64,000 bases of DNA, from assembly GCF_030297155.1 (NCBI RefSeq), contig NZ_AP028067.1, positions 2,108,001 to 2,172,000 of the forward strand, in the 5' to 3' direction. The notes beneath the pieces were generated by a model. It made no database searches. It saw only the letters and a list, made by a program, of their open reading frames with translations, and had not been told where the DNA came from. The first letter of the stretch is position 1; every line of letters starts with the position of its first letter. Shown here piece by piece: positions 1 to 64,000 of this stretch. This DNA comes from Vibrio sp. FE10. GTDB lineage: Bacteria > Pseudomonadota > Gammaproteobacteria > Enterobacterales > Vibrionaceae. Both the position numbers and the translations under genes were made by a program.

Positions 1-930
1 AACTGGAGCAACAGTCTTACCGAACAGTTTCTCAGCTTCAACACGTTGGTCTTTAAGTGCAGACAGGCAACGAGAGAATACAGACTCAGTGATTAGAGTC
101 AGTGGGATACCCATGTCTAGCGCGTTGATACCTGTCCATTTGCCCGTACCTTTTTGGCCAGCAGTGTCTAGGATCTTCTCAACTAGCGCTTCACCGTCTT
201 CATCTTTGTAACCAAGGATATCAGCAGTGATTTCTACTAGGTAGCTGTCTAGCTCAGTTTTGTTCCAGTCAGCAAATACAGCCTGCATTTCGTCGTGGTT
301 CATACCTAGGCCATCTTTCATGAACTGGTATGCTTCAGTGATAAGCTGCATGTCACCGTATTCGATGCCATTGTGAACCATCTTAACGAAGTGACCAGCA
401 CCGTCGTTACCAACCCAATCACAACAAGGCTCACCTGCGTCAGTTTTCGCTGAGATACCTTGGAAGATAGGCTTAACCGCTTCCCAAGCTTCAGGAGAAC
501 CGCCTGGCATGATAGAAGGACCGAAACGAGCGCCTTCTTCACCACCAGAAACACCAGTACCGATGAAGTGGATGCCTTTCTCGCGAAGAGCGGCAACACG
601 ACGGTTAGTGTCTGGGAAGTTAGTGTTACCACCATCAATGATGATGTCGCCTTTGTCTAGAAGTGGTACAAGCTTGTCGATGAACGTATCTACAACGTCA
701 CCAGCACGAACCATAAGCATCACTTTACGTGGCGCTTCTAGCTTCTCAACTAGCTCTTCTAGAGAATAAGCACCAACAATGTTAGTACCTTTAGCTGGGC
801 CTTCTAGGAACTCGTCTACTTTAGCAGCAGTACGGTTGTGAGCCACAACTTTGAAGCCGTGGTCGTTCATGTTTAGGATAAGGTTCTGACCCATTACTGC
901 TAGGCCAATTACACCGATATCACCTTTCAT
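1..930 (-). CDS. gnd: 6-phosphogluconate dehydrogenase, decarboxylating (3' part beyond window)
   Basis: Oxidises 6-phosphogluconate to ribulose 5-phosphate and CO2 with NADP+, the last oxidative step of the pentose-phosphate pathway, in the cytoplasm. About 310 N-terminal residues are visible out of the usual ~480; the reading frame is still open at base 1. The Rossmann start GDIGVIGLAVMGQN lies at residues 3-16. The family signature GTGVSGGEEGARFGPSIMPG is near residue 125, and a GKWT motif follows in the C-terminal half. The ATG at 928-930 is preceded by a good AAGGAG. It is the last gene of a zwf-pgl-gnd operon, 28 bp after pgl. Confidence 0.97.
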   Translation of the reverse strand, partial: MKGDIGVIGLAVMGQNLILNMNDHGFKVVAHNRTAAKVDEFLEGPAKGTNIVGAYSLEELVEKLEAPRKVMLMVRAGDVVDTFIDKLVPLLDKGDIIIDGGNTNFPDTNRRVAALREKGIHFIGTGVSGGEEGARFGPSIMPGGSPEAWEAVKPIFQGISAKTDAGEPCCDWVGNDGAGHFVKMVHNGIEYGDMQLITEAYQFMKDGLGMNHDEMQAVFADWNKTELDSYLVEITADILGYKDEDGEALVEKILDTAGQKGTGKWTGINALDMGIPLTLITESVFSRCLSALKDQRVEAEKLFGKTVAPV

Positions 931-958
931 TATTTTATCTCCTTGCGGCTATTCGCAC

Positions 959-1675
959 TTATGCGATAGCACTTGCTGCATTTGAATCTAGGAACCACTC
1001 TGTTTCGCCAGTTTTAGACTGGATTTTTGCTGCCGGGTAAGGCAGTTCTGAAGCAGGAGTTGTATGAATTTCTTTAACGATCTCAACTTTACCTGCACCC
1101 AGTACTAGGTAGCTGATTCGTTTTGCTGCTTCTAAAACTTTCGCCGTTTTAGAAACACGGATTTGGCCCGACTCTGGGTGAGAAGCTAATACAGATAGGT
1201 TCTCATCCTGGTAGTCAGTTGCACCCGGGAATAGTGAAGCTGTGTGGCCGTCTGCGCCAACACCTAGCAGAATCCAATCAAAAACTGGCGTGCCGTTTTC
1301 TGTTGGAATCACATCTGCCATTTCTTTCGCGAAACGTTCTGCTTCTGCTTTAGGCTCATCTTCACCACGGATGCGGTGGATGTTCTCTGCAGGCAGGTTT
1401 ACTTGTGTAAACAACAATGCGTTTGCTTCACCGAAGTTGCTTTCAGCGTCGTCTGGTGCCACGCAACGTTCGTCGCCCCACCAGAAATGAAGGTTATTCC
1501 ATTGAATGCCTTCTGCGTATGGTGCTTGAGCTAAAAGCTTGAAAAGCATTTTTGGCGTGCTGCCACCCGACAATGAAATGTGAACAGGTTTGCCCTGCTC
1601 GCTGTATGCTTTCATTTCGTTTGCTAGGTTTTCAACGACCAATTCTGGCGTTGCAAAGATCTTGTGGTTGATCAT
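959..1675 (-). CDS. pgl: 6-phosphogluconolactonase
   Basis: Hydrolyses 6-phosphogluconolactone to 6-phosphogluconate, the second step of the oxidative pentose-phosphate pathway. The 238-residue length is normal for the DevB/Pgl family (glucosamine-6-phosphate isomerase fold). Seen motifs: [17 protein letters not shown] near residues 32-48, [12 protein letters not shown] near 65-76, and [17 protein letters not shown] near 135-151. Its ATG overlaps the zwf stop in an ATGA (1672-1675), so translational coupling within the operon is likely. Confidence 0.97.
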
Positions 1676-3174
1676 AGTTCGCAGTAATCCGTGTCTGTTA
1701 GGTTTTTACATGGGAAACGCCATGCGCGGCCATCACGTTGCAGAAGCTCATCGGCTTCTTGCGGGCCCCAAGTACCACAAGCATAGCCAAACAGTGCTTG
1801 AGGATCTTGTTTAAAGTCTAAGATTGGTTGAACGTACTTCCAACATGCTTCTACTGCATCGGTACGTGCAAACAGAGTCGCATCACCGTTCAGTGCATCA
1901 AGAAGAAGACGCTCATAAGCCGTTAGCATTTGAGTTTCAGGTAAGTCAGAGTAAGAGAAGTTCATTTTCACTTCTTTTGCTTTGAAACCTGCACCTGGCT
2001 CTTTCAAACCAAAGCTCATCTGAATACCTTCATCCGGTTGGATACGGATAATCAGTTTGTTCTCTGGTGCATCTTGACCAAATACTGGGTGAGGTGTGTT
2101 CTTAAAGTGAATCACGATTTCCGTTACGCGCGTTGGTAAGCGTTTACCCGTACGTACGTAAAAAGGAACCCCATTCCAACGCCAGTTGTTGATGTGTGCT
2201 TTAAGACCAATGTACGTTTCAGTACGAGAGTCATCTGCTACACCCGGCTCTTCACGGTAACCAGGCAAGTGCTGGCCACGAACGTCTGATGCCGTGTATT
2301 GACCTAGAACCAAATCTTTACGCAGGTCGTCTTCTTCCAGTGGTTTCAGACACTGAAGTACTTTAACCACTTCGTCACGAATTGAATCCGCATTGATTTG
2401 TGCAGGTGGCTCCATACCAACCATTGCTAACACTTGTAGCAGGTGGTTTTGGAACATGTCACGAACTGCGCCAGAACCGTCGTAGTATCCGCCACGCTCT
2501 TCTACGCCAAGGAACTCAGCACCAGTGATTTCAACGTATTCAATGAAGTTACGGTTCCAGAGTGGTTCAAACATCGCGTTTGAGAAACGAAGCACTAGAA
2601 GGTTTTGTACCGTTTCTTTACCAAGGTAATGGTCGATACGGTAGATCTGGTGTTCTTGGAAGTGATGATGGATCTCTTCATCCAGTGCTTGAGCTGATGC
2701 TAGATCGTAACCAAATGGCTTCTCAATGATAAGACGACGCCAGCCGTTCTTCTCATCGTTCAGGCCATGCGCAGCAAGGTTTGCTGGGATCACACCGTAA
2801 AGGCTTGGCGGGGTTGCCAAGTAGAACAATGTGTTATGGTTTTCGAATTGGTAGTCTTGCTCAAGCTTATCCAGACGTTGGGCTAGACGAGCGTAATCGT
2901 CTACATCTGAAGTGTTGATCGCTTGGTAATGCAGATGTTCAATAAATGCATTCAGCGTCTCTGGCTCAGTTTTTTCCATTTCCTGAAGAGACTTCTTCAG
3001 CTTCTCACGGTAAGACTCGTCGCTGTACTCAGTACGGCTCACTCCAAGAATCGCAAAGGATTCTGGAAGTTGATTGCTAGCATACAGGTGGTACAAGGCA
3101 GGAATTAACTTGCGGTAAGTTAGATCTCCCGACGCACCAAAAATAACGATGCTGCTGTTTTCAGGTATTACCAT
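1672..3174 (-). CDS. zwf: glucose-6-phosphate 1-dehydrogenase
   Basis: Oxidises glucose 6-phosphate to 6-phosphogluconolactone with NADP+, the entry step of the oxidative pentose-phosphate pathway. The coenzyme motif [13 protein letters not shown] is near the N-terminus and the substrate-site motif [13 protein letters not shown] is about a third of the way in. The frame is open up to 3228. I chose the second ATG of an ATGATG pair (3174) because an AGGA lies six bases before it and the product, [17 protein letters not shown], is then 500 residues, the family's usual length. First gene of zwf-pgl-gnd. A perfect FNR-type palindrome lies about 180 bp upstream. Confidence 0.96.
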
Positions 3175-3627
3175 CATCTTTCCTATAAAAACAAGGTTTT
3201 TAGTATTCGCCAAAGGTATCAGCGACATACGAAAATAGATAATAGGTCTTGGCTATTACATCAATAGCGAGAGCCTATTACACTTGAGAATGCGTTTGGT
3301 AAACGAGGGTGAATGCTATCACCTCTATTCGGGACAGTATTGTCTATGAGTATTTGATTTACATCAACCACTGTGAAAGCAATCGATTAAATATTGACTC
3401 ATTTCGAACAAATTCTAATCGATAGCGAAGTTCACAAAGGTAGAAATAGCAGTAAATCGGCATTCTCAAACATTGTAGTAAAGAAAGAATGCCATCTGGT
3501 CTGTTGAGTGAGTGGTAGATTGGTCTTAAAAAGTAGACCGTTCTTATTCAACTTGTTTTACAGTTAAAAATTTACGGGGTTGTGTTTGTGTTATCTGTCT
3601 TGTGGAAGTCACGTTTGTTGCGCGCGA
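3175..3627. other. intergenic region upstream of zwf
   Basis: About 450 bp without a convincing gene. It should hold the zwf operon promoter (minus strand) and the 3' end of the upstream response-regulator transcript. The only strong signal is the palindrome at 3354-3367. No good terminator was seen for the regulator gene, only a weak 5-bp stem near 3522-3541. Confidence 0.6.
3354..3367. promoter_or_regulatory. candidate FNR-type operator upstream of zwf
   Basis: TTGATTTACATCAA is an exact match to the FNR consensus TTGATNNNNATCAA. It lies about 180 bp before the zwf start codon. Position and perfect symmetry make it a plausible oxygen-responsive site for the oxidative pentose-phosphate operon, but no promoter elements were firmly placed. 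Confidence 0.5.
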
Positions 3628-4323
3628 CTACTTTCTCGGCTTGTTGTAGCAACGTTCCGGTCGACCTACAGTGCCATAGTTTAAGTCTGCTACTAACTCG
3701 CCGGTAGTAATCAAAAATTCTAGGTAGCGTCTGGCCGTGGTTCGGCTCGCCCCAATACGTTCACCCGCCTCATCTGCGGTAATATCAGCGATGTCGGCTT
3801 GTTGAAAAATGGCTCTAATTTTATCAAGCGTTACGCCATCGATCCCTTTCGGTAACGTAGAGACCTTTCGAGAGTCAGCCTTAGCATTCGCTTGCAGCAT
3901 CTTGTCGACCAAACCTTGGTTAAGATCCGATACACTTTCAAACTCTTGCTGTTGCGACTGATACTTTTTCAGTGCCGCTTCCAAACGAGGAAACATCACA
4001 GGTTTGAGTAGATAGTCGACGACTCCACCGCGCATCGCCTGTTGCAGGGTATCGACGTCTCGAGCTGCGGTAATCAAAATCACATCACAGCCCTGATTAC
4101 TGCCGCGAACGTGGTTCAAAATATCAAGTCCGCATCCGTCTGGCAGATACACATCCAATAAAACTAAATCAGGTTTTAAGATATCTAACTGCATTAACGC
4201 TTCAGACTGTGTGGTCGCAATCCCGACCACATCAAAGCCTCCCATCTGTTCTAAATAACGATGGTGAAGCTCTGCAATCGCAATATCATCTTCAATGACC
4301 ATGACTCTCGTGATTGCGTTCAT
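3628..4323 (-). CDS. response regulator, CitB/DcuR/DpiA type
   Basis: A cytoplasmic two-component regulator of 231 residues. The N-terminal receiver domain (residues 5-120) has the acidic pocket EDD at 11-13, the phospho-acceptor Asp57 in LVLLDVYLP, and a conserved Lys in LLKPV near 107. The C-terminal third holds a DpiA/DcuR-like helix-turn-helix (ITADEAGERIGASRTTARRY), typical of regulators paired with citrate/C4-dicarboxylate sensor kinases. It follows its kinase by 69 bp on the same strand. AGGAAG precedes the ATG. No transporter or metabolic target gene lies next to the pair, so the regulon is not evident here. Confidence 0.93.
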   Translation of the reverse strand: MNAITRVMVIEDDIAIAELHHRYLEQMGGFDVVGIATTQSEALMQLDILKPDLVLLDVYLPDGCGLDILNHVRGSNQGCDVILITAARDVDTLQQAMRGGVVDYLLKPVMFPRLEAALKKYQSQQQEFESVSDLNQGLVDKMLQANAKADSRKVSTLPKGIDGVTLDKIRAIFQQADIADITADEAGERIGASRTTARRYLEFLITTGELVADLNYGTVGRPERCYNKPRK

Positions 4324-4392
4324 TTATGCTCTTCCTTTAACCATTGTATTCCTGTCACGTTGATCTTCACTCGATCGCTCCGTGCTCAATTA

Positions 4393-6042
4393 TTATTGTT
4401 CTTCTTTCGGCAAATACACCGTCATGCGTGACCCAAAATCAGGGTTATCAATCATTTCTAGTTGCCCTTGATAACGGTCAGCAAGTTGCTTAATAAGATA
4501 CAAACCAACACCTCGGTTCTGCTTCGCTTTGCTCGATACGCCTTTTTCGGTAAGTGCATTGGTTGCCAAGTGCTTTGGTAGACCACACCCCTTATCTTCG
4601 ACTTCCACAATGATTTCATTGCCAAAATCGCTGATCGACACATCGATTACGCGGCGAGCTGGTGCAATTTGTCCTTCTTGTTTAATCGCCATCATGGTGG
4701 CATCAAAAGCGTTATCGATAAGGTTGCCAAGGATCGTCACGACATCTTCAGCGTTTAACCAAGCTGGCAATGCCTCAAGCCTTGAGCCCTCTTCAACTTT
4801 AAGCTCTAAACCAATCTCTCGTGCTCGTTCTGTTTTGCCTAAAAGCATGCCCGCGATCAGTGGATCTTTCACCGTCTCTCTTAAGAACTCAATTAAGCTC
4901 TGGTAATGAGCGGTTTCTTGACCAATCAGCTGTTGAACCGAGTCCAACTCACCCATTTGAATCAAGCCACTGATCGTATTGAGCTTGTTTTGATGTTCAT
5001 GCGTTTGCGAACGAAGTAAGTCTGCATACTCTTTAGTTTGAGAAAGCTGATCGGTTAAATCGTTTATCTCATCTCGTAATCGGAAACTGGACACCGCGCC
5101 GACCACTTCACCCGCCACTATAATTGGGCTGCGGTTAGCAATGATTCGCTTATTGTTCAAGTACAGCTCAACGTCGTGATCGGTATCGCCAGTCGATAAC
5201 AACTGCTCTAAGTCACTGCCCACCAACACATCTGATAGACGTTGTTGATTGAGCGCTTTATCTCTATCTATAGACAAAATATCGCAAGCGCTTTTGTTTA
5301 TTGAGCGCAAAATACCGTTCTTATCGATACTTAAAATGCCCTCTTTCACGGTACTCATGGTCACATCAAGTTCTACGTATAAGCGGCCAATCTCTTCTGG
5401 CTCAAAGCCCAAAATAGCGCGTTGAAAACGACGAGACACATAGCTTGAAATCACCGCATTAACCGCAACCACCAGCAATGCCATAACGATCAAAAAGGCT
5501 AAATAAGGTTCAATTCTGTCTTGGAGAGAATCCAGTAGATAACCCACCGAGACCACGCCAATCACATTACCGTTTTGGTCTTTTACGGCAGATTTACCAC
5601 GGACGGAGAAACCGAGCGATCCTTTAGCCGTCGAAACATAAGACTCACCCAACACCAAAGCCTTCTGATTGTCACCACCACGCATAGGCTTTCCAAGCCT
5701 GTCATCGTAAGGGTGTATCAGTCGAATGCCCTTTTCATCACCAACCACAATAAAGGCCGCTCCAATGAGCTTAGTAAGACCTCGGTATTTATCTTGAATC
5801 TGAGTAGTAAGAACGTAAGGTTTGCCATCGGACATAGCATTGTTCTTTTGAATAAGTTGGATAACGCGTGGTGATTCAGAAAGAAACTCTGCAACACCCA
5901 AAGCCTTCAAACCCATCTCTTGTTCTTGAGATTGTTTGATGTAATAAAAACCTGCTGCTGAAAGAATCAGAAGTTCAACGAGGCCAGTTACCGTCATGAT
6001 AATCAGTAACCTTTTTCGGAAACTGATATTACTCCATTTCAT
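4393..6042 (-). CDS. sensor histidine kinase, CitA/DcuS family
   Basis: Membrane-bound kinase of 549 residues. First membrane helix about residues 12-34, then a ~145-residue periplasmic Cache/PDC-like sensor domain, second helix about 180-203, a cytoplasmic PAS domain about 215-330, a phospho-acceptor region with THEHQNKLNTISGL near 345, and a C-terminal ATPase domain with LIDNAFDAT, GCGLP and GVGLYLIKQL. This order is that of DcuS/CitA/DctS kinases, which sense carboxylates such as citrate or fumarate. The actual ligand cannot be told from sequence. It is co-transcribed with the response regulator downstream. Confidence 0.93.
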   Translation of the reverse strand: MKWSNISFRKRLLIIMTVTGLVELLILSAAGFYYIKQSQEQEMGLKALGVAEFLSESPRVIQLIQKNNAMSDGKPYVLTTQIQDKYRGLTKLIGAAFIVVGDEKGIRLIHPYDDRLGKPMRGGDNQKALVLGESYVSTAKGSLGFSVRGKSAVKDQNGNVIGVVSVGYLLDSLQDRIEPYLAFLIVMALLVVAVNAVISSYVSRRFQRAILGFEPEEIGRLYVELDVTMSTVKEGILSIDKNGILRSINKSACDILSIDRDKALNQQRLSDVLVGSDLEQLLSTGDTDHDVELYLNNKRIIANRSPIIVAGEVVGAVSSFRLRDEINDLTDQLSQTKEYADLLRSQTHEHQNKLNTISGLIQMGELDSVQQLIGQETAHYQSLIEFLRETVKDPLIAGMLLGKTERAREIGLELKVEEGSRLEALPAWLNAEDVVTILGNLIDNAFDATMMAIKQEGQIAPARRVIDVSISDFGNEIIVEVEDKGCGLPKHLATNALTEKGVSSKAKQNRGVGLYLIKQLADRYQGQLEMIDNPDFGSRMTVYLPKEEQ

Positions 6043-6631
6043 ATAAGACCGTCCCTAGTGCTTAGCGAACAATGTTAACACCAAGTTAATCTTATGGCCT
6101 TTTTGCTTGTATGAATTTGTGACTGTTACTCAACTAAATAATTGAGCATGTTATTAATTGATATTGCTTTACGTTATGCAGCCCAATCGATCGCTCATTT
6201 TTAGAACGGATTAGCTTAATAAGATAAATAAACGAATAAATATTGAGCTAGATCACTAAGCTTTTAGGTGTTTTTTAGGTTGTTTAAAATAAATACAATT
6301 ATAATGGTTGCATATGAACAAATTCGTCGATGGTGAGTGATGAGTCGCATTTTCAAAACAGCTTTGTAACCGAGCCAAATCGGTTAACAGGTCAGCAACA
6401 ATCACTCCAATAATGCACTTGTCAGTATGAGCAGTTTTGAATCACTAGACTTAAACGTTGTGTGGATGGGCAAGCTCTCCTCCCCATTCTCATCTAACGC
6501 TAGGTGAAGATGCTCAAGTGTTAATAGGGAATAACACCGAATACGAACCACTGATACCAAGAGTGGCACTGTCGAATTTAAACAGGATAAAAAACATAAC
6601 GTATAAACATTGTTGAAAAGGAAACCAGGCA
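6043..6631. other. intergenic region upstream of the sensor kinase
   Basis: Nearly 600 bp of AT-rich DNA between the kinase (minus) and a doubtful small plus-strand ORF. It should hold the kinase promoter. TGTGA- and ATCAC-like half sites occur around 6117 and 6250, but no convincing full CRP site was found. A longer ORF on the minus strand (6402-6632) has no recognisable features and was not called. Confidence 0.4.
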
Positions 6632-6859
6632 ATGAAACGCGATAATTTTGGAATCTGCCTTACTAAGGCTATGTTGTTCAGAAACTTACAATCTACTTTT
6701 ACTCATGTTAGAGCTTATGAGAAGAACGAGACTTCCCCGCTCGATCTAAAAGTGTTGTTAGCTTTCCCGCAAATGTCAGGTAGAGATTTATTACAAACCA
6801 TGCAAGGTTCAAGACAATTGGTGTGGCGTGCCGACCACCATTGCCCAAGCTTCAAATAG
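6632..6859 (+). CDS. small hypothetical protein (doubtful)
   Basis: A 75-residue ORF starting MKRDNFGICLTKAMLF. I do not recognise it and see no domain, signal peptide or membrane helix. Support is limited: an AAGGA about 11 bases before the ATG and a strong terminator-like hairpin 36 bp after the stop (6896-6927). These suggest the stretch is transcribed. It could equally be part of a small RNA whose ORF is incidental. Confidence 0.35.
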   Translation: MKRDNFGICLTKAMLFRNLQSTFTHVRAYEKNETSPLDLKVLLAFPQMSGRDLLQTMQGSRQLVWRADHHCPSFK

Positions 6860-6895
6860 CACCCTTCACTTTGCAATAAACACTTCTATACTGAA

Positions 6896-6927
6896 CGAAA
6901 AGAGCACGCTTTGTCGTGCTCTTTTCG
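6896..6927. terminator. perfect 13-bp hairpin, probable bidirectional terminator
   Basis: Arms CGAAAAGAGCACG (6896-6908) and CGTGCTCTTTTCG (6915-6927) pair perfectly around a 6-base loop, with A-rich and T-rich flanks inside the stem. It separates the 75-residue ORF from the exporter operon. Confidence 0.7.
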
Positions 6928-7044
6928 TCTCATTAATCTTTAATACCTGCATCACGTACTTTATTACATATAATTAACGAGTTATGAGAGTTTCTGTTCC
7001 TGTGAGAGAATCTGTTCAAGACAAACGATGATCCCCCTGTTAAC

Positions 7045-7064
7045 ATTAGAGTTAATACTCTAAT
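7045..7064. promoter_or_regulatory. 20-bp palindrome just upstream of the exporter operon
   Basis: ATTAGAGTTAATACTCTAAT has perfect 8-base arms around TAAT. It ends 16 bases before the ATG of the TolC-like gene, where a bound repressor would block the promoter or the ribosome site. No regulator gene lies beside the operon. Confidence 0.45.
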
Positions 7065-7080
7065 CTGGTAATGAGTTCAA

Positions 7081-8532
7081 ATGACCAAACCAAAATTCCG
7101 ATGCCTTGCGATTGCCAGTATTCTTATCGGTACTATCAGTTCGCCTAGTTACGCTGCTCCGCTGACCTTTCCTGAAGCGTGGCAAATATTGCAAGAGAAC
7201 AACAACTCTCTTGCCGCTCAACAAGCCAATGTTAAGCGTTATCAACATCTTCAAAACGCAACCGGAAGCCTTAATCTTCCTTCTGTGACCTTAGGTGCTA
7301 ACTACACTCATCTTGATAGTGACGTGACAGTTAGCGGTCAACAACTGTCAGATAGCTTAAGTAATGTCCCAGCTAGTTTGTCTGCTATTGGAGCCGCGTT
7401 CCCTGGGGTAGCTTCATCTCTTGGCGGTGTCACCTCAACGATTACCGAACAAGACATCTTCAGTTCTTCCATTCGTGCGGTTTGGCCGATATTTACGGGC
7501 GGTCGAATTACCGCAGCACAAAGTGCAGCTGAAGGTAAAAGTGAAGAAGCGCAGAGCCAGCTGTTGATGGAAAGACAAGCTCGCTACGAAGACCTAAGCA
7601 AATACTACTTCTCGGTGATCTTAGCGGAAGACGTTGTGAAAACACGTCAAGCCGTTGAAGCAGGGTTAACTCAGCACCGTGATTTCGCGATCAAGCTGGA
7701 GCAGCAAGGGCAAATCGCACGAGTAGAGCGTCTACAAGCGGATGCTTCTTTAGATAAAGCCGTTGTTGAGCGTACTAAAGCTCAGAACGACCTCAAGATT
7801 GCTCAGTTAGCATTGACTCAAATACTAGGCCAAAGCCAAAGTGTTGAACCCTCAGAACAATTGTTTATCAATAAGAACCTCCCTCATATGGATGTGTTCA
7901 TTGATCAAACACTCATGACCTACCCCGGCCTTAAGATTCTGGATGCTAAAGAGAAACAAGCAAGCAGCTTAATTAAGGCAGAAAAAGGCAAGTACTACCC
8001 AGAGGTTTACCTTTACGGTGATTACAGCCTGTATGAAGACGATTCGCTAGCCAGTGAAATGAAACCAGATTGGTTAGTCGGCATTGGTGTGAACGTACCG
8101 CTTATCGATACTTCTGGTCGCTCAGACAAAGTCGCAGCGGCTCACAGCGCGGTGTCACAGGTTAAATTCCTTAAATCTCAAGCTAAGCAAGACTTAACCG
8201 TGTTGGTTCAAAAGACTTATCTTGAAGCAAACCAAGCGATTGAAGAGGTTCAAGGCCTCAATTCAAGCCTGTCTTTGGCTGAAGAGAATCTATCGCTTCG
8301 TAAAAAGGCGTTCACTCAAGGGCTTTCTAACTCGTTAGAAGTGGTTGATGCAGAGCTTTATCTTGCGAGCATCAAAACTCAACAATCTGCTGCACGATTC
8401 AAATACCTAATCTCTCTCAACAAGCTTTTGGCGCTAACCAGCGAAATGAACGCTTATTCGAGTTACTTAACTTCTTCTGTTCCGTCTGGTTTCGATTCAA
8501 AAACAGACACCGCTAGCCAGTCAAAAGGATAA
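7081..8532 (+). CDS. TolC-family outer-membrane efflux protein
   Basis: Outer-membrane channel component of a tripartite exporter. 483 residues with a signal peptide of about 25 residues (cleavage after SSPSYA). Two TolC/OEP-type repeats follow, rich in Ala, Gln and Lys with long amphipathic helices, for example near residues 60-250 and 270-460. It begins a plus-strand operon: 3 bp to the HlyD-like gene, then two ABC-2 permeases. Together these would span both membranes. The substrate is unknown. The C-terminal tail (FDSKTDTASQSKG) is hydrophilic and dispensable-looking. Confidence 0.93.
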   Translation: MTKPKFRCLAIASILIGTISSPSYAAPLTFPEAWQILQENNNSLAAQQANVKRYQHLQNATGSLNLPSVTLGANYTHLDSDVTVSGQQLSDSLSNVPASLSAIGAAFPGVASSLGGVTSTITEQDIFSSSIRAVWPIFTGGRITAAQSAAEGKSEEAQSQLLMERQARYEDLSKYYFSVILAEDVVKTRQAVEAGLTQHRDFAIKLEQQGQIARVERLQADASLDKAVVERTKAQNDLKIAQLALTQILGQSQSVEPSEQLFINKNLPHMDVFIDQTLMTYPGLKILDAKEKQASSLIKAEKGKYYPEVYLYGDYSLYEDDSLASEMKPDWLVGIGVNVPLIDTSGRSDKVAAAHSAVSQVKFLKSQAKQDLTVLVQKTYLEANQAIEEVQGLNSSLSLAEENLSLRKKAFTQGLSNSLEVVDAELYLASIKTQQSAARFKYLISLNKLLALTSEMNAYSSYLTSSVPSGFDSKTDTASQSKG

Positions 8533-8535
8533 TTC

Positions 8536-9510
8536 ATGAAACCTATTAAGCCCCTTCTTCTATCTTTAGTTGGTATCGGCATTATTGGCTGGGTCGGATA
8601 CAGTTTTTACCAAGCGTATCAACCTCAACCGGTTAAGCTTCAAGGCCAGATCGATGCCCAGCAATACAGCATCTCTTCTAAAGTACCAGGCCGAATAGAC
8701 CAAGTCTTTGTACGTAAAGGCGATTCTGTAGAGAAAGGCGAATTGATCTTCTCTCTTCTTAGCCCTGAAATTGATGCGAAGCTAGAACAAGCAAAAGCAG
8801 GACAGAAAGCCGCAGGTGCATTGGCTAAAGAAGCCGAGAATGGCGCGCGTAGTCAACAGATCCAAGCCGCTAAAGACCAATGGTTGAAAGCCAAAGCTGC
8901 CGCTGACCTCATGAACAAAACCTACCAACGCGTCAATAACCTTTACAACGACGGTGTGGTTGCCGAGCAAAAACGTGACGAAGCCAAAACACAGTGGCAA
9001 GCAGCGAAATACACAGAAAGTGCCGCTTTCCAAATGTACCAATTAGCACAAGAAGGCGCTCGTGATGAAACCAAAGTCGCAGCGGCTCAAAAAGCATTGA
9101 TGGCAGCCGGTGCCGTGGCAGAAGTAGAAGCGTACGCAAAAGACACTCAGATCCACAGCTGGTTTAGCGGTGAAGTGGCTCAAGTGTTACTGAGCAGCGG
9201 TGAGTTAGCCCCACAAGGCTTCCCTGTTGTCACTGTTATCGATACTCAAGACGCATGGGCGGTACTCAACGTTCGCGAAGATATGTTAAAGCATTTCGAG
9301 AAAGGCACGCAATTTGAAGCCTACCTCCCTGCTCTAGACAAATCACTGATCTTTAAAGTCACTCATATTGCCGTCATGGGTGATTTTGCGACTTGGCGTT
9401 CAACAGATGCAGCACAAGGCTTTGACTTACGTACATTCGAAGTAGAAGCACGCCCTGTCGATACTGACGAAACATTGCGCATGGGTATGAGCCTTGTGGT
9501 TGAGCTTTAG
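8536..9510 (+). CDS. HlyD/EmrA-family periplasmic adaptor (membrane fusion protein)
   Basis: 324 residues. One N-terminal membrane helix (about 7-27) anchors it in the inner membrane. A lipoyl-like half domain (QYSISSKVPGRIDQVFVRKG, about 44-63) is followed by a long Ala/Lys-rich coiled coil (about 80-200), the second lipoyl half and a beta-barrel domain. It links the inner-membrane permeases to the TolC-like channel encoded just upstream. It is 3 bp after that gene and 7 bp before the first permease. Confidence 0.93.
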   Translation: MKPIKPLLLSLVGIGIIGWVGYSFYQAYQPQPVKLQGQIDAQQYSISSKVPGRIDQVFVRKGDSVEKGELIFSLLSPEIDAKLEQAKAGQKAAGALAKEAENGARSQQIQAAKDQWLKAKAAADLMNKTYQRVNNLYNDGVVAEQKRDEAKTQWQAAKYTESAAFQMYQLAQEGARDETKVAAAQKALMAAGAVAEVEAYAKDTQIHSWFSGEVAQVLLSSGELAPQGFPVVTVIDTQDAWAVLNVREDMLKHFEKGTQFEAYLPALDKSLIFKVTHIAVMGDFATWRSTDAAQGFDLRTFEVEARPVDTDETLRMGMSLVVEL

Positions 9511-9517
9511 GTGACTT

Positions 9518-10852
9518 ATGTCTGCTAACTTTCAACCTAGAGACTCGCAATCTAGAGACTTGCAATCTAAAGTCTCGCAATCACCTGAGCATCATAGAGT
9601 GAAGAGTGCCTTGCTTAGGCAGTGGGCGATTGTCCGCAAAGACAAGTGGTTGTTGTCGTGCCTAACTTGGATTCCCTTGCTTCTTGCTGCCAGTATTTGG
9701 TTAATTTTTTCACAAGGCATCGCCCGTGATTTACCTGTTGCGGTAGTTGACCTTGAACATAGCCAAATTTCGCAACAGTTCACGCGTTTAGTTGATGCTT
9801 CACCGACGCTGCAAGTGAGCCAGAAATACAGTTCGGCGAGCGAAGCCGCTAAGGCAATGATTGAACGCGATATCTACGGCTATGTCGTCATCCCTAGACA
9901 CTTTGACCGAGATATTTACCTAGGGTTAAACCCGCAAGTTTCCGTGTTCTATAACAGTCAATTTATCTTAATCGGCAAACTGGTGAACTCGGCTCTGTTG
10001 CAGGCTCAAGGCACGTTTAACGCGCAACTCGAAGTGGTTAAACAGCTTTCACACGGTGATACCACAGTGCAATCGGCATTGGGGCAAGCGGTCACGGTGC
10101 AAAGCCAGATCACGCCATTGTTTAATAAGAACACCAGTTATGCGCAGTTCTTGGTATCAGCCGTTATTCCTGCTTTATGGCAGATCATGATTGTGGTCGG
10201 TACGATCTTAGTATTGACTGCAAACGTACGAGCTCGCGGTTTGAAAGCGTGGTTATCGAACTCTCCTATCAAGTCACTGACATCAACATTAACGCCTTAT
10301 GTTGCACTATTTTTGGCGTTTGGTGTTGCCTTTAGTTTTTGGTTCTATGGCCTATTAGATTGGCCATTCAATGGTAGCTTTACGGCACTGACTATCGCCC
10401 AGCTGCTCACTGTCATCAGTTGCATCATCATGGGTTGTTTGTTTTTCTTCTTAACGCTTGACCCAGCTAGAGCCATGAGTTTCGCGGGTGCTTTCACCGC
10501 GCCAAGTTTCGCTTTCATGGGAATCACCTTCCCAGTAACCGACATGAACACGGCGGCTCAAGTTTGGAGAAGCTTACTGCCAGTGAGCCACTACATTGAA
10601 GTACAGACAGCACAATCCAGCTATGGCGTGAGTGCCGCACACTCGCTAATCAGCCTCTCCTCTATGTTGTGGTACGCAGTTCCTGCTTTCGTGGTGATGT
10701 TGTTGATTAAGAAGCACTTGGCGCAAGCAGATCTATCTGCACAAGCGGCTCTATCTGCAAAAGCAGCTATTTCAGCAAAAGCAGCTTTATCTGCAAAAAC
10801 AACGCCGTCAACACAGCCAGAAGCATCAGAACAACAAGGAGTAAAACAATGA
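9518..10852 (+). CDS. ABC-2 type permease, first of a pair
   Basis: Inner-membrane permease of 444 residues. After a hydrophilic N-tail comes a helix near 45-65, a large periplasmic domain (about 70-210, with AVVDLEHSQISQQFTRLVDASP), then five helices to about residue 400, the ABC-2 membrane family layout. No ATP-binding motifs are present. Two odd low-complexity parts flank the core: an N-terminal 5-residue repeat (RDSQS/RDLQS/KVSQS) and a C-terminal Ala-Leu-Ser-Ala-Lys repeat. It overlaps the next gene by 4 bp (ATGA). No ATPase gene is in the operon. Confidence 0.88.
   Translation: MSANFQPRDSQSRDLQSKVSQSPEHHRVKSALLRQWAIVRKDKWLLSCLTWIPLLLAASIWLIFSQGIARDLPVAVVDLEHSQISQQFTRLVDASPTLQVSQKYSSASEAAKAMIERDIYGYVVIPRHFDRDIYLGLNPQVSVFYNSQFILIGKLVNSALLQAQGTFNAQLEVVKQLSHGDTTVQSALGQAVTVQSQITPLFNKNTSYAQFLVSAVIPALWQIMIVVGTILVLTANVRARGLKAWLSNSPIKSLTSTLTPYVALFLAFGVAFSFWFYGLLDWPFNGSFTALTIAQLLTVISCIIMGCLFFFLTLDPARAMSFAGAFTAPSFAFMGITFPVTDMNTAAQVWRSLLPVSHYIEVQTAQSSYGVSAAHSLISLSSMLWYAVPAFVVMLLIKKHLAQADLSAQAALSAKAAISAKAALSAKTTPSTQPEASEQQGVKQ
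10731..10802 (+). repeat. 18-bp coding tandem repeat in permease C-terminus
   Basis: About four imperfect copies of an 18-base unit resembling GCAGCTTTATCTGCAAAA encode successive ALSAKA/ALSAQA blocks at the cytoplasmic C-terminal tail of the first permease. Copies differ at a few bases. Such repeats change copy number easily without breaking frame. Confidence 0.7.
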
Positions 10853-12030
10853 GCTTTACTCAACTGCTCAAGCAAGAACTCTTAGCCGTTCTGCGTAATC
10901 CCGTTGTATTGCTCACCGTGTTCGGCGGTGTGGTCTTCTATTCATTCTTATATCCGCTGCCTTACGCAAACCAAGTACCTGAACAATTGAAAGCTTCGGT
11001 TGTGAACTTGGACAAGAGTCAAAGCAGCTACCAATTAGAACGAATGGTCGATGCCACGTCTCAAATCGACTTAGTGCGTCGAGATTCTACTATTGAAGAT
11101 GCGAAACAAGCCGTTCTTGACCAAGAGATTGGCGGGTTTATCGTCATCCCAGAAGATTTCTATAAAGACTTACTTCTTGGTAAAAGCCCAACGCTCTCTT
11201 ATGCCGGTGATGCCTCTTACTTCTTGGTGTACGGAACCATTGTTGAAGGACTTGCTAAGGCTGGAGGCACGTTAGCCGCGCAAGTTAAGGTCAGTCACTT
11301 GTTGGTTGAAGGTGTGCCGTTAGAATCGGCTGCCAAAGGCTACAGCGCGTTCAGCTTGAACCTAAAACCAACCTTCAATAGTCGCATGGGATACATCGAT
11401 TACGTGGTTCCCGCGGTATTTGTGTTGATCCTGCAACAAACCTTAGCCATGGCTTCTGGTTTGGTTGGCGCAACACAAAACGCTCAATCAACGTTTGGCT
11501 ATTGGAGCAAAACTTCTCCCGCGAAACTGATGCTTGCTCGCTGTTGTACTTTAGTGGGCATTTATTACTTGTTGTCCATGTACTATTTCGGCGCAAGCTT
11601 TTCGATGTATGGAATTAACCTGCTCGCCTCAACAACACAAATTTTGACGTTGCTGTTGCCCTTCTTATTAGCCAGTTGTTTGATCGGGATATTTATTGGT
11701 GAGTTAGTACCAAGAAGAGAACTGGTCACTGTAGTGGTGTTAATCAGTTCAATGCCACTGATCTTCTCATCTGGGTTTATCTGGCCCGTTGAAATGATGC
11801 CTCAATGGTTAGTCTTGTTGTCGCAGCTCTTCCCAAGTACTCCAGCTATCCAAGGTTTCTTAGCGCTTAATCAAATGGGCGCGTCTTGGCAAGAAATAGC
11901 ACCTCAATGGACGCTATTATGGGGACAAGTTCTGCTTTGGGGTTCGTTGCTGGCACTCAAGCTCTACCACAAATCGAGTAAAAGCATCGTTATCAATAGT
12001 ACGAGTACGAACAATAGCAACAATCATTGA
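10849..12030 (+). CDS. ABC-2 type permease, second of a pair
   Basis: Inner-membrane permease of 393 residues. N-terminal helix about 20-38, a periplasmic domain (about 40-180, with ASVVNLDKSQSSYQLERMVD, which mirrors the paralogue upstream), then five helices (about 180-375). No Walker motifs. Last gene of the TolC/HlyD/permease/permease operon, translationally coupled to the preceding gene and followed by a terminator. The C-terminal tail is Ser/Asn/Thr-rich. The layout recalls YhhJ/YbhR-type exporters, which normally work with an ATPase; none is encoded here. Confidence 0.88.
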   Translation: MSFTQLLKQELLAVLRNPVVLLTVFGGVVFYSFLYPLPYANQVPEQLKASVVNLDKSQSSYQLERMVDATSQIDLVRRDSTIEDAKQAVLDQEIGGFIVIPEDFYKDLLLGKSPTLSYAGDASYFLVYGTIVEGLAKAGGTLAAQVKVSHLLVEGVPLESAAKGYSAFSLNLKPTFNSRMGYIDYVVPAVFVLILQQTLAMASGLVGATQNAQSTFGYWSKTSPAKLMLARCCTLVGIYYLLSMYYFGASFSMYGINLLASTTQILTLLLPFLLASCLIGIFIGELVPRRELVTVVVLISSMPLIFSSGFIWPVEMMPQWLVLLSQLFPSTPAIQGFLALNQMGASWQEIAPQWTLLWGQVLLWGSLLALKLYHKSSKSIVINSTSTNNSNNH

Positions 12031-12055
12031 GCTGTTTAGCTCATCGAAAACCATT

Positions 12056-12081
12056 AAAAAGCTCTGATAAAGGGCTTTTTT
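12056..12081 (+). terminator. terminator of the exporter operon
   Basis: AAAAAGCTC (12056-12064) pairs with GGGCTTTTT (12072-12080), one G-U pair, across a 7-base loop and runs into T residues, 26 bp after the last permease stop. Confidence 0.7.
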
Positions 12082-12722
12082 AATGCCTCAGATCCGATGA
12101 CATCTTCAATATCGAACGTTTAAAACCGCCAAGAACATATTAGATATTCAAAATCGCCTATTTCCCTATTGGATTCCATTCTCGTTATATTATCCGTCAA
12201 TCTCACTATTATCTGCCTGTCTCATTATTATCTGTCGCTCACAGGCCCCTTCTTCCATCGCTCTCCAACTTAGATCGCTTTGATTACAAAATCACGACTC
12301 AAGGTTTAATAAAAAGCGTTTTAAGCAAGGATAAAAACGCCTACATAACGAAATGCACCAGTTGCTATAGCTGCGACTGCATATGCCATTTACAAGAAAA
12401 AAACCGTCGACTTATTCCAAAACAATGACAAAACCCGAACAAATGTAAATTTATTGTAAAAATTTCTTTGTTGGTATTATTTTTATGTATAGGATTATCA
12501 GTAGGACTTAGCTGACCGAATGCCATAGTCTTATTGGTCCACATACCAAAAGGATATCCATATAAAACAAGATCAGTACTTATCTTTATTTCGTTTTTAG
12601 ACTTAGATACAGCCGTTTGTGTTGCCGTCAAATGAAGTAGATAAATCACTAAAATATAAAAATCAAATAGAAAACAAACACAACAGTAGCAAACATAATT
12701 TAATAAAAAGACAGGGAAAACC
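12082..12722. other. long intergenic region before the first symporter
   Basis: 640 bp with no supportable gene. A 122-codon minus-strand ORF (12365-12733) is Cys/Phe-rich, resembles no family and runs through the symporter's start, so it was rejected. Near 12198-12241 the short motif CTCA(C/T)TATTATCTG occurs twice. The region presumably carries the symporter promoter. Confidence 0.4.
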
Positions 12723-14248
12723 ATGAAAAACATACGTGAATTATTTTTTGGGTTTATATTATTGTTTAGTTCCAGTGCATTTGCAGAAGAAGGATCATTT
12801 AGCCAAGGTATCAGTAAGATGGTTTTTTCAATGACTACACAGGGTGGTTCGTTGGATTAATCTTTAAAAGTGTTCCGCTTGGTGAAGCAAACTTCCCAAT
12901 TATTGTTGGTTGGCTCTTGCTCGCTGCGATTATCTTCACTGTTTATTTTGGCTTTGTTCAATTTAAACGTGTTGGTATGGCGATAGACATTATCAAAGGT
13001 AAGTATACCGACCCTAATTCCAAAGAAGATGGCGAAGTTTCTCACTTTCAAGCGTTAACAACAGCGCTTTCCGGAACTGTCGGACTGGGTAATATTGCAG
13101 GTGTAGGTGCTGCACTCGCGATTGGTGGCCCTGGCGCAACATTCTGGATGATCTTGTGTGGCCTTCTGGGTATGGCCTCTAAGTTCTGTGAGTGTACCCT
13201 AGGTGTGAAATACCGAACCATTTTACCTTCAGGTGTCGTTTCGGGTGGTCCAATGTACTACTTGAGCCAAGGCTTGGGTGAAAGAGGTTTAGGCGGACTA
13301 GGTAAAGTCCTTGCTATTGGTTTTGCGTTAATGTGTATTTTAGGTGCATTGGGCGGCGGTAACATGTTCCAAGCGAACCAAGCACATGCCATGCTCACTT
13401 ACGCATTTGATGTACCTAGTGAATACGGTGTTATCACAGGGTTTGTACTCGCTACCTTAGTGTTTTCCGTTATTGTTGGTGGTATGCCTTCTATTGCATC
13501 GGTAACAGAAAAAGTTGTTCCTTGGATGGCTGCTCTGTATATCGGTATGGCTCTGATTGTTATCGGTTCTAACCTTGATCAAGTGGGTCCTGCGTTCAGT
13601 GCAATCTTTACAGGTGCATTTACCGGTGAAGGTGTGGTTGGTGGATTTATTGGTGCGTTAATCCAAGGTCTGAAACGTGCTACGTTCTCAAACGAAGCCG
13701 GTGTAGGTTCAGCAGCAATCGCTCACTCAGCCGTAAAAACAAAAGAACCAATCACGGAAGGTCTTGTATCACTATTAGAACCATTCGTTGATACGGTAAT
13801 CATTTGTACAATGACAGCATTGGTCATCACTATCGCTGGTTTAAACGTAGGTCCATTCGATGGAACAGGTTTAACAGGTGTGACACTGACTGCTGCATCG
13901 TTTACTGAAACTGCAGAAGTGTTTAAATACACACTCGCTCTCGCGGTAATCATGTTTGCGTTTTCAACAATGATTTCTTGGTCGTACTACGGTCTTAAGG
14001 CTTGGACTTACCTATTTGGTGAAGGTAAAACAACGGAACTGATTTTCAAAGTGATGTTCTGTGTGTTTGTTGTTATTGGTGCAACGATTCAGTTTGGCGC
14101 GGTAATCGACTTCTCTGATGCGGCTATCTTTGCGATGTCTATCTTCAACATTCTTGGTCTGTACTTCTTAATGCCTGTTGTGAAGAAAGAACTGCAATCA
14201 TTTGTTGCTCGTGTGAAATCAGGCGAAATCAAGACTTACGATAAATAG
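12723..14248 (+). pseudogene. AgcS-family sodium/alanine symporter, frameshifted near residue 40
   Basis: Would import alanine or glycine with Na+ across the inner membrane. The ATG at 12723 has an AGGGAAAA ribosome site and opens a signal-peptide-like start (MKNIRELFFGFILLFSSSAFAEEG). That frame stops at 12858-12860. Homologous sequence continues in another frame from about 12845 (WFVGLIFKSVPLGEANFP), then uninterrupted to 14248 with the AgcS signature TALSGTVGLGNIAGVGAAL and ATFSNEAGVGSAA. One base missing after CAGGG (12841-12845) would explain it; CAGGGNTGG would restore GlyTrp. The rest is intact, so this is either a recent mutation, a sequencing error or, less likely, recoding. Without repair, a TTG near 12917 could start a shortened product. 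Confidence 0.8.
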
Positions 14249-14335
14249 CTTATCGATTGTCGTTAATAACACTGTTCTAAAAATTTTTGTAATACCCTTT
14301 GCTTGAGAAAGCGAGAACAGTACTGCAACATATCT

Positions 14336-14376
14336 AAAATCCCTATTGGCTATTGCTTAGCTCGTAGGGATTTTTT
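14336..14376 (+). terminator. terminator after the first symporter
   Basis: AAAATCCCTA (14336-14345) pairs perfectly with TAGGGATTTT (14365-14374) and is followed by more T residues. It lies about 90 bp after the symporter stop. Confidence 0.75.
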
Positions 14377-14393
14377 ATGTCTGAATAGTTAGG

Positions 14394-14558
14394 CTAGTTG
14401 CTATCCTCAATGCCTTGCTCACTCTTTTCACTATCGTGTTCAACGTCGACACGACGAACCAACTCTTCTACTTCGATCATCTCTTTTTGCGCTAATGGCG
14501 AACAACAATCATCGAAACAATAAGCTATGGTGCAGTTCTCACAAAGATACTCTGGCAT
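14394..14558 (-). CDS. small Cys-rich hypothetical protein
   Basis: 54 residues beginning MPEYLCENCTIAYCFDDCC, with six Cys in the first third arranged like a small metal-binding knuckle (CxxC ... CxxxCC), then an acidic Glu/Asp-rich tail. I do not recognise the family. The frame is open to 14630, but I chose the ATG at 14556-14558 because an AGGA lies eight bases before it and the Cys cluster then begins at once. It stands alone between two terminators. Function unknown; a zinc-binding role is only inference. Confidence 0.55.
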   Translation of the reverse strand: MPEYLCENCTIAYCFDDCCSPLAQKEMIEVEELVRRVDVEHDSEKSEQGIEDSN

Positions 14559-14805
14559 CACTCCATTCCTGTCTGTCGTAAAAGCAGTCAAATGCGAGTT
14601 GGCAATCGACTGCATGTTCATCCTGAACACCCCTATTATGCAGCGACTCTGAACTGAAAAGATGTATGCAAAGTCATTTAATAGACAACAAGTAACATAT
14701 CATTATGGATATACGTAACTACTCACAAATATCTAAGTAAACAGTGAAAACACTTAAATAATCATTAATGAGAAAGCACCGGTTCTATGCTCCCGAGAAA
14801 ACGCA

Positions 14806-14839
14806 AAACGCCCACATCACGTGTGTGATGTGGGCGTTT
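14806..14839. terminator. perfect 15-bp hairpin, terminator of the coiled-coil gene
   Basis: AAACGCCCACATCAC and GTGATGTGGGCGTTT pair perfectly around a GTGT loop. On the minus strand it is followed by a T-rich run, placing it 46 bp after the stop of the coiled-coil membrane protein. Confidence 0.8.
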
Positions 14840-14884
14840 CGATATTTACTGTGAAACTAACTTTAGGTTGGCAAAGCCTTCGGC

Positions 14885-15619
14885 TTATAGACCCATCTCT
14901 TCAGTGAGCGTTTTGATCTGCTTGAGATCCATGGTGTGAACTTCAATCATTTGTCTGATATCACTCAGTCGAGAGTTCGCGTTATCTTGCTTCTCACAAG
15001 CGTCAGATTTCGCATCCCACGATGTGCCATCTAAGAAAACGTCACACGCCTTTTTCAATGAACCAAGGCTCTGTTCAAGCTCGTCTCTTTCTTTCTCAAG
15101 TTTCTCAAGCTCTTGAGATATCTGTAATTCTTTTCGGAAGACTTCACGTGAACGTTCAAAAAGGGTCGATTGCATGTCAGCTTGACGATTCAGCTTTTGA
15201 TTGTTTTGTTGAGTTTCTTCTAGTGTTTGCTTCTGCTCATTAAGCTGTTGCTCTAATGAATAATTCGCTTTTTCTAAAACGGCAGATTGCTTTTCTAAAT
15301 CTTTCAGTTCTTTTTGATGCGCTTCCGTCTGTTTCACTAAAGCGGCTTCTACTTTTGCATCGATCTCGGTATCGACCTTTGCCACTTTAGCTTCAACTGA
15401 CGTCATCAATTCGGTTTTACTATCGCGCAATTCTTGATAACGAGTTTCGAGTACCTGATAAGTGGACTCCCACTTCGAAGCCGTCACTGTTGAACCGATT
15501 AAGCCACCCAGAGCTAAACCTATAACCGCAGCAATGCCGATATAAAGCTGACTGCGCTTATCGCGTTCTTCAATAACAACCACTTCATCTTGTTCGCTTT
15601 GTCCAGATTGCTGGTTCAC
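14885..15619 (-). CDS. single-pass membrane protein with long coiled coil
   Basis: 244 residues. A short acidic N-tail, one Gly-rich membrane helix (about 25-47, YIGIAAVIGLALGGLIGS), then an almost continuous coiled coil (about 50-190, rich in Glu, Lys, Gln and Leu) and a C-terminal part with two Cys. The topology suggests an inner-membrane anchor with a long rod on one side. No family was recognised. The start codon is GTG (15617-15619) with GGGAG nine bases upstream. Between 15659 and 15729, just upstream of its start, lies a hexanucleotide repeat that could affect expression. Confidence 0.75.
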   Translation of the reverse strand: MNQQSGQSEQDEVVVIEERDKRSQLYIGIAAVIGLALGGLIGSTVTASKWESTYQVLETRYQELRDSKTELMTSVEAKVAKVDTEIDAKVEAALVKQTEAHQKELKDLEKQSAVLEKANYSLEQQLNEQKQTLEETQQNNQKLNRQADMQSTLFERSREVFRKELQISQELEKLEKERDELEQSLGSLKKACDVFLDGTSWDAKSDACEKQDNANSRLSDIRQMIEVHTMDLKQIKTLTEEMGL

Positions 15620-15658
15620 TAGCGGGGACTCCCAAAAATATGTTTAACGTTACGCGGT

Positions 15659-15729
15659 CACTGGCACTGGCACTGGCACTGGCACTGATACCAATACTGG
15701 CACTGATACTGATACTGATACTGATACTG
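15659..15729. repeat. hexanucleotide microsatellite
   Basis: About twelve near-perfect 6-base units made of two variants, (CTGGCA)n then (CTGATA)n, with one interruption at CCAATA. It lies 40-110 bp upstream of the coiled-coil gene's GTG start, in its leader or promoter region; a stop codon at 15644-15646 shows it is not part of that reading frame. Confidence 0.9.
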
Positions 15730-15810
15730 TAGGTTCAGTTAAACCTATCGCTCAAGTCAGAAGCACTTGAGCTTTGCTAACACGTTCATCCTATCTGCTC
15801 ACAGACAGAT

Positions 15811-15969
15811 TTAACGAGTTAACTCCGAAATCATCAGACTGGCAGTATACAAAAGGAAGCTGCTAACGATAACAATCACTACCCATTTTTGCAGTTTTTC
15901 GTTTGTCCGGTAACGAAACAGCACAAATGCCAAAGCCAATAAAAAAACAATCGCTATTAATCGAGTCAT
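15811..15969 (-). CDS. small two-helix membrane protein
   Basis: 52 residues: MTRLIAIVFLLALAFVLFRY forms one helix, a short basic loop (RTNEKLQK) follows, then a second helix (WVVIVIVSSFLLYTASLMI). The start at 15967-15969 has an excellent AAGGAGGAG; the upstream extension to 16041 lacks one. No family recognised. It lies upstream of, and divergent from, the glycine riboswitch region. Confidence 0.7.
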   Translation of the reverse strand: MTRLIAIVFLLALAFVLFRYRTNEKLQKWVVIVIVSSFLLYTASLMISELTR

Positions 15970-16118
15970 AACTCCTCCTTGTTTCTCTATTTTATACCAT
16001 TTAAATAAGCAAGTTACGTCAGAGACTCGTTGTTTGATCATTTAGTTGAACAACATTTGAGCAAACAGATATTTTGTAGCTGACATCACATTTTATATGA
16101 TCTAGGATACGCCTACAG

Positions 16119-16140
16119 ATTACCTAATTATTTAGGTAAT
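16119..16140. promoter_or_regulatory. 22-bp palindrome before the glycine riboswitch
   Basis: ATTACCTAA-TTAT-TTAGGTAAT, perfect 9-base arms. It ends about 10-15 bases before the first aptamer, so it sits in the promoter or leader region of the symporter transcript and could be a repressor site or a leader hairpin. Confidence 0.4.
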
Positions 16141-16149
16141 TGTTCCGAT

Positions 16150-16386
16150 GAAGACTGCAGGAGAGTGGTTTTTAACTAAATTTTAACATTTAGTTAGATT
16201 AACCCGCCGAAGAAGTAAATCTTTCAGGCGCTTTATGCTGGAGAAATCCAGAAAAGTGAGGACTGTCGTTGGAGGAACCTCTGGAGAGAACCGTTAGATC
16301 GGTCGCCGAAGGAGCAAGCTTAGTGCCCGTTACTTATCTATAAGTGATTCGCTAAGTGAAACTCTCAGGCAAAAGGACAGAGGAGT
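16150..16386 (+). ncRNA. tandem glycine riboswitch (two aptamers)
   Basis: Two glycine aptamers in series in the leader of the downstream symporter. Aptamer 1 (about 16150-16268) has GGAGAG, CCGAAGAAGTAAATCTTTC, AGG and GAGGACT. Aptamer 2 (about 16270-16386) has CTCTGGAGAG, CCGAAGGAGCAAG, AACTCTCAGGCAAAAGGAC. These conserved blocks and their order are those of the well-known Vibrio glycine riboswitch. Known biology: glycine binding changes expression of the downstream gene, here a sodium/amino-acid symporter. An expression platform probably lies between 16386 and 16518. Confidence 0.95.
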
Positions 16387-16518
16387 GGAAAGCAACAGCC
16401 TTAATTAACAAAAGAATTCTATCTAGAAATCCGTATGTATTAAGTAGTGCTATCGATCCCTGTGATCTGCACTGCCTTCCCTCTTCTCCTTAAATTTTTA
16501 ATTTATTAAGGGGAAACT

Positions 16519-17889
16519 ATGAACCATCTACAAGCTACACTTCAAACCATCAACCAATTCGTTTGGGGACCACCGCTACTTATCCTATTAGTTGGCACCG
16601 GTGTTTACTTCACTTTTCGTTTAGGCTTACTCCAGTTTAGACACCTTCCAACTGCGCTAAAAATGGTGTTCAGCAAAGACAAATCCGGCACGGGTGACGT
16701 ATCAAGCTTCGCCGCTTTGTGTACTGCACTTTCCGCAACAATTGGTACAGGTAATATCGTAGGTGTAGCGACCGCAATCAAGATTGGTGGCCCTGGTGCC
16801 CTATTCTGGATGTGGCTTGCCGCTGTCTTTGGTATGGCGACCAAATACGCAGAATGTCTACTTGCTGTTAAATACCGTAGAACCGATAGCAATGGCGAAA
16901 TGGTTGGCGGCCCAATGTATTACTTGCAATACGGTGTCGGTTCAAGAGTTTTAGCGGTGATGTTCGCTGTGTTCGCTTTGGGGGTTGCCTGCTTCGGTAT
17001 TGGTACCTTCCCACAAGTTAACGCTATCTTAGACGCAACTGAAATTTCATTTGGTGCTTCTCGTGAAATGTCTGCTGTCGTTCTTACGATATTGGTGGCA
17101 GTGGTCACCCTTGGTGGCATTCAATCTATCGCTAAGGTCGCAGGAAAAGTCGTGCCTACCATGGCAATCATGTATATCGTCGCGTGTTTAAGCGTGCTGG
17201 TTTCAAATGCAGACCAACTACTCAATGCCATTACCCTTGTTGTGACCTCTGCGTTTACCAACACGGCAGCAACCGGTGGTTTCTTTGGTGCGAGCATCAT
17301 GCTTGCTATCCAATCAGGTATCGCTCGTGGTGTATTCTCGAACGAATCAGGCCTAGGTAGCGCACCAATGGCGGCAGCAGCAGCAAAAACAGACTCGTGC
17401 GTGAAGCAAGGGCTTGTCTCTATGACCGGTACCTTCTTCGATACCATCATCATCTGTACGATGACAGGTTTGGCGCTTATCTTAACGGGCGCTTGGCAAA
17501 CTGACCTTTCTGGTGCTGCGATGACCACTCATGCATTCGCTGTCGGTTTGAATGCAGACACGCTTGGCCCTATGCTGGTTTCTGTTGGCTTAATCTTCTT
17601 TGCATTTACCACGATTTTAGGTTGGAACTACTACGGTGAGCGCTGTGTTGTTTTCTTACTGGGTACTAAAGCGGTTCTGCCTTACAAGATCATCTTCATT
17701 GCGTTGGTTGCTTCTGGTGCATTCTTAAAGCTCGATATGATCTGGCTGATGGCTGATATCGTGAACGGCCTAATGGCAATTCCAAACCTAATCGGCCTGA
17801 TCTTGCTACGTCGCGTCGTCATCGAAGAAACAAAGCTCTTCTTCAAACCTTTAACTTCTTCAAGTGATTGTGAAACCGTTAAAGCGTAA
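16519..17889 (+). CDS. AgcS-family sodium/glycine-alanine symporter under riboswitch control
   Basis: Inner-membrane Na+/amino-acid symporter of 456 residues with about ten helices. Family signatures: TALSATIGTGNIVGVATAIK near residues 73-92 and RGVFSNESGLGSAPMAAAAA near 270. Start ATG has AAGGGGAAA just before it. The glycine riboswitch 130 bp upstream indicates that glycine is a substrate or a signal; homologues in V. cholerae sit behind the same riboswitch. A good terminator follows. It is a paralogue of the frameshifted symporter at 12723-14248. Confidence 0.95.
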   Translation: MNHLQATLQTINQFVWGPPLLILLVGTGVYFTFRLGLLQFRHLPTALKMVFSKDKSGTGDVSSFAALCTALSATIGTGNIVGVATAIKIGGPGALFWMWLAAVFGMATKYAECLLAVKYRRTDSNGEMVGGPMYYLQYGVGSRVLAVMFAVFALGVACFGIGTFPQVNAILDATEISFGASREMSAVVLTILVAVVTLGGIQSIAKVAGKVVPTMAIMYIVACLSVLVSNADQLLNAITLVVTSAFTNTAATGGFFGASIMLAIQSGIARGVFSNESGLGSAPMAAAAAKTDSCVKQGLVSMTGTFFDTIIICTMTGLALILTGAWQTDLSGAAMTTHAFAVGLNADTLGPMLVSVGLIFFAFTTILGWNYYGERCVVFLLGTKAVLPYKIIFIALVASGAFLKLDMIWLMADIVNGLMAIPNLIGLILLRRVVIEETKLFFKPLTSSSDCETVKA

Positions 17890-17907
17890 CCTGAATTGGT
17901 TGAATAC

Positions 17908-17935
17908 AGCCCGCATTAAAATGCGGGCTTTTTTA
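17908..17935 (+). terminator. terminator of the riboswitch-controlled symporter
   Basis: AGCCCGCAT (17908-17916) pairs perfectly with ATGCGGGCT (17921-17929), loop TAAA, followed by a run of T. It starts 18 bp after the stop codon. Confidence 0.9.
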
Positions 17936-18269
17936 TATTTATTCAAACATTAAACTGAAAAAATCATGACCAACACTTATACCCTTACATATAAAATGAT
18001 ATTAATTAGGCCGCTGTGCGAATTAAAACACCTGATAAAACGCTAATAAAAAAGCCACTAATAAAACCAACACCTTAATTAGATATTACTTATATTTAAC
18101 AGATTATGTATAAATGTCCGTGTTTTTGTCATAAACGAGTAAATAGCATTTTGTTTCAACCACACAAAAAAACACCAGAATAAAACATGTGACTTTAATT
18201 CATATAATAGTCAGTTTATAGTCATCTACATTGTTGAGAGAATTATAATAAAAATAAAACGTTGGCTAT
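17936..18269. other. AT-rich intergenic region before the ToxR-like gene
   Basis: About 330 bp with no gene seen. It presumably holds the promoter of the regulator pair. No ribosome site stands out before the ATG at 18270. Confidence 0.4.
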
Positions 18270-19076
18270 ATGATCAGATTCGACCCAATTAAAAACCGTA
18301 TTTATAACGACGAACGTTCTATTAAAATAGGATATCGTGAGACTCGCGTTTTAGAGTTATTACTTAAAAACTCACCTGAGATTGTGAACAAGCAAGAGAT
18401 CATTAGTTTCGCATGGGGAAGCGAATTCATTGGTGATACATCACTTGCGAAATGCATTAGTTTACTCCGCCAAGGATTCGTTAAGCTCGGCATCAAAGAG
18501 ACGCCAATCGTGACGGTGCCAAAGGTTGGTTACCGGCTTATCGATGATTACGTCTTTATCGAGTCGCAACCACAAAGCGGAACCACAATTCCGCTGACTC
18601 CAGTGAGCGATCAAGTTCCACTCGATAACAGCGGTATTGCGGCCTCTATTGCAAGTAGCCATGCACCTATACCTAAACCAACTTCGCCTGGTCACCAGCA
18701 AATCAGATCACACAAAAATAGACTGTGTTACTTCACAACCGGTTGTTTGCTATTGGCATCAGCGCTATTGGCTTTTGCTAAGGTGCACGACAGAAGCCTT
18801 GGCGATATCAACTCAGTCAACCGACTCAATGAGCAGTGGGTTGGTCAGGTTCAAGTGTTCCAAGAGTCTGAAATGGCGATGAGTCCTGAACTAGAAGCCA
18901 TTCTCTATAAATATCAATGTGATTGCGTGGCATACATCAGCGAAGAACCAGACTACTCTGAGCTTTCAATACTCAATAAAGAAACACGCCAGTCCGTCAA
19001 TATCTTTTACACCCCCACGCAATTAGATCGTGCGAGTAGCGAGATAGCGTTATTCCTAGAGAGAGGCCAATTATGA
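18270..19076 (+). CDS. ToxR-like membrane-bound transcriptional regulator
   Basis: 268 residues. An OmpR/PhoB-type winged-helix DNA-binding domain at about 1-97 (VNKQEIISFAWG ... TVPKVGYRLI) has no receiver domain before it. A Pro/Ser-rich linker follows, then one membrane helix (about 150-170, YFTTGCLLLASALLAFAKV) and a ~95-residue periplasmic domain with a CxC pair (YQCDCVAYI). This is the ToxR/CadC/TcpP layout, in which a periplasmic signal controls cytoplasmic DNA binding. It overlaps by 4 bp with a ToxS-like partner, and the aerolysin-like toxin gene lies next downstream, the likely but unproven target. Confidence 0.88.
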   Translation: MIRFDPIKNRIYNDERSIKIGYRETRVLELLLKNSPEIVNKQEIISFAWGSEFIGDTSLAKCISLLRQGFVKLGIKETPIVTVPKVGYRLIDDYVFIESQPQSGTTIPLTPVSDQVPLDNSGIAASIASSHAPIPKPTSPGHQQIRSHKNRLCYFTTGCLLLASALLAFAKVHDRSLGDINSVNRLNEQWVGQVQVFQESEMAMSPELEAILYKYQCDCVAYISEEPDYSELSILNKETRQSVNIFYTPTQLDRASSEIALFLERGQL

Positions 19077-19534
19077 TGCCATTTGTTGCTCTATTTTCCG
19101 CGTTAGCTCTATTGGTTGGTATATGGAGTATTCCTAACTCTCCACCGCAAGAAGAGCACCGTTACCAACATAGCGTGGTAGACCTCATACTCGATGGGAA
19201 TGTGTTACGTACCGATGGGCTCACCAAAATAAGTAACAACAAGGTTCTGCACCTGATGTCGGTTCAAGATGACAACATGCCCGACCCGATTGTTCTACGG
19301 TTTAGAGGTGAGGCAGGCCCTTCTCAATCACTGTTCTTTTCTATATCTGGCACCATTGATTTAGTCTCAGTACAAAAAATAAATAAAACAATGAATGACA
19401 GCTTATTGTCACCCTACCTACTCATCAACAATGATCCATTAACGTTGAAGGTTGATGTCTTAAGTTCAAATGATTTATTTGCCATTATTCGAACGTGTAA
19501 TACTGGCCGAACACAACTACTGGCTAAACGATAA
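19073..19534 (+). CDS. ToxS-like membrane/periplasmic partner of the ToxR-like regulator
   Basis: 153 residues. One N-terminal membrane helix or uncleaved signal (about 2-20, FVALFSALALLVGIWSIP), then a periplasmic beta-rich domain of about 130 residues. No clear family match by eye. Size, topology and the ATGA overlap with a ToxR-like gene match ToxS/TcpH-type accessory proteins, which stabilise the periplasmic part of their regulator. Two consecutive ATG codons (19073 and 19076) could serve as start; the first gives the overlap. Confidence 0.7.
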   Translation: MMPFVALFSALALLVGIWSIPNSPPQEEHRYQHSVVDLILDGNVLRTDGLTKISNNKVLHLMSVQDDNMPDPIVLRFRGEAGPSQSLFFSISGTIDLVSVQKINKTMNDSLLSPYLLINNDPLTLKVDVLSSNDLFAIIRTCNTGRTQLLAKR

Positions 19535-19650
19535 TTTATTGTTGTTTGGCCACCAGCTGAATTTATCGACGTTTAATTAACGCCATCCTGAATATTACAC
19601 ATAAAAAACGGATGGTTATTTTTATGACTATATCAATAAGCATCCCTCAC

Positions 19651-19682
19651 TTTTAAACATTCGATTAATCGGATGTTTAAAA
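19651..19682. promoter_or_regulatory. 32-bp inverted repeat upstream of the toxin gene
   Basis: TTTTAAACATTCGATT (19651-19666) and AATCGGATGTTTAAAA (19667-19682) are inverted copies with one mismatch and no spacer. This could be a terminator-like hairpin of the regulator operon or an operator. Confidence 0.4.
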
Positions 19683-19897
19683 CAACTGATTACATTTAAA
19701 AACCTAAGCTAAATTTAAAAAACCAAACTAAATTTATATCGTTATTGTTAATTCACATATCAAGTTAAAGCTGTAGGCCATGTGAATAATATGCCTCTTA
19801 TTGTACTTAATCATTCACCTCACACGCGATTAAACAATCGCCAAAATAATTTGACGTTAAAGTCGCGATAATTGCGTCTCATTTTTCTAAAAACGGT

Positions 19898-19911
19898 TTG
19901 ATCCCCATCAA
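19898..19911. promoter_or_regulatory. candidate FNR-type operator upstream of the aerolysin-like gene
   Basis: TTGATCCCCATCAA exactly fits TTGATNNNNATCAA, and symmetry extends two bases further on each side (19896-19913). It lies 200 bp before the toxin start codon, too far for a simple class II promoter but compatible with a long leader or repression. Confidence 0.5.
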
Positions 19912-20110
19912 ACAATTCACTTCCAGTTGCATACAATTTCACCATAAAAACACTTCTAGCAATACAACCCATTGAATTAAAGAGGTAATTTAATTCAACC
20001 CTTTTCAGTATCTATCTATTTATCAACATGAAAAAGTGAATTGGTCTTGTTAACTGCACGGCGCACAAAACATTATCAAAATAGAAAAATTACAAACGAG
20101 GGAATTGTTA

Positions 20111-21586
20111 ATGATTAATATAAACAGAAGTCTCTTAGCAACCGCAGTGTTGTCTGTTCTATCTACCGGTGTAAACGCAAAGGTTTATCCAGACCAAATA
20201 GTGTTTGACCAACTTGGTGAAGATGTATGTCGCTCTGGTTATCGCCCTTTAGACCGTTATGAGGCGCAAGAACAAAAGAATGCTTTGGTCGCTCGTATGG
20301 GCACTTGGCAGATCACTGGGCTGAAAGGAAACTGGGTGATCATGGGGCCTGGTTATCATGGCGAAATTAAAAAATCGAGCAGCGGGTCAACGTTCTGTTA
20401 CCCGAACAATGACCAATCTGAAATTCCAAACTACTCTGCCAAAGCCGTCACAGAAGGCAGCGAGATCGACGTTGAATATGACTTGGTGAACAACCGCAAT
20501 GATTTTGTACGCCCTCTTAGCTACCTAGCTCATAACTTAGGTTATGCATGGGTTGGCGGTAACAACAGTCAGTATGTTGGTGAGGACATGACGATTAAAC
20601 GCTCAGGTAACTCTTGGGTAATACAGGGCAACAACAGTGGTTCTTGTGATGGTTATCGCTGTAACGAAAAGACTAAGATCACCGTCGACAACTTCACCTA
20701 CACCGTTAACGACAATAACTTTTGGCACGGCGATGTCGTCGAGTCCGATCGTGAACTGGTTAAGACCGTTTATGCAACGGCAAGAAACAGAAGTAACATC
20801 GCGCAACAAGTCGTTGTCGATCTGAAAGTCGATGAGTCTACAAATTGGTCGAAAACGAATAGCTATGGTTTCTCTGAAAGTGTTCAAACAGAGAATACAT
20901 TCAAGTGGCCTTTAGTTGGCGAGACTAAGCTAACCATTAAGTTAGAAGCGAACCAGAGCTTTGCTGAAACCAACGGAAACTCCACTAGCGAGCAAGTCAC
21001 ACTTCAAGCTCGTCCTATGGTTCCAGCGAATTCAGAGCTGCCGATTCGAGTTGAGTTGTATCGTTCAACCATCTCTTATCCTTACCGATTCAACGCCGAC
21101 ATCAGTTACGATGTTGAATTTAACGGCTTCCTTCGTTGGAGTGGTAACGCATGGCACACCCACCCAGACAACCGCCCTTACAAAGCTCACACCTTCACTA
21201 TGGGCCGCAGTAGCAATGAATCAGCCGATATTCGTTACCAATGGGATCACCGATACATTCCAGGCGAAACGAAATGGTGGGACTGGGGTTGGGCGATCAA
21301 AGAAGCCGGTTTATCGAGCATGCAGTACGCGACTGGAGGAAGCTTACGCCCATTCCACTCTTACGTATCTGGTGATTTTAACGCTGAATCTCAATTTGCA
21401 GGCACCATTGAAATTGGCCAAGCAACACCAATTACCAACAGTGTTCGTAGCAAAAGAAGTGTTGATTCACTCAATGAAACCACTGAGCGCATTGGCGATA
21501 TCGAAGTTACCACCAACTTTAATGCAGATGAGTTGAGTGACTTAGGTTTCGAAGGCGCAGAGATGAACATTAGCGTTGTTGAATAA
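20111..21586 (+). CDS. aerolysin-like pore-forming toxin precursor
   Basis: Secreted as a water-soluble protoxin; members bind glycans or GPI anchors, form heptamers and open pores. 491 residues with a 23-residue signal peptide (cleavage after TGVNA). Very close to Aeromonas aerolysin throughout: VYPDQ start, GWVIMGPGYNGEIK-like block (here GNWVIMGPGYHGEIK), SYLAHNLGYAWVGGNNSQYV, both disulphide pairs (C in EDVCRS with STFCYP; GSCDGYRC), TNWSKTNSYG, FKWPLVGET, NAWHTHPDNRP and WWDWGW. The C-terminal propeptide follows a basic site (SVRSKRS, cleavage near residue 449), leaving about 42 residues to be removed. Start at the ATG 20111 because GAGGGA precedes it; the TTG six bases earlier is less likely. 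Confidence 0.96.
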   Translation: MININRSLLATAVLSVLSTGVNAKVYPDQIVFDQLGEDVCRSGYRPLDRYEAQEQKNALVARMGTWQITGLKGNWVIMGPGYHGEIKKSSSGSTFCYPNNDQSEIPNYSAKAVTEGSEIDVEYDLVNNRNDFVRPLSYLAHNLGYAWVGGNNSQYVGEDMTIKRSGNSWVIQGNNSGSCDGYRCNEKTKITVDNFTYTVNDNNFWHGDVVESDRELVKTVYATARNRSNIAQQVVVDLKVDESTNWSKTNSYGFSESVQTENTFKWPLVGETKLTIKLEANQSFAETNGNSTSEQVTLQARPMVPANSELPIRVELYRSTISYPYRFNADISYDVEFNGFLRWSGNAWHTHPDNRPYKAHTFTMGRSSNESADIRYQWDHRYIPGETKWWDWGWAIKEAGLSSMQYATGGSLRPFHSYVSGDFNAESQFAGTIEIGQATPITNSVRSKRSVDSLNETTERIGDIEVTTNFNADELSDLGFEGAEMNISVVE

Positions 21587-21627
21587 CGCAGTGGCTCACA
21601 TCTGACACTCGATTTACCAGTAACAAA

Positions 21628-21670
21628 AAAGCCCACGGCAGTGTTTATATACAAACCTAGCGTGGGCTTT
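21628..21670. terminator. bidirectional terminator between toxin and LysE-type gene
   Basis: AAAGCCCACG (21628-21637) pairs perfectly with CGTGGGCTTT (21661-21670), with A-rich and T-rich flanks. It lies 41 bp after the toxin stop and 71 bp after the stop of the convergent exporter gene. Confidence 0.75.
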
Positions 21671-21741
21671 CTTCTTTTTAATTCAATTGTGTAGAGCCTT
21701 TAGGACGACTCCCAATAACCTATACCCAAAAACGGTTCAGA

Positions 21742-22377
21742 TTATACTGGCTCTTCCATCAGAAGCTTAACGCCAAGCCCAACTAATACCATGCCAGTCA
21801 CACCTTCCATCCACTTCATAAAACTCGCGTTCTTAAGTAAGTTTTTAGCGGAGTTCAGAGCCCCAGCCAAACTACATTGCCACACCATAGCAATCATAAA
21901 GTGCACTGAAGCCATCAGCATGGATTGTAATAACGGTGAACCTTCAGGGTTTACGAATTGAGGCAGAAAGGCCAAATAGAAAACCGCTGTTTTCGGGTTC
22001 AGTACATTAGATAGGAAGCCTTCACGCAGAGAACGCTTAGCACTGTATGCTTGCTTAGCTTGATCCCCGACCTGCATCCCGCCGCCATTTTTCATCAAAG
22101 CTCGTAAACTGCTTAAGCCAAGCCAAATCAGGTAAACCGCACCCACCATTTTGACGGCTTGAAAGAGTTCAGCTGATTGAGCAAGAATCGCGGAGATCCC
22201 CACAGCAGAGAAAAAGGCATGCACATAAAGGCCGCCACAAATACCTAAGCTGGTCATAACACCGTCAGCTAAGCCGGAGCGGCTAGTATTGCGAATCACC
22301 AATGCCGTATCTAAACCCGGCGTTAGCGTTAAAATAGTGATGGCAATTAAAAATGCCTCAAAGTTCAAAATATCCAT
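21742..22377 (-). CDS. LysE/RhtB-family amino-acid exporter
   Basis: Inner-membrane exporter of about 211 residues with five to six helices. The N-terminal family signature FLIAITILTLTPGLDTALVIRN is present, then the second conserved region GFLSNVLNPKTAVFYLAFLPQF. Family members export amino acids such as homoserine, threonine or lysine; the substrate here cannot be told. The open frame reaches 22482, but the ATG at 22375-22377 gives the usual family length and puts the first helix at the start; its ribosome site is weak. Confidence 0.88.
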   Translation of the reverse strand: MDILNFEAFLIAITILTLTPGLDTALVIRNTSRSGLADGVMTSLGICGGLYVHAFFSAVGISAILAQSAELFQAVKMVGAVYLIWLGLSSLRALMKNGGGMQVGDQAKQAYSAKRSLREGFLSNVLNPKTAVFYLAFLPQFVNPEGSPLLQSMLMASVHFMIAMVWQCSLAGALNSAKNLLKNASFMKWMEGVTGMVLVGLGVKLLMEEPV

Positions 22378-22672
22378 ATCATTGTCATTCTTGTTCAGCG
22401 ATCTATCATCAATACCGTGTATCTGAACAATTCGCAAGCAACAATTGCCATCTGCTATACAAGTCACTGATTTTGTGCACAATGGAACAGTTTAATTTGT
22501 TAAGAAATAGTAAATTCAAGGCATCGTACCGCTTCCTGCTTTTATCGCTAGATCTTCGACTACGAAGTACAGCGCATTAAAAAGCAAAGCCATAATCAAA
22601 GTACATGAGAGATGAACCTTAACCGAAAGGATTTTAAGGATCATTTAAAGAAACCAAATTAAGAGTAGTCAA

Positions 22673-24145
22673 ATGAGCGCATTCAAAAAACTAGTCGAAC
22701 ACTCTCAAAAATGTTCACGCTTTCAACACCTAGCCTCTATTTGTGGTTGGGACCAAGCTTCAATGATGCCTGCAGGTGGTAACCAAGCACGTAGCGAAGC
22801 CATGGCCGAACTCTCTGTTCATATTCACGGCTTAATGACTCAGCCACAACTTGGCGATTGGATTTCAGACGCTGAAAACGAAGCGCTAAATAGCGAGCAA
22901 CAATCGTCTCTGCGTGAAATTAAACGCCAATGGCAACAAGCCAACCTACTTCCTGAAAAGCTGGTTGAAGCTAAATCTCTAGCTGGCTCAAAGTGTGAGC
23001 ATGCATGGCGCAGCCAACGTGGTAACAATGATTGGGTTGGGTTCGAAAAGAACTGGTGTGAAGTGGTTGAGCTATCTCGTGAAGAAGCACAGATCCGCGC
23101 CGATGCGGCAAACTTAACACCTTATGATGCCATGCTTGATATCTATGAACCGGGCACAAGCTCTGCTTCACTTGATGTCTTGTTTGCCGACGTTAAGACA
23201 TGGCTACCAAGCCTGATTGACGAAGTGATCGAAAAGCAATCGAGCGAGCAATTTAACGCGCCATCAGGTATCTACTCGACTGAAAAACAGAAAGCACTTG
23301 GCTTAGAAGTCATGAAGCTGCTTCAGTTCGATTTTGAACACGGCCGATTAGATGAAAGTGTTCACCCATTCTGTGGTGGCGTACCTTCAGATGTGCGTAT
23401 TACGACTCGCTACGACGAAGCTGAATTCGTTCAATCATTAATGGGCATTGTCCACGAAACTGGGCACGCACGTTATGAGCAAGGTTTACCAAAACATCTA
23501 GCAGGCCAACCAGCAGGTGAAGCTCGCTCTATGGGTATCCATGAATCTCAATCTTTGTTCTTCGAGATGCAAGTTGGCCGCAGCGACCCGTTCATAGGGC
23601 ACTTAGCAAACCTAGCTGGCAAGCAGTTTTCTGGTTCTGAGTTTGAGCAAAAGAACTTCCAGAAGATCTACACTCGCGTGAAGAAAGACTTCATCCGTGT
23701 CGATGCCGATGAACTGACCTACCCTGCACACGTTATCTTACGTTACGAAATTGAACGTGACTTGATCAACGGCAACATCAAACACACCGATGTTCCAGAA
23801 TTGTGGAACACCAAGATGCAGTCATATCTTGGTTTAAGCACTCAAGGCAACTTCACTAATGGCTGTATGCAAGACATCCACTGGACAGACGGCGCATTCG
23901 GTTACTTCCCATCTTACACATTAGGTGCGATGTACGCGGCTCAGTTCATGGCTTCAATGAAGAAAACGGTGGATGTGAACTCAGTGATTGAAAGTGGTGA
24001 CCTATCACCTATCTTCACTTGGTTAGAGTCGAATATTTGGAGCAAAGGCAGCTTACTAACCACCGATGATTTGGTGAAAGGCGCAACGGGTGAAACCCTG
24101 AATGCACAGTACTTTAAAGATCATCTAAGAAGCCGTTACCTATAA
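22673..24145 (+). CDS. M32-family metallocarboxypeptidase (carboxypeptidase Taq type)
   Basis: Cytoplasmic zinc carboxypeptidase of 490 residues, normal length for family M32. The zinc site HETGH is at 261-265 and is followed by MGIHESQSLFFE, which supplies the third ligand. DGAFGYFPSYTLGAMYAAQ in the C-terminal third is the other conserved block. It is transcribed alone, with a terminator eight bases after the stop codon. The ribosome site (AAGAG) is modest. Confidence 0.95.
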   Translation: MSAFKKLVEHSQKCSRFQHLASICGWDQASMMPAGGNQARSEAMAELSVHIHGLMTQPQLGDWISDAENEALNSEQQSSLREIKRQWQQANLLPEKLVEAKSLAGSKCEHAWRSQRGNNDWVGFEKNWCEVVELSREEAQIRADAANLTPYDAMLDIYEPGTSSASLDVLFADVKTWLPSLIDEVIEKQSSEQFNAPSGIYSTEKQKALGLEVMKLLQFDFEHGRLDESVHPFCGGVPSDVRITTRYDEAEFVQSLMGIVHETGHARYEQGLPKHLAGQPAGEARSMGIHESQSLFFEMQVGRSDPFIGHLANLAGKQFSGSEFEQKNFQKIYTRVKKDFIRVDADELTYPAHVILRYEIERDLINGNIKHTDVPELWNTKMQSYLGLSTQGNFTNGCMQDIHWTDGAFGYFPSYTLGAMYAAQFMASMKKTVDVNSVIESGDLSPIFTWLESNIWSKGSLLTTDDLVKGATGETLNAQYFKDHLRSRYL

Positions 24146-24152
24146 TCATCCT

Positions 24153-24182
24153 AAAGAGCAGCACTTTCGCTGCTCTTTTTTT
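24153..24182 (+). terminator. terminator of the carboxypeptidase gene
   Basis: AAAGAGCAGC (24153-24162) pairs perfectly with GCTGCTCTTT (24169-24178), followed by a T run. Confidence 0.9.
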
Positions 24183-24634
24183 GCCCGTCATATGAGCGAT
24201 TCGAATTTACTCACTTCGTATTTTCTTGCTCCATATACACTCACCCTTTGAATAATCAGAGCACTCGTTAATCACCTGACGAAAAACCAAAGCATCGAAA
24301 TGTGAAATGTAAGTTTGCACTGATGCGCTCAACAGCTATGCCACCAGCGATTGATAAATAGTCATATCGGCGTATAGTTGCCTTTTTTAAAATACAACAA
24401 GAGGATATTAATACCTGTGTTAATTACGCCGCCTTAAACGTTCCATCCCCCCTATAGCTCTCACTGCTAACCGAAGCTCAATACTAGTCTTTAGTATCAT
24501 GCTCACTCTTTGCGCTTGTTAATTATCCGCCTATCTTAGGCTGCTTTTTCGCGCCAAAATTTTATCAAAGAAGCACTCATCCGCACCCCAGATCCATTTC
24601 TGGTGCGTTTTGCCGTGCCCAAATTGAGAATTCA
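24183..24634. other. intergenic region before the SulP gene
   Basis: About 450 bp with no gene seen on either strand. It presumably carries the promoter of the SulP-USP operon. A short hairpin (GCCTATCTTAGGC, about 24530-24542) is the only structure noted. Confidence 0.4.
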
Positions 24635-26122
24635 ATGTACCAAAATATCAAACTTGATTGGATGTCGAACATCCGTGGAGACCTACTTGCTGGTCTCGTT
24701 GTAGCACTTGCTTTAATTCCTGAAGCCATCGCCTTTTCTATCATCGCTGGCGTTGACCCTAAAGTTGGCTTGTATGCCTCTTTTAGTATATCTGTTGTGA
24801 TTGCTTTCACCGGAGGGCGCTCGGGGATGGTTTCTGCGGCCACTGGTGCCATGGCATTATTAATGGTCACCTTAGTCAAAGAACATGGCCTAGAATATTT
24901 ATTGGCTGTGACCGTACTGACTGGTGTCCTGCAAATTTTGGCTGGATATTTGAAGCTTGGGAGCCTTATGCGGTTTGTCTCACGCTCTGTTGTGACTGGC
25001 TTTGTAAATGCCCTCGCCATCTTAATCTTCCTTGCTCAATTGCCTGAGCTCACCAACGTAACTTGGCATGTTTATGCGATGACCGCTGGCGGCCTAGGCA
25101 TCATTTACCTGTTCCCTTACCTGCCTGTTATTGGCAAATTAATCCCTTCACCTTTGGTGTGTATCATCATTCTAACTGCCATCGCAATGTGGTTCGATAT
25201 TGATATTCGCACTGTCGGCGACATGGGGAACTTACCTGATACGTTGCCTATCTTCCTATGGCCTGATGTACCTCTCAACTTAGAAACCTTGTCTATCATT
25301 TTCCCCTATGCCGTTGGACTTTCTGTAGTAGGTTTATTGGAATCAATGATGACAGCGACGATTGTTGACGACCTTACCGACACCAGCAGTGATAAGAACC
25401 GAGAGTGTAAAGGACAAGGCATTGCCAACATCTTTACTGGCTTCTTAGGCGGTATGGCGGGTTGTGCGATGATCGGGCAATCGATGATCAATATTAAATC
25501 AGGTGGTCGCGGCCGATTGTCGACACTATCAGCCGGTGTATTCTTGCTAATTATGGTCGTTTTTCTTGGCCCATGGTTAAAGCAGATCCCTATGGCAGCA
25601 CTGGTTGCTGTGATGATCATGGTCGCGATCGGAACGTTCTCTTGGGGCTCTATTCGAGACCTAAAGAAGCACCCTTTATCGACTAATATTGTGATGCTTG
25701 CTACGGTCATTATTGTTGTAGTTACCCACAACTTAGCCATTGGCGTACTTGTTGGCGTGCTGCTGGCCTCACTGTTCTTCGCTAACAAGATCAGTCGAAT
25801 GATGGTCATCAAAAATGACAGCACAGAGCAAAACAGCCGTAAATATACCGTTATCGGACAGGTCTTTTTCGTTTCATCCGATAAGTTTATTGAGTCATTT
25901 GATTTTAAAGAAGTAATTGAATCTGTGACGATAGATTTATCGGCAGCACACTTTTGGGACGTCACCTCCGTTTCAGCATTAGACAAAGTCGTCGTTAAGT
26001 TTCGCCGCGAAGGGACACATGTGGACTTGATAGGAATGAACCAAGCCACGCGCACTATTGTCGACAAATTTGGCGTGCACGATAAACCCGAAGAAGTTGA
26101 AAAGCTATTGGCCGGACATTAA
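24635..26122 (+). CDS. SulP-family anion transporter with STAS domain
   Basis: Inner-membrane transporter of 495 residues. The SLC26/SulP core occupies about 1-400 with 12-14 hydrophobic segments; GDLLAGLVVALALIPEAIAF near 15-34 is the family signature and SGMVSAATGAMALLM the substrate-site helix. A C-terminal STAS domain (about 405-490, SVTIDLSAAHFWDVTSVSAL) regulates such transporters. Family members carry bicarbonate, sulfate or dicarboxylates; the short form with this start is often a bicarbonate-type SulP in marine bacteria, which is inference. It lies 9 bp before a universal stress protein gene, so they form an operon. Confidence 0.93.
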   Translation: MYQNIKLDWMSNIRGDLLAGLVVALALIPEAIAFSIIAGVDPKVGLYASFSISVVIAFTGGRSGMVSAATGAMALLMVTLVKEHGLEYLLAVTVLTGVLQILAGYLKLGSLMRFVSRSVVTGFVNALAILIFLAQLPELTNVTWHVYAMTAGGLGIIYLFPYLPVIGKLIPSPLVCIIILTAIAMWFDIDIRTVGDMGNLPDTLPIFLWPDVPLNLETLSIIFPYAVGLSVVGLLESMMTATIVDDLTDTSSDKNRECKGQGIANIFTGFLGGMAGCAMIGQSMINIKSGGRGRLSTLSAGVFLLIMVVFLGPWLKQIPMAALVAVMIMVAIGTFSWGSIRDLKKHPLSTNIVMLATVIIVVVTHNLAIGVLVGVLLASLFFANKISRMMVIKNDSTEQNSRKYTVIGQVFFVSSDKFIESFDFKEVIESVTIDLSAAHFWDVTSVSALDKVVVKFRREGTHVDLIGMNQATRTIVDKFGVHDKPEEVEKLLAGH

Positions 26123-26131
26123 GGAAAACAC

Positions 26132-26965
26132 ATGAAAAACATAATCGCTTGTATTGATGGCGCTAACTCTACAACTTCCACCTGCGAAGCCAGTGCTTGG
26201 GTTGCAAACAAAGTAGATGCTCCGTTGGTTCTCTTCCACGCTTTGGATCATTCGACTCAGCCCGTGGTGAGTGAATTCTCTGGCCAAATAGGTTTAGGGA
26301 GCCAAGAAGAGTTGCTTGAAGAGCTGGCTGAACTGGACGAAGCGCGTAGTAAAATCATGCTAAAACACGGTAATACATTACTGGAAGAAGCTCAAAAATG
26401 GGCGTTAAACCAAGGCGTGAAAGACGTACGTAAATTGCAGCGTCACGGCAGTTTATTAGAAGGACTCTTGGATCTTGAAGAAGAGTTACGTGTGTTGGTT
26501 ATCGGCAGATCAGGAGATTCTCACTCGGTCGGCTCGCAACTTGAAACCGTCATTCGCTCGATTAAAGCTCATATACTCGTTGTATGTGAAGGCTTTAAGC
26601 TTCCAGACTCATACCTGATTGCGTTTGATGGCAGCGCCATTAGCGAGAAGTTAATCGACAAGGCGATTCAAACACCTTTACTAAAAGGATTAGATTGCCA
26701 CTTGGTGATGATCGATGATGGTGGAAATAAAGACGCCGCGTTCGAGAAAGCAAGAATCCAACTTGAAGAATCAGGGATCAGCGTAACCGCAGCATCACTA
26801 ACAGGTACGGTCGATAAAGCACTTATCGATTATCAACAGCAGCATGAAATTGGAATGATGGTAATGGGTGCTTACGGGCATTCTCAACTGAGACAGTTTT
26901 TTGTAGGAAGTAATACCACCAAAGTTCTGTCGAACAGTCGTGTTCCGTTACTGTTAATTCGATAG
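26132..26965 (+). CDS. tandem universal stress protein (UspA domains)
   Basis: 277 residues made of two Usp domains (about 1-145 and 150-277). The second keeps the ATP-binding motif GAYGHSQLRQFFVGSNT, a G-x2-G-x9-G-S pattern, while the first has GRSGDSHSVGS, a degenerate version. It lies 9 bp after the SulP transporter gene, a frequent pairing; a regulatory role for the transporter is inference. A large hairpin follows. Confidence 0.93.
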   Translation: MKNIIACIDGANSTTSTCEASAWVANKVDAPLVLFHALDHSTQPVVSEFSGQIGLGSQEELLEELAELDEARSKIMLKHGNTLLEEAQKWALNQGVKDVRKLQRHGSLLEGLLDLEEELRVLVIGRSGDSHSVGSQLETVIRSIKAHILVVCEGFKLPDSYLIAFDGSAISEKLIDKAIQTPLLKGLDCHLVMIDDGGNKDAAFEKARIQLEESGISVTAASLTGTVDKALIDYQQQHEIGMMVMGAYGHSQLRQFFVGSNTTKVLSNSRVPLLLIR

Positions 26966-27025
26966 GTTTTCGTCGGGTTTCAGTTCATTGGTGAAATCCC
27001 GATAGATCCTTATCTAATGCAATAA

Positions 27026-27071
27026 AAAATGGCTAAACATCGTGATTTAATCGCGCATGTTTAGCCATTTT
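27026..27071. terminator. perfect 15-bp hairpin, terminator after SulP-USP operon
   Basis: AAAATGGCTAAACAT (27026-27040) pairs perfectly with ATGTTTAGCCATTTT (27057-27071); the 16-base loop could form a small inner stem. It lies about 60 bp after the stress-protein stop and could also serve the convergent lipoprotein gene. Confidence 0.75.
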
Positions 27072-27128
27072 AACAATCCGTCTTATTCCACCAGCCATTT
27101 GTTCTGGCCTAAGTTAGCATCCCATTCT

Positions 27129-27204
27129 ATAAGCCATCGACCCTATAAGTCACCGAACCTAAAAGCTATCCAGACTATAAATCACCCAACGTATAAGTCA
27201 CCAA
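27129..27204. repeat. imperfect short tandem repeat at the 3' end of the lipoprotein gene
   Basis: The motif (C)TATAA(G/A)(T/C)CA(T/C)C occurs about four times, spaced by 17-26 bases, two copies after the stop codon and two within or at the last codons. Function unknown; possibly replication slippage. Confidence 0.45.
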
Positions 27205-27525
27205 ACCATCATTGTTAACGGTGAAAGTCCAAACATTATCACCTTCAACGAAACGATACTGATTGTCTGAGTCAGTTGGCTTCACTTGTTGTAAGAAAGC
27301 CTGAAGGCCCGACTTCTCAACCAAAAACCCACCATGTGAGGTGTTATTGTCGAGATTATTAACCACCTCAATATCAATCGTCGATTCAGGCAAGATGTCA
27401 GGCAACCACCCTCTTTCGAACAAGCTATCCTGTTGCGCTTCTGCGTATGTCGCGTATTGATTTGTAACAGCATCAGAACAGCCAGCTAATAGAACCAAGG
27501 CTGATAGTAGAGATATAGCTTTCAT
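27175..27525 (-). CDS. small lipoprotein, function unknown
   Basis: 116 residues with a lipoprotein signal: ISLLSALVLLAGCSD, lipidated Cys at residue 16. The mature part is acidic and has a beta-rich C-terminus (YRFVEGDNVWTFTVNNDGLVTYTLGD). No family recognised. An Asp next to the +1 Cys is at +3, not +2, so outer-membrane sorting is expected. Its last codons overlap an imperfect TATAAGTCACC repeat. Confidence 0.8.
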   Translation of the reverse strand: MKAISLLSALVLLAGCSDAVTNQYATYAEAQQDSLFERGWLPDILPESTIDIEVVNNLDNNTSHGGFLVEKSGLQAFLQQVKPTDSDNQYRFVEGDNVWTFTVNNDGLVTYTLGDL

Positions 27526-27665
27526 TTTATGACCAAATACTTATAAATTTCAGGCTGGAGCACAATACAAATTGGCGACTCCAGAACCACTTCAAACACA
27601 TCATTGTTAAAACAGCCAATCACCGTCTTACTTCCTAGACACCAATATAAACTTGTCAGTGAGCA

Positions 27666-27908
27666 TTAATGCCACGATCTGGTACCACACTTTTCACACT
27701 TAAATTCTTCTTCGTGATCAAGATGGAATGATCCAGTATGAGAATCACCTTTAAACAACAAAGTCGTTAAATACTCGAATAAGATATGAAAGCTAGATTG
27801 CTTAACTTCTAATGCAGAATCTTCAGATCTTTGGATAGGAACATGCGGAGTCAAACATTGACACTTTTCGCAATTGTGCGGGTGTTTAATGTATTTATTA
27901 TCAAACAT
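27666..27908 (-). CDS. small zinc-ribbon-like hypothetical protein
   Basis: 80 residues with two CxxC pairs at opposite ends: HNCEKCQCLTPH near residues 11-22 and FKCEKCGTRSWH at the C-terminus, together a plausible zinc ribbon. The part between is unremarkable. The ribosome site is weak. No family or function recognised. It begins the accessory stretch of small minus-strand genes. Confidence 0.6.
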   Translation of the reverse strand: MFDNKYIKHPHNCEKCQCLTPHVPIQRSEDSALEVKQSSFHILFEYLTTLLFKGDSHTGSFHLDHEEEFKCEKCGTRSWH

Positions 27909-28148
27909 TTATATAAACCAAGCGAAGATATAAAACAAACTGCACAATATCAGTTTATCAATCAAATCTCTAACATCATATTCAAGGCACCATTTGGTTA
28001 AATGGCATCAACAATTCGATAATTTAGACCTTAAAGGTCACCATAAATGCTTAGAATCTCTTGGCTTCTCGTCAGCAGCAATCCTGTCGATTCGAAAGAA
28101 ATGTCAAAATAGAACACATTAGAGTTCTACGTGACACATGTTGATTCG

Positions 28149-28619
28149 TTAAGTTGATGGCTGTAAAATCATCACCAACTCATTTCCATCGGTAGTCTTA
28201 GTTTCAAAGCCAAAGTCTTGATACACCTTAATAGCTGCGACATTGCTGGCAAACACAGTCAGTCTCAACTCTTTTTCAGAGCGTGACTCTAAAATTGTAT
28301 TAGCTTTAGCCAACATTTTAGACCCAATGGCTTGCCCTCTAAATTTTGCAGAGACATACATCTGAATAATTTCTAAAGCGTTCCCGTCAGCTGGAGTTAA
28401 ACCGCATAAACCAACCAAATCCTCACCGACAAAAGCGCCAATCATGACACTTTCTTGAGTATCACTTTCAATGAGCCCCTCAAAATACAGAATCGGTAGT
28501 TGCGATTGAGCTTCGTAACCTGAACCAAAGCATTCAGGGTGTAATTTCAAGCTTTCAAGCCTTACTGCACGGTACTTTAGGCTATCTTTACTTGCTACGA
28601 CTTTACAATCAACGTCCAT
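28149..28619 (-). CDS. GNAT-family N-acetyltransferase
   Basis: 156 residues with a GNAT fold. The acetyl-CoA loop is in IQMYVSAKFRGQAIGSKMLAKA (about 85-106, Q/R-x-x-G-x-G/A pattern), and a C-terminal strand-helix NVAAIKVYQDFGFE. Substrate unknown. The frame is open to 28775, but the ATG at 28617-28619 starts the domain at once and the longer version would run into the neighbouring YnfA gene. Confidence 0.88.
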   Translation of the reverse strand: MDVDCKVVASKDSLKYRAVRLESLKLHPECFGSGYEAQSQLPILYFEGLIESDTQESVMIGAFVGEDLVGLCGLTPADGNALEIIQMYVSAKFRGQAIGSKMLAKANTILESRSEKELRLTVFASNVAAIKVYQDFGFETKTTDGNELVMILQPST

Positions 28620-28702
28620 ATTCGATCCAAGATAATGATGAATTTTGCGTATTTCAAGCAACGCAATACATGAAATACTTAAGAGTGGTTTAACGTACTT
28701 TT

Positions 28703-29035
28703 TTAGCCATGCTTGGGTGGAAACATGATGATCGCCATGCCAAACAGTGCAATAGATCCGCCAACCAGATCCCACATTGTCGGCTTTTCGCCATCAACAA
28801 GCCAAAGCCATACCAGTGCAACTGAAATGTACACCCCGCCATACGCGGCATAAACACGGCCCGTTGCAGTCGGGTGAAGCGTTAACAACCAAGCAAAAGC
28901 AGCCAGACTTAACGCAGCAGGGATTAGAAGTAATATGCTCTTATCTTGCCTAAGCCACAGATAAGGTAAATAACAGCCCACTATCTCTGCTATGGCCGTT
29001 AAAACGAAAAGACCCACGGTTTTAAATTCAAGCAT
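28703..29035 (-). CDS. ynfA: YnfA/UPF0060-family small membrane protein
   Basis: 110 residues with four membrane helices. It matches the YnfA family along its whole length: [38 protein letters not shown] and [17 protein letters not shown]. YnfA proteins belong to the small-multidrug-resistance-like superfamily; the physiological substrate is not settled. It stands upstream of the acetyltransferase gene with an 83-bp gap. Confidence 0.93.
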
Positions 29036-29172
29036 AAAAGCCTCAAACTGATGAAAGACGATACCTCACTTAAATGCGACTATCGAAGCATTCAACCAAA
29101 GTCGTTGTTCCTTGTATGTTACAAGCAATCGACATCACTTGTTAGAGGCAAACTCAAAGATAAATACCGAGC

Positions 29173-29188
29173 ATAATGAATCAACTTA
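29173..29188. repeat. 16-bp dispersed repeat, copy 1
   Basis: ATAATGAATCAACTTA occurs here, 38 bp after the stop of the methyltransferase-like gene, and again at 34589-34604, 15 bp after another minus-strand stop. Confidence 0.5.
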
Positions 29189-29226
29189 GATACGCTATCT
29201 TGTGTTTAGATACCGTATATTGCTAT

Positions 29227-29673
29227 TTAGATCCACCGCCTTACTTTTCGGCAATAGTCTTCATAGTCTTGACCAAACTTATCGCGCATCATTTGTTCCT
29301 CAAATTTTATGTACCATCGGTCAGTCACAAGGACAAAGACCGCCGTAAGCAAAAAAGAGGAATTCGCGGCACCGGTCAGTATTGCAAAACCCAACAATGA
29401 AACAACAAACCCCAAATACATTGGGTTTCGAGTGTACTTATAGACCCCTTCTGTTACCAATAGAGTTGGCTCATCAAACGTCATGATATTTGTGTTTCGT
29501 TTTTTAAATAGTCGCTTGCCAGACATCGCCAGTAAAAGCCCAACACCAATGACAACCAGTCCAGCTAGGTTATACGGATAAAGCATGTGATGATGAGAGC
29601 CAAGCCACCAGCATATTAAGCTCATACTAATGGCAAAAATCAGGAAGAGAATGGGTGGTAATAGTTTTTTCAT
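29227..29673 (-). CDS. isoprenylcysteine carboxyl methyltransferase-like membrane protein
   Basis: 148 residues with four hydrophobic segments. The conserved C-terminal SAM-binding core GVYKYTRNPMYLGFVVSLLG ... FEEQMMRDKFGQDYEDYCRKVRRWI is typical of the PEMT/ICMT family. In bacteria such proteins are presumed small-molecule methyltransferases; the substrate is unknown. It lies 60 bp downstream of a Crp/Fnr-type regulator on the same strand. Confidence 0.85.
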   Translation of the reverse strand: MKKLLPPILFLIFAISMSLICWWLGSHHHMLYPYNLAGLVVIGVGLLLAMSGKRLFKKRNTNIMTFDEPTLLVTEGVYKYTRNPMYLGFVVSLLGFAILTGAANSSFLLTAVFVLVTDRWYIKFEEQMMRDKFGQDYEDYCRKVRRWI

Positions 29674-29733
29674 TTCGATACTCCGTTAAAAGAGTCATCA
29701 AGCATATAAAAACCGAATTGCCTTCACCTTAAC

Positions 29734-30324
29734 CTATGTTAAGCCCATCTCCCGACGAATTCTCGATAGAGTCACGTCAGTAACCCCTATATACATAGCC
29801 ACATGGCGAAGCGGTATTTTCTTACTTTCGTCACCAAATTCAGTTAAGAATTCTTGGTAGCGTTCTTTGGCACTCAACAGGAGAAAGCCAGCTTCCCTTC
29901 TCTCTTTCTTAAGCACAAGACGTTCGAATAATTTGCGCAGGAACTCGCCCCAATTACGGTGACTTCTAGATAGCTCGACCAAACTTTCATAACGTATCGA
30001 AGCAACAGTACATTCCGTCAGTGTTTGAGCAAAAAACGGGCTGGGACTCGATTCGATCAATGAGCCCATACTAGTGAACGCGCCACCTGTTCTTACCAAG
30101 GATTTATTACGCTCATTCCCCTGTTCGTCGATATAAAAATACCGACCGATCCCATCGAGAACAAAGTGAACATCTGATACCAAATCACCACAATGAAATA
30201 TGTACTCTTTCGGTTGGTATGTCTGAGTCGTGAAGTATTGAATAGCCAATTCCACATCGTTTTGACTCAATGGAGCTATTTCCGAGAAAGTATCGTGTAA
30301 TCGTATTTTGTGGGAATTATCCAT
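29734..30324 (-). CDS. Crp/Fnr-family transcriptional regulator
   Basis: 196 residues. A cyclic-nucleotide-binding-like beta-roll occupies about 15-125 and a short C-terminal helix-turn-helix about 150-194 (IPLRHVAMYIGVTDVTLSRIRREMG). No Cys cluster for an iron-sulphur centre and no canonical cAMP-binding motif is seen. The truncated HTH arrangement is typical of small Crp/Fnr-like regulators next to a target gene; the methyltransferase-like gene downstream is the probable target. Confidence 0.88.
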   Translation of the reverse strand: MDNSHKIRLHDTFSEIAPLSQNDVELAIQYFTTQTYQPKEYIFHCGDLVSDVHFVLDGIGRYFYIDEQGNERNKSLVRTGGAFTSMGSLIESSPSPFFAQTLTECTVASIRYESLVELSRSHRNWGEFLRKLFERLVLKKERREAGFLLLSAKERYQEFLTEFGDESKKIPLRHVAMYIGVTDVTLSRIRREMGLT

Positions 30325-30424
30325 AGTTCCTACTCAACCTAATTCGTTGACAGTTCACAATTACGCGACACCTGATGCAATAGTCATAACCTGTCCCTAA
30401 GCTCTTGTTATGTGTTTATTTCGC

Positions 30425-30907
30425 TTACCACTTTCTATCTAAGTCTTTGCTATAGAGTAAAATAGCTCGCTGATACTCTTTAATTGCATCGCTATTTGTT
30501 GTCGACACCAAAAGGTCGAGCAATATAGACATCGCTTCCTTATGACGTCCTACATTGTACAAACACATAGCATAAAAAGGCTGAACTTCTATTGAATCAG
30601 GATACTCACTCAGAGTTTGCTCGAAATAACTCAAAGCCTCTAGATATTGACCCAAGCTTCGATAAGTAGAAGCCAAGCCAAATAAAGCATCAAAGCGTTC
30701 TGTCTCTGACAATTCGCCAGACAAAGACAAGAGGTAATGATCGATAGCTTCTAGCTCTTTACCTTCGTTATCATATGACCACGCAATCTGTAGGTGAGCC
30801 TTCGCCGCATAATGGCTATTGGTTAGCAACCTACCTAGCAAAGAGCGAGATTCGTGATACTTAGCTTCTTTACGTAATTCAATGGCTTCTTTGATGACCT
30901 GTTCCAT
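30425..30907 (-). CDS. tetratricopeptide-repeat protein
   Basis: 160 residues made of about four TPR-like helical pairs, e.g. AKAHLQIAWSYDNEGKELEAIDHY, ALFGLASTYRSLGQYLEALSYFEQTL and QPFYAMCLYNVGRHKEAMSIL in order. No signal peptide or membrane helix, so it is probably a cytoplasmic scaffold. Similar small TPR proteins occur in Bacillus and Vibrio accessory regions. Partner unknown. Confidence 0.8.
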   Translation of the reverse strand: MEQVIKEAIELRKEAKYHESRSLLGRLLTNSHYAAKAHLQIAWSYDNEGKELEAIDHYLLSLSGELSETERFDALFGLASTYRSLGQYLEALSYFEQTLSEYPDSIEVQPFYAMCLYNVGRHKEAMSILLDLLVSTTNSDAIKEYQRAILLYSKDLDRKW

Positions 30908-31070
30908 AATTCCCTCGAAACTTATAACGATTATCGACTAATGCTTAACCTTAACGATTAATCCTAACAAATATTGAGAATCAACCATCAAAATTTACCG
31001 CCCTACCGCTGACTAGTACAAATAACCTAACCAATAGACGTGAATAGAATGGCTCTTACTAAGATAAAAC

Positions 31071-31490
31071 TTATGAAGAGAACGTCATTAGGTGATAACT
31101 GTCTAGCCCATCATCATAAGTTGAAGCAATCACAAAACCATTTGAGTGATAGAAATCAGTAGCGCTTTCATTAGCAACCAAGCATTTTAAGCTCAACGCA
31201 GAGTAATGTTGTTTACTGATACTCAATAGTCTTGCACCTGCTCCATGACGTAATTTGTGAGGGCTAACAAAAAGATGGTGGATAAAACCATCGGGCTCCC
31301 AAATTGAGATAAACCCTAAGACTTCGCTACCTTCGACAGCAACCAAAATTTGTTCGCCGTCAGTATCTCGTTCAAAATCTGACAGCTCGAATACGGTGGT
31401 ATCTTGCCACGTAAACGTCGCTGTTCGAGAATCTAAATATAGCTGCCTTAGCGCAGGTAAATAGTCACGATGATACTTTTTTATTTCCAT
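31071..31490 (-). CDS. GNAT-family N-acetyltransferase
   Basis: 139 residues with GNAT motifs: ILVAVEGSEVLGFISIWEPDGFIHHLFVSPHKLRHGAGARLL is the core with the acetyl-CoA loop RHGAGARLL (about 86-94), and NESATDFYHSNGFV the C-terminal helix. Substrate unknown. Confidence 0.88.
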   Translation of the reverse strand: MEIKKYHRDYLPALRQLYLDSRTATFTWQDTTVFELSDFERDTDGEQILVAVEGSEVLGFISIWEPDGFIHHLFVSPHKLRHGAGARLLSISKQHYSALSLKCLVANESATDFYHSNGFVIASTYDDGLDSYHLMTFSS

Positions 31491-31551
31491 TATTCGCCTT
31501 TATATTGGAAGTCCAATTAAGCACTTTTAGCGCGACCAAAACCCAAAGGCA

Positions 31552-32553
31552 TCAATCACCCTTCAACATGTCTAAGAAAATCTGTCTGGATTCTGGGGTA
31601 TTGTCTCTATGTGTTTCATAACGTACGTGCATTTCTGAATCCACCGATGGCTCTAATTTAATGCTCCAAAGCGCTCTCAATTGGTTCGGTACAATTGAAT
31701 ACCGGACATCGATAATACGCATTTCATCCGTGGGATCTTGTGCCACATAACCATTTGAGAACCAGCGGAAACGTTCAATGTCTTTTGCTTGCTGTGAATT
31801 AAGGTCAAGCCACGGGAAATCCAGGCTAACATTCAGTTTTGCGATTGATTCACCAGGGTATGTCTTAACGGAGGTACCTACCCGTACAGCATCTACATAG
31901 TATCGATTCTCTGTTTCGTAGACCACTTTCCAAACTAAGATATTCGCAAAGCTCGGCTTAGCCTCTAACCGGATAGGCGTATGTTGTCGCTCTTGCGCTA
32001 GTTGCCACCCTACAGCCTCTGCCCTGTCCCTTTGTATCATTCCGAGAGTTGGATAAATCAAAGCCCAAAGAAACGCGACACGAGCCAACCAAGGGACTCG
32101 TTTCCATGTTGCAAACACAAGCAAGATTAAAATAGGCAGTGTATAGACAGGGTCGATGATCGAAATGGTGTTCCAAGCGTAACGCTCGTTGGTGAGTGGC
32201 CAAAACAACTGAGTGCCATACGTAGTGCATGAATCCAACAAAGCATGAGTGCCATAACCTAACGCGCAATACAGCCAACTTTGTTTAAAAGAGAAACCAC
32301 GCCTTTTGGCGATCAATGAATGTAAAACCAACGCGCAAATCAAGCTGCCAATGGGGATAAACAGAAGTGAATGAGTAAATTGTCGATGGAACTCCAAAGC
32401 CAACAAAGGATCATTCTGCGATCGAATAAACGCATCTAAATCTGGCGCTAACCCAGAGAGTAAACCCAAAACTCCAGCAACCACCAAGTGCTGCTTTTTA
32501 CTCGCTGATTGCGACAACGAAGCGCCTAGCACGCCCTGCGTTAACGGATCCAT
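31552..32553 (-). CDS. YdjM-family inner-membrane metal-dependent hydrolase
   Basis: 333 residues. The N-terminal half is a membrane domain of the YdjM/YbcI family with its conserved acidic and His blocks: MDPLTQGVLGAS, GLAPDLDAFIRS, HRQFTHSLLFIPIG and GYGTHALLDSCTTYGTQLFWP. About five helices lie between residues 20 and 180; the C-terminal ~150 residues are soluble, probably periplasmic. Members are annotated as metal-dependent hydrolases by motif, with no defined substrate. Confidence 0.88.
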   Translation of the reverse strand: MDPLTQGVLGASLSQSASKKQHLVVAGVLGLLSGLAPDLDAFIRSQNDPLLALEFHRQFTHSLLFIPIGSLICALVLHSLIAKRRGFSFKQSWLYCALGYGTHALLDSCTTYGTQLFWPLTNERYAWNTISIIDPVYTLPILILLVFATWKRVPWLARVAFLWALIYPTLGMIQRDRAEAVGWQLAQERQHTPIRLEAKPSFANILVWKVVYETENRYYVDAVRVGTSVKTYPGESIAKLNVSLDFPWLDLNSQQAKDIERFRWFSNGYVAQDPTDEMRIIDVRYSIVPNQLRALWSIKLEPSVDSEMHVRYETHRDNTPESRQIFLDMLKGD

Positions 32554-32756
32554 ACGTCACTCATTTTTAGCATTCCATTGAATCGAATAAGTACATTTAG
32601 CTATAGCAGTGAATCGAGTCAAACAACAAGATTTCGTCAGCAGACTCATAGACATAATCGTATTAATGTAGACTGGCAAACAAAAAAAGAGCAGCTTCAT
32701 GACTGTTATTTTTTGCGCTCACCGATAGATCACACGTCATATGAATAACTTTTCGC

Positions 32757-33104
32757 TTACAACTCTTCCCAACTTGTCAGTTCACACTTCCGATACGTCC
32801 AAAGATAATATGCGCTCATAAAAACAGCATAAAAGGCACCAGCGATGAATGATTCATACAATATGTTTGAAAAGGTCACTCCCTCTCTCGATATGCTTAG
32901 CAGCGATGTTAAAGGAAGAAAAAAGGCGAAAAACTCAACAAAGCGCACCACTACATTTCGTAGAAATGGAACATAGTAAGGTGGTCTTAACTTGATCCCA
33001 GCCTTACGCAACCATTGATGTAAAGGAGCGTTGTAGTTCCATTTTGAAATCTTAGCGGCTTGGAGTTGTTGCAATGCCCTCTCAAGCTTTCTTTCATAAC
33101 TCAT
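32757..33104 (-). CDS. small membrane protein, probably DUF6404 family
   Basis: 115 residues beginning MSYERKLERALQQLQAAKI, followed by a short amphipathic region (PLHQWLRKAGIKLRPPYYVPF) and two membrane helices (about 43-65 and 75-100). The layout fits what I recall of the Vibrio DUF6404 family. The start at 33102-33104 has AAGGAG upstream; an earlier ATG at 33131 lacks one. Function unknown. Confidence 0.7.
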   Translation of the reverse strand: MSYERKLERALQQLQAAKISKWNYNAPLHQWLRKAGIKLRPPYYVPFLRNVVVRFVEFFAFFLPLTSLLSISREGVTFSNILYESFIAGAFYAVFMSAYYLWTYRKCELTSWEEL

Positions 33105-33241
33105 GTTGGTGTGCTCCTTAAGAGTTAACATTAAACACTTGGTTGCCTAGCCTTGCTTAAAGTATCCGGTCAGATCGCTCAGCCTGACGCTTACGAACAT
33201 TGCCCTTGTGGTAACCTTTCTAAGTTAAACCACCTTTAGCG

Positions 33242-33886
33242 CTACCAACACAATTCGTATTGGTTATTTCGTTGTTTAAGCGTTAAATCAGAGAAACCAT
33301 CAACGATGAGATCAGCTAATAGTAAATCTTCTTTTTCGTGACTGGTCAAAATGGCGACCGTAAAACATCCTGCATCTTTAGCCGACTTAACCCCTGCTGG
33401 AGAGTCTTCAAACGCAACACAATTGCCCGCATCTACACCTAAGTTTTGAGCAGCTAATAAAAATGGATCTGGATGTGGTTTCCCATTAGTGACGTCTTCT
33501 GCACAAATCATATTGGCGGGAATCTGAAAACCAGATGCAAGCAAACTGGTTTCCGCTACTTTCCTAGGCCCACTGGTTGCGATAGACCATGAATGCAAAG
33601 GTATGGTTGACACAAAATCCAATGCACCATCGATTTCGGTCGCAGCATTCATAGCTTCCATTGCAATCTCTTTCACAACCGCTTCTTCTTCAGAGTTTGA
33701 GTATTTTGAGCCGACTAGCGCAAGTGTTTCACTGATTTTTCTGCCATGCACGTGGGGTAATACTTTTGAGAACTCAATGGCATTTCGTGTTGCCCATTTC
33801 TGCCAAATATTATTGATAACCTGTGTGGTATCAACAAGAGTCGCATCGACATCAAAGATAAAACCTTTACAGACAAACGTATTCAC
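33242..33886 (-). CDS. HAD-superfamily phosphatase (beta-phosphoglucomutase-like)
   Basis: 214 residues. HAD motif I is FDVDATLVDT (residues 11-20), motif II ATSGPRK (near 103), Lys in NGKPHPDPF (near 135) and motif IV VAFEDSPAGVKSA (near 157). The GKPxPDxF and EDSxxG blocks are typical of sugar-phosphate phosphatases of the YfbT/GS1 type. The usual motif-I Gly after the second Asp is Ala here. Substrate unknown. Confidence 0.9.
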   Translation of the reverse strand: MNTFVCKGFIFDVDATLVDTTQVINNIWQKWATRNAIEFSKVLPHVHGRKISETLALVGSKYSNSEEEAVVKEIAMEAMNAATEIDGALDFVSTIPLHSWSIATSGPRKVAETSLLASGFQIPANMICAEDVTNGKPHPDPFLLAAQNLGVDAGNCVAFEDSPAGVKSAKDAGCFTVAILTSHEKEDLLLADLIVDGFSDLTLKQRNNQYELCW

Positions 33887-34026
33887 TCACCTAACTCCTT
33901 AGAATTGACACTTCGATACTTAAACACAACGCAGACTAGCGCTTTATTAAAAAACTGCATCGTATAAATAGATTGCAACTTTAACCTTTCTTAGCGTCCT
34001 AGCTTGCACGTAATTGCTCTCCAACT

Positions 34027-34485
34027 TTACCTACGAACCCTCAAAAAGTTCGACCATTTGTCTTTTACTTCGGACGTCAAATCCAAGGTAAATTCATAAC
34101 CTAAATGGTTCTCGCGGGTAATCTCAAAGTCGAGATGCTTGTGAAACTGTACTGACAATTCGTTCATGCGTAACACATTACTGACCAGAACATTTGCTTG
34201 ATTGTTCTTGAGTGTCTCGGCAATTGAACGGAACAACGCAAGAAAAGCGGCCTTGCTTCGGTAATTAGGATGAACAACGAACATCGGCACAAACCATCGC
34301 CCATCACCTAAGTTCCGTAGCGTTGTGTACCCTATTAATTGGTCTTTCCTGCGATATTCGAAAAGTAGCCCTTGCTCGATGGATTCAGCTCGTGACGCTA
34401 AGTAAACTTCTCTCTCGATTGGAAACCCGGCCTCTTTCGAGATTGCCTCCAAAGTCAGTATGTCTAGTTCTAAATACTCTTCCAT
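34027..34485 (-). CDS. GNAT-like acetyltransferase
   Basis: 152 residues. A GNAT-like core is visible as IGYTTLRNLGDGRWFVPMFVVHPNYRSKAAFLALFRSI (about 50-87); the acetyl-CoA loop NYRSKAAF is atypical, lacking the second Gly. The C-terminal part (SVQFHKHLDFE) is as expected. The ATG at 34483-34485 has a strong AAGGGAG, which fixes the start; the open frame runs further upstream. Substrate unknown. Confidence 0.75.
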   Translation of the reverse strand: MEEYLELDILTLEAISKEAGFPIEREVYLASRAESIEQGLLFEYRRKDQLIGYTTLRNLGDGRWFVPMFVVHPNYRSKAAFLALFRSIAETLKNNQANVLVSNVLRMNELSVQFHKHLDFEITRENHLGYEFTLDLTSEVKDKWSNFLRVRR

Positions 34486-34588
34486 AACTCCCTTAAACCA
34501 ACGAATGCTTGAATGAATGGCTATCCGTATTAAGTCGCTACTCAATCATGCGTCACTAACGCTAAAACCCAACCCTAAAGTGCCATGT

Positions 34589-34604
34589 ATAATGAATCAA
34601 CTTA
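34589..34604. repeat. 16-bp dispersed repeat, copy 2
   Basis: Second exact copy of ATAATGAATCAACTTA (see 29173-29188), 15 bp after the stop of the next gene. Confidence 0.5.
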
Positions 34605-34619
34605 AATTATCTATTTGAG

Positions 34620-35018
34620 CTAAAACTCATCGCTCGTATCTCGCTCATCATAGTTAGGGAAGTCGATTTTCAGGAAGCCATTTTCATCGAGAGTAAATGA
34701 GACTCTCCCACGCTCTATTCCTGATTCATTCATATCAGAGCAGCCACGGAAGACCTCCCAATCAAACGAATAATTGAGCTGATACTGAATACCTTCTACG
34801 TAATGAACACTTTCGATCTGAATACCGTTCACGTTGTGAGCCATATGATCTATGTGAGAAAGGTCAGGGATCAACTTACTTTCAAAGCCACTCTTATTTT
34901 CAGTGAGGAAAACGGCCAATTCAGAGCATAGCTCCGAACCACGAGCTAAAGATTTAGACGAACTAGAAAAGATCACGTTCAATTTCTCCCGAGAACAGTG
35001 TTGGATTTGAGTATTCAC
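34620..35018 (-). CDS. hypothetical protein
   Basis: 132 residues, soluble, no signal peptide, not recognised. The C-terminal half reads as a beta-sheet domain (QIESVHYVEGIQYQLNYSFDWEVF ... RGRVSFTLDENGFLKIDFP) ending in an acidic tail. No catalytic pattern seen. No strong ribosome site before the ATG. Confidence 0.6.
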   Translation of the reverse strand: MNTQIQHCSREKLNVIFSSSSKSLARGSELCSELAVFLTENKSGFESKLIPDLSHIDHMAHNVNGIQIESVHYVEGIQYQLNYSFDWEVFRGCSDMNESGIERGRVSFTLDENGFLKIDFPNYDERDTSDEF

Positions 35019-35265
35019 GCATCATTAAAGCGAGGAAAAAATTAACATAAAATATTTTATTTCAATAACTTAAAAATAAAACCTTAAACCTAGGCTTCGT
35101 AAAACAAGTATGTAACTTGATGATTCTACATGTTTGAAACCAACAACAGGCAAGTATTAACTCATGTCTGAACAATTGTAAGTTAGGCGTTTTAAACATT
35201 AGCGATACATCTTAGATGGGCATTATCAGCTAGCTAGAACCGACTACCCGATAATTGTCATACGA

Positions 35266-36099
35266 TTAGCCGAAAAGTGTAATGGTTAAAGCTGACGCTA
35301 TTAGCCCAAATATCGATATACAGAGTCTCTTTGTTACCGTCTCATTATACTTATACCAACCAATCAAAATTGAAAAAACAGTCGAGAATCGTCTTAGCGA
35401 AGATACAAAAGCAACGTTGCCTATCGAAGCAGCTTGATAAAATGTCAGCAAAGTTAGTAGGTGAGCCAGAGCGGGGACAATTAACGAAGAAAAGTCACTT
35501 AAACTTATAGTCGATGCCCGTATTCTGATCAGAAAAGGCAAATAATATAAGAACATGACTAAGCATATGTGCGCCGTCCAATTAACAGCTCCAATCTGAA
35601 CAGAACCATCTTTATGAATGATTGAGCTAAGTGACCAAAGCAGAACGACACATATCATGCTGTTTACTGCTTTATCTTTTATTATGCTCATTAGGTTTAA
35701 ACTCTCGCCATAAAATATAAAAAAGATCGCCGAAATTATTCCTATGAATCCAAACAAGGAAGGGACTTCATTGTAAAAAACAAAGTTTAAAACTAGCTGA
35801 AATACAGGAACAAAGCATAAAAGAGGAATGACTTTGGCTAAGGATCCATTGCGCAAAGCTAAGAGATAAAATGTCATAGCAGCGGCATCAAGAGTGGCAG
35901 CCGAGAACATCATTATCACTAGATCAACATCGTAGTTCACCTTTTCGAGAATGAATATGGTGGATAGACAAATAGGACAAAGAATGAACAACATTACCGC
36001 TGTAGATTGTATTGCTGATAATCTAGATGTCGACTTTTTTAATGAGACATCCTTCACGGTTAAAAAAACAGCAGATAGAAGAGAAAATAAAACCCACAA
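35266..36099 (-). CDS. EamA/DMT-family transporter
   Basis: 277 residues with about ten membrane helices in two EamA repeats (residues about 3-130 and 150-275), the drug/metabolite-transporter layout. The start is a TTG (36097-36099) with only a weak ribosome site; no in-frame ATG is available nearby. A Crp/Fnr-like regulator lies 61 bp upstream on the same strand and probably controls it. AT-rich and oddly coded compared with the core genes, suggesting transfer. Confidence 0.82.
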   Translation of the reverse strand: MWVLFSLLSAVFLTVKDVSLKKSTSRLSAIQSTAVMLFILCPICLSTIFILEKVNYDVDLVIMMFSAATLDAAAMTFYLLALRNGSLAKVIPLLCFVPVFQLVLNFVFYNEVPSLFGFIGIISAIFFIFYGESLNLMSIIKDKAVNSMICVVLLWSLSSIIHKDGSVQIGAVNWTAHICLVMFLYYLPFLIRIRASTISLSDFSSLIVPALAHLLTLLTFYQAASIGNVAFVSSLRRFSTVFSILIGWYKYNETVTKRLCISIFGLIASALTITLFG

Positions 36100-36160
36100 A
36101 ATAGAGTTCTCTAAGTAAAGAATAGTGGTTCTATGTTCTATTGAAATTCAATGGTGTTAA

Positions 36161-36721
36161 TTAACAATTGTTAATGCGGTTTTTTATTCTTGATAAACTA
36201 ACAGGGCTTATCCCCATGTAATTAGCGATATCAACGCTTGTTAAGTGCTTGACCCAGTGGGGAAAATCATAAACTAAATGTTTATACCTTTCTTCATGCG
36301 TATTGAGCAGAAAAAAACTTTCTTTTTTTTCTTTATAAAGCAGTTGCTGTTCTAGGAGCTGAATTTTTGTGTTAACCCATTCTTGAGAATTAAGCATACT
36401 CATTGGGACTTTAATGAATTCTACTTTAGTTAATGATTCAATTTGATAGCTAGACTCTCGATTCTCTATCCAACTCGAAAAAAGTATGCAAAGGCTTTGT
36501 GGAAAATAAAACTCCTTACATCGCTCTACTCCTGAATCGGAATAATGGCAGGCCTTCAAGATACCAGAGATCAAATAGAATGCATGGGTCTGCTCTTCGC
36601 CTTGACGTAGCAATACACAAGATTCATCGACTAATGAAGTTGAAAACGTAGAAAAATAACGTTCAGGATGAGCAATACCTAGCCCTTCAAAAAATGAGCA
36701 TACGGATTCTATATTTGTCAT
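36161..36721 (-). CDS. Crp/Fnr-like transcriptional regulator
   Basis: 186 residues. Cyclic-nucleotide-binding-like domain about 20-120 (LLRQGEEQTHAFYLISGILKAC), then a C-terminal helix-turn-helix with LTSVDIANYMGISPVSLSRIKN. Organised like the regulator at 29734-30324 but clearly different in sequence. Likely co-transcribed with the EamA exporter gene that follows. Confidence 0.85.
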   Translation of the reverse strand: MTNIESVCSFFEGLGIAHPERYFSTFSTSLVDESCVLLRQGEEQTHAFYLISGILKACHYSDSGVERCKEFYFPQSLCILFSSWIENRESSYQIESLTKVEFIKVPMSMLNSQEWVNTKIQLLEQQLLYKEKKESFFLLNTHEERYKHLVYDFPHWVKHLTSVDIANYMGISPVSLSRIKNRINNC

Positions 36722-37139
36722 ATTACCTACAATATTTCCTTGAATGGTAGGCTTTGCATTACCCTACACGTAAGCCTTTCATACAGAAACGAAAGTTAAC
36801 CACAATATAGTCTAACTTGTATAGGGGCAGATCTGAGCTAGCTTGCACTTTGAGAGAGAAGTGCCACTAGTAAAACTTCGGGCCGATGAAGCCTCTGGAC
36901 AAAACCAACTTAACGTAAAAGCTCTACAGTCCCGCTTTCAGATAACTTTTTGTATCGCAAAAAGTCATAGACCACCGTTCTCAGTGGTGGTTGGGATGAC
37001 AGGGATTAGACAAAAATTTCCACCATAGAACGCTCTTGTTAGATTCGTAACAAAACGATCTTTAGCAGGATGTAGCATCACTATTACATGTTATCTGTAA
37101 TAGCAGCTGTTATGAGTAATCTGCTCTCCGAGTTCTAAA
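36722..37139. other. intergenic region, possible degraded element
   Basis: About 420 bp without a supportable gene. A hairpin, ACCACCGTTCTCAGTGGTGGT (roughly 36971-36991), is embedded in DNA (36843-37050) that looks richer in GC than its flanks and reads like a decayed element or structured RNA. No transposase remnant could be identified. Confidence 0.35.
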
Positions 37140-38015
37140 CTAATTTTCGTCTTGGAAAAGTTGCATATTACCTAATAGCCGCTCGGTCTTACCCGTCATT
37201 GTCAAAGGCATTATTCCTTCATCTGAAATCTTTTTTAGTACCAATGCTGATGGGCTTACGCCATAACAGCGAGCTTCTTCTCTAGTTTTCTTCACAATGT
37301 GTTTGTTAGCTTCGCTGTCGTAGTTATTAGGTAAAGCTCCATCAAACTCGAAGGATCCATCTAGTAGTGGTGAGTAAGCGACCAGGTTGATGTTTGGGTT
37401 CCTTTCTCTTAGTGCACTGATGATCTCGGTATCAAGACAAATTTGTACTCCCAAGTCGACTCCTTTTAGCGGTTCAATTACTGTGTGACGATACTGTGCA
37501 TAGCTAATAGGCGTTAAATCATGAGCACTAATGACTTCCTGCAGTTCTTTGATTCGGGGTAAGGAAAAATTAGAAATTCCAAGTCGCTTAACTACACCAT
37601 CGTTAATCAGGGAACTAAGTGCAGACCATGTTTCCAATAAAGGTGTCGATATATCATCAATGTGGGCATACAGAACATCAATGTAATCTGTCGATAAACG
37701 GTCAAGACATGCTTGCACTGCTCTGTCTATAGCTACTTTGCTCAAGCCTTCTGCTCTATCAAAGTTCCTACCATCAAGGGGTTGTGCGCCAATTTTTGTA
37801 TGAATTTCGATTTGTTTCCTTTCTTTAGTTCTAAGCCAGTTACCAATAACTCTTTCACTTTCTCCGCCTCTTCCTGCCCAAAATGCATAATTGTTAGCAG
37901 TGTCGATTATGGTTCCACCGTTTTCAATAAAGGTATCCATGATTTCATGAGCTTGTGATTCAGATATTGATGTCCCAAAGCCTGCAGTTCCAAGTCCTAC
38001 ATTCATTATTCGCAC
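37140..38015 (-). CDS. aldo/keto reductase
   Basis: 291 residues, TIM-barrel NAD(P)H-dependent oxidoreductase. The catalytic set is visible: Asp and Tyr in IIDTANNYAFW (near 37-47), Lys in IHTKIGAQ (near 75), His in IDVLYAHIDD (near 118). The Arg/Ser-type cofactor loop near the C-terminus is in MPLTMTGKTERLL. Substrate unknown. Divergent from a LysR-type gene, a usual regulator-target arrangement. Confidence 0.92.
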   Translation of the reverse strand: MRIMNVGLGTAGFGTSISESQAHEIMDTFIENGGTIIDTANNYAFWAGRGGESERVIGNWLRTKERKQIEIHTKIGAQPLDGRNFDRAEGLSKVAIDRAVQACLDRLSTDYIDVLYAHIDDISTPLLETWSALSSLINDGVVKRLGISNFSLPRIKELQEVISAHDLTPISYAQYRHTVIEPLKGVDLGVQICLDTEIISALRERNPNINLVAYSPLLDGSFEFDGALPNNYDSEANKHIVKKTREEARCYGVSPSALVLKKISDEGIMPLTMTGKTERLLGNMQLFQDEN

Positions 38016-38134
38016 CTCTTAACAGTTAGTTACATGTATTTTTTAAGGCAAAAAGATCAGTATGCCCTTTCTATGTTCTAAACATTACAGGACAATAGAC
38101 TTTCAGCAATAAAACGATATGCAAAGGTCTTTTC

Positions 38135-38947
38135 ATGAGTGAAATGGATTTAAACTGGAGTGATCTACAACTGTTTCTTTACGTTGCTAAGGAAGGAGGT
38201 CTATCCGCAGCCGCAAAATCAAGTCAACGCAGCCCCGCTACACTTGGTCGCAGAATGCACGCACTCGAAAAAACTCTGGGGAAAGAGTTATTTTTTCGCC
38301 ATGATCGGGGATATGAGTTGCTTGCTGCTGGAGAAAAGTTGCTAAAAGAACTAACAGCGCTGGAGTCACAAATAACAACAATTACAGGAGTGTGTTCACA
38401 AGACAATAGACCTTTAGTAAAAATCTCTGCGGGCACATGGACTACGTTATTTTTGATACAAAATATAAACCAATTTTCAGCTACTCTAGATAAAACTCTT
38501 ATACGCTTTATCTCTACAGAAAAAATATTGAATATATCCCATAGAGAGGTCGTCATAGGTATTCGGAATATCAGACCTACAGATGAATCCTTAGTTTGCC
38601 GTAAACTGAAACGAGTTGAGTTTGCTCCTTATTCAACTAAAAATTCCCCTGAAATATGGATAAAGGTATTATCAGATACCCCTTCAGGTCGTTGGCTCGA
38701 TCGTTTTGTAGGTTACAACTCGATTTGTGAAGTTAGTGAACCACGAAATAGCCTTGATCTAGCTCTTCAGAATAAAGGTATTGCACTTCTCCCGACTTTT
38801 ATTGGAGACGCACAACGTCAACTTCATCGCATAGGAAACATTATTGATGAACTGGGGCATGACCAATGGCTAGTAACACATCACGAAGATCGTTACTTAC
38901 CCGAAGTAAAGACTCTGATTAGTACGTTAGGAGAAGCTCTGAGATAA
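38135..38947 (+). CDS. LysR-family regulator, short form
   Basis: 270 residues. An N-terminal winged helix (DLQLFLYVAKEGGLSAAAKSSQRSPATLGRRMHALE) is followed by a C-terminal domain that is shorter than in usual LysR proteins (about 300). It is divergent from the aldo/keto reductase gene 120 bp away and probably regulates it. A near-perfect hairpin follows at 39042-39077. Confidence 0.88.
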   Translation: MSEMDLNWSDLQLFLYVAKEGGLSAAAKSSQRSPATLGRRMHALEKTLGKELFFRHDRGYELLAAGEKLLKELTALESQITTITGVCSQDNRPLVKISAGTWTTLFLIQNINQFSATLDKTLIRFISTEKILNISHREVVIGIRNIRPTDESLVCRKLKRVEFAPYSTKNSPEIWIKVLSDTPSGRWLDRFVGYNSICEVSEPRNSLDLALQNKGIALLPTFIGDAQRQLHRIGNIIDELGHDQWLVTHHEDRYLPEVKTLISTLGEALR

Positions 38948-39041
38948 GACTTGCATAGATACGCAGTAGTAAGTGGTTTTTATTATGCACTAATGAAGTG
39001 AGGATAATCTGGTTTCTATCAGTTCTGAGAAGCTTTGGAGC

Positions 39042-39077
39042 AGAAACGATTTAGGGTTATCGATCTAAACCGTTTCT
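39042..39077. terminator. hairpin after the LysR-type gene
   Basis: AGAAACGATTTAG (39042-39054) and CTAAACCGTTTCT (39065-39077) pair with one mismatch around a 10-base loop. There is no strong T run, so it is a candidate terminator only. Confidence 0.4.
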
Positions 39078-39129
39078 AGCAGATTAGGAAAAGTATTTTG
39101 AAAAATTAAACGTTTGTTATATATCTTAT

Positions 39130-39546
39130 TTAAATCTTATCCGCAAAGTAAGCCATGATTTCTTCTGTAGTCATTTCCTTGGTCTCGTTGGAAAAGCAAT
39201 AATAGCTCGGGCGCATATCAATAAAGTATTGCATGTCCATTTTCAAACCCTCTAAGTTTGGAAAGAGACCTACTGGCATATTATATTCACCTGTTTCTTT
39301 TAACTTATAAAATAGATGCGTACCACACTCAACACAGAACCCACGAGAAGCCCAAGATGAAGACTTATACATTTTTACTTTGTTTTCACCCTCGATTTTC
39401 ACCTGAGTTCCACATTTGACTGCGAAAAATGGTGCTCCTCCCCAAGTTCGGCACGACTGGCAATGACAAACAGTGAAGCTAGGGTTGATGTTTTCTGCGG
39501 TAATTTTTACAGAACCACAAAGACAGCTAGTCTCTGAATAAGACAT
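39130..39546 (-). CDS. GFA-family (CENP-V/GFA) zinc protein
   Basis: 138 residues with the GFA zinc-binding Cys set: CLCGSVKI (8-15), CHCQSC (about 28-33) and CVECGTHLF (about 77-85). The family takes its name from a glutathione/formaldehyde-active enzyme, but most members have unknown substrates. It is the first of two GFA proteins in the window (also 49390-49797). It lies 51 bp downstream of a VOC-family gene. Confidence 0.9.
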   Translation of the reverse strand: MSYSETSCLCGSVKITAENINPSFTVCHCQSCRTWGGAPFFAVKCGTQVKIEGENKVKMYKSSSWASRGFCVECGTHLFYKLKETGEYNMPVGLFPNLEGLKMDMQYFIDMRPSYYCFSNETKEMTTEEIMAYFADKI

Positions 39547-39597
39547 TAAATTTCTCCTAAACTGATAAAAAATTTTTAGGCATAAAAGGTTCTGAGC

Positions 39598-39966
39598 CTA
39601 CATTATGACTGCTTCAATTTTGTTTCCATCCAGATCTCGAATAAATGCAGCATAATAGGTTTCACCATACTCTGGCCGAAAACCCGGTTTACCTTCGCAT
39701 TTACCACCTAGTCCAATTGCAGTGGCATAGAATTGTTCAACAGACTCTTTAGAAGGGGCATTGAAAGCTATATGTAAACCATTACTTGGAGTCGCTTTTC
39801 CTTCACAAGGACTACCAACCCAAAACTCAAAGTTTTCACCATAAGCAGCAGCAAGATTTTCTATATAGTGAGTACGCTTTATGGACAATATAGACAGAAC
39901 CGAATCGTAAAACTTAACGGCTCTTACTACATCAGAAGTACCAATTGAGACGTGATTTAAAATCAT
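39598..39966 (-). CDS. VOC-family protein (glyoxalase/dioxygenase fold)
   Basis: 122 residues, one vicinal-oxygen-chelate module: NHVSIGTSDVVRAVKFYDSVL at the start with the first metal His at residue 5, GLHIAFNAPSKESVEQFY in the middle, and YYAAFIRDLDGNKIEAVIM at the end. Substrate unknown. It probably shares a transcript with the GFA-family gene. Confidence 0.9.
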   Translation of the reverse strand: MILNHVSIGTSDVVRAVKFYDSVLSILSIKRTHYIENLAAAYGENFEFWVGSPCEGKATPSNGLHIAFNAPSKESVEQFYATAIGLGGKCEGKPGFRPEYGETYYAAFIRDLDGNKIEAVIM

Positions 39967-40217
39967 TTGAAGTCCTTTTTATTGTTCAAGATAATAAGCT
40001 TGCAAGTCCGGAAGATGTTTATCGCATTCTAACAAGAACAACAAATACTGTATATAAAAACAGTATTTGTAAATATTAGTATGGGAGTGCAAATTTAATA
40101 ACTCAATCAGATAAGCTTTATTAAGGCAAAAGCTCATTAACAGAATGTGGATGAGTAAAAGGTCTAACAAATAATGGGGTATAAATGCGTTAGCTGATAT
40201 CAAGCTAGCATTGTGCT

Positions 40218-40694
40218 CTATGTCTTTATTGGATGGAGCTTAAGGCGTTCGGATAACTCCCATAAAGCTATTCGATTTGAATCATACTTGAGAAGCTTGT
40301 TCGCTTCAGATGCCTTACACCAACGAAACTCTGTGTGTTCCGAAGACAACTGTGGTTCACTCGAAAATAGCGCTGAGAATGAATATTCTGGTATCACATA
40401 AGGGTGCTCGCTCCATTTTTCATGACCAGAATAGAACACTCTAGGTAACATACACATAGAATCTAGCTGAACCCATTTAATACCAGTCAACGAAGTTTCT
40501 TCATACAATTCTCTTTTTGCTGCATCAAGCAAAGACTCTTGATCTTCGCCACCGCCAGAAATTGCCTGCCATTCACCATTGTCTGTTCGGCAAGCAATCA
40601 AGAAGATGGGCTCTGATGTTTCAAATTTATATGGAAATATTAGTACCTGAAATGGTGCTCTCATCGGGTTGGCTCCACTATTATCATGCATCAA
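40218..40694 (-). CDS. Nudix hydrolase
   Basis: 158 residues with a complete Nudix box, GGGEDQESLLDAAKRELYEE (about 47-66) continuing TSLTG. The family hydrolyses nucleoside diphosphates linked to another moiety; this shape (pyrophosphohydrolase) is common among dihydroneopterin- or nucleotide-cleaning members. Alternative starts are at residues 2 and 11; I cannot decide from ribosome sites. It precedes the 109-bp repeat at 40782. Confidence 0.9.
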   Translation of the reverse strand: MMHDNSGANPMRAPFQVLIFPYKFETSEPIFLIACRTDNGEWQAISGGGEDQESLLDAAKRELYEETSLTGIKWVQLDSMCMLPRVFYSGHEKWSEHPYVIPEYSFSALFSSEPQLSSEHTEFRWCKASEANKLLKYDSNRIALWELSERLKLHPIKT

Positions 40695-40781
40695 TAGATA
40701 CTAATGGCATTAGGAGAAGTTGGGCAATTATCCGACCAGATTATTCTCTAATTTGTGGCGTGAACTCATAAAGGAATACGA

Positions 40782-40890
40782 ATTACCTAGATTGAAGCAT
40801 AACCCTTTTGACCACGTCATGAACGGCAAGGTTGAGAGGGCTTTGGCGATCGACAAGACGCATGCAGGACACAAGATTCAGATCGATCCT
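40782..40890. repeat. 109-bp direct repeat, copy 1: detached 3' end of a LysR gene
   Basis: Identical to 44755-44863 except for one base (C at 40879, T at 44852, a synonymous Leu codon change). The copy encodes on the minus strand the last 36 codons of the LysR gene whose intact version begins at 45637. It has no start of its own, so it is a remnant. Both copies lie in the same orientation and flank 3.9 kb of DNA. Confidence 0.93.
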
Positions 40891-40891
40891 T

Positions 40892-40916
40892 AGAAGGCGT
40901 TTATTCAACACCTTCT
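40892..40916. terminator. hairpin at the left junction of the 3.9-kb module
   Basis: AGAAGGCGT (40892-40900) pairs with ACACCTTCT (40908-40916) with one mismatch. It lies 69 bp after the stop of the dehalogenase-like gene and could terminate the module's operon. Confidence 0.4.
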
Positions 40917-40985
40917 TATGTAGTGACACTTATTGTAAGTCTACTGCTTTTAAGAGCTCTTTTAGTGCCGCGCGTTTATCGAGAG

Positions 40986-41894
40986 TTAGTTTTCTAAGCC
41001 AAATGCAGCCAATGCATTTTGCGCAACCTCAATGCCATACTCTTGAACGAAATGACCGGCATCGGCAATCTTCATCGGTTCTGGGCAACCTTTAATAAAG
41101 GTGCGTAGGTACTCCATTGGTCCCTCACCTAACGCGGTATCTTTCATACCAATAGCCATATAACTTTGGCCACTCCATTGTTTAGACCAGAATTGACGAG
41201 CACGTATACCATGCTCGACACCATCCATTGATGGATCTACAGGAACTATCGCCGGGAAACGTCTTGCTCCAGCTTTGTAGCTGTTATCAGGGAACGGCGC
41301 GTCATAAGCGAGTACATCAAGCAGATTAACTTGCGGACCTGCATCACAAGCAAAGATACCTCCAACCGGAATTTCGGGGGCATTAGCACAGAAATCACGC
41401 CACTGATAAAACCCTTCAGGCGCCGTTTCTCCCACGGATATTGCAGTATTCATTACAATGAGGTTTTTAAATCTGTCTTGCATATCCATTGGAATAGTTA
41501 ATCCTAGGATGCCTCCCCAGTCTTGGCAGACCAAGGTGATATTTTTCAGATCAAGACGCTCGATAAAGCGAAGTAAACTATCTCGATGGAAGTCAAAGGT
41601 GTAGACCGATTCATCAACGGGTTTATCTGAACGGCCAAAACCAAATAGATCAGGGGCTACAACACGATGCCCTGCCTCGGTAAATACCGGAATCATCTTG
41701 CGGTATAAATAGCTCCATGACGGCATGCCGTGTAAGCAAAGAAAGGTATTTTCAGCCGTCGCATCACCTTCATCAATGTAAGCCATACGCAGAGAATCAA
41801 ACCCCTCCAAATCATCAACATAATTTGGTTGATATGGGAAAGCAGGCAAAATAGAAAAGCGTTCATCTGGTGTTCTTAGTGCGTTAATCGTCAT
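40986..41894 (-). CDS. alpha/beta hydrolase, haloalkane dehalogenase family
   Basis: 302 residues, alpha/beta-hydrolase fold of the DhlA-type haloalkane dehalogenases. HGMPSWSYLYRKM gives the oxyanion region, the nucleophile is Asp125 in LVCQDWGG with the halide-binding Trp126 next to it, and the base His is in KIADAGHFVQEYG near residue 284. Known members replace a carbon-halogen bond with OH; the actual substrate here is unknown. It is the last gene of a four-gene minus-strand set (small membrane protein, SDR and quinone reductase upstream). Confidence 0.9.
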   Translation of the reverse strand: MTINALRTPDERFSILPAFPYQPNYVDDLEGFDSLRMAYIDEGDATAENTFLCLHGMPSWSYLYRKMIPVFTEAGHRVVAPDLFGFGRSDKPVDESVYTFDFHRDSLLRFIERLDLKNITLVCQDWGGILGLTIPMDMQDRFKNLIVMNTAISVGETAPEGFYQWRDFCANAPEIPVGGIFACDAGPQVNLLDVLAYDAPFPDNSYKAGARRFPAIVPVDPSMDGVEHGIRARQFWSKQWSGQSYMAIGMKDTALGEGPMEYLRTFIKGCPEPMKIADAGHFVQEYGIEVAQNALAAFGLEN

Positions 41895-41948
41895 AATTTT
41901 TCTCTTAATATTTAGGGTATAGATGGATATAAAATACAGATATCTTGC

Positions 41949-42338
41949 TTAACGTTGATTCGGTGAGCCACCTAAAAGCAATCGCTTAAAAGGCAAGCCA
42001 GAGGCCTTAACACTACCGATGAAATAAATAGCAGCAACAATAAGGTCCATTACTCCAATAACAACAAAAGTAAGGGGAGCCACGCCTAATACCCCGGCAT
42101 AAGCAACAACTAAAAAGCCAACACAACGCACTAACCCACCCCATACAATAATCGATGAACGCGTTTTGAAATCGGCCGTTGACCAAAGCAAGGCAACGCC
42201 AGTGAAGATCAAAAAGGCCCCTAATGTCACCGCTATAACCAGCGTGTTTGGGTTTGGATTTACCAGCTCTGGGATCATCATCCCCAGCCCAATAAGAAAG
42301 TTGAACCATGCGGTCAATTTTACAAATGATTTAAACAT
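41949..42338 (-). CDS. small four-helix membrane protein (DUF4345-like)
   Basis: 129 residues, four membrane helices (about 5-22, 33-52, 62-82 and 87-108). Layout and composition recall the DUF4345 family. It lies 54 bp before the dehalogenase-like gene and 92 bp after the SDR gene, so it is probably part of the same module. Function unknown. Confidence 0.7.
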   Translation of the reverse strand: MFKSFVKLTAWFNFLIGLGMMIPELVNPNPNTLVIAVTLGAFLIFTGVALLWSTADFKTRSSIIVWGGLVRCVGFLVVAYAGVLGVAPLTFVVIGVMDLIVAAIYFIGSVKASGLPFKRLLLGGSPNQR

Positions 42339-42430
42339 GACTTATCCCAATTCATAGATTCATAGGTTTATTGAGGCTGGTTTCTAAATGGTCGTGTTTT
42401 AGAAACCAGAGTGCACTGTATCGTTAACCG

Positions 42431-43171
42431 TTAGAATTCTTGTACAGTCGGGCGTAATACGATCTCGTTAACATCGACATCAGCAGGTTGTTCAATCACA
42501 TAAGCGACAGCATTAGCGATAGACGTCGCTGAAATGGCATCTTTATACACCTCGTTTACAAATTGAGAGGTCGTTGCATCTGAACTGCCATGTTTGAGTT
42601 CAGAATCAATGAGTCCAGGTGAGATAACGGTTGTGCGAATATTACGACCCACTTCCATACGTAGTCCTTCACTGATCGCACGAACAGCAAATTTAGTGCC
42701 TGCATACACACTGCTCGCTGGCGAAACTTTATGGCCCGCTACAGAAGCAAGGTTGATGAAGTGTCCTGTTTCTTGTTGCTCAAACACAGGAAGCGCGGCA
42801 GCAATACCATTGAGCACACCTTTGATATTCACATCGATGGTGTCGTTCCACTCTTGCACTTTCAGTGCACTTAAAGGAGAAAGCGGCATAATACCAGCGT
42901 TATTGATCATCACATCTGCGCGACCAAACGTCGTTACGGCTAAATCCACCAATGCTTTCACACTCTCAGCTTTAGTCACATCTGTCGCTAACGCTACTGC
43001 ATGTCCATTCTCATTTTTAATATCCGCAACAATCGCGTTCAGTTTTTCAACTCGGCGAGCACCCAGTACGACACTTGCACCTTGAGAAGCTAGCTTTCTC
43101 GCCATAGCTTCACCTAGTCCACTACTCGCACCTGTGATCACAATGACTTTGTTTTCAATATTGGTATTCAT
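42431..43171 (-). CDS. short-chain dehydrogenase/reductase
   Basis: 246 residues, classical SDR. NAD(P)-binding ITGASSGLGEAMA at 12-24, NNAG at 90-93, catalytic Ser143, Tyr156 and Lys160 (YAGTK), and the proline-glycine motif SPGLID near 188. The GARR end of strand 2 suggests NADP preference. GGAATAAATC precedes the ATG. Probably acts with the other oxidoreductase genes of the module; substrate unknown. Confidence 0.94.
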   Translation of the reverse strand: MNTNIENKVIVITGASSGLGEAMARKLASQGASVVLGARRVEKLNAIVADIKNENGHAVALATDVTKAESVKALVDLAVTTFGRADVMINNAGIMPLSPLSALKVQEWNDTIDVNIKGVLNGIAAALPVFEQQETGHFINLASVAGHKVSPASSVYAGTKFAVRAISEGLRMEVGRNIRTTVISPGLIDSELKHGSSDATTSQFVNEVYKDAISATSIANAVAYVIEQPADVDVNEIVLRPTVQEF

Positions 43172-43220
43172 GATTTATTCCTAATGTCTTTCATTTATTT
43201 CGGTTTGTGTTGGACGGAGG

Positions 43221-43793
43221 TTATGCCGCTAAGGTTTTTTCCAAAGCTATTCTCTCGATAAGTCGACATGCATGTTCATTTGCAATATTAGCCGCTCTAT
43301 CACGTTCTGCTCGGTTCTCTACGGTTGGGTTATATGACACACCATATGAAATCTCTGGTTTAAGGAAAATCATACCTGTCGCACTCGCAAGGCGATAGAA
43401 AGGCTTAAGGTAATCTTCAACAGCATAAAGGTGAGCACCTGTCGCTGAATAAAGCTCTTCTCTCCCGCCCACAGTGGTGGAAAGTAACAATTGCTTTCCT
43501 TTCAAGTGGTCAGCATCAGGGCCATAGGCAAATGAATGGGTCAGTACCGTATCCATCCACTCTTTTAATAGTGATGGCACACCAAACCAATAAAACGGGA
43601 ATTGCAGTACGATGACATCAGTATTAAGCAATGCTTGCTGCTCTACTTCTACGTCGACAATACGGTTTGGGTACATCTTGTATAACTCACGTACCTCAAC
43701 CGAGGTTGTATCGTTTAGAGCATCAAGAACAATTTTGTTTCCGATTGAGCCATTTTCCACATCGGGATGAGCAAAAATAACAGTGGTCTTCAT
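43221..43793 (-). CDS. NAD(P)H:quinone oxidoreductase, flavodoxin-2 fold
   Basis: 190 residues of the MdaB/KefF/NQO family. FMN-binding pieces: VIFAHPDVENGSIGN at the start, QFPFYWFGVPSLLKEWMDTVLTHSFAYG (about 73-100) and LLSTTVGGREELYSATG. Such enzymes reduce quinones or electrophiles with two electrons. It is the first gene after the operator-bearing spacer and divergent from the TetR gene, so it is the likely repressed promoter's first product. Confidence 0.92.
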   Translation of the reverse strand: MKTTVIFAHPDVENGSIGNKIVLDALNDTTSVEVRELYKMYPNRIVDVEVEQQALLNTDVIVLQFPFYWFGVPSLLKEWMDTVLTHSFAYGPDADHLKGKQLLLSTTVGGREELYSATGAHLYAVEDYLKPFYRLASATGMIFLKPEISYGVSYNPTVENRAERDRAANIANEHACRLIERIALEKTLAA

Positions 43794-43843
43794 AATTAAT
43801 TCCTACGTTTACATTTTGGTGTGATTAACTAATACATACATTA

Positions 43844-43936
43844 TGTATCGATCGTTACACTTTAAGTTGCGTGCATTTTGTATCGATCATTACAGAATGT
43901 CAATAGGCCAATTGACATTTTGTATCGATTACTACA
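43844..43936. promoter_or_regulatory. three operator-like repeats between quinone reductase and TetR genes
   Basis: Three 16-base copies of TGTATCGAT(C/T)(G/A)(T/C)TACA-like sequence, at 43844-43859, 43879-43894 and 43921-43936. Each is an inverted TGTA...TACA with a shared TATCGAT core. Spacings are 35 and 42 bp. Position between divergent genes beside a TetR regulator makes them its probable binding sites. Confidence 0.75.
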
Positions 43937-43976
43937 AAATTATGTAAACAAGGTTATTTAGAAGAAGAGAACATTG

Positions 43977-44585
43977 ATGGCAGGACGAAAACGAATATTT
44001 GATAAAGATGTTGCGTTAGATAAAGCAATGCGCACATTTTGGGGGAACGGTTATTCAGGAACTTCGATCTCTCACTTAACATCAGAAATTGGGATAAATT
44101 CACCTAGCCTGTATGCTGCATTTGGCAATAAAGATCAGTTATTTAAAGATGTTCTAGTGCATTATTCAACACAATACGCAGCTCCCCATTACTATCACCT
44201 CACCGCTTCTTCTGGCGCGAGCCTTAAAGAAAGGCTGAGAGCTTGCTTCTATGGACTCATTGAATTGTTCACAGATAATGAGACACCACTTGGGTGCTTG
44301 TTGATAAAAAGTTTGAATGAATCAGATAGCGTTGCCTTTCCAGAGGAAGCAAAAACTTACTTAAGAGATGTTGGGATAAAAACAAAGTCGACATTAATTG
44401 CTTTAATTGATTCAGAGATTAACTCCGAAGAATTACCTAAAAATACGAGTGTCGAGCTCTTGGTCGAGTATCTGTTGTCCGTTAGTTACGGATTAGCGAT
44501 ACAAGCCCGAACCGGCCAACCAAAAGAAGCTTTGAATGAAATAATGGACTACGCGTTGAACACGCTTCCATACAATGACAAGTAA
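43977..44585 (+). CDS. TetR-family transcriptional repressor
   Basis: 202 residues. N-terminal helix-turn-helix GTSISHLTSEIGINSPSLYAAFGNKDQLF (about 26-54), then an all-helical ligand domain of the AcrR/YxaF-like type. The ATG at 43977 is chosen over a TTG three bases before. Divergent from the quinone reductase operon, with three matching palindromes in the 183-bp spacer. It likely represses the operon and itself until an electrophile or related ligand binds; the ligand is unknown. Confidence 0.92.
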   Translation: MAGRKRIFDKDVALDKAMRTFWGNGYSGTSISHLTSEIGINSPSLYAAFGNKDQLFKDVLVHYSTQYAAPHYYHLTASSGASLKERLRACFYGLIELFTDNETPLGCLLIKSLNESDSVAFPEEAKTYLRDVGIKTKSTLIALIDSEINSEELPKNTSVELLVEYLLSVSYGLAIQARTGQPKEALNEIMDYALNTLPYNDK

Positions 44586-44754
44586 ATGGAATAGCACACC
44601 CATTAACGTTCCCTTGAATACAACTGCCTGATAGAGAATAGAGCTACCTCCATGTGTAATCATCTTTTACGTATTGATAATTATGAGAAAAGGTAATTCA
44701 GATTGACCTAGAGGAACGCGATAAATCACCTACCATCGCTGGAATGAGGCATGC

Positions 44755-44863
44755 ATTACCTAGATTGAAGCATAACCCTTTTGACCACGTCATGAACGGC
44801 AAGGTTGAGAGGGCTTTGGCGATCGACAAGACGCATGCAGGACACAAGATTTAGATCGATCCT
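44755..44863. repeat. 109-bp direct repeat, copy 2: 3' end of the intact LysR gene
   Basis: Partner of 40782-40890 (108 of 109 bases identical). Here it is the native C-terminal coding part plus stop codon of the LysR gene, beginning one base after its stop at the left. Confidence 0.93.
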
Positions 44864-45637
44864 GAGTTCTTGGGGTGGCTCTATGGTGTAAAGCGAAGCG
44901 TCCTTCCAACTATCGCTTAATACGCAGGCGTGTTCACCCTGCTCTAGGATTTGCCTCGCAACTGAAAAATTGTCCACCGTGATACTGATGTGCGGCTCAA
45001 TCCCACTACTTTTCAACATTTCTAAATATCGGTAACGATCTTCATTCCAGCCTTGGCTTCGGATCTTGATAAAAGGCAATTTCAACGCCTCTTCCCATGT
45101 TAATTGCCCCAATGACTTTGAAACAGCGACCACCAGTTGATCGGCCATGATGCGTTTCTGGAAGATATTCGTACTGCGGTCTTCAGTTAGAAAGTGCACA
45201 CCTAAGGTAATGTCACCCTGTTCTAATTTTTGCTCTGTATCGGATGCCCAAGTCTTCAGCTCTATTTGCGCTTTGGGAAACGTTTTCGAGAGTTCCCTAA
45301 ATAGATCAACACCTGAAAATTCCAATGTATAGGCGAAAAAAGCAAGGGTGATAGGCCCATCATAGCTGGCAGAATCGAATGTCACTGGTGAGGTAGCGGA
45401 GTGCATCAAGGACAAGGCGTGTTCAATATCGGGCAAAATAGATTTGCTATAATGTGTTGGCCTTAGTCCTTTCGTGGTGCGTTCGAAAAGTGGGAGCCCC
45501 AATTGCTCTCTTAGCTTGGTCATTTGCTTGCTGACTGCGCTCTCAGAGATCCCCAGTTTCATCCCCGCCCTTTTAAGGCTGTTCGACTGACACAACAATA
45601 CAAAGGTACGCAGCAAATTCAGGTCTATACTTTCCAT
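44756..45637 (-). CDS. LysR-family transcriptional regulator
   Basis: 293 residues. N-terminal winged helix: MESIDLNLLRTFVLLCQSNS ... KLGISESAVSKQMTKLREQ; C-terminal substrate-binding-like domain with VVAVSKSLGQLTWEEALKLP. The open frame extends to 45730, but the ATG at 45635-45637 is where family homology starts. Divergent from the DUF1254 protein gene, 116 bp away, its probable target. ACTTTCCATTTGGG occurs twice upstream (45630 and 45660), possible binding repeats. Its 3' end is duplicated at 40782-40890. Confidence 0.92.
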   Translation of the reverse strand: MESIDLNLLRTFVLLCQSNSLKRAGMKLGISESAVSKQMTKLREQLGLPLFERTTKGLRPTHYSKSILPDIEHALSLMHSATSPVTFDSASYDGPITLAFFAYTLEFSGVDLFRELSKTFPKAQIELKTWASDTEQKLEQGDITLGVHFLTEDRSTNIFQKRIMADQLVVAVSKSLGQLTWEEALKLPFIKIRSQGWNEDRYRYLEMLKSSGIEPHISITVDNFSVARQILEQGEHACVLSDSWKDASLYTIEPPQELRIDLNLVSCMRLVDRQSPLNLAVHDVVKRVMLQSR

Positions 45638-45678
45638 TTGGGCAAGTCCTATTTTCCATACTTTCCATTTGGGAAGTA
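45630..45678. promoter_or_regulatory. paired 14-bp direct repeat upstream of the LysR gene
   Basis: ACTTTCCATTTGGG recurs about 30 bp apart, once overlapping the LysR start and once within the divergent spacer. Candidate autoregulation site. Confidence 0.35.
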
Positions 45679-45753
45679 TAAAGTAACCTCTATCGGCAGA
45701 GCAAATAATACTCTTCCAAATGACATTCACTTTGAAATATAAAGGTCGCTACT

Positions 45754-46731
45754 ATGAAAAAGCTATTCCCCCTTACTGCTGTCGCTTTATTCTCAACCAG
45801 CGTTTTTGCAGCGCCAACTATCGTCACGGAAGATAATTTTGCTCAGGCATACACCAACATGCGTCTCGGCGCGGTCGTAGAGAAAGCCGGTGGTATCAAT
45901 ACATTCTTTGAGATGCCAGTACCGAGCAGCGTTCCTGAAGAACAGTTCGTTGTACGAATGAATCGAGACACTTTTTACTCCGTTTCTGTCATCGATATGT
46001 CGAACGATGATGTTTACGTGACGGTTCCAGAAACTGACCAATATGTGTCACTGCAAGTCGTGGACGAAAACCACGAGACTCAGCCAATGATCTACGGTTC
46101 AGGTCGTCATAAAATCAGCGCAAAAACCGACCACGCATTTGTCATTGTCCGTGCTCTTGAAGATGACGCACGCCGTAACCTGAAAATTGAAACCGGCAGT
46201 GAGAAACCGTTTGAAGTAAAAGAGTGGGATATGGCGTCGTTCAGTGCCACGGATAAAGCTGGCAACATCGATTTCAGTGACGGATATGACCAATCAAAAG
46301 CGTTTGGTAACAAAGAAAGCGGCCAAACTGATTATATGAATTATGTTGGCGCAGCTGGCGGTTGGGGTGGCGCGATGGTCGAAGACAATATCTACCAAAC
46401 CAGCCAGTACTTCGATGCGAATGCATGTTATGAGACGACTTTCAAAGATCCAAAGGCAGGTTCATTCTGGTCAGCGACGGTATATAACGCTGATGGTCGA
46501 ATGTTTAACGATAAAGCCAATATTTCGAGTGAAATGGCACCCGTTATGAATAGCGATGGAACCTACACTCTCCGCTTTGGGTGTGAAGGTCAGCCAAACA
46601 ATATCCCAACGATGGAAGGTAATAAGACCGGAAAATTTAATGTTCTTGTGCGCCATTACAATCCTAGCGAGCCCGTAAGCAAGGGCGAGAAAGGTTACAA
46701 TCCAGCAGTTATGATTAAGAAAGCAGGCTAA
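45754..46731 (+). CDS. exported DUF1254-domain protein
   Basis: 325 residues with a 19-residue signal peptide (cleavage after TSVFA). The mature part has DUF1254 (about 25-130, NRDTFYSVSVIDMSNDDVYVTVPE) and DUF1214-like sequence at the C-terminus (SFWSATVYNADGRMF ... GKFNVLVRHYNPSEP). The family is widespread, periplasmic and without known function. Divergent from the LysR regulator; terminator follows. Confidence 0.9.
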   Translation: MKKLFPLTAVALFSTSVFAAPTIVTEDNFAQAYTNMRLGAVVEKAGGINTFFEMPVPSSVPEEQFVVRMNRDTFYSVSVIDMSNDDVYVTVPETDQYVSLQVVDENHETQPMIYGSGRHKISAKTDHAFVIVRALEDDARRNLKIETGSEKPFEVKEWDMASFSATDKAGNIDFSDGYDQSKAFGNKESGQTDYMNYVGAAGGWGGAMVEDNIYQTSQYFDANACYETTFKDPKAGSFWSATVYNADGRMFNDKANISSEMAPVMNSDGTYTLRFGCEGQPNNIPTMEGNKTGKFNVLVRHYNPSEPVSKGEKGYNPAVMIKKAG

Positions 46732-46790
46732 CTTAAGTCATCAAATTGATGCTAGCCAACGCAAGTGAACGAACATAACTCATGAAAAGC

Positions 46791-46840
46791 GACGTGATAC
46801 CGAGTAAGCAAAGTGCTTCAAAGGTATCGCGTCTTTTTTT
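46791..46840 (+). terminator. terminator of the DUF1254 gene
   Basis: GACGTGATACC (46791-46801) pairs with GGTATCGCGTC (46823-46833), one G-U, with an inner AAGCA/TGCTT stem, then seven T. Confidence 0.85.
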
Positions 46841-47073
46841 TATGACTGTTTTCAAATAAGAACAGGTAAAGCCAATGTGTGTGTTTCCTTTTCAATTGAT
46901 GGCTTTAAATGAATCGCTTTCAATGAAAAGGAATGGGGCAAAATTAGGTAAGCTGAGATTTCACAAACTTGAAGATAGACAAAAACAGCTTACAGAGTAT
47001 TGCATTAGGAGCTAGGCAGCACTGCCGCCTGATGTAAACCATCAAATCATCAGCCAGCGCTGCTAAACAAAAA

Positions 47074-47355
47074 CTATAGAACGGTAACGCCTTCAATCTC
47101 GATCACTGAGTTAGCGTTCGCTCTCTCGATTATTTTTAATAAGGTTGTTTGAATGAGCTCATTGTCTCTGATTTCAGTTTCACATGAGAAGCGCTCTTCT
47201 TGGACACTGTCGCCCTCGCCTAACGTGAATTGAACAGCCACTTCAGTCGCGCATTCTTTGGTAGCGCCATAGTACGCTAGAGTGATTTTAGGGTAACCGT
47301 TGAATCCCTTTTTGACCTGTTTAGCGATACGTTTTTTAGCTTTATCCAAGTTCAT
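47074..47355 (-). CDS. small hypothetical protein
   Basis: 93 residues. Basic N-terminus (MNLDKAKKRIAKQVKKG), then a beta-rich domain (KITLAYYGATKECATEVAVQFTLGEGDSVQEERFSCETE) and a C-terminal helix. Not recognised. ACAGGAAGT before the ATG makes it credible. Confidence 0.65.
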   Translation of the reverse strand: MNLDKAKKRIAKQVKKGFNGYPKITLAYYGATKECATEVAVQFTLGEGDSVQEERFSCETEIRDNELIQTTLLKIIERANANSVIEIEGVTVL

Positions 47356-47511
47356 ACTACTTCCTGTTTAATAGTGTTCCTAAGACCAATATAACGCCCT
47401 ATTCAATCGTAAACCAACACAAATCTGAACCTTACGTAAAACACCTTCACTGTAAAATTATTAAGGGATGAAAATGCCAAGTAATAGGAATTAACTTCCA
47501 GTGCTTAGCTA

Positions 47512-48018
47512 TCAATCTAACTCTGCGTTAAACCTCTTTTCTAACCACATAGAACTGATGTACTGCCCGTTTTTCTTTGCGTACTCTTTGAATACGCCGA
47601 CTTCTCGAAAACCAAAACTCTTGTGTAACGCAATTGAAGCATCATTTGGTAACGCGACACCAGACAAGGCTCTATGAACACCGTGGGTGCTAATGGATGA
47701 AAACAACTGAGAATACAATTTCGAACCTAAGCCTTTACCTGTCGCTTCTTCCGCCAGATAAACGGTGACTTCGACAGTATCTTCAAATGCTGACATCGCT
47801 CTGTACTGTTGAGAACAGGCGAAACCTAATAACGCACCATTTTCTGTCGCGACATAAAGCTGATGTTTACTGTTGTTTGAAAACTGAGCGAACCACTGTT
47901 GGCGATTTTCCAACGTAAATTCCTCTTCTTCAAATCGAGCATTGGTGTGTTTAATATAGAAGTTGAAGATATCCGTGATGCCTGCAATATCAGGTAATGC
48001 CCCTACTCTGATTTCCAT
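47512..48018 (-). CDS. GNAT acetyltransferase, phosphinothricin-acetyltransferase type
   Basis: 168 residues. MEIRVGALPDIAGITDIFNFYIKHTNARFEEEEFT is the typical start of the Pat/YncA branch. The acetyl-CoA loop is EATGKGLGSKL (near 92-102), and NDASIALHKSFGFREVGVFKEYAKKNG matches the family C-terminus. Homologues acetylate methionine sulfone/sulfoximine or related amines; the substrate here is unknown. Confidence 0.92.
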   Translation of the reverse strand: MEIRVGALPDIAGITDIFNFYIKHTNARFEEEEFTLENRQQWFAQFSNNSKHQLYVATENGALLGFACSQQYRAMSAFEDTVEVTVYLAEEATGKGLGSKLYSQLFSSISTHGVHRALSGVALPNDASIALHKSFGFREVGVFKEYAKKNGQYISSMWLEKRFNAELD

Positions 48019-48117
48019 GTAATGTCCTTTTTAATTGGTGCACTAAACACTAAAACCAATACATAGAAAATTGCCAAATATGTTGAGTTATCTTTGGAGT
48101 ATTAGTTTTGCGTATTC

Positions 48118-48684
48118 CTACCAGTTGTACTCCATTTGCCGAGCAACTACCTTGGCAAATTCTAAACCATAGCGCTCAGATATCAGATGTAAGCTCATAT
48201 CTATACCAGCAGAAATACCACCTGAAGTTGTGAATTTACCTGATGTCACCCAGCGCTGATCGGCAGTCACATTTAAATCAGGGAACTGTAATGCTAAGTC
48301 GGAAATATCTTCCCAATGGGTAGTGACAGTGAGCCCCTTGAGTAAACCAGCTTTAGCCAATAGAAACACGCCAGTACAAACTGACACAACTTGTTCAGCA
48401 TTTGGCTCAACAGATACCAACCAATCCAGTACATTCGACTTGTTCATCTCGTCAGTATGCACACCGCCAACTACCATTAACAAATCTATCTCTGGATGAT
48501 TTTGTAACGAGTAATCAGGCAAAACTTTAAACCCACCACGGGCTACAACTGGCTCGGTGTGCTCAGAAACCATGAATACATTTAGATCTTCAGCACCTAA
48601 ACGCTTTGCCGTACTAAAGACTTCAAATGGGCCAGAGAAGTCGAGAACTTCTGCTTGATTATAAATATAGATACCGATGTTCAT
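48118..48684 (-). CDS. DJ-1/PfpI-family protein, isonitrile-hydratase-like
   Basis: 188 residues, flavodoxin-like DJ-1/PfpI fold. DFSGPFEVFSTAKRLG (15-30), GGVHTDEMN and the nucleophile elbow SVCTGVFLLAKAGLLKG with Cys103 point to the InhA/AraC-N-like branch. TTHWEDI and RWVTSGKFTTSGGISAGID follow in the usual order. No DNA-binding domain is attached. Activity unknown. Confidence 0.9.
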   Translation of the reverse strand: MNIGIYIYNQAEVLDFSGPFEVFSTAKRLGAEDLNVFMVSEHTEPVVARGGFKVLPDYSLQNHPEIDLLMVVGGVHTDEMNKSNVLDWLVSVEPNAEQVVSVCTGVFLLAKAGLLKGLTVTTHWEDISDLALQFPDLNVTADQRWVTSGKFTTSGGISAGIDMSLHLISERYGLEFAKVVARQMEYNW

Positions 48685-48790
48685 TGTACCTCCATGTACA
48701 AAATGATGAATGTTTAAACTTACCTTCTCATCTTATTTAACTAATTAACACACCTATTTAAGAACTCGTATATGCAGACATTTGACTTGT

Positions 48791-49216
48791 TCAGAGCTTC
48801 CTATTTTCAACTGCGATAGAAAGGAGATGTGCCTGTATAACAGATATCGTGAACACGATTAACGGTACGACTATTGAAAATAACGAGACGAAAATTATAA
48901 AGCCAGACATAAACAATTTATCAATGTAACCAGTGCTATGAGCCCAACCCGCAACGTGGCCGTCGGCAAAAAGACCGAATGCACCATAGTAATAAAATGC
49001 ATAAATCACAGCAGACTTATGCCATGAACCTCGCTGAAGGTCATCTATTGTATAAATCGATGCGAAGCCTGCTAAAACAACGCCCAACCATAAGAACACA
49101 AAGTCGGTCGGGTAAACGGATGCTGTGGCTAGATAGTCTCCTCGAGAACTTAGCCATACAATTACAAACCCTATAGTCAGCGTAATTAACGCATTTTTAA
49201 TTATTAACCATCTCAT
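48791..49216 (-). CDS. four-helix membrane protein, unknown
   Basis: 141 residues with four hydrophobic stretches (about 8-26, 38-56, 68-86 and 102-130). No family recognised. A strong GGAGGAA precedes the ATG, supporting a real gene. Function unknown. Confidence 0.7.
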   Translation of the reverse strand: MRWLIIKNALITLTIGFVIVWLSSRGDYLATASVYPTDFVFLWLGVVLAGFASIYTIDDLQRGSWHKSAVIYAFYYYGAFGLFADGHVAGWAHSTGYIDKLFMSGFIIFVSLFSIVVPLIVFTISVIQAHLLSIAVENRKL

Positions 49217-49389
49217 ACTTTCCTCCTGGATTTAGTATGGATAGGTGCCAATATAGGATTGTGTGAAAACCCGATCTTTTCGAGCCGCCTCAATAAAATT
49301 GGGGAGAGAAGTCAACATGCCTTAAGCATTGGGCAACACCAAGCACGTAGCGCATCATCACTGTGCGATTCAAAGACTCGAAAGCTCGA

Positions 49390-49797
49390 TTAGCTTGTGC
49401 GCCCTTCTGAATGTTTTGGTAAGTCTGGCTGTAATTCACACCAGTTCGCTTTGTATTTTGTATAAATCTGAGCATCAATTTTGACAGGAATATCGACATC
49501 GAACGTTGATATCGCCAACTCGATATTTTCAAGAGGTTCACCTTGTACTCTGAAGCCAAGGCTTGATCCACAGTTGGAGCAGAATGTTCGTGTTGTGCCG
49601 TTTGATGCGACAAACTCTTTGAGTCGATCTTTGCCTGAAAGCCAACTTAAGCCTTGTACGCCAACTAACGTACCGAAAGCGGCGCCATGAAATTTTCGGC
49701 ACATCGAACAATGGCAGTTTGCTGCTTTTTCGCTGAACCCTTCAACCGAAAAACGAACACTTCCACACAAACACGAACCTTTAAAATCTGTACTCAT
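49390..49797 (-). CDS. GFA-family (CENP-V/GFA) zinc protein, second copy
   Basis: 135 residues with CLCGSVRFS (9-17), CHCSMCRKFHG (28-38) and FCSNCGSSLGF (near 71-81), the zinc-binding Cys pattern of the family. Different in sequence from the GFA protein at 39130-39546. Substrate unknown. Confidence 0.9.
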   Translation of the reverse strand: MSTDFKGSCLCGSVRFSVEGFSEKAANCHCSMCRKFHGAAFGTLVGVQGLSWLSGKDRLKEFVASNGTTRTFCSNCGSSLGFRVQGEPLENIELAISTFDVDIPVKIDAQIYTKYKANWCELQPDLPKHSEGRTS

Positions 49798-49852
49798 CCT
49801 GAGCCTCCTTCCCTTTCATATACTGAGTTAACCCACTGGTTAAAGTAGGCTT

Positions 49853-50353
49853 CTAACCATTTAACGCATTGCGCCAATATTGCACCGTTTTATCAGACAC
49901 AGAACCGGTTTCATTCGCTGTTGCGATCAAGAAGTCACATAAGTTGGTCGCAACCTCTTCATTGCCTAACAAGTATAAACTGCGAATGACTCGTGTTAGT
50001 CGAAGCTGGTTATGGTCATGATTTTTAAGCCATACATGGTTCGCAGGGCTACGTGGCAACAATGACGATATCTCACTTCCATCTCGCTGCATTCCCCAAA
50101 ACTCAAGCATCAGGTCAAGCACTTGTAGGTGAGCTGTGCGGAGGTCTTCTGAGTTAGAAAAAATCGCCCTATCTTCTTGAGTAACCAACGGTGCATGTTG
50201 ATTAAACTTAGTCCCTTCATCGATTGGGAAAAACACTTGAATATACTTATGGTCATGCTCCAACCAAAAATGATTGTAAGCCAATAACTGTTCTATATTT
50301 CGACCAAATTTATCTAGCACTTCACCAGAGATAAAGCGAGCGATCTCACTCAT
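49853..50353 (-). CDS. opioid-growth-factor-receptor (OGFr) domain protein
   Basis: 166 residues containing the OGFr conserved domain, visible as YNHFWLEHDHKYIQVFFPI (about 26-44) and the His-Asn-rich region NHDHNQLRLTRVIRSLYLLG. The family was named for a vertebrate receptor but is common in bacteria, where its role is unknown. No signal peptide or membrane helix, so cytoplasmic. Confidence 0.85.
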   Translation of the reverse strand: MSEIARFISGEVLDKFGRNIEQLLAYNHFWLEHDHKYIQVFFPIDEGTKFNQHAPLVTQEDRAIFSNSEDLRTAHLQVLDLMLEFWGMQRDGSEISSLLPRSPANHVWLKNHDHNQLRLTRVIRSLYLLGNEEVATNLCDFLIATANETGSVSDKTVQYWRNALNG

Positions 50354-50508
50354 TTTAAAATCCTACTGACTATAAACCCCCACTTGTGGGCGAATGCATT
50401 ATTACGCAGTAAGCCGTGAAAAGCCTAGTCCTTTACGTTGTAAGTACCGATCTTACTTCGAACTCCACATACCACGCATTAGGAATCATTTTCGAATACT
50501 TTCGACTC

Positions 50509-50609
50509 ACTTTTCTAACAGACGACACTGGTATTCTGCGACATATTTTGGCTCTGCTGCATGTTCAAGGAAGCGTTCATGAAGAAAAAACAATGCATCC
50601 ACTGGCATT
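50509..50609 (-). pseudogene. detached 3' end of a paralogue of the unknown gene at 54552
   Basis: On the minus strand this reads DALFFLHERFLEHAAEPKYV ... QCRLLEK then stop, matching the C-terminus of the 296-residue protein encoded at 54552-55442 (DALCFLHERFPEHALELKHI ... QCRLLEK). DNA identity is roughly three quarters by eye, with most changes silent or conservative; a TAG lies directly upstream in frame. It is therefore a truncated, older copy separated from its relative by the kinase-regulator-transporter genes. Confidence 0.85.
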
Positions 50610-50853
50610 ACCTAGAGGCAGGAATGGCACTAATGTGGTGTATAAAGACTATGCATTAGCTTCAATTTTGGTTGGCGTTGGCGTTGGCGTTGGCGTAGCG
50701 TATAAGTTTTAGATTTAAGCCAGCAACCAGTGTGTTAATAACTGAGTACTAAAACCTGAACGGCTAAAAGAGATAGGTAATATATGCACCGATAGATTAC
50801 ATCTTTCAAAGACAAAACCCTTCAGAAAGCGTCCTTCGGTGCATACAATTTCA

Positions 50854-50886
50854 AGCGACTTACATTAGTGACTAATGTAAGTCGCT
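50854..50886. terminator. perfect 15-bp palindrome after the response regulator gene
   Basis: AGCGACTTACATTAG and CTAATGTAAGTCGCT pair perfectly around TGA. It starts 12 bp after the stop of the minus-strand response regulator. The T tract is weak, so either a terminator or a mRNA 3' hairpin. Confidence 0.55.
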
Positions 50887-50897
50887 AACATAAGAGA

Positions 50898-51371
50898 CTA
50901 ACGCAAGCGTCTCAACACAACCTGCTGGTCGAGCTCATTCTGATAGTCCGTGTAATCAAGTCCTTGATCAAATATGTACTCAGTGACAAGAGTACGAATG
51001 CACTCAACTAACGTGCTTGCTTGCCAAGGCTTTTCAAAGTAACGGTCGATACCTGCTGCATTAATCGCATTGATGGTATCGGTGTGAGTGGCCTGCCCCG
51101 TAAGAAGAATTTTCTTTGTATTCGGAAAGCGGCTGTCATGGAACACGTCAGTGAGTAACTCCACACCCGTTTTCCCTGGCATCACATGATCAGACACGAT
51201 GACGGTAATGTGTTCGCCTTCTGCGTCAAGTTCATCAATGAGATCAAGCACTTCTTGCGCTGATTCACAATCTTCAATATTCAGCCAACTCGCCAGCGGC
51301 TCTAAATCTTGTATCACTGCGCTCAGTACTTCTCTCTGGTCATCGACACAGATTAAATTAAGCTTCTCCAT
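50898..51371 (-). CDS. response regulator, receiver domain only
   Basis: 157 residues: receiver domain at about 3-125 with DDQ at 10-12, phospho-acceptor Asp61 in VIVSDHVMPGKTG, Thr in LLTGQA and Lys in YFEKPW. The C-terminal ~30 residues have no output domain. The ATG 51369-51371 follows GAGGGTG and overlaps the kinase stop by 14 bp; a GTG six bases earlier is possible. It probably works with that kinase by phosphotransfer or protein contact, not DNA binding. Confidence 0.9.
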   Translation of the reverse strand: MEKLNLICVDDQREVLSAVIQDLEPLASWLNIEDCESAQEVLDLIDELDAEGEHITVIVSDHVMPGKTGVELLTDVFHDSRFPNTKKILLTGQATHTDTINAINAAGIDRYFEKPWQASTLVECIRTLVTEYIFDQGLDYTDYQNELDQQVVLRRLR

Positions 51372-52713
51372 GTTCACCCTCTACTGGTAACTTGATTCTA
51401 AATACAGTTTTAGAAGCATCACTTTTCACAACGATACTTCCGCCATAACCCGCCACAATCCGCTTAACTATTGATAAACCCAAGCCCAATCCAAACGATA
51501 AACCACCTTTTTTCGTGGTGAAGTTGGGCTGAAATATCTTTCTACGAGTCACCTCGTCTATCTCAGGGCCGTTATTCGTGATCGTAACTAATATTCTTTT
51601 CTTACTTAATCTGGTTTGAATTTCTATTGCAGCATCGTCTGACTTCGACATTGCATCACAAGCATTCTTTACAATGTTGACCCAAATCTGAACGAGCTCT
51701 GTTTTCGAGCCTTTAAAAGACGGTAAATCCGCAGGACTCAATCGCACAGACACTCTACGTAACTCACTTTGTAACAACGATAAGGCATGGTTAATGGAGT
51801 CGTTAATATCAACCGCTTCTTCGGTGTCAATATCAACTCTGCCAAGTTGTTTAACCGATTTTACAATGCCGACAGTGTGTCTAGATGCCAAGCGTAAATC
51901 ATGTAAATCACAGCCCATCTGCCAAAAGCGAATCGCTTCTTCTGGGTTTTTCAGCCAATGTTTTGAAATAACGTCTGTTGCAGATAAAGCGTCAATTGGA
52001 ATCGCCTTCGCAAGAGAGCGAGCAATGTTTTTGTCTAAACCATATTTTCTTTCAAATTGTCGCCCACGTGTTCGCGCTTCTGACGACGTCGTTTTCTGAC
52101 CATGCATTAACCCAAAATCGAAAAATTGACTGGCTTCTGGATGCACTTCTTCAAGCAGATCCATGATGACCGTTTCAAGTCGGCCAGATTTACTATTTAC
52201 TACACCAATAGCGTTGTTAAGCTCATGGGCAATCCCCGCAGCCAATTGACCCAAGGTCGTCATTTGCTCAGCAGTATGTAACTTCTCTAGCGCTTTTTGT
52301 TTCGCTATCGCTTCTTGTGTTGCACGGCGTTGACGACGCGACAACTCATTGACAATCACAGGTGTGAACTGTGCGGTAAGAGGACCAAATTTACGTTCAT
52401 CTTCTGCAGGCGTGTCTTTATCGATCCACGCTAACTCAACATCGGTTTTAGCAACAACCGTTGAAGATGCTGTCCAATTACCTGAAAAGAAGCTATGAAC
52501 GCCTATAAAAGCCCCACTACCCGCGCTAAATACTCGCACTTGCGGTGTATTCACATCGGTATAAAACCCTTCAAGTTCTCCACTAAACACATAATATAAA
52601 CGTGTGTTTAACGCTGATTGTTCAATAATGGTGTTACCGGCACGGCACGTCACCCGACGTTCTGTCTGATTAAAATAACGATCGATAAGTGCTTCTAGCT
52701 TTTGTTGATACAC
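51358..52713 (-). CDS. soluble histidine kinase with cyclic-nucleotide-binding-like sensor domain
   Basis: 451 residues, no membrane helix. N-terminal Crp-like beta-roll at about 20-105 (IIEQSALNTRLYYVFSGELEGFY), a coiled linker, dimerisation/phospho-acceptor helix with His163 in GQLAAGIAHELNNAIG, and a C-terminal ATPase domain with IVKNACDAMSKS, NNGPEID and GLGLGLSIVKRIV. The sensor should see a small ligand in the cytoplasm; the residues that bind cAMP are not evident. It lies six bases after the DASS transporter gene and overlaps the regulator, forming one operon. Confidence 0.9.
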   Translation of the reverse strand: MYQQKLEALIDRYFNQTERRVTCRAGNTIIEQSALNTRLYYVFSGELEGFYTDVNTPQVRVFSAGSGAFIGVHSFFSGNWTASSTVVAKTDVELAWIDKDTPAEDERKFGPLTAQFTPVIVNELSRRQRRATQEAIAKQKALEKLHTAEQMTTLGQLAAGIAHELNNAIGVVNSKSGRLETVIMDLLEEVHPEASQFFDFGLMHGQKTTSSEARTRGRQFERKYGLDKNIARSLAKAIPIDALSATDVISKHWLKNPEEAIRFWQMGCDLHDLRLASRHTVGIVKSVKQLGRVDIDTEEAVDINDSINHALSLLQSELRRVSVRLSPADLPSFKGSKTELVQIWVNIVKNACDAMSKSDDAAIEIQTRLSKKRILVTITNNGPEIDEVTRRKIFQPNFTTKKGGLSFGLGLGLSIVKRIVAGYGGSIVVKSDASKTVFRIKLPVEGEHGEA

Positions 52714-52719
52714 GTATCG

Positions 52720-54138
52720 TTATCCTATGTGACCAATTGAATGTAGCACCCACACCATAACAAAACTCAGTAGCACACCAACCACACCCAAAATAATACC
52801 GATTCTGGCCATTTGATTACTTTGCACATGACCAGTGGCATGAGCCAACGCATTCGGTGGCGTACTGATTGGCAGCGACATACCTAATGAAGCGGCAAAA
52901 GTCACAACCAGAATTAACGTTAACTCACCGCCTAGTGGCGTGAGTGAAGCCATAGACGAACCTAATGCAGCCATAATTGGCATTAACAAGTTAGCCGTTG
53001 CGGTATGAGACATAAAGTTTGCCATTACCAAACACAAGAACGCCGCTCCAAACAACACCACATAGGGTGAGTAAGTATCAAACGGAATACTGTGTACCAC
53101 CAGCCTTGCTAAACCAGTTTTATCGAGAGCTAAACCAAGCGCAATACCACCTGATACAAGCCACAATACGTCCCAAGAAATTTTCTTCAGGTCTTCTTTA
53201 TTGATGATCCCAGAGAGAGAGAACACAGCAACAGGAATCAGAGCGACGGTGTAAGAATTCATGCCATGGCTTGAGCCCATTAACCAAAGAATGATGGTCA
53301 GCGCAAAAGTGACGTACACCGCAATGGCTTTGGGCGTTTTAAGGAATTTACCTTTAATGCTTAGCTCGATTTTCTTTTGGTCAGCTTTGTACATAAAGCC
53401 GATTAAAAACCACGCTAACGCCATCATAATAACGACAAACGGCACACCAAATGCCATCCATTCACCGAACGTAATGAGGTTATCACCAACTAAATATTTA
53501 AGTGCGATAGCGTTCGGCGGGGTACCGATCGGGGTACCAATGCCACCGATGTTAGCGGCAACAGGGATACAAAGCGCAAACGCTATACGTCCGGGGTCTT
53601 TCGGGCCAAACACAGCCAGTACTGGCGTTAAAATAGATAGCATCATTGCCGTTGTTGCCGTGTTAGACATAAACATCGAAAAGATACCAGTGATCAGCAT
53701 TAAGCCGAGCATCACAAACTTTGGGTCTTGTCCAAATGGCTTCAATAATACACGGGCTAAGTTTACGTCTAATCGATATTTAGTGGCAGCCATCGCTAAG
53801 AAGAAACCACCTAAAAACAGCATGATGATTGGGCTAGCGAATGTCGCCATGATATCGCTGTATTTTAACAGCTCACCAAAATGTTCTTCCCCATGATCAA
53901 ACCTTAAAAAGATCAGCCCTTTATCCGACAACATCAACAATTGCAGAACGATAATAACAACAGACGTCGCGTAAATCGGGATAGGCTCGAACACCCAGCA
54001 CAATGCCGCTAATAAAAAGATCGCGATAACGCGTTGTTGAATAATCGTAAGGCCTTCAAATGGAAACGCTGATAGCGGCATTACGAGGATAATGAAAGGA
54101 ATTAAAATAGGGATAATGTATTTAATATAGGGGCGCAT
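52720..54138 (-). CDS. DASS (SLC13) sodium/anion symporter
   Basis: 472 residues, about 11-12 membrane helices. Both family motifs are present: FMSNTATTAMMLSILTPV near 155 and FMSHTATANLLMPIMAAL near 385, the second with His in place of Asn. NANALALKYL-like G-T-P-P-N-A sequences (IGTPPNAIAL and ISTPPNALAH) follow each. Family members import di- or tricarboxylates or sulfate with Na+. The kinase and response regulator genes directly downstream probably tune its expression or activity. Confidence 0.92.
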   Translation of the reverse strand: MRPYIKYIIPILIPFIILVMPLSAFPFEGLTIIQQRVIAIFLLAALCWVFEPIPIYATSVVIIVLQLLMLSDKGLIFLRFDHGEEHFGELLKYSDIMATFASPIIMLFLGGFFLAMAATKYRLDVNLARVLLKPFGQDPKFVMLGLMLITGIFSMFMSNTATTAMMLSILTPVLAVFGPKDPGRIAFALCIPVAANIGGIGTPIGTPPNAIALKYLVGDNLITFGEWMAFGVPFVVIMMALAWFLIGFMYKADQKKIELSIKGKFLKTPKAIAVYVTFALTIILWLMGSSHGMNSYTVALIPVAVFSLSGIINKEDLKKISWDVLWLVSGGIALGLALDKTGLARLVVHSIPFDTYSPYVVLFGAAFLCLVMANFMSHTATANLLMPIMAALGSSMASLTPLGGELTLILVVTFAASLGMSLPISTPPNALAHATGHVQSNQMARIGIILGVVGVLLSFVMVWVLHSIGHIG

Positions 54139-54551
54139 AGCACAAAAACTCTTCCTGAGATAACAACTACTTAGAAATTAGATTTAAAGTTCTAATTTAG
54201 TCCGACAACGAATTATCGACCTCTTATCACTATCTCACTATCGGCTAGATCAATGATTCCGTAATCGCGATATCCCCTTTTTCGATTCTGTGCGCTACCT
54301 CTACGTTTGTATGTGATTTACTGTGGCAATTAAATTCCGAGAAACAAAAGGCAAACGTTCGCCTTTGCGTAGGAGATCCGTAATATGTGAGCCATATTTG
54401 ACACCGGATTGGCTTTCAGAAGTAAAGAGCATAGCTGCATTATCGAGTAGCTCTTTTTCTCAATTTGAGACCTGATTAGCGTGTAAGTTGTACTTCTGCG
54501 CTAACTAGACTGATAACGTTGCATAAGTTAAATGCAACGTCCTAATTAAAC
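54139..54551. other. intergenic region between the transporter and an unknown gene
   Basis: About 410 bp with no gene. It should hold the promoter of the transporter-kinase-regulator operon. No clear operator or terminator found. Confidence 0.4.
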
Positions 54552-55442
54552 TCACTTTTCTAACAGACGACACTGATACTCGGCAATGTGCTTTAGCTCC
54601 AATGCATGTTCAGGGAATCGTTCGTGAAGAAAACATAATGCATCCGCTAACGTTATCTGGTGCAGGTTCAATGTATACCCAAAAACCAAACGGTGGACAT
54701 TGTCATAGAACTCGTCTGAATTATCTGAACTTTGACACTGAGCTAAGATAGATTGATCAATCTCATCGTCAGGATCTTCCAAAGGGCTATTGGCCTGTTG
54801 ATAGAGATTAGAAATCATCGAGTCATATTGCTCTTTCGACAACTCTTCCTTGCAACGCATTATCCACGTAAGCGTAATTAGGTTATGCCCAAAGAAACCA
54901 AACTGTTTTAAGCATGCTTGTAATACCCTATTGCGCTCTACGACTTGGCTTATGTCAGTGCTTCGGTCGCCATCAGAACGAGTCGATGTGACAAATTCAG
55001 TGAAGCGGTTAAGGAATGCTGGAACTTGAGACGGCTCTAAACCACGGTAAACACGATTCAGCGCCAATAAGATAGTCACATTGTGGGAAAGGTATTCGCT
55101 TGTTTGAGAAGCCTGCGAAACGTAATGCGAGAAGATATCTTGAAAGCCCTTATTCTCATGCCACTGCATTAAAGCAGCATACGCCGCTGGGTATATCCCG
55201 TTATCCAATATCCTTTTAATACGAAAATCTGAGAAGTTGGGTGCTTGCACCATTACAGAGTACACGCCTAACACTTCAATCTCAGTTTGGTCTATCAGCT
55301 CACTCGTTTTAAGCCACACATTGTCTGTTTTAGCGAAATAGTTGTTAAGGTGATTCGAAGCCAAATAGGCTTTTAAAGAATGAGGTTGATGGATGCTGGC
55401 ACTGCTATAAAGTGCCTTTTCCAATAGTTGGTCGCTTGTCAT
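54552..55442 (-). CDS. hypothetical protein, mostly alpha-helical
   Basis: 296 residues, soluble. No family recognised. Sequence is helix-rich throughout (for example LDNGIYPAAYAALMQWHENK, HNLITLTWIMRCKEELSKEQYD), with a conserved-looking C-terminus that also exists as a remnant at 50509-50609. The ATG at 55440-55442 is preceded by an ideal GGAGGAAAC; the open frame continues to 55508 without one. It lies 46 bp after the Nudix gene, so probably in the same transcript. Confidence 0.75.
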   Translation of the reverse strand: MTSDQLLEKALYSSASIHQPHSLKAYLASNHLNNYFAKTDNVWLKTSELIDQTEIEVLGVYSVMVQAPNFSDFRIKRILDNGIYPAAYAALMQWHENKGFQDIFSHYVSQASQTSEYLSHNVTILLALNRVYRGLEPSQVPAFLNRFTEFVTSTRSDGDRSTDISQVVERNRVLQACLKQFGFFGHNLITLTWIMRCKEELSKEQYDSMISNLYQQANSPLEDPDDEIDQSILAQCQSSDNSDEFYDNVHRLVFGYTLNLHQITLADALCFLHERFPEHALELKHIAEYQCRLLEK

Positions 55443-55488
55443 GTTTCCTCCGTGAAACTGACGATGAATAAAGGTGGTGGTTATGTGA

Positions 55489-55887
55489 CTAGCATCTTTG
55501 AGAAGCATATCTACTCAAATACTTCTCTATAAACTCGATATCTGCACGATAAAAATCATCAAGAGGAATCGCTGAGGGCTCTAGACAATAGAAAGTTTGC
55601 TGTCTTTCTGCGTCAACCACTTTAGGCTCATCATCCTGACCCGCACGCAAAACTACATAATGAATTTCACCACCTAAGTCGTTCTGACCTTGATGAGTGC
55701 CGAGAAGTTGTAAATCTTTAAGACCTGTTTCTTCCCACAACTCTCTAATTGCGGCTTGGCTACCCGACTCACCGGGATCAACTGAACCTCCTGGGAACTC
55801 AAAGACCATACCTTGACCATGTCTAAAGCGCTTTTGGACGAGGACTTTCCCATCTCTTACAACCACCGCCATAGCTATGTTTTTCAT
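55489..55887 (-). CDS. Nudix hydrolase
   Basis: 132 residues with a full Nudix box, GGSVDPGESGSQAAIRELWE (about 32-51) continuing ETGL. Typical MutT-like size. MKNIAMAVVVRDGKVLVQKR begins the domain. The start at 55885-55887 has AAGGAGAG; the open frame runs to 55998. It is 120 bp downstream of the dGTPase-like gene. It could act on nucleotides, but the substrate is unknown. Confidence 0.9.
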   Translation of the reverse strand: MKNIAMAVVVRDGKVLVQKRFRHGQGMVFEFPGGSVDPGESGSQAAIRELWEETGLKDLQLLGTHQGQNDLGGEIHYVVLRAGQDDEPKVVDAERQQTFYCLEPSAIPLDDFYRADIEFIEKYLSRYASQRC

Positions 55888-56007
55888 GTAGCTCTCCTTG
55901 TTACTCCAAAGGTAATCAATGCGGTCATCGACAGCTAAAACATGAAACCCAACGATAGTATAAATATACCGTACGTTAGATTTCACTCTTAAGTACATGG
56001 TTATAAA

Positions 56008-57474
56008 TTATTTAGAAGCACTAAGGTTTTGGTATTCTTCAAGAGCAAAACCATCAGTCATCCCACTAATATAATCAATGACTAACCTAGAACGGTGGTA
56101 AATTTCATCTAGTTTTTGAGCATTTGAAGGGGTCTCAATGTCATAAAGATCAGACACAGCAAAAAAGTAAGTGTTCTTATGTTTACTTGATAACTTATGG
56201 AACAAACGAGTTTCAATCGGATGACTTTTCAATCTGTTACTTTGTGCTAGCGTCTTAAATTCAGAAAACGATAGTTTGATTAATGGAGAGTATATTTCCA
56301 ATAGTCCGGATATTACTGCATACCCCTTTAACTCTAAATTTTCCACTTCAGCATGATTAAATACGTTATTTACCGAAAGAAGCCTTAAAGTCTCAGTCGC
56401 AAGGTTATACTTATCGCATCCATCAAGCAAAGATTCGTCAAAAGCACCCGAGAAAACCAAATCATGATATTTAACATAACGGTTAGCGGCATAGTGCGCG
56501 AGATCATTAACTAAAGTCGTACGAAGGGTCAAAATATAGGTATGGTTACCATTAAATTTTTGCTCCTTTGCTTTTTTCATAGCTATATCAGAAATCTTCA
56601 GCAAATAACCTTCATCTACTACTGAGTCGTCAACACCATTTCTCCCTCGGAAAGACTTCCATATTCTCGCTATTTCAGAATGAAGTTTATCTATTGAAAG
56701 AATTCCTTTATCTACGGCATCATCTACGTCTGCGATACAGTAAGATATATCATCTGCGGCCTCCATAATGTATGTTAGAGGGAACCTTGCACCATCTTCA
56801 ATACCAAGATTTTCTTGTATTGATTTGTACAACGCTTCTTCCGTTAGATAAAAACCCGGCTTCTTTTTTCTGTATTTAAACTCATCATCAGTGGATGAAG
56901 GCTTGTCTTCATAAGCAGCTCTCGTATACTTTACTAAACAAGCCAACTGCGTATATGTAAGATTCAACGCTTGGATTTGATGTAATAGTCTAATCCCCTG
57001 CGCATTGCCTTCAAAGTTACAGAGGTCTTTAATTAACTTCTGACAATCAGCTTCTTCAGAAAAAACATCATTTATGGTTTTTGCGAGAAATGACTTCGTC
57101 CATAAATTAATAGCCTCTTCACCAAAATGACCAAATGGTGGGTTACCAATATCATGTAGCAAGCATGATACTTCGACAGCGCTAACAAAACCTTCCGAAT
57201 ACTCCGAGAGGTCAATTCCCTGTTTGCCAAGTTCTTTAAGGATAATTTTACTTATGTAGCGTCCAACCTGCTGAACTTCTAGCGAATGCGTTAAACGACT
57301 ACGAACTGCTGCATTAGATTCTAATGGGAAAACCTGTGTTTTCTGCTGTAAACGTCTTACAGCGGCAGAGTTTACCGCTCTGCCACGGTCACTTTCCATT
57401 TCTTCGTTGAAATCTCGACCTCCAATAGTCGAAGATCGATGTCTATCTGATTTTAGTTTTTCTTTATAATTCAT
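56008..57474 (-). CDS. dGTPase-family HD-domain triphosphohydrolase
   Basis: 488 residues. The HD metal ligands are His63 (RLTHSLEVQQVGRY), His107-Asp108 (LLHDIGNPPFGHFGEEA) and a late Asp in YIMEAADDISYCIADVDDA. RRLQQKTQVFP near 40-50 is the usual N-terminal motif. Family members cut dNTPs into nucleoside and triphosphate, mainly dGTP. The start at 57472-57474 with GGAA upstream gives family-like length. The gene is AT-rich and sits between a Nudix gene and two unknown genes, not in its housekeeping context, which fits an anti-phage dNTP-depleting enzyme; that role is inference. Confidence 0.9.
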   Translation of the reverse strand: MNYKEKLKSDRHRSSTIGGRDFNEEMESDRGRAVNSAAVRRLQQKTQVFPLESNAAVRSRLTHSLEVQQVGRYISKIILKELGKQGIDLSEYSEGFVSAVEVSCLLHDIGNPPFGHFGEEAINLWTKSFLAKTINDVFSEEADCQKLIKDLCNFEGNAQGIRLLHQIQALNLTYTQLACLVKYTRAAYEDKPSSTDDEFKYRKKKPGFYLTEEALYKSIQENLGIEDGARFPLTYIMEAADDISYCIADVDDAVDKGILSIDKLHSEIARIWKSFRGRNGVDDSVVDEGYLLKISDIAMKKAKEQKFNGNHTYILTLRTTLVNDLAHYAANRYVKYHDLVFSGAFDESLLDGCDKYNLATETLRLLSVNNVFNHAEVENLELKGYAVISGLLEIYSPLIKLSFSEFKTLAQSNRLKSHPIETRLFHKLSSKHKNTYFFAVSDLYDIETPSNAQKLDEIYHRSRLVIDYISGMTDGFALEEYQNLSASK

Positions 57475-57626
57475 ATTATTTCCAAATGATTGAAACAACA
57501 CCACGTAACGTAGTGATTCATTTTCTCTTGTAATCTCAATTAATTTATTGAGCCTTGCATACAAAATCCTACTTGAACTAAAAGTATTGAGCACTGTGAA
57601 TAAGGCTCAAATACTTTTTTATAACC

Positions 57627-58097
57627 TTATGAGTATTGCTCAATGATTTGCCTAATTTTCTGCGCTGCCAAAAATATTTGAAATGCTGTTAAACCAGAAA
57701 TAATAACCGCGTTTAGTAAGATAGCACCTAAAACTACTTCGCTTAAATCTGATATGAAAAACCAAATAGAAAAGCTTGCTGCGCTACACAATATTGCTAT
57801 TAAGTATGACGCTATTATTCTATCAGTTATTTTATTAAACGAACTCCACTCGTAGAGCTGCTTATTTGATGTATTTTCCAAAGGAGCATGAAGTTTTTGC
57901 GAAATTTTAAACGTAACACCGACAAATACAAAAGGAAGTGTCGGGATAAACTTCCATAGCTCATCATTGCCTTTTAGCTTCTGACCGACAAGCTCAAAAA
58001 ACTCTGGGAAGTTGTAAGTGATAGCAATACTCAAGAGCAAAACTAAAAACTCCGGTGAGATAATACTGAAACGGATAATGTCTGCTAATCGTTTCAT
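57627..58097 (-). CDS. four-helix membrane protein of the dGTPase locus
   Basis: 156 residues with four hydrophobic helices (about 12-30, 48-62, 92-112 and 118-140) and a charged loop between the second and third (KISQKLHAPLENTSNKQLYEW). Not recognised. Its start overlaps the stop of the upstream 297-residue gene by one base, so the two are coupled. It lies 152 bp before the dGTPase-like gene. As an effector it would act on the inner membrane, but nothing proves that. Confidence 0.75.
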   Translation of the reverse strand: MKRLADIIRFSIISPEFLVLLLSIAITYNFPEFFELVGQKLKGNDELWKFIPTLPFVFVGVTFKISQKLHAPLENTSNKQLYEWSSFNKITDRIIASYLIAILCSAASFSIWFFISDLSEVVLGAILLNAVIISGLTAFQIFLAAQKIRQIIEQYS

Positions 58098-58990
58098 CAG
58101 TGACCTAGGTGCCTTTTTTCTTTGATTTCATCAAATATACCTATAGCTTTAAGATATAGCTCTTCTGGCTCGGGATTTTTATCAAAAGAGAAGTTTTTTA
58201 CCGTTTCAGAGGTTTTTATGGTCACTACTTCATTATCTCTTTTTCCTCTTACTGTACCGTGCCCATACCCATCAGCAGCCATTAATATCGCAGCGTCACC
58301 AATTGGCAGAGGCTCTTCTGAAACATATTGTTCTTCTATTGTTTGGTTTGCCGCTTTTTCGATATGGTAAGGAAGATCTGTGTTTAATGGCTGATTTTCT
58401 GGAGCATCTTCAACGACAGTCATACGATCTGTATTTCGCTTAATTAGGTAATCTTTTAGCTCAGCCCACAAACAACCAAACATAGGGTTTGGTGGAGAAA
58501 TCTTAGCGTTAACATGGTATATACCGTCAAGAGAAGAGACTTTTGCAGCAAATGAACGTAAATCTGATACTAACTCGATATCACAGTCTACAAAAAACCT
58601 TTGATATGTCTCTTCTATAATCGAACAAAAACGGTTCACAAACGCTTTCTGTTCAATATGATTATATACGTTTAAAAAAGCTATACCTGAATGGGATGGA
58701 ATGTAAACAAAAGGGCTAGATGCCACTTTGAGATTTGGCTCAATTTGTGTTTCTTCAGTTCGCTTATGAGTATCCACAACCGTAACCTCACCCAGCGGTT
58801 TATATTTGCTAAGTCGACCAAATATGTAATTTACACCATCTGACTTAACTTCTTGCACATCGATAAATGTCCAAGATGAGCCTCGATGAGATATTGAGAC
58901 TGGTTCTTTTATTGCGTTCATTAACTTTTCTTGATCAAGAGTACCAAGCTTTAATACTCGACCTAAATAATACGTACCTGAGCTAGACAC
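58097..58990 (-). CDS. hypothetical protein of the dGTPase locus
   Basis: 297 residues, soluble, unknown family. N-terminal part beta-rich (TYYLGRVLKLGTLDQEK ... SWTFIDVQEVKSDGVNYIFGRLS), central part mixed (ASSPFVYIPSHSGIAFLNVYN), C-terminal part acidic with GYGHGTVRGKRDNEVVTIKTSE. No catalytic motif seen. First gene of the set; the ATG is followed at once by the start of the domain. Its AT-rich composition matches its two neighbours. Confidence 0.75.
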   Translation of the reverse strand: MSSSGTYYLGRVLKLGTLDQEKLMNAIKEPVSISHRGSSWTFIDVQEVKSDGVNYIFGRLSKYKPLGEVTVVDTHKRTEETQIEPNLKVASSPFVYIPSHSGIAFLNVYNHIEQKAFVNRFCSIIEETYQRFFVDCDIELVSDLRSFAAKVSSLDGIYHVNAKISPPNPMFGCLWAELKDYLIKRNTDRMTVVEDAPENQPLNTDLPYHIEKAANQTIEEQYVSEEPLPIGDAAILMAADGYGHGTVRGKRDNEVVTIKTSETVKNFSFDKNPEPEELYLKAIGIFDEIKEKRHLGH

Positions 58991-59605
58991 TCATGACTCC
59001 TTAAAAAATTCATAATAGATACTAAACAAAAATTCTTTATTTAAGTGGAAAGCTGTCCGTCTAGTTCCCTATGTAGCCTATCTTAAGCGACTTACTTTAT
59101 TCATAACAATTACTTATCGTTCTTAGTTTGCGATTGAACAAGAAAATGAAGAACTTTTTTATCTGACAAAATCAAATGAAAAAAACTTGATAACTGCTCT
59201 GACTGATATTGTTAAAACAAGTTTACTATTGATAATAAAGACAATATCCCCACTTCAAAAAATCAGTTATTTACTCATCTGTAATTAAGATAAAACCAAA
59301 AATATCGAGATTAACTTAGATACTTTCATTCTATAAATTAAAACAAAGCGGATTTTAATAACTACCGATTCTTCATATGTTTACGATAAATAATAAAATT
59401 TGATTTTATAAAAACAATTTGATCAATAAGGATTTTTGTAAACTTTGAATTACATACTCTAAAAATAAATCTCCCTGATAAACTTGTCATAATTCTAAAT
59501 GCTCTTCCAATCTTGATTCGCAACACATGGCATCAGCGTGTTGCATATAGACTTCCTATAAAGCCGTTGGGAAGAAGGAGTTTATATTAAAATCAGGAAC
59601 GAAAA
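58991..59605. other. AT-rich intergenic region between the dGTPase locus and the protease
   Basis: 615 bp, very AT-rich. No gene with a start codon was found. One start-less plus-strand frame (59127-59292, IEQENEELFYLTKSNEKNL ...) stays open for about 55 codons and may be a gene remnant. The region should hold the divergent promoters of the 297-residue protein and the metalloprotease. Confidence 0.5.
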
Positions 59606-61429
59606 ATGAACCAACAACGTCAATTAAGCTGGAAAATAGCAGCTATTCTAGGTACGTCTTTCGGCTTTACTGCACACGCTGCAGAAATGGTCAGAGTCGA
59701 TAACGATACACTGCTACAACAAAGCCTCGTCGCTCAGTCGAAGAGTGTTGCCCCACTAGAATTAGGTTTTTCTGAAGTTAAACGGGTGGTATTGCCCAAT
59801 GGAAAAACGAAAGTCCGCTACCAACAAACTCACTTAGGTTTACCCGTCTTTGATACTTCGGTCGTGGCCACCCTTTCCAAGAACCAACCCACTCAAGTGT
59901 TCGGTTCCATGGCACAGGGGATCAGTGGAGACCTATCCAGCATCGCGCCAAAACTGAATCAAGAGCAAGCGATTGAAGCCGCACTGTCCGCTCACCGCAC
60001 GTTTACCGTCGGCAAAAAGTCGATTGAAAATAAAAATGCGAAACTGATGGTGAGATTGGATGAGAACCAAGTCGCCCAAGTGGTGTATCTGGTCGATTTC
60101 TTTATCGCATCCTCTATGCCAGAGCGCCCTTTCTACTTTATTGATGCCACGACTGGCGATGTGCTCCAAAAATGGAATGGACTAAACCACGCTAAAGCAT
60201 TAGGTACTGGCCCAGGTGGCAACCTCAAAACCACTCGATATGAATATGGTAGTGACTTCCCTAGCTTTCCCATCGACAAAACAGGCACCACGTGTAAGTT
60301 AGAAAATGAATCAGTTAAGACAGTCGATTTGAGGAACGGAACGTCTGGCAGCGCAGCCTACAGCTACAACTGTGCCGACGGAACCAACTACACCGATCAT
60401 AAATACATCAACGGGGCTTACTCGCCGCTTAACGATGCGCACTACTTTGGTAATGTCGTATTTGATATGTACAAAGAGTGGATGAATACATCGCCTTTAA
60501 CTTTCCAGCTGACGATGCGAGTTCATTACAGCACCGATTATGAAAATGCCTTCTGGAATGGTACATCAATGACTTTTGGCGATGGCAAAAATACCTTTTA
60601 CCCATTGGTCGATATTAACGTGAGTGCTCACGAAGTCAGCCACGGGTTCACAGAGCAAAACTCCGGTCTTGTATACAGAAACATGTCGGGTGGTATGAAT
60701 GAAGCCTTCTCAGACATTGCAGGCGAAGCGGCTGAATACTACTTGCGTGGCAATGTGGATTGGGTGGTCGGTAGCGATATCTTCAAGTCTGAAGGTGGCT
60801 TACGTTACTTTGATCAACCTTCAAAAGATGGTCGCTCGATTGATCATGCCTCTCAATACTACGATGGTTTGAACGTCCACTTGTCTAGCGGTGTTTACAA
60901 CCGCGCCTTTTACCTTTTAGCGAACAAATCGGGTTGGAATGTACGTAAGGGCTTTGAAATATTCACAGTCGCAAACCAACTGTATTGGACGGCAAACAGT
61001 ACCTTTGATGCCGGTGCGTGTGGAGTAGCGAAAGCCGCAGCAGACATGGGCTATGTGGTTGCCGATGTTGAAGATGCTTTCAATACAGTAGGCGTTAATG
61101 CGAGTTGTGGTGTAACGCCTCCCACTGCCAATGTGCTGACTAAAGGCACGCCGATTGCGAACCTAAGCGGGAATCAATCTTCGGAGAGCTTCTACACGTT
61201 CACCGTTGATTCTGCATCAAACGTGACGGTTTCAATGTCTGGAGGTTCAGGCGATGCAGACCTTTACGTGAAATCGGGCAGCAAGCCAACGACATCGAGT
61301 TACGATTGTCGCCCTTATCGCGCTGGCAACAATGAGCAGTGCAATGTGAGCGCTCAACCGGGTGTGACCTATCATGTGTTACTGCGCGGATACTCGAACT
61401 ACTCTGGCCTAACATTGCGTTTAGATTGA
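59606..61429 (+). CDS. vibriolysin-type secreted M4 metalloprotease with PPC domain
   Basis: 607 residues, secreted zinc protease. Signal peptide about 1-25 (ends FTAHA), FTP and PepSY propeptide domains about 40-195, M4 catalytic domain about 200-505 and a C-terminal PPC domain about 520-607 (SGDADLYVKSGSKPTTSSYDCRPYRAGNNEQC). Zinc ligands: His342 and His346 in HEVSH with Glu343 as base, and Glu366 in GGMNEAFSD; DHASQYYDGLNVHLSSGVYN carries the active-site His. Close relatives are HapA and Vsm of vibrios, virulence proteases that also nick toxins. A terminator-like hairpin follows. Confidence 0.96.
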   Translation: MNQQRQLSWKIAAILGTSFGFTAHAAEMVRVDNDTLLQQSLVAQSKSVAPLELGFSEVKRVVLPNGKTKVRYQQTHLGLPVFDTSVVATLSKNQPTQVFGSMAQGISGDLSSIAPKLNQEQAIEAALSAHRTFTVGKKSIENKNAKLMVRLDENQVAQVVYLVDFFIASSMPERPFYFIDATTGDVLQKWNGLNHAKALGTGPGGNLKTTRYEYGSDFPSFPIDKTGTTCKLENESVKTVDLRNGTSGSAAYSYNCADGTNYTDHKYINGAYSPLNDAHYFGNVVFDMYKEWMNTSPLTFQLTMRVHYSTDYENAFWNGTSMTFGDGKNTFYPLVDINVSAHEVSHGFTEQNSGLVYRNMSGGMNEAFSDIAGEAAEYYLRGNVDWVVGSDIFKSEGGLRYFDQPSKDGRSIDHASQYYDGLNVHLSSGVYNRAFYLLANKSGWNVRKGFEIFTVANQLYWTANSTFDAGACGVAKAAADMGYVVADVEDAFNTVGVNASCGVTPPTANVLTKGTPIANLSGNQSSESFYTFTVDSASNVTVSMSGGSGDADLYVKSGSKPTTSSYDCRPYRAGNNEQCNVSAQPGVTYHVLLRGYSNYSGLTLRLD

Positions 61430-61471
61430 GTTAATACGTAGAACTAAGCGCTGAAGGTAACAACCAATAAC

Positions 61472-61498
61472 AAAGCCTACTCACATGAGTAGGTTTCA
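61472..61498. terminator. hairpin between the protease and LysR genes
   Basis: AAGCCTACTCA (61473-61483) pairs with TGAGTAGGTTT (61486-61496), one G-U pair, CA loop. It can serve both converging transcripts. Confidence 0.6.
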
Positions 61499-61560
61499 TT
61501 GTTTATTAAGCGGTTAGATTTATCTAGAAACTTGGGCGACCTATTAAGAAGCCAAATTGG

Positions 61561-62460
61561 TCACGCAGACAGTTTTAAGATCTCACTGGTAAACAATTCT
61601 CTTAGCCATCGGTTGACGATGTCATCATTGCGGTTACTGTGCCAATACACGCTCAGTGACGGTTTGGTGTATTCGAACGGCAGTTCTAACATCTTTATTT
61701 TTTCTCCATCGAAGTAAACTTTCGCCACGCTTTTGGGGAAGGTTGCGATCCAATCACTGTTGTAAATGGTGTCGGAGAAGTCAGCGATCGAATTCAGCTT
61801 TCTTGCCACTTTCCTCTCTGAAAAGATTGGGCTGTGAAACTCAGAGAGCTGGTTCACTCGGTAGTTATCATGCGTGAGTGTCACATGCTTTTCTGATAGG
61901 TATTGCTCTAAGCTGACTTGCTCGTCGATGTTAGAGTGGTTTTGGCTACACACGATACACAACTCGTCGCTCCATACCTCTTGGCTTAATAAGGTTGGAT
62001 GTGCACTGGTTAAGTCGACAACAAGGTCGATCTTTTTCTCTCGAATGTCGGTCGCCATGTCTTCTTTGATGTTCACGATTTCAATCACGCAGTCTGGTGC
62101 TTCTTTCTGAATCCTATCCAGAACTTGCGGCAACGTCACACTGCTAGAAATGCTCATCGCGGCAATTCTAAACGTGTAACTGCACTCTTTCGGTTCAAAG
62201 TCGTGGGTTTCAGGCAGCGAGTGAGAGACAAGCTTGTGCGCTTGCTTGAAGATTGGGTACAAGTCGTTAGCAACAGGCGTTGGTTCAAGTGTGTACGATT
62301 TTCTAACGAAGAGCAGATCGCGATATTCGTCTCGAAGCTGCTTCAAGTGAGCACTGAGGCTAGGTTGTGAGATGTTGAGCCGTTCTGCTGCGTACGTTAA
62401 GTTTCCTTCTTCATATATCGCAATAAAGTAATAGATGAGGTTCAGATTAAATCGTTTCAT
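61561..62460 (-). CDS. LysR-family transcriptional regulator
   Basis: 299 residues. N-terminal winged helix FNLNLIYYFIAIYEEGNLTYAAERLNISQPSLSAHLKQL, then the effector domain with FRIAAMSISSSVTLPQVLDR. Length normal. Convergent with the metalloprotease gene; no divergent partner within 300 bp (the next gene, a lipoprotein, lies 324 bp away on the plus strand), so its target is not obvious. Confidence 0.93.
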   Translation of the reverse strand: MKRFNLNLIYYFIAIYEEGNLTYAAERLNISQPSLSAHLKQLRDEYRDLLFVRKSYTLEPTPVANDLYPIFKQAHKLVSHSLPETHDFEPKECSYTFRIAAMSISSSVTLPQVLDRIQKEAPDCVIEIVNIKEDMATDIREKKIDLVVDLTSAHPTLLSQEVWSDELCIVCSQNHSNIDEQVSLEQYLSEKHVTLTHDNYRVNQLSEFHSPIFSERKVARKLNSIADFSDTIYNSDWIATFPKSVAKVYFDGEKIKMLELPFEYTKPSLSVYWHSNRNDDIVNRWLRELFTSEILKLSA

Positions 62461-62783
62461 TCGAGCCCTTTAGGCGGTCATTTATATCAATAAACGGTGA
62501 AAATAATATCGTTTAACTTACCTTCTATTATCGTGTTTCATTCCCATCATTCAGTTAAGGGCATGACAGTTCATTGTAAAAACACCAAGTTCAAATAACA
62601 TGAACTAGTACGATAGGATCGAATTGAATAGCGAGAAAAACAGACAAGGTTAATAGGCAAGGCTCTGGTTTATATAGAGATATAGGATTTCCTGATATCT
62701 AGTATAGGCGTGGCATTATATTAGAACGCAGATGACTTTGACATAATTCTCGGTTCCTAAACAGACACGTATAGAAATAGATA

Positions 62784-63332
62784 ATGATGAACCGACTTGT
62801 AAAACCGATAATAATCTCAATGAGCCTTGTGACCTTATTTGGCTGTGTGGGCAGCAATGCTGTGACAGGAAAATTAATGGAGTTCAACGTTAAAGCCGTT
62901 GATAACCGTTACGCTCGTGGTGGCCTAAACATGTTACTTGCCCCTGCTTACGGTATTACCGTTGCCGCCGATTACATCGTATTTAACTCACTGGAATTCT
63001 GGACGGGTAAGAACCCAATCAACAAGAAGCCACACATCTTTGACACCAAAGTAGATACCTACATTGATATCAATGATCAACTGGATGACAGCCTAACAGA
63101 TGCGCCAATCGACCCGCTGGCAAAGCATGTGATTGACCACAGTGACATGAGAGTGATCAACGAAGACCAAATCGCAATTGAGCTAACTTACAACGACGGT
63201 TCTCACGCGACATTAACGGGCGAGCGCTTTGGCGATGAAGTTCACTACTCGATTGATAACCAAGTTATCGCAAAAACAAGCTTAGAAGAGATGCAAATGT
63301 ACATGGCATCCGCAGAGCAATCACAAGGCTAA
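62784..63332 (+). CDS. DUF3332-type lipoprotein
   Basis: 182 residues with a lipoprotein signal, VTLFGCVGSNAVTGK, lipidated Cys at residue 21. KLMEFNVKAVDNRYARGGLNMLLAPAYGITVAADYIVFNSLEFWTGKNPI matches the DUF3332 family. Probably anchored to the outer membrane. Function unknown. A terminator follows. Confidence 0.88.
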   Translation: MMNRLVKPIIISMSLVTLFGCVGSNAVTGKLMEFNVKAVDNRYARGGLNMLLAPAYGITVAADYIVFNSLEFWTGKNPINKKPHIFDTKVDTYIDINDQLDDSLTDAPIDPLAKHVIDHSDMRVINEDQIAIELTYNDGSHATLTGERFGDEVHYSIDNQVIAKTSLEEMQMYMASAEQSQG

Positions 63333-63430
63333 ACGCCATTATTTAGCGCTGCGTCGAACTGATAGTTACAGTTACAATTACAGTTACAACCGTCAGTATT
63401 TATAAGTACTGCCGTGTACTTATAGACATA

Positions 63431-63459
63431 AAAGGGTTAGCCAATCGCTAGCCCTTTTT
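63431..63459 (+). terminator. terminator of the DUF3332 gene
   Basis: AAAGGGTTAGC (63431-63441) pairs with GCTAGCCCTTT (63447-63457), one G-U pair, loop CAATC, T-rich tail. Confidence 0.8.
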
Positions 63460-63745
63460 CGTATCTATCAATATGACAACCAACCTACATTCGCCTATCT
63501 AAACATATATAAGAAAAGCCTCAGTAGTTAATAATCTTGTTAATTAACTATTGATTGGTTTATAAATTCGCATATATCAAGCCAACATCCGTTTGATATT
63601 TTATAAATTACTTAAATTGGGATCCTGTGCTGCACAATGAAATAAAAATAGCTGTCTAACTTTTAAACACATTCACGTTACTGATAGGTTAATCCTTATA
63701 GGGCAAATGCTCTATTAATGATAAAAACTAAAATAAGGATTATTT
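63460..63745. other. AT-rich upstream region of the last gene
   Basis: About 285 bp with no gene; AT-rich promoter region. Upstream of the terminator, near 63364-63389, a short TTACAGTTACAA-like tandem repeat occurs. Confidence 0.4.
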
Positions 63746-64000
63746 ATGAGACCATCTTTTTCTATCAGTATGGTACTTGCAACGACAGTGGTTGGCTTTC
63801 AGTCCTATGCAAACAACATCGACACAACAAACTCACGCTCTCTTTCGGAGAACGTCTCAGCACAAAAGCAATCTTTGGCGTTGCAAATCAGTGCCCGCTA
63901 CTCCGACCTTGAGCTCTCTTTAAAAGACCAGATAACAGAAAAGCAGCTGTCTACGCCGATAGACAAGCTTAACTCAGCCAAGCCCTACTCTGCGTTTTCA
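63746..64000 (+). CDS. exported protein, truncated by the window edge
   Basis: At least 85 residues; the frame is still open at base 64000. The ATG 63746-63748 has TAAGGAT upstream. A signal peptide (MRPSFSISMVLATTVVGFQSYA, about 22 residues) is followed by a soluble start (NNIDTTNSRSLSENVSAQKQ). Not recognised from this fragment. Confidence 0.75.
   Translation, partial: MRPSFSISMVLATTVVGFQSYANNIDTTNSRSLSENVSAQKQSLALQISARYSDLELSLKDQITEKQLSTPIDKLNSAKPYSAFS

Follow-up and report, generated by a model that had tools for sequence, protein, structure and literature searches.

Gene content between two LysR gene ends

In the window, the 64,000-nucleotide stretch of Vibrio sp. FE10 DNA that was analyzed, a TetR-controlled, detoxification-type operon encoding a haloalkane dehalogenase, a membrane protein, an SDR, and a quinone reductase is located between two copies of the 3' end of a LysR-family gene. 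The copies have the same orientation, with the intact gene on one side of the operon and a truncated end on the other. Features and their support are as follows (window coordinates, strand).

40218..40694, minus: Nudix hydrolase, left flank (PF00293, 44 bits)
40782..40893, minus: LysR 3' end, truncated second copy, last 36 codons plus stop (direct repeat and reading frame)
40986..41894, minus: haloalkane dehalogenase-family hydrolase (NF002043, 340 bits against a cut-off of 265; 7avr, 503 bits; 1edb, 345 bits)
41949..42338, minus: small protein, putative membrane protein (our reading; relatives adjoin the dehalogenase in other genera)
42431..43171, minus: short-chain dehydrogenase, SDR (PF00106, 180 bits)
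43221..43793, minus: flavodoxin-fold oxidoreductase, quinone reductase-like, KefF/KefG-like (PF02525, 138 bits; NF002044, 155 bits, under its cut-off of 210)
43839..43940, no strand: three 25-nt repeats, family D2 (repeat search; near-palindromic by our reading)
43977..44585, plus: TetR-family regulator (PF00440, 43 bits)
44755..44866, minus: matching 3' end within the intact LysR gene (direct repeat)
44756..45730, minus: LysR-family regulator, intact (PF00126 and PF03466; relatives of at least 78% in 16 other genomes of the genus)
45754..46731, plus: DUF1254/DUF1214 protein (Pfam; adjoins LysR in each of the 16 loci fetched from relatives)

Pfam assignments (alpha/beta hydrolase, SDR, flavodoxin_2, and TetR, plus LysR) bear out the gene list given by an earlier reading made from the letters of this DNA (the sequence-only reading); the small membrane protein matched no Pfam or NCBIfam family. 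The hydrolase matches its haloalkane dehalogenase model near full length, and D125, W126, W165, D252, and H281 are invariant in three sequences. We take these to be the nucleophile Asp, the halide-binding Trp pair, and the catalytic Asp and His. The protein also aligns near full length with PDB entries 1edb and 7avr and keeps the QDWGG, GMKD, and GHFVQE motifs, with its DW, D, and H lining up with those of 1edb. It is a haloalkane dehalogenase relative, with predicted dehalogenase activity, and differs from both in that SDR, flavodoxin-fold, and TetR genes accompany it in one operon. The three 25-nt repeats, which are probable TetR operators, overlap two divergent promoter-like sites (TTGACA-17-CAAAAT on both strands). 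The promoter-like sites are weak evidence, since three were found versus a mean of 13.9 in shuffles.

A repeat search of the window identified the two LysR ends as a direct pair of 112 nt with 98% identity, and a genome-wide BLAST of the repeat returned these two copies as the only matches (E values of 5e-53 and 3e-50). One border of the copied block is the LysR stop codon, and the other is inside the gene. The copies differ at 40879 C/44852 T and 40891 T/44864 G, and both differences are silent in the LysR reading frame, where all codons involved encode Leu. The repeat described previously is therefore real and its variation silent, but its length is 112 nt rather than 109 bp and it holds two differences rather than one. 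Repeats of this kind are rare in the 1.264 of 6.0 Mb of the genome that was scanned: at criteria of at least 50 bp, at least 88% identity, and at most 30 kb apart, there are five families of local direct repeats including the LysR pair. The remaining four are a tRNA-Val 3'-end pair, an attC-like pair, a perfect tandem array, and two tRNA-Gly genes.

Distribution and divergence among relatives

The LysR gene is present in 17 of 227 genomes of the genus, the window's included. In 15 of the 16 others the operon is absent beside LysR, and the exception, G071, belongs to the same species. A second LysR end was seen in the window's genome only: each of 15 other genomes bearing this gene end showed a single copy (three candidates scored per genome), and two LysR genes were not seen in any other genome (two candidates scored per genome). 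Carriage of the module with both repeats by all relatives, which the sequence-only reading had set against its own proposal, is not what these genomes show. That reading also suggested looking for an empty site in which the Nudix gene directly adjoins an intact LysR gene. Among the LysR-bearing genomes compared there is none; seven of 15 other genomes compared have a relative of the Nudix gene, always on a contig different from that of LysR, and LysR surroundings fetched from relatives contain no Nudix match. Nor was any recurrent cargo found at the LysR site in 15 loci of other species.

The operon is an acquired block. Its core (TetR, membrane protein, dehalogenase, and SDR genes) was found in nine of the 80 loci kept by our scan, from Vibrio superstes, two Psychromonas, Pseudoalteromonas, Psychrobacter, Marinomonas, Amphritea, Paraglaciecola, and Methylophaga, and this recurrent core has spread horizontally among marine Gammaproteobacteria.

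The location of the LysR–DUF1254 pair also varies. Seven of eight near-complete relatives carry it on the second-largest contig, which we take as chromosome 2, and the second contig of the window's genome (C2) has a matching empty site, where the sequences that flank the pair in genome G234 stand 13 bp apart (L116, 10130/10144). The pair therefore occupies a chromosome-1 hotspot here. The contents of chromosome-1 region 24150–50764 differ in the eight relatives of other species that were fetched there, some of them only partially. G071 has most of 21750–35034 in common with the window, so the hotspot is not wholly different within the species. The pair occurs in several contexts with a break near the LysR stop codon. 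The idea of the pair as a repeat-bounded mobile unit was set aside; by our reading, its flanking "direct repeats" in several relatives resemble a common terminator hairpin.

Divergence from G071 is uneven along the locus. Operon coding DNA differs at 10 of 1,870 sites (0.53%) versus 78 of 2,631 (2.96%) on the LysR side (Fisher P = 5e-10, treating sites as independent), and at third codon positions the counts are 6 of 623 and 65 of 914, respectively. This difference shows that the operon coding DNA was shared recently between strains of the species. The step in divergence is at the TetR stop codon, ∼170 bp outside the LysR end, and there is none inside that end; the gap between TetR and LysR has 10 substitutions in 169 bp. 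To the left, G071 parts from the window at 35174, and no G071 DNA matching 36000–42483 was seen.

Origin of the second LysR gene end

At this locus, a partial direct duplication of a resident gene, with one copy intact, flanks foreign DNA, as in a recombination scar. Our best reading, which we hold with about even confidence, is that the locus is such a scar in an integrase-free chromosomal hotspot, and ordinary homology-driven DNA uptake, not a new mobile element, is most likely behind the truncated LysR copy. The LysR–DUF1254 pair, found on the second contig in most relatives, would have come to lie in the chromosome-1 hotspot, and in this species the dehalogenase operon with its TetR gene adjoins LysR. 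DNA that brought in the operon together with a portion of LysR could then have recombined with the chromosome through LysR homology. At the opposite end the joint would have been illegitimate, made either directly or by closure of a circle that entered by a single crossover, and beyond the operon a shortened LysR 3' end would be left. Across repeats of this length RecA may be able to delete the operon and reunite LysR with its old neighbor; by reading frame, deletion between the repeats would restore an intact LysR gene. Nothing marks the repeats as a dedicated site.

The single-crossover layout proposed in the sequence-only reading fits this geometry, but the identity step relative to G071, the one genome available to stand in for a donor, falls at the TetR stop codon rather than in the LysR end. 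The simplest form of a single-crossover account is thus left unconfirmed. A single crossover in that end with a G071-like donor predicts a donor-like gap between TetR and LysR, and the 10 substitutions there argue against it. T40891 of the left copy is shared with G071 while the resident LysR gene has G, which at this one site is what an origin of the distal left copy in another strain would give. The sequence-only reading is partly supported, by acquisition of the operon and by the geometry. Movement by homology is conjectural; each of the other genomes scored showed a single LysR end, and neither a donor nor an empty-site genome was found among those compared. That the event was recent, as had been concluded from near identity of the copies, has weak support: two differences in 112 were observed versus ∼5.6 expected at the split from G071 (P of two or fewer = 0.08) and 0.8 expected at the common ancestor of the operon.

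Among alternatives, the left copy may be the remnant of a second, once complete LysR gene that arose by tandem duplication or in an imported Nudix–LysR block and was then mostly deleted, which we consider possible but rather unlikely. Occurrence of the pair in several contexts makes two insertions in one hotspot conceivable, and the left flank and LysR end could have arrived together because DNA unlike G071 begins at 35175. Nonetheless, the scored genomes offer neither a second LysR gene nor a second end, and an extra deletion ending at the operon is required. Templated duplication, in which 112 bp of LysR were copied as filler while a break to the left of the operon was being repaired, suits copies that are less than 4 kb apart, on the same strand, and nearly identical. 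It leaves the start of the copy at the stop codon unexplained and has no independent sign of repair synthesis, and we regard it as improbable.

Some islands restore the 3' end of the gene into which they insert, and the LysR end could be an attachment site used by a site-specific recombinase provided in trans. The copied block ends exactly at the stop codon and starts inside the gene, and a tRNA-Val island in the same genome has an 85-bp duplicated 3' end with no integrase read within it. A second copy in none of the 15 other genomes with this gene end, no recurrent cargo in the 15 other-species loci, and no integrase recognized within or beside the operon make this very improbable. We give little credence to a broader idea, that ends of accessory genes such as this one are portable landing pads and operons of this hotspot circulate between Vibrio strains as RecA-made circles; if so, circles bearing one gene end would re-enter wherever that gene is, and hotspot turnover would be a homology-driven mobile economy without recombinases. 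Finally, the left junction is observed in the window's genome only, as an assembly artifact would have it, but the two copies carry two mismatches, the repeat is short, the contig spans 3.8 Mb, and the TetR–LysR junction is present independently in G071. An artifact, the other danger raised by the sequence-only reading, is therefore scarcely credible.

Element classes and known systems

No mobility family was matched by the five module proteins in Pfam, and we recognized no transposase or integrase among ORFs of at least 70 aa, in agreement with the sequence-only reading. The locus consequently differs from an integrase-bearing island, both in lacking a recognizable integrase between the repeats (ORFs, Pfam) and in target reuse, with no second LysR end in the 15 other genomes. 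It also differs from a composite transposon in that its flanking repeats are LysR coding sequence, not insertion sequences. Blocks of one gene each, with short repeats in common near 36824, 39034, 40110, and 50509, suggested attC sites. We rejected an integron origin for this module: no integron integrase in the genome is above the curated cut-off (best 70.8 bits vs. 265), the repeat at 36812–36913 is without paired attC core order by our reading, and Rfam gave zero matches at gathering scores across 26000–55000. The attC-like repeats of the genome are located elsewhere, away from the module. A plasmid origin is unsupported, as 180 plasmid records matched in a distant search but none covered 80% of the query. 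The 20 matches listed all correspond to the SDR stretch (12% of the query, ∼65%), and one record outside these 20 is at 80–90% identity.

The sequence-only reading deemed a set that moves by homology alone unusual, yet homology-driven gene movement has precedents. In Escherichia coli, PMC3240628 describes linear DNA that recircularized and entered by one crossover, leaving target-gene duplications of 109–950 bp in 14 sequenced clones. As here, a partial duplication of the end of the target gene flanks foreign DNA, and entry there was RecA-dependent without an integrase, although in laboratory conjugation with selection rather than in nature. True homology-facilitated illegitimate recombination is expected, according to the same paper, to yield a deletion rather than a duplication, which counts against the scar reading. 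Hotspots without mobility genes, as outlined in PMC5635113, similarly consist of a variable accessory region with turnover through homologous exchange at flanking genes; the model summarized there invokes double recombination in core genes, whereas the anchor of the present locus would be an accessory gene, with a partial duplication left behind. For homology-mediated circular intermediates, the account of pcp-cfr(C) in Campylobacter (PMC10770853) reports a 3,678-bp circle with a shared gene, inserted via homologous recombination. Those circles were demonstrated by inverse PCR and transfer; for the Vibrio locus a circle is conjectural. Merodiploid formation by transformation, for which PMC3784515 gives duplications of ∼100–900 kb, is of the wrong scale and was set aside. 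The locus was not met in the literature searched, a statement confined to that literature.

If the scar reading is correct, the locus is a legible natural example of operon entry into a chromosome without a mobility gene, in which the truncated gene end testifies to entry and the comparison with G071 dates the sharing of the operon as recent. It is also a record of a dehalogenase operon with a TetR gene, spread among marine bacteria. More strains of the species would make turnover of integrase-free hotspots testable at base level.

Related blocks elsewhere are bounded by repeats of other kinds. By our reading of ORFs, the block in Amphritea opalescens is between 645 bp repeats that are IS-like copies, and that in Marinomonas flavescens is between 74 bp repeats of a group II intron-type ORF. 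These resemble pieces of mobile elements and thus lend no support to a shared homology mechanism. Loci L135 and L140 likewise show repeats around the related block.

Layout of the dehalogenase operon and its LysR repeats

A repeat search of the window identified a direct repeat of 112 nt (40782-40893 and 44755-44866) on either side of a TetR-controlled haloalkane dehalogenase operon. On the right, the repeat closes an intact LysR gene; on the left, it stands cut off from the remainder of that gene. This confirms the module between duplicated LysR ends described by the sequence-only reading. That reading gave 109 bp and one silent difference; the copies differ at two positions, both silent in LysR. 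The repeat is more than chance because the second copy is recovered at E 3e-50 in a BLAST search of the strain's own genome, which showed no third copy. As also read earlier, no transposase or integrase, nor any other mobility gene, was recognised inside the module.

44756-45730, minus strand: intact LysR gene
40986-41894, minus strand: dehalogenase, between the repeats
Between the repeats, minus strand: small membrane-type protein, SDR and flavodoxin-fold oxidoreductase
Between the repeats, divergent from the minus-strand genes: TetR gene

The stretch separating the oxidoreductase and TetR genes holds three 25-nt repeats together with two weak promoter-like sites, which suggest putative TetR operators.

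Distribution of the operon and the LysR gene pair

The LysR gene is matched in 23 of 227 genus genomes, over at least 848 bp in 17 (own included) and by short matches in six. We fetched its 19-kb surroundings in 15 other genomes and the entire 6.3-kb contig of G071, a genome of the same species. LysR adjoins a DUF1254/DUF1214 gene (hereafter DUF1254) in all 16 loci, and the operon is next to LysR only in G071. The G071 contig spans 42484-48030 at 97.5%. Window positions 36000-42483 have no match in G071; its left contig diverges from the window at 35174, and 21750-35034 are mostly common to both. Because the G071 contigs end in linker-like sequence, the unmatched stretch may reflect either a gap in the assembly or a true absence. 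The LysR tail alone occurs in 16 of 227 genomes, with one copy in each of the 15 others (best three candidates per genome). Module DNA has any match in 34 of 227, and matches of at least 2 kb are confined to G071, G235 and the own genome (best two candidates per genome). Relatives (67-81%) of the Nudix hydrolase gene flanking the truncated tail occur in seven of the 15 other genomes, always on a different contig from LysR.

Among the eight relatives assembled into two to five contigs, seven have the LysR-DUF1254 pair on the second-largest contig (C2), which from its size we take to be chromosome 2, and G022 has it on the largest (C1); in the remaining eight it is on draft contigs. In the own genome the pair, like the entire window, is on C1. 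The flanks of the pair in G234 lie 13 bp apart on the own C2 (L116 10130 and 10144), which is an empty site relative to G234. The chromosome-1 region 24150-50764 has a different filling in the eight other-species relatives fetched, some only in part. The direction of the pair's movement is read from its location in the majority of relatives. In several relatives (L012, L041 and others) a terminator-like palindrome is found on both sides of the pair, and one copy (L116 about 10144-10178) marks the empty site; such gene pairs could move by recombination at shared terminators. In several relatives (L012, L040, L041), by our own reading, tandem copies of a 15-16-bp unit that lies at the LysR stop codon continue past the gene.

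A genome scan detected 91 dehalogenase relatives, and 80 loci were kept, some cut by contig ends (other genes at least 38% identity, E at most 1e-15). The TetR, membrane protein, dehalogenase and SDR genes occur together in nine (L127-L134 and L139, the last with a partial SDR), two further loci have three of the four, without SDR, and L206 has TetR and dehalogenase only. The flavodoxin-fold gene is in none of these, and is beside the dehalogenase in three other loci (39-43%). By this distribution, the operon is a horizontally spread and mostly marine one. By our own reading of the ORFs, a related block in Amphritea opalescens is bounded by IS-like copies, and in Marinomonas flavescens 74 bp of a group II intron-type ORF are found again on the opposite side of the block.

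Divergence, age and mechanism

Recent sharing of the operon is evident from its divergence relative to G071: the SDR, oxidoreductase and TetR coding sequences carry 10 differences in 1870 sites, against 78 in 2631 for the LysR body, DUF1254, a 93-aa ORF and GNAT (p 5e-10, assuming independent sites). The contrast extends to third codon positions (6/623 versus 65/914, whole LysR counted) and so is not explained by protein-level constraint. By this measure, the FE10 and G071 lineages have shared the operon more recently than the LysR side.

The sequence-only reading had likened the layout to what a single crossover, or a tandem duplication followed by loss, would leave. The duplication stands, but the simplest crossover version, inside the tail with a G071-like donor, predicts a donor-like TetR-LysR gap, and the pattern seen there speaks against it. 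Divergence steps up at the TetR stop, and the 169-bp gap itself differs by 10 substitutions, of which seven fall in 44588-44608, and by two indel bases. Any two of the left copy, the right copy and the G071 tail differ at 2 of 112 positions. Under G071-derived rates, and assuming neutrality for the left copy, about 5.6 differences would be expected from a duplication as old as the strain split (P of two or fewer 0.08) and 0.8 from one dating to the operon's common ancestor (P of two or more 0.2). The recent event earlier deduced from near identity is hence favoured, not proven.

The operon would have integrated with LysR as anchor, with a putative illegitimate joint at 40893/40894, a mechanism that is plausible but unproven. 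In an E. coli study, 56 of 60 clones gave a duplication PCR product, and the duplications in 14 sequenced clones measured 109-950 bp; the explanation given is that the DNA was partly degraded, recircularised and entered by a single crossover (PMC3240628). This is the closest experimental match to the LysR-tail duplication. A 3,678-bp circle is reported elsewhere to transfer and to insert by homology (PMC10770853). Given these precedents, movement by homology alone, previously called unusual, is known in kind, and the locus, ordinary in kind, is useful as a datable example.

Other repeats in the genome

A survey of local direct repeats (50 bp or longer, 88% identity or higher, at most 30 kb apart, low-complexity filter on) covered 1.264 of 6.0 Mb of the own genome and yielded five families: the LysR-tail repeat, a tRNA-Val 3'-end pair, an attC-like pair, a 345-bp perfect tandem array and two tRNA-Gly genes. 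Three of the four others have an evident cause. The tRNA-Val pair, 85-bp direct repeats of the tRNA 3' end and the terminator-like sequence after it, bounds a 9.3-kb island (C1:1700688-1710096; L207 688-10096) in which the matches to DdmD (2725 bits) and DdmE (1573 bits), proteins of plasmid defence, are full-length and HNH, methyltransferase and WYL genes are also present; neither this island nor the dehalogenase operon has a recognisable integrase. The attC/VCR-like 102-bp pair (C1:1812407-1814493; L212) surrounds, by our own reading, transposase-like ORFs and a small gene, and no integron integrase exceeded the cut-off in the own genome. The array (C1:2025836-2038969; L223, L224) has about 38 copies, 100% identical, over 13 kb. 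In the window, short repeats at 36812-36913, 50505-50603 and 54550-54648 recur in many relatives, the latter two being 82% alike.
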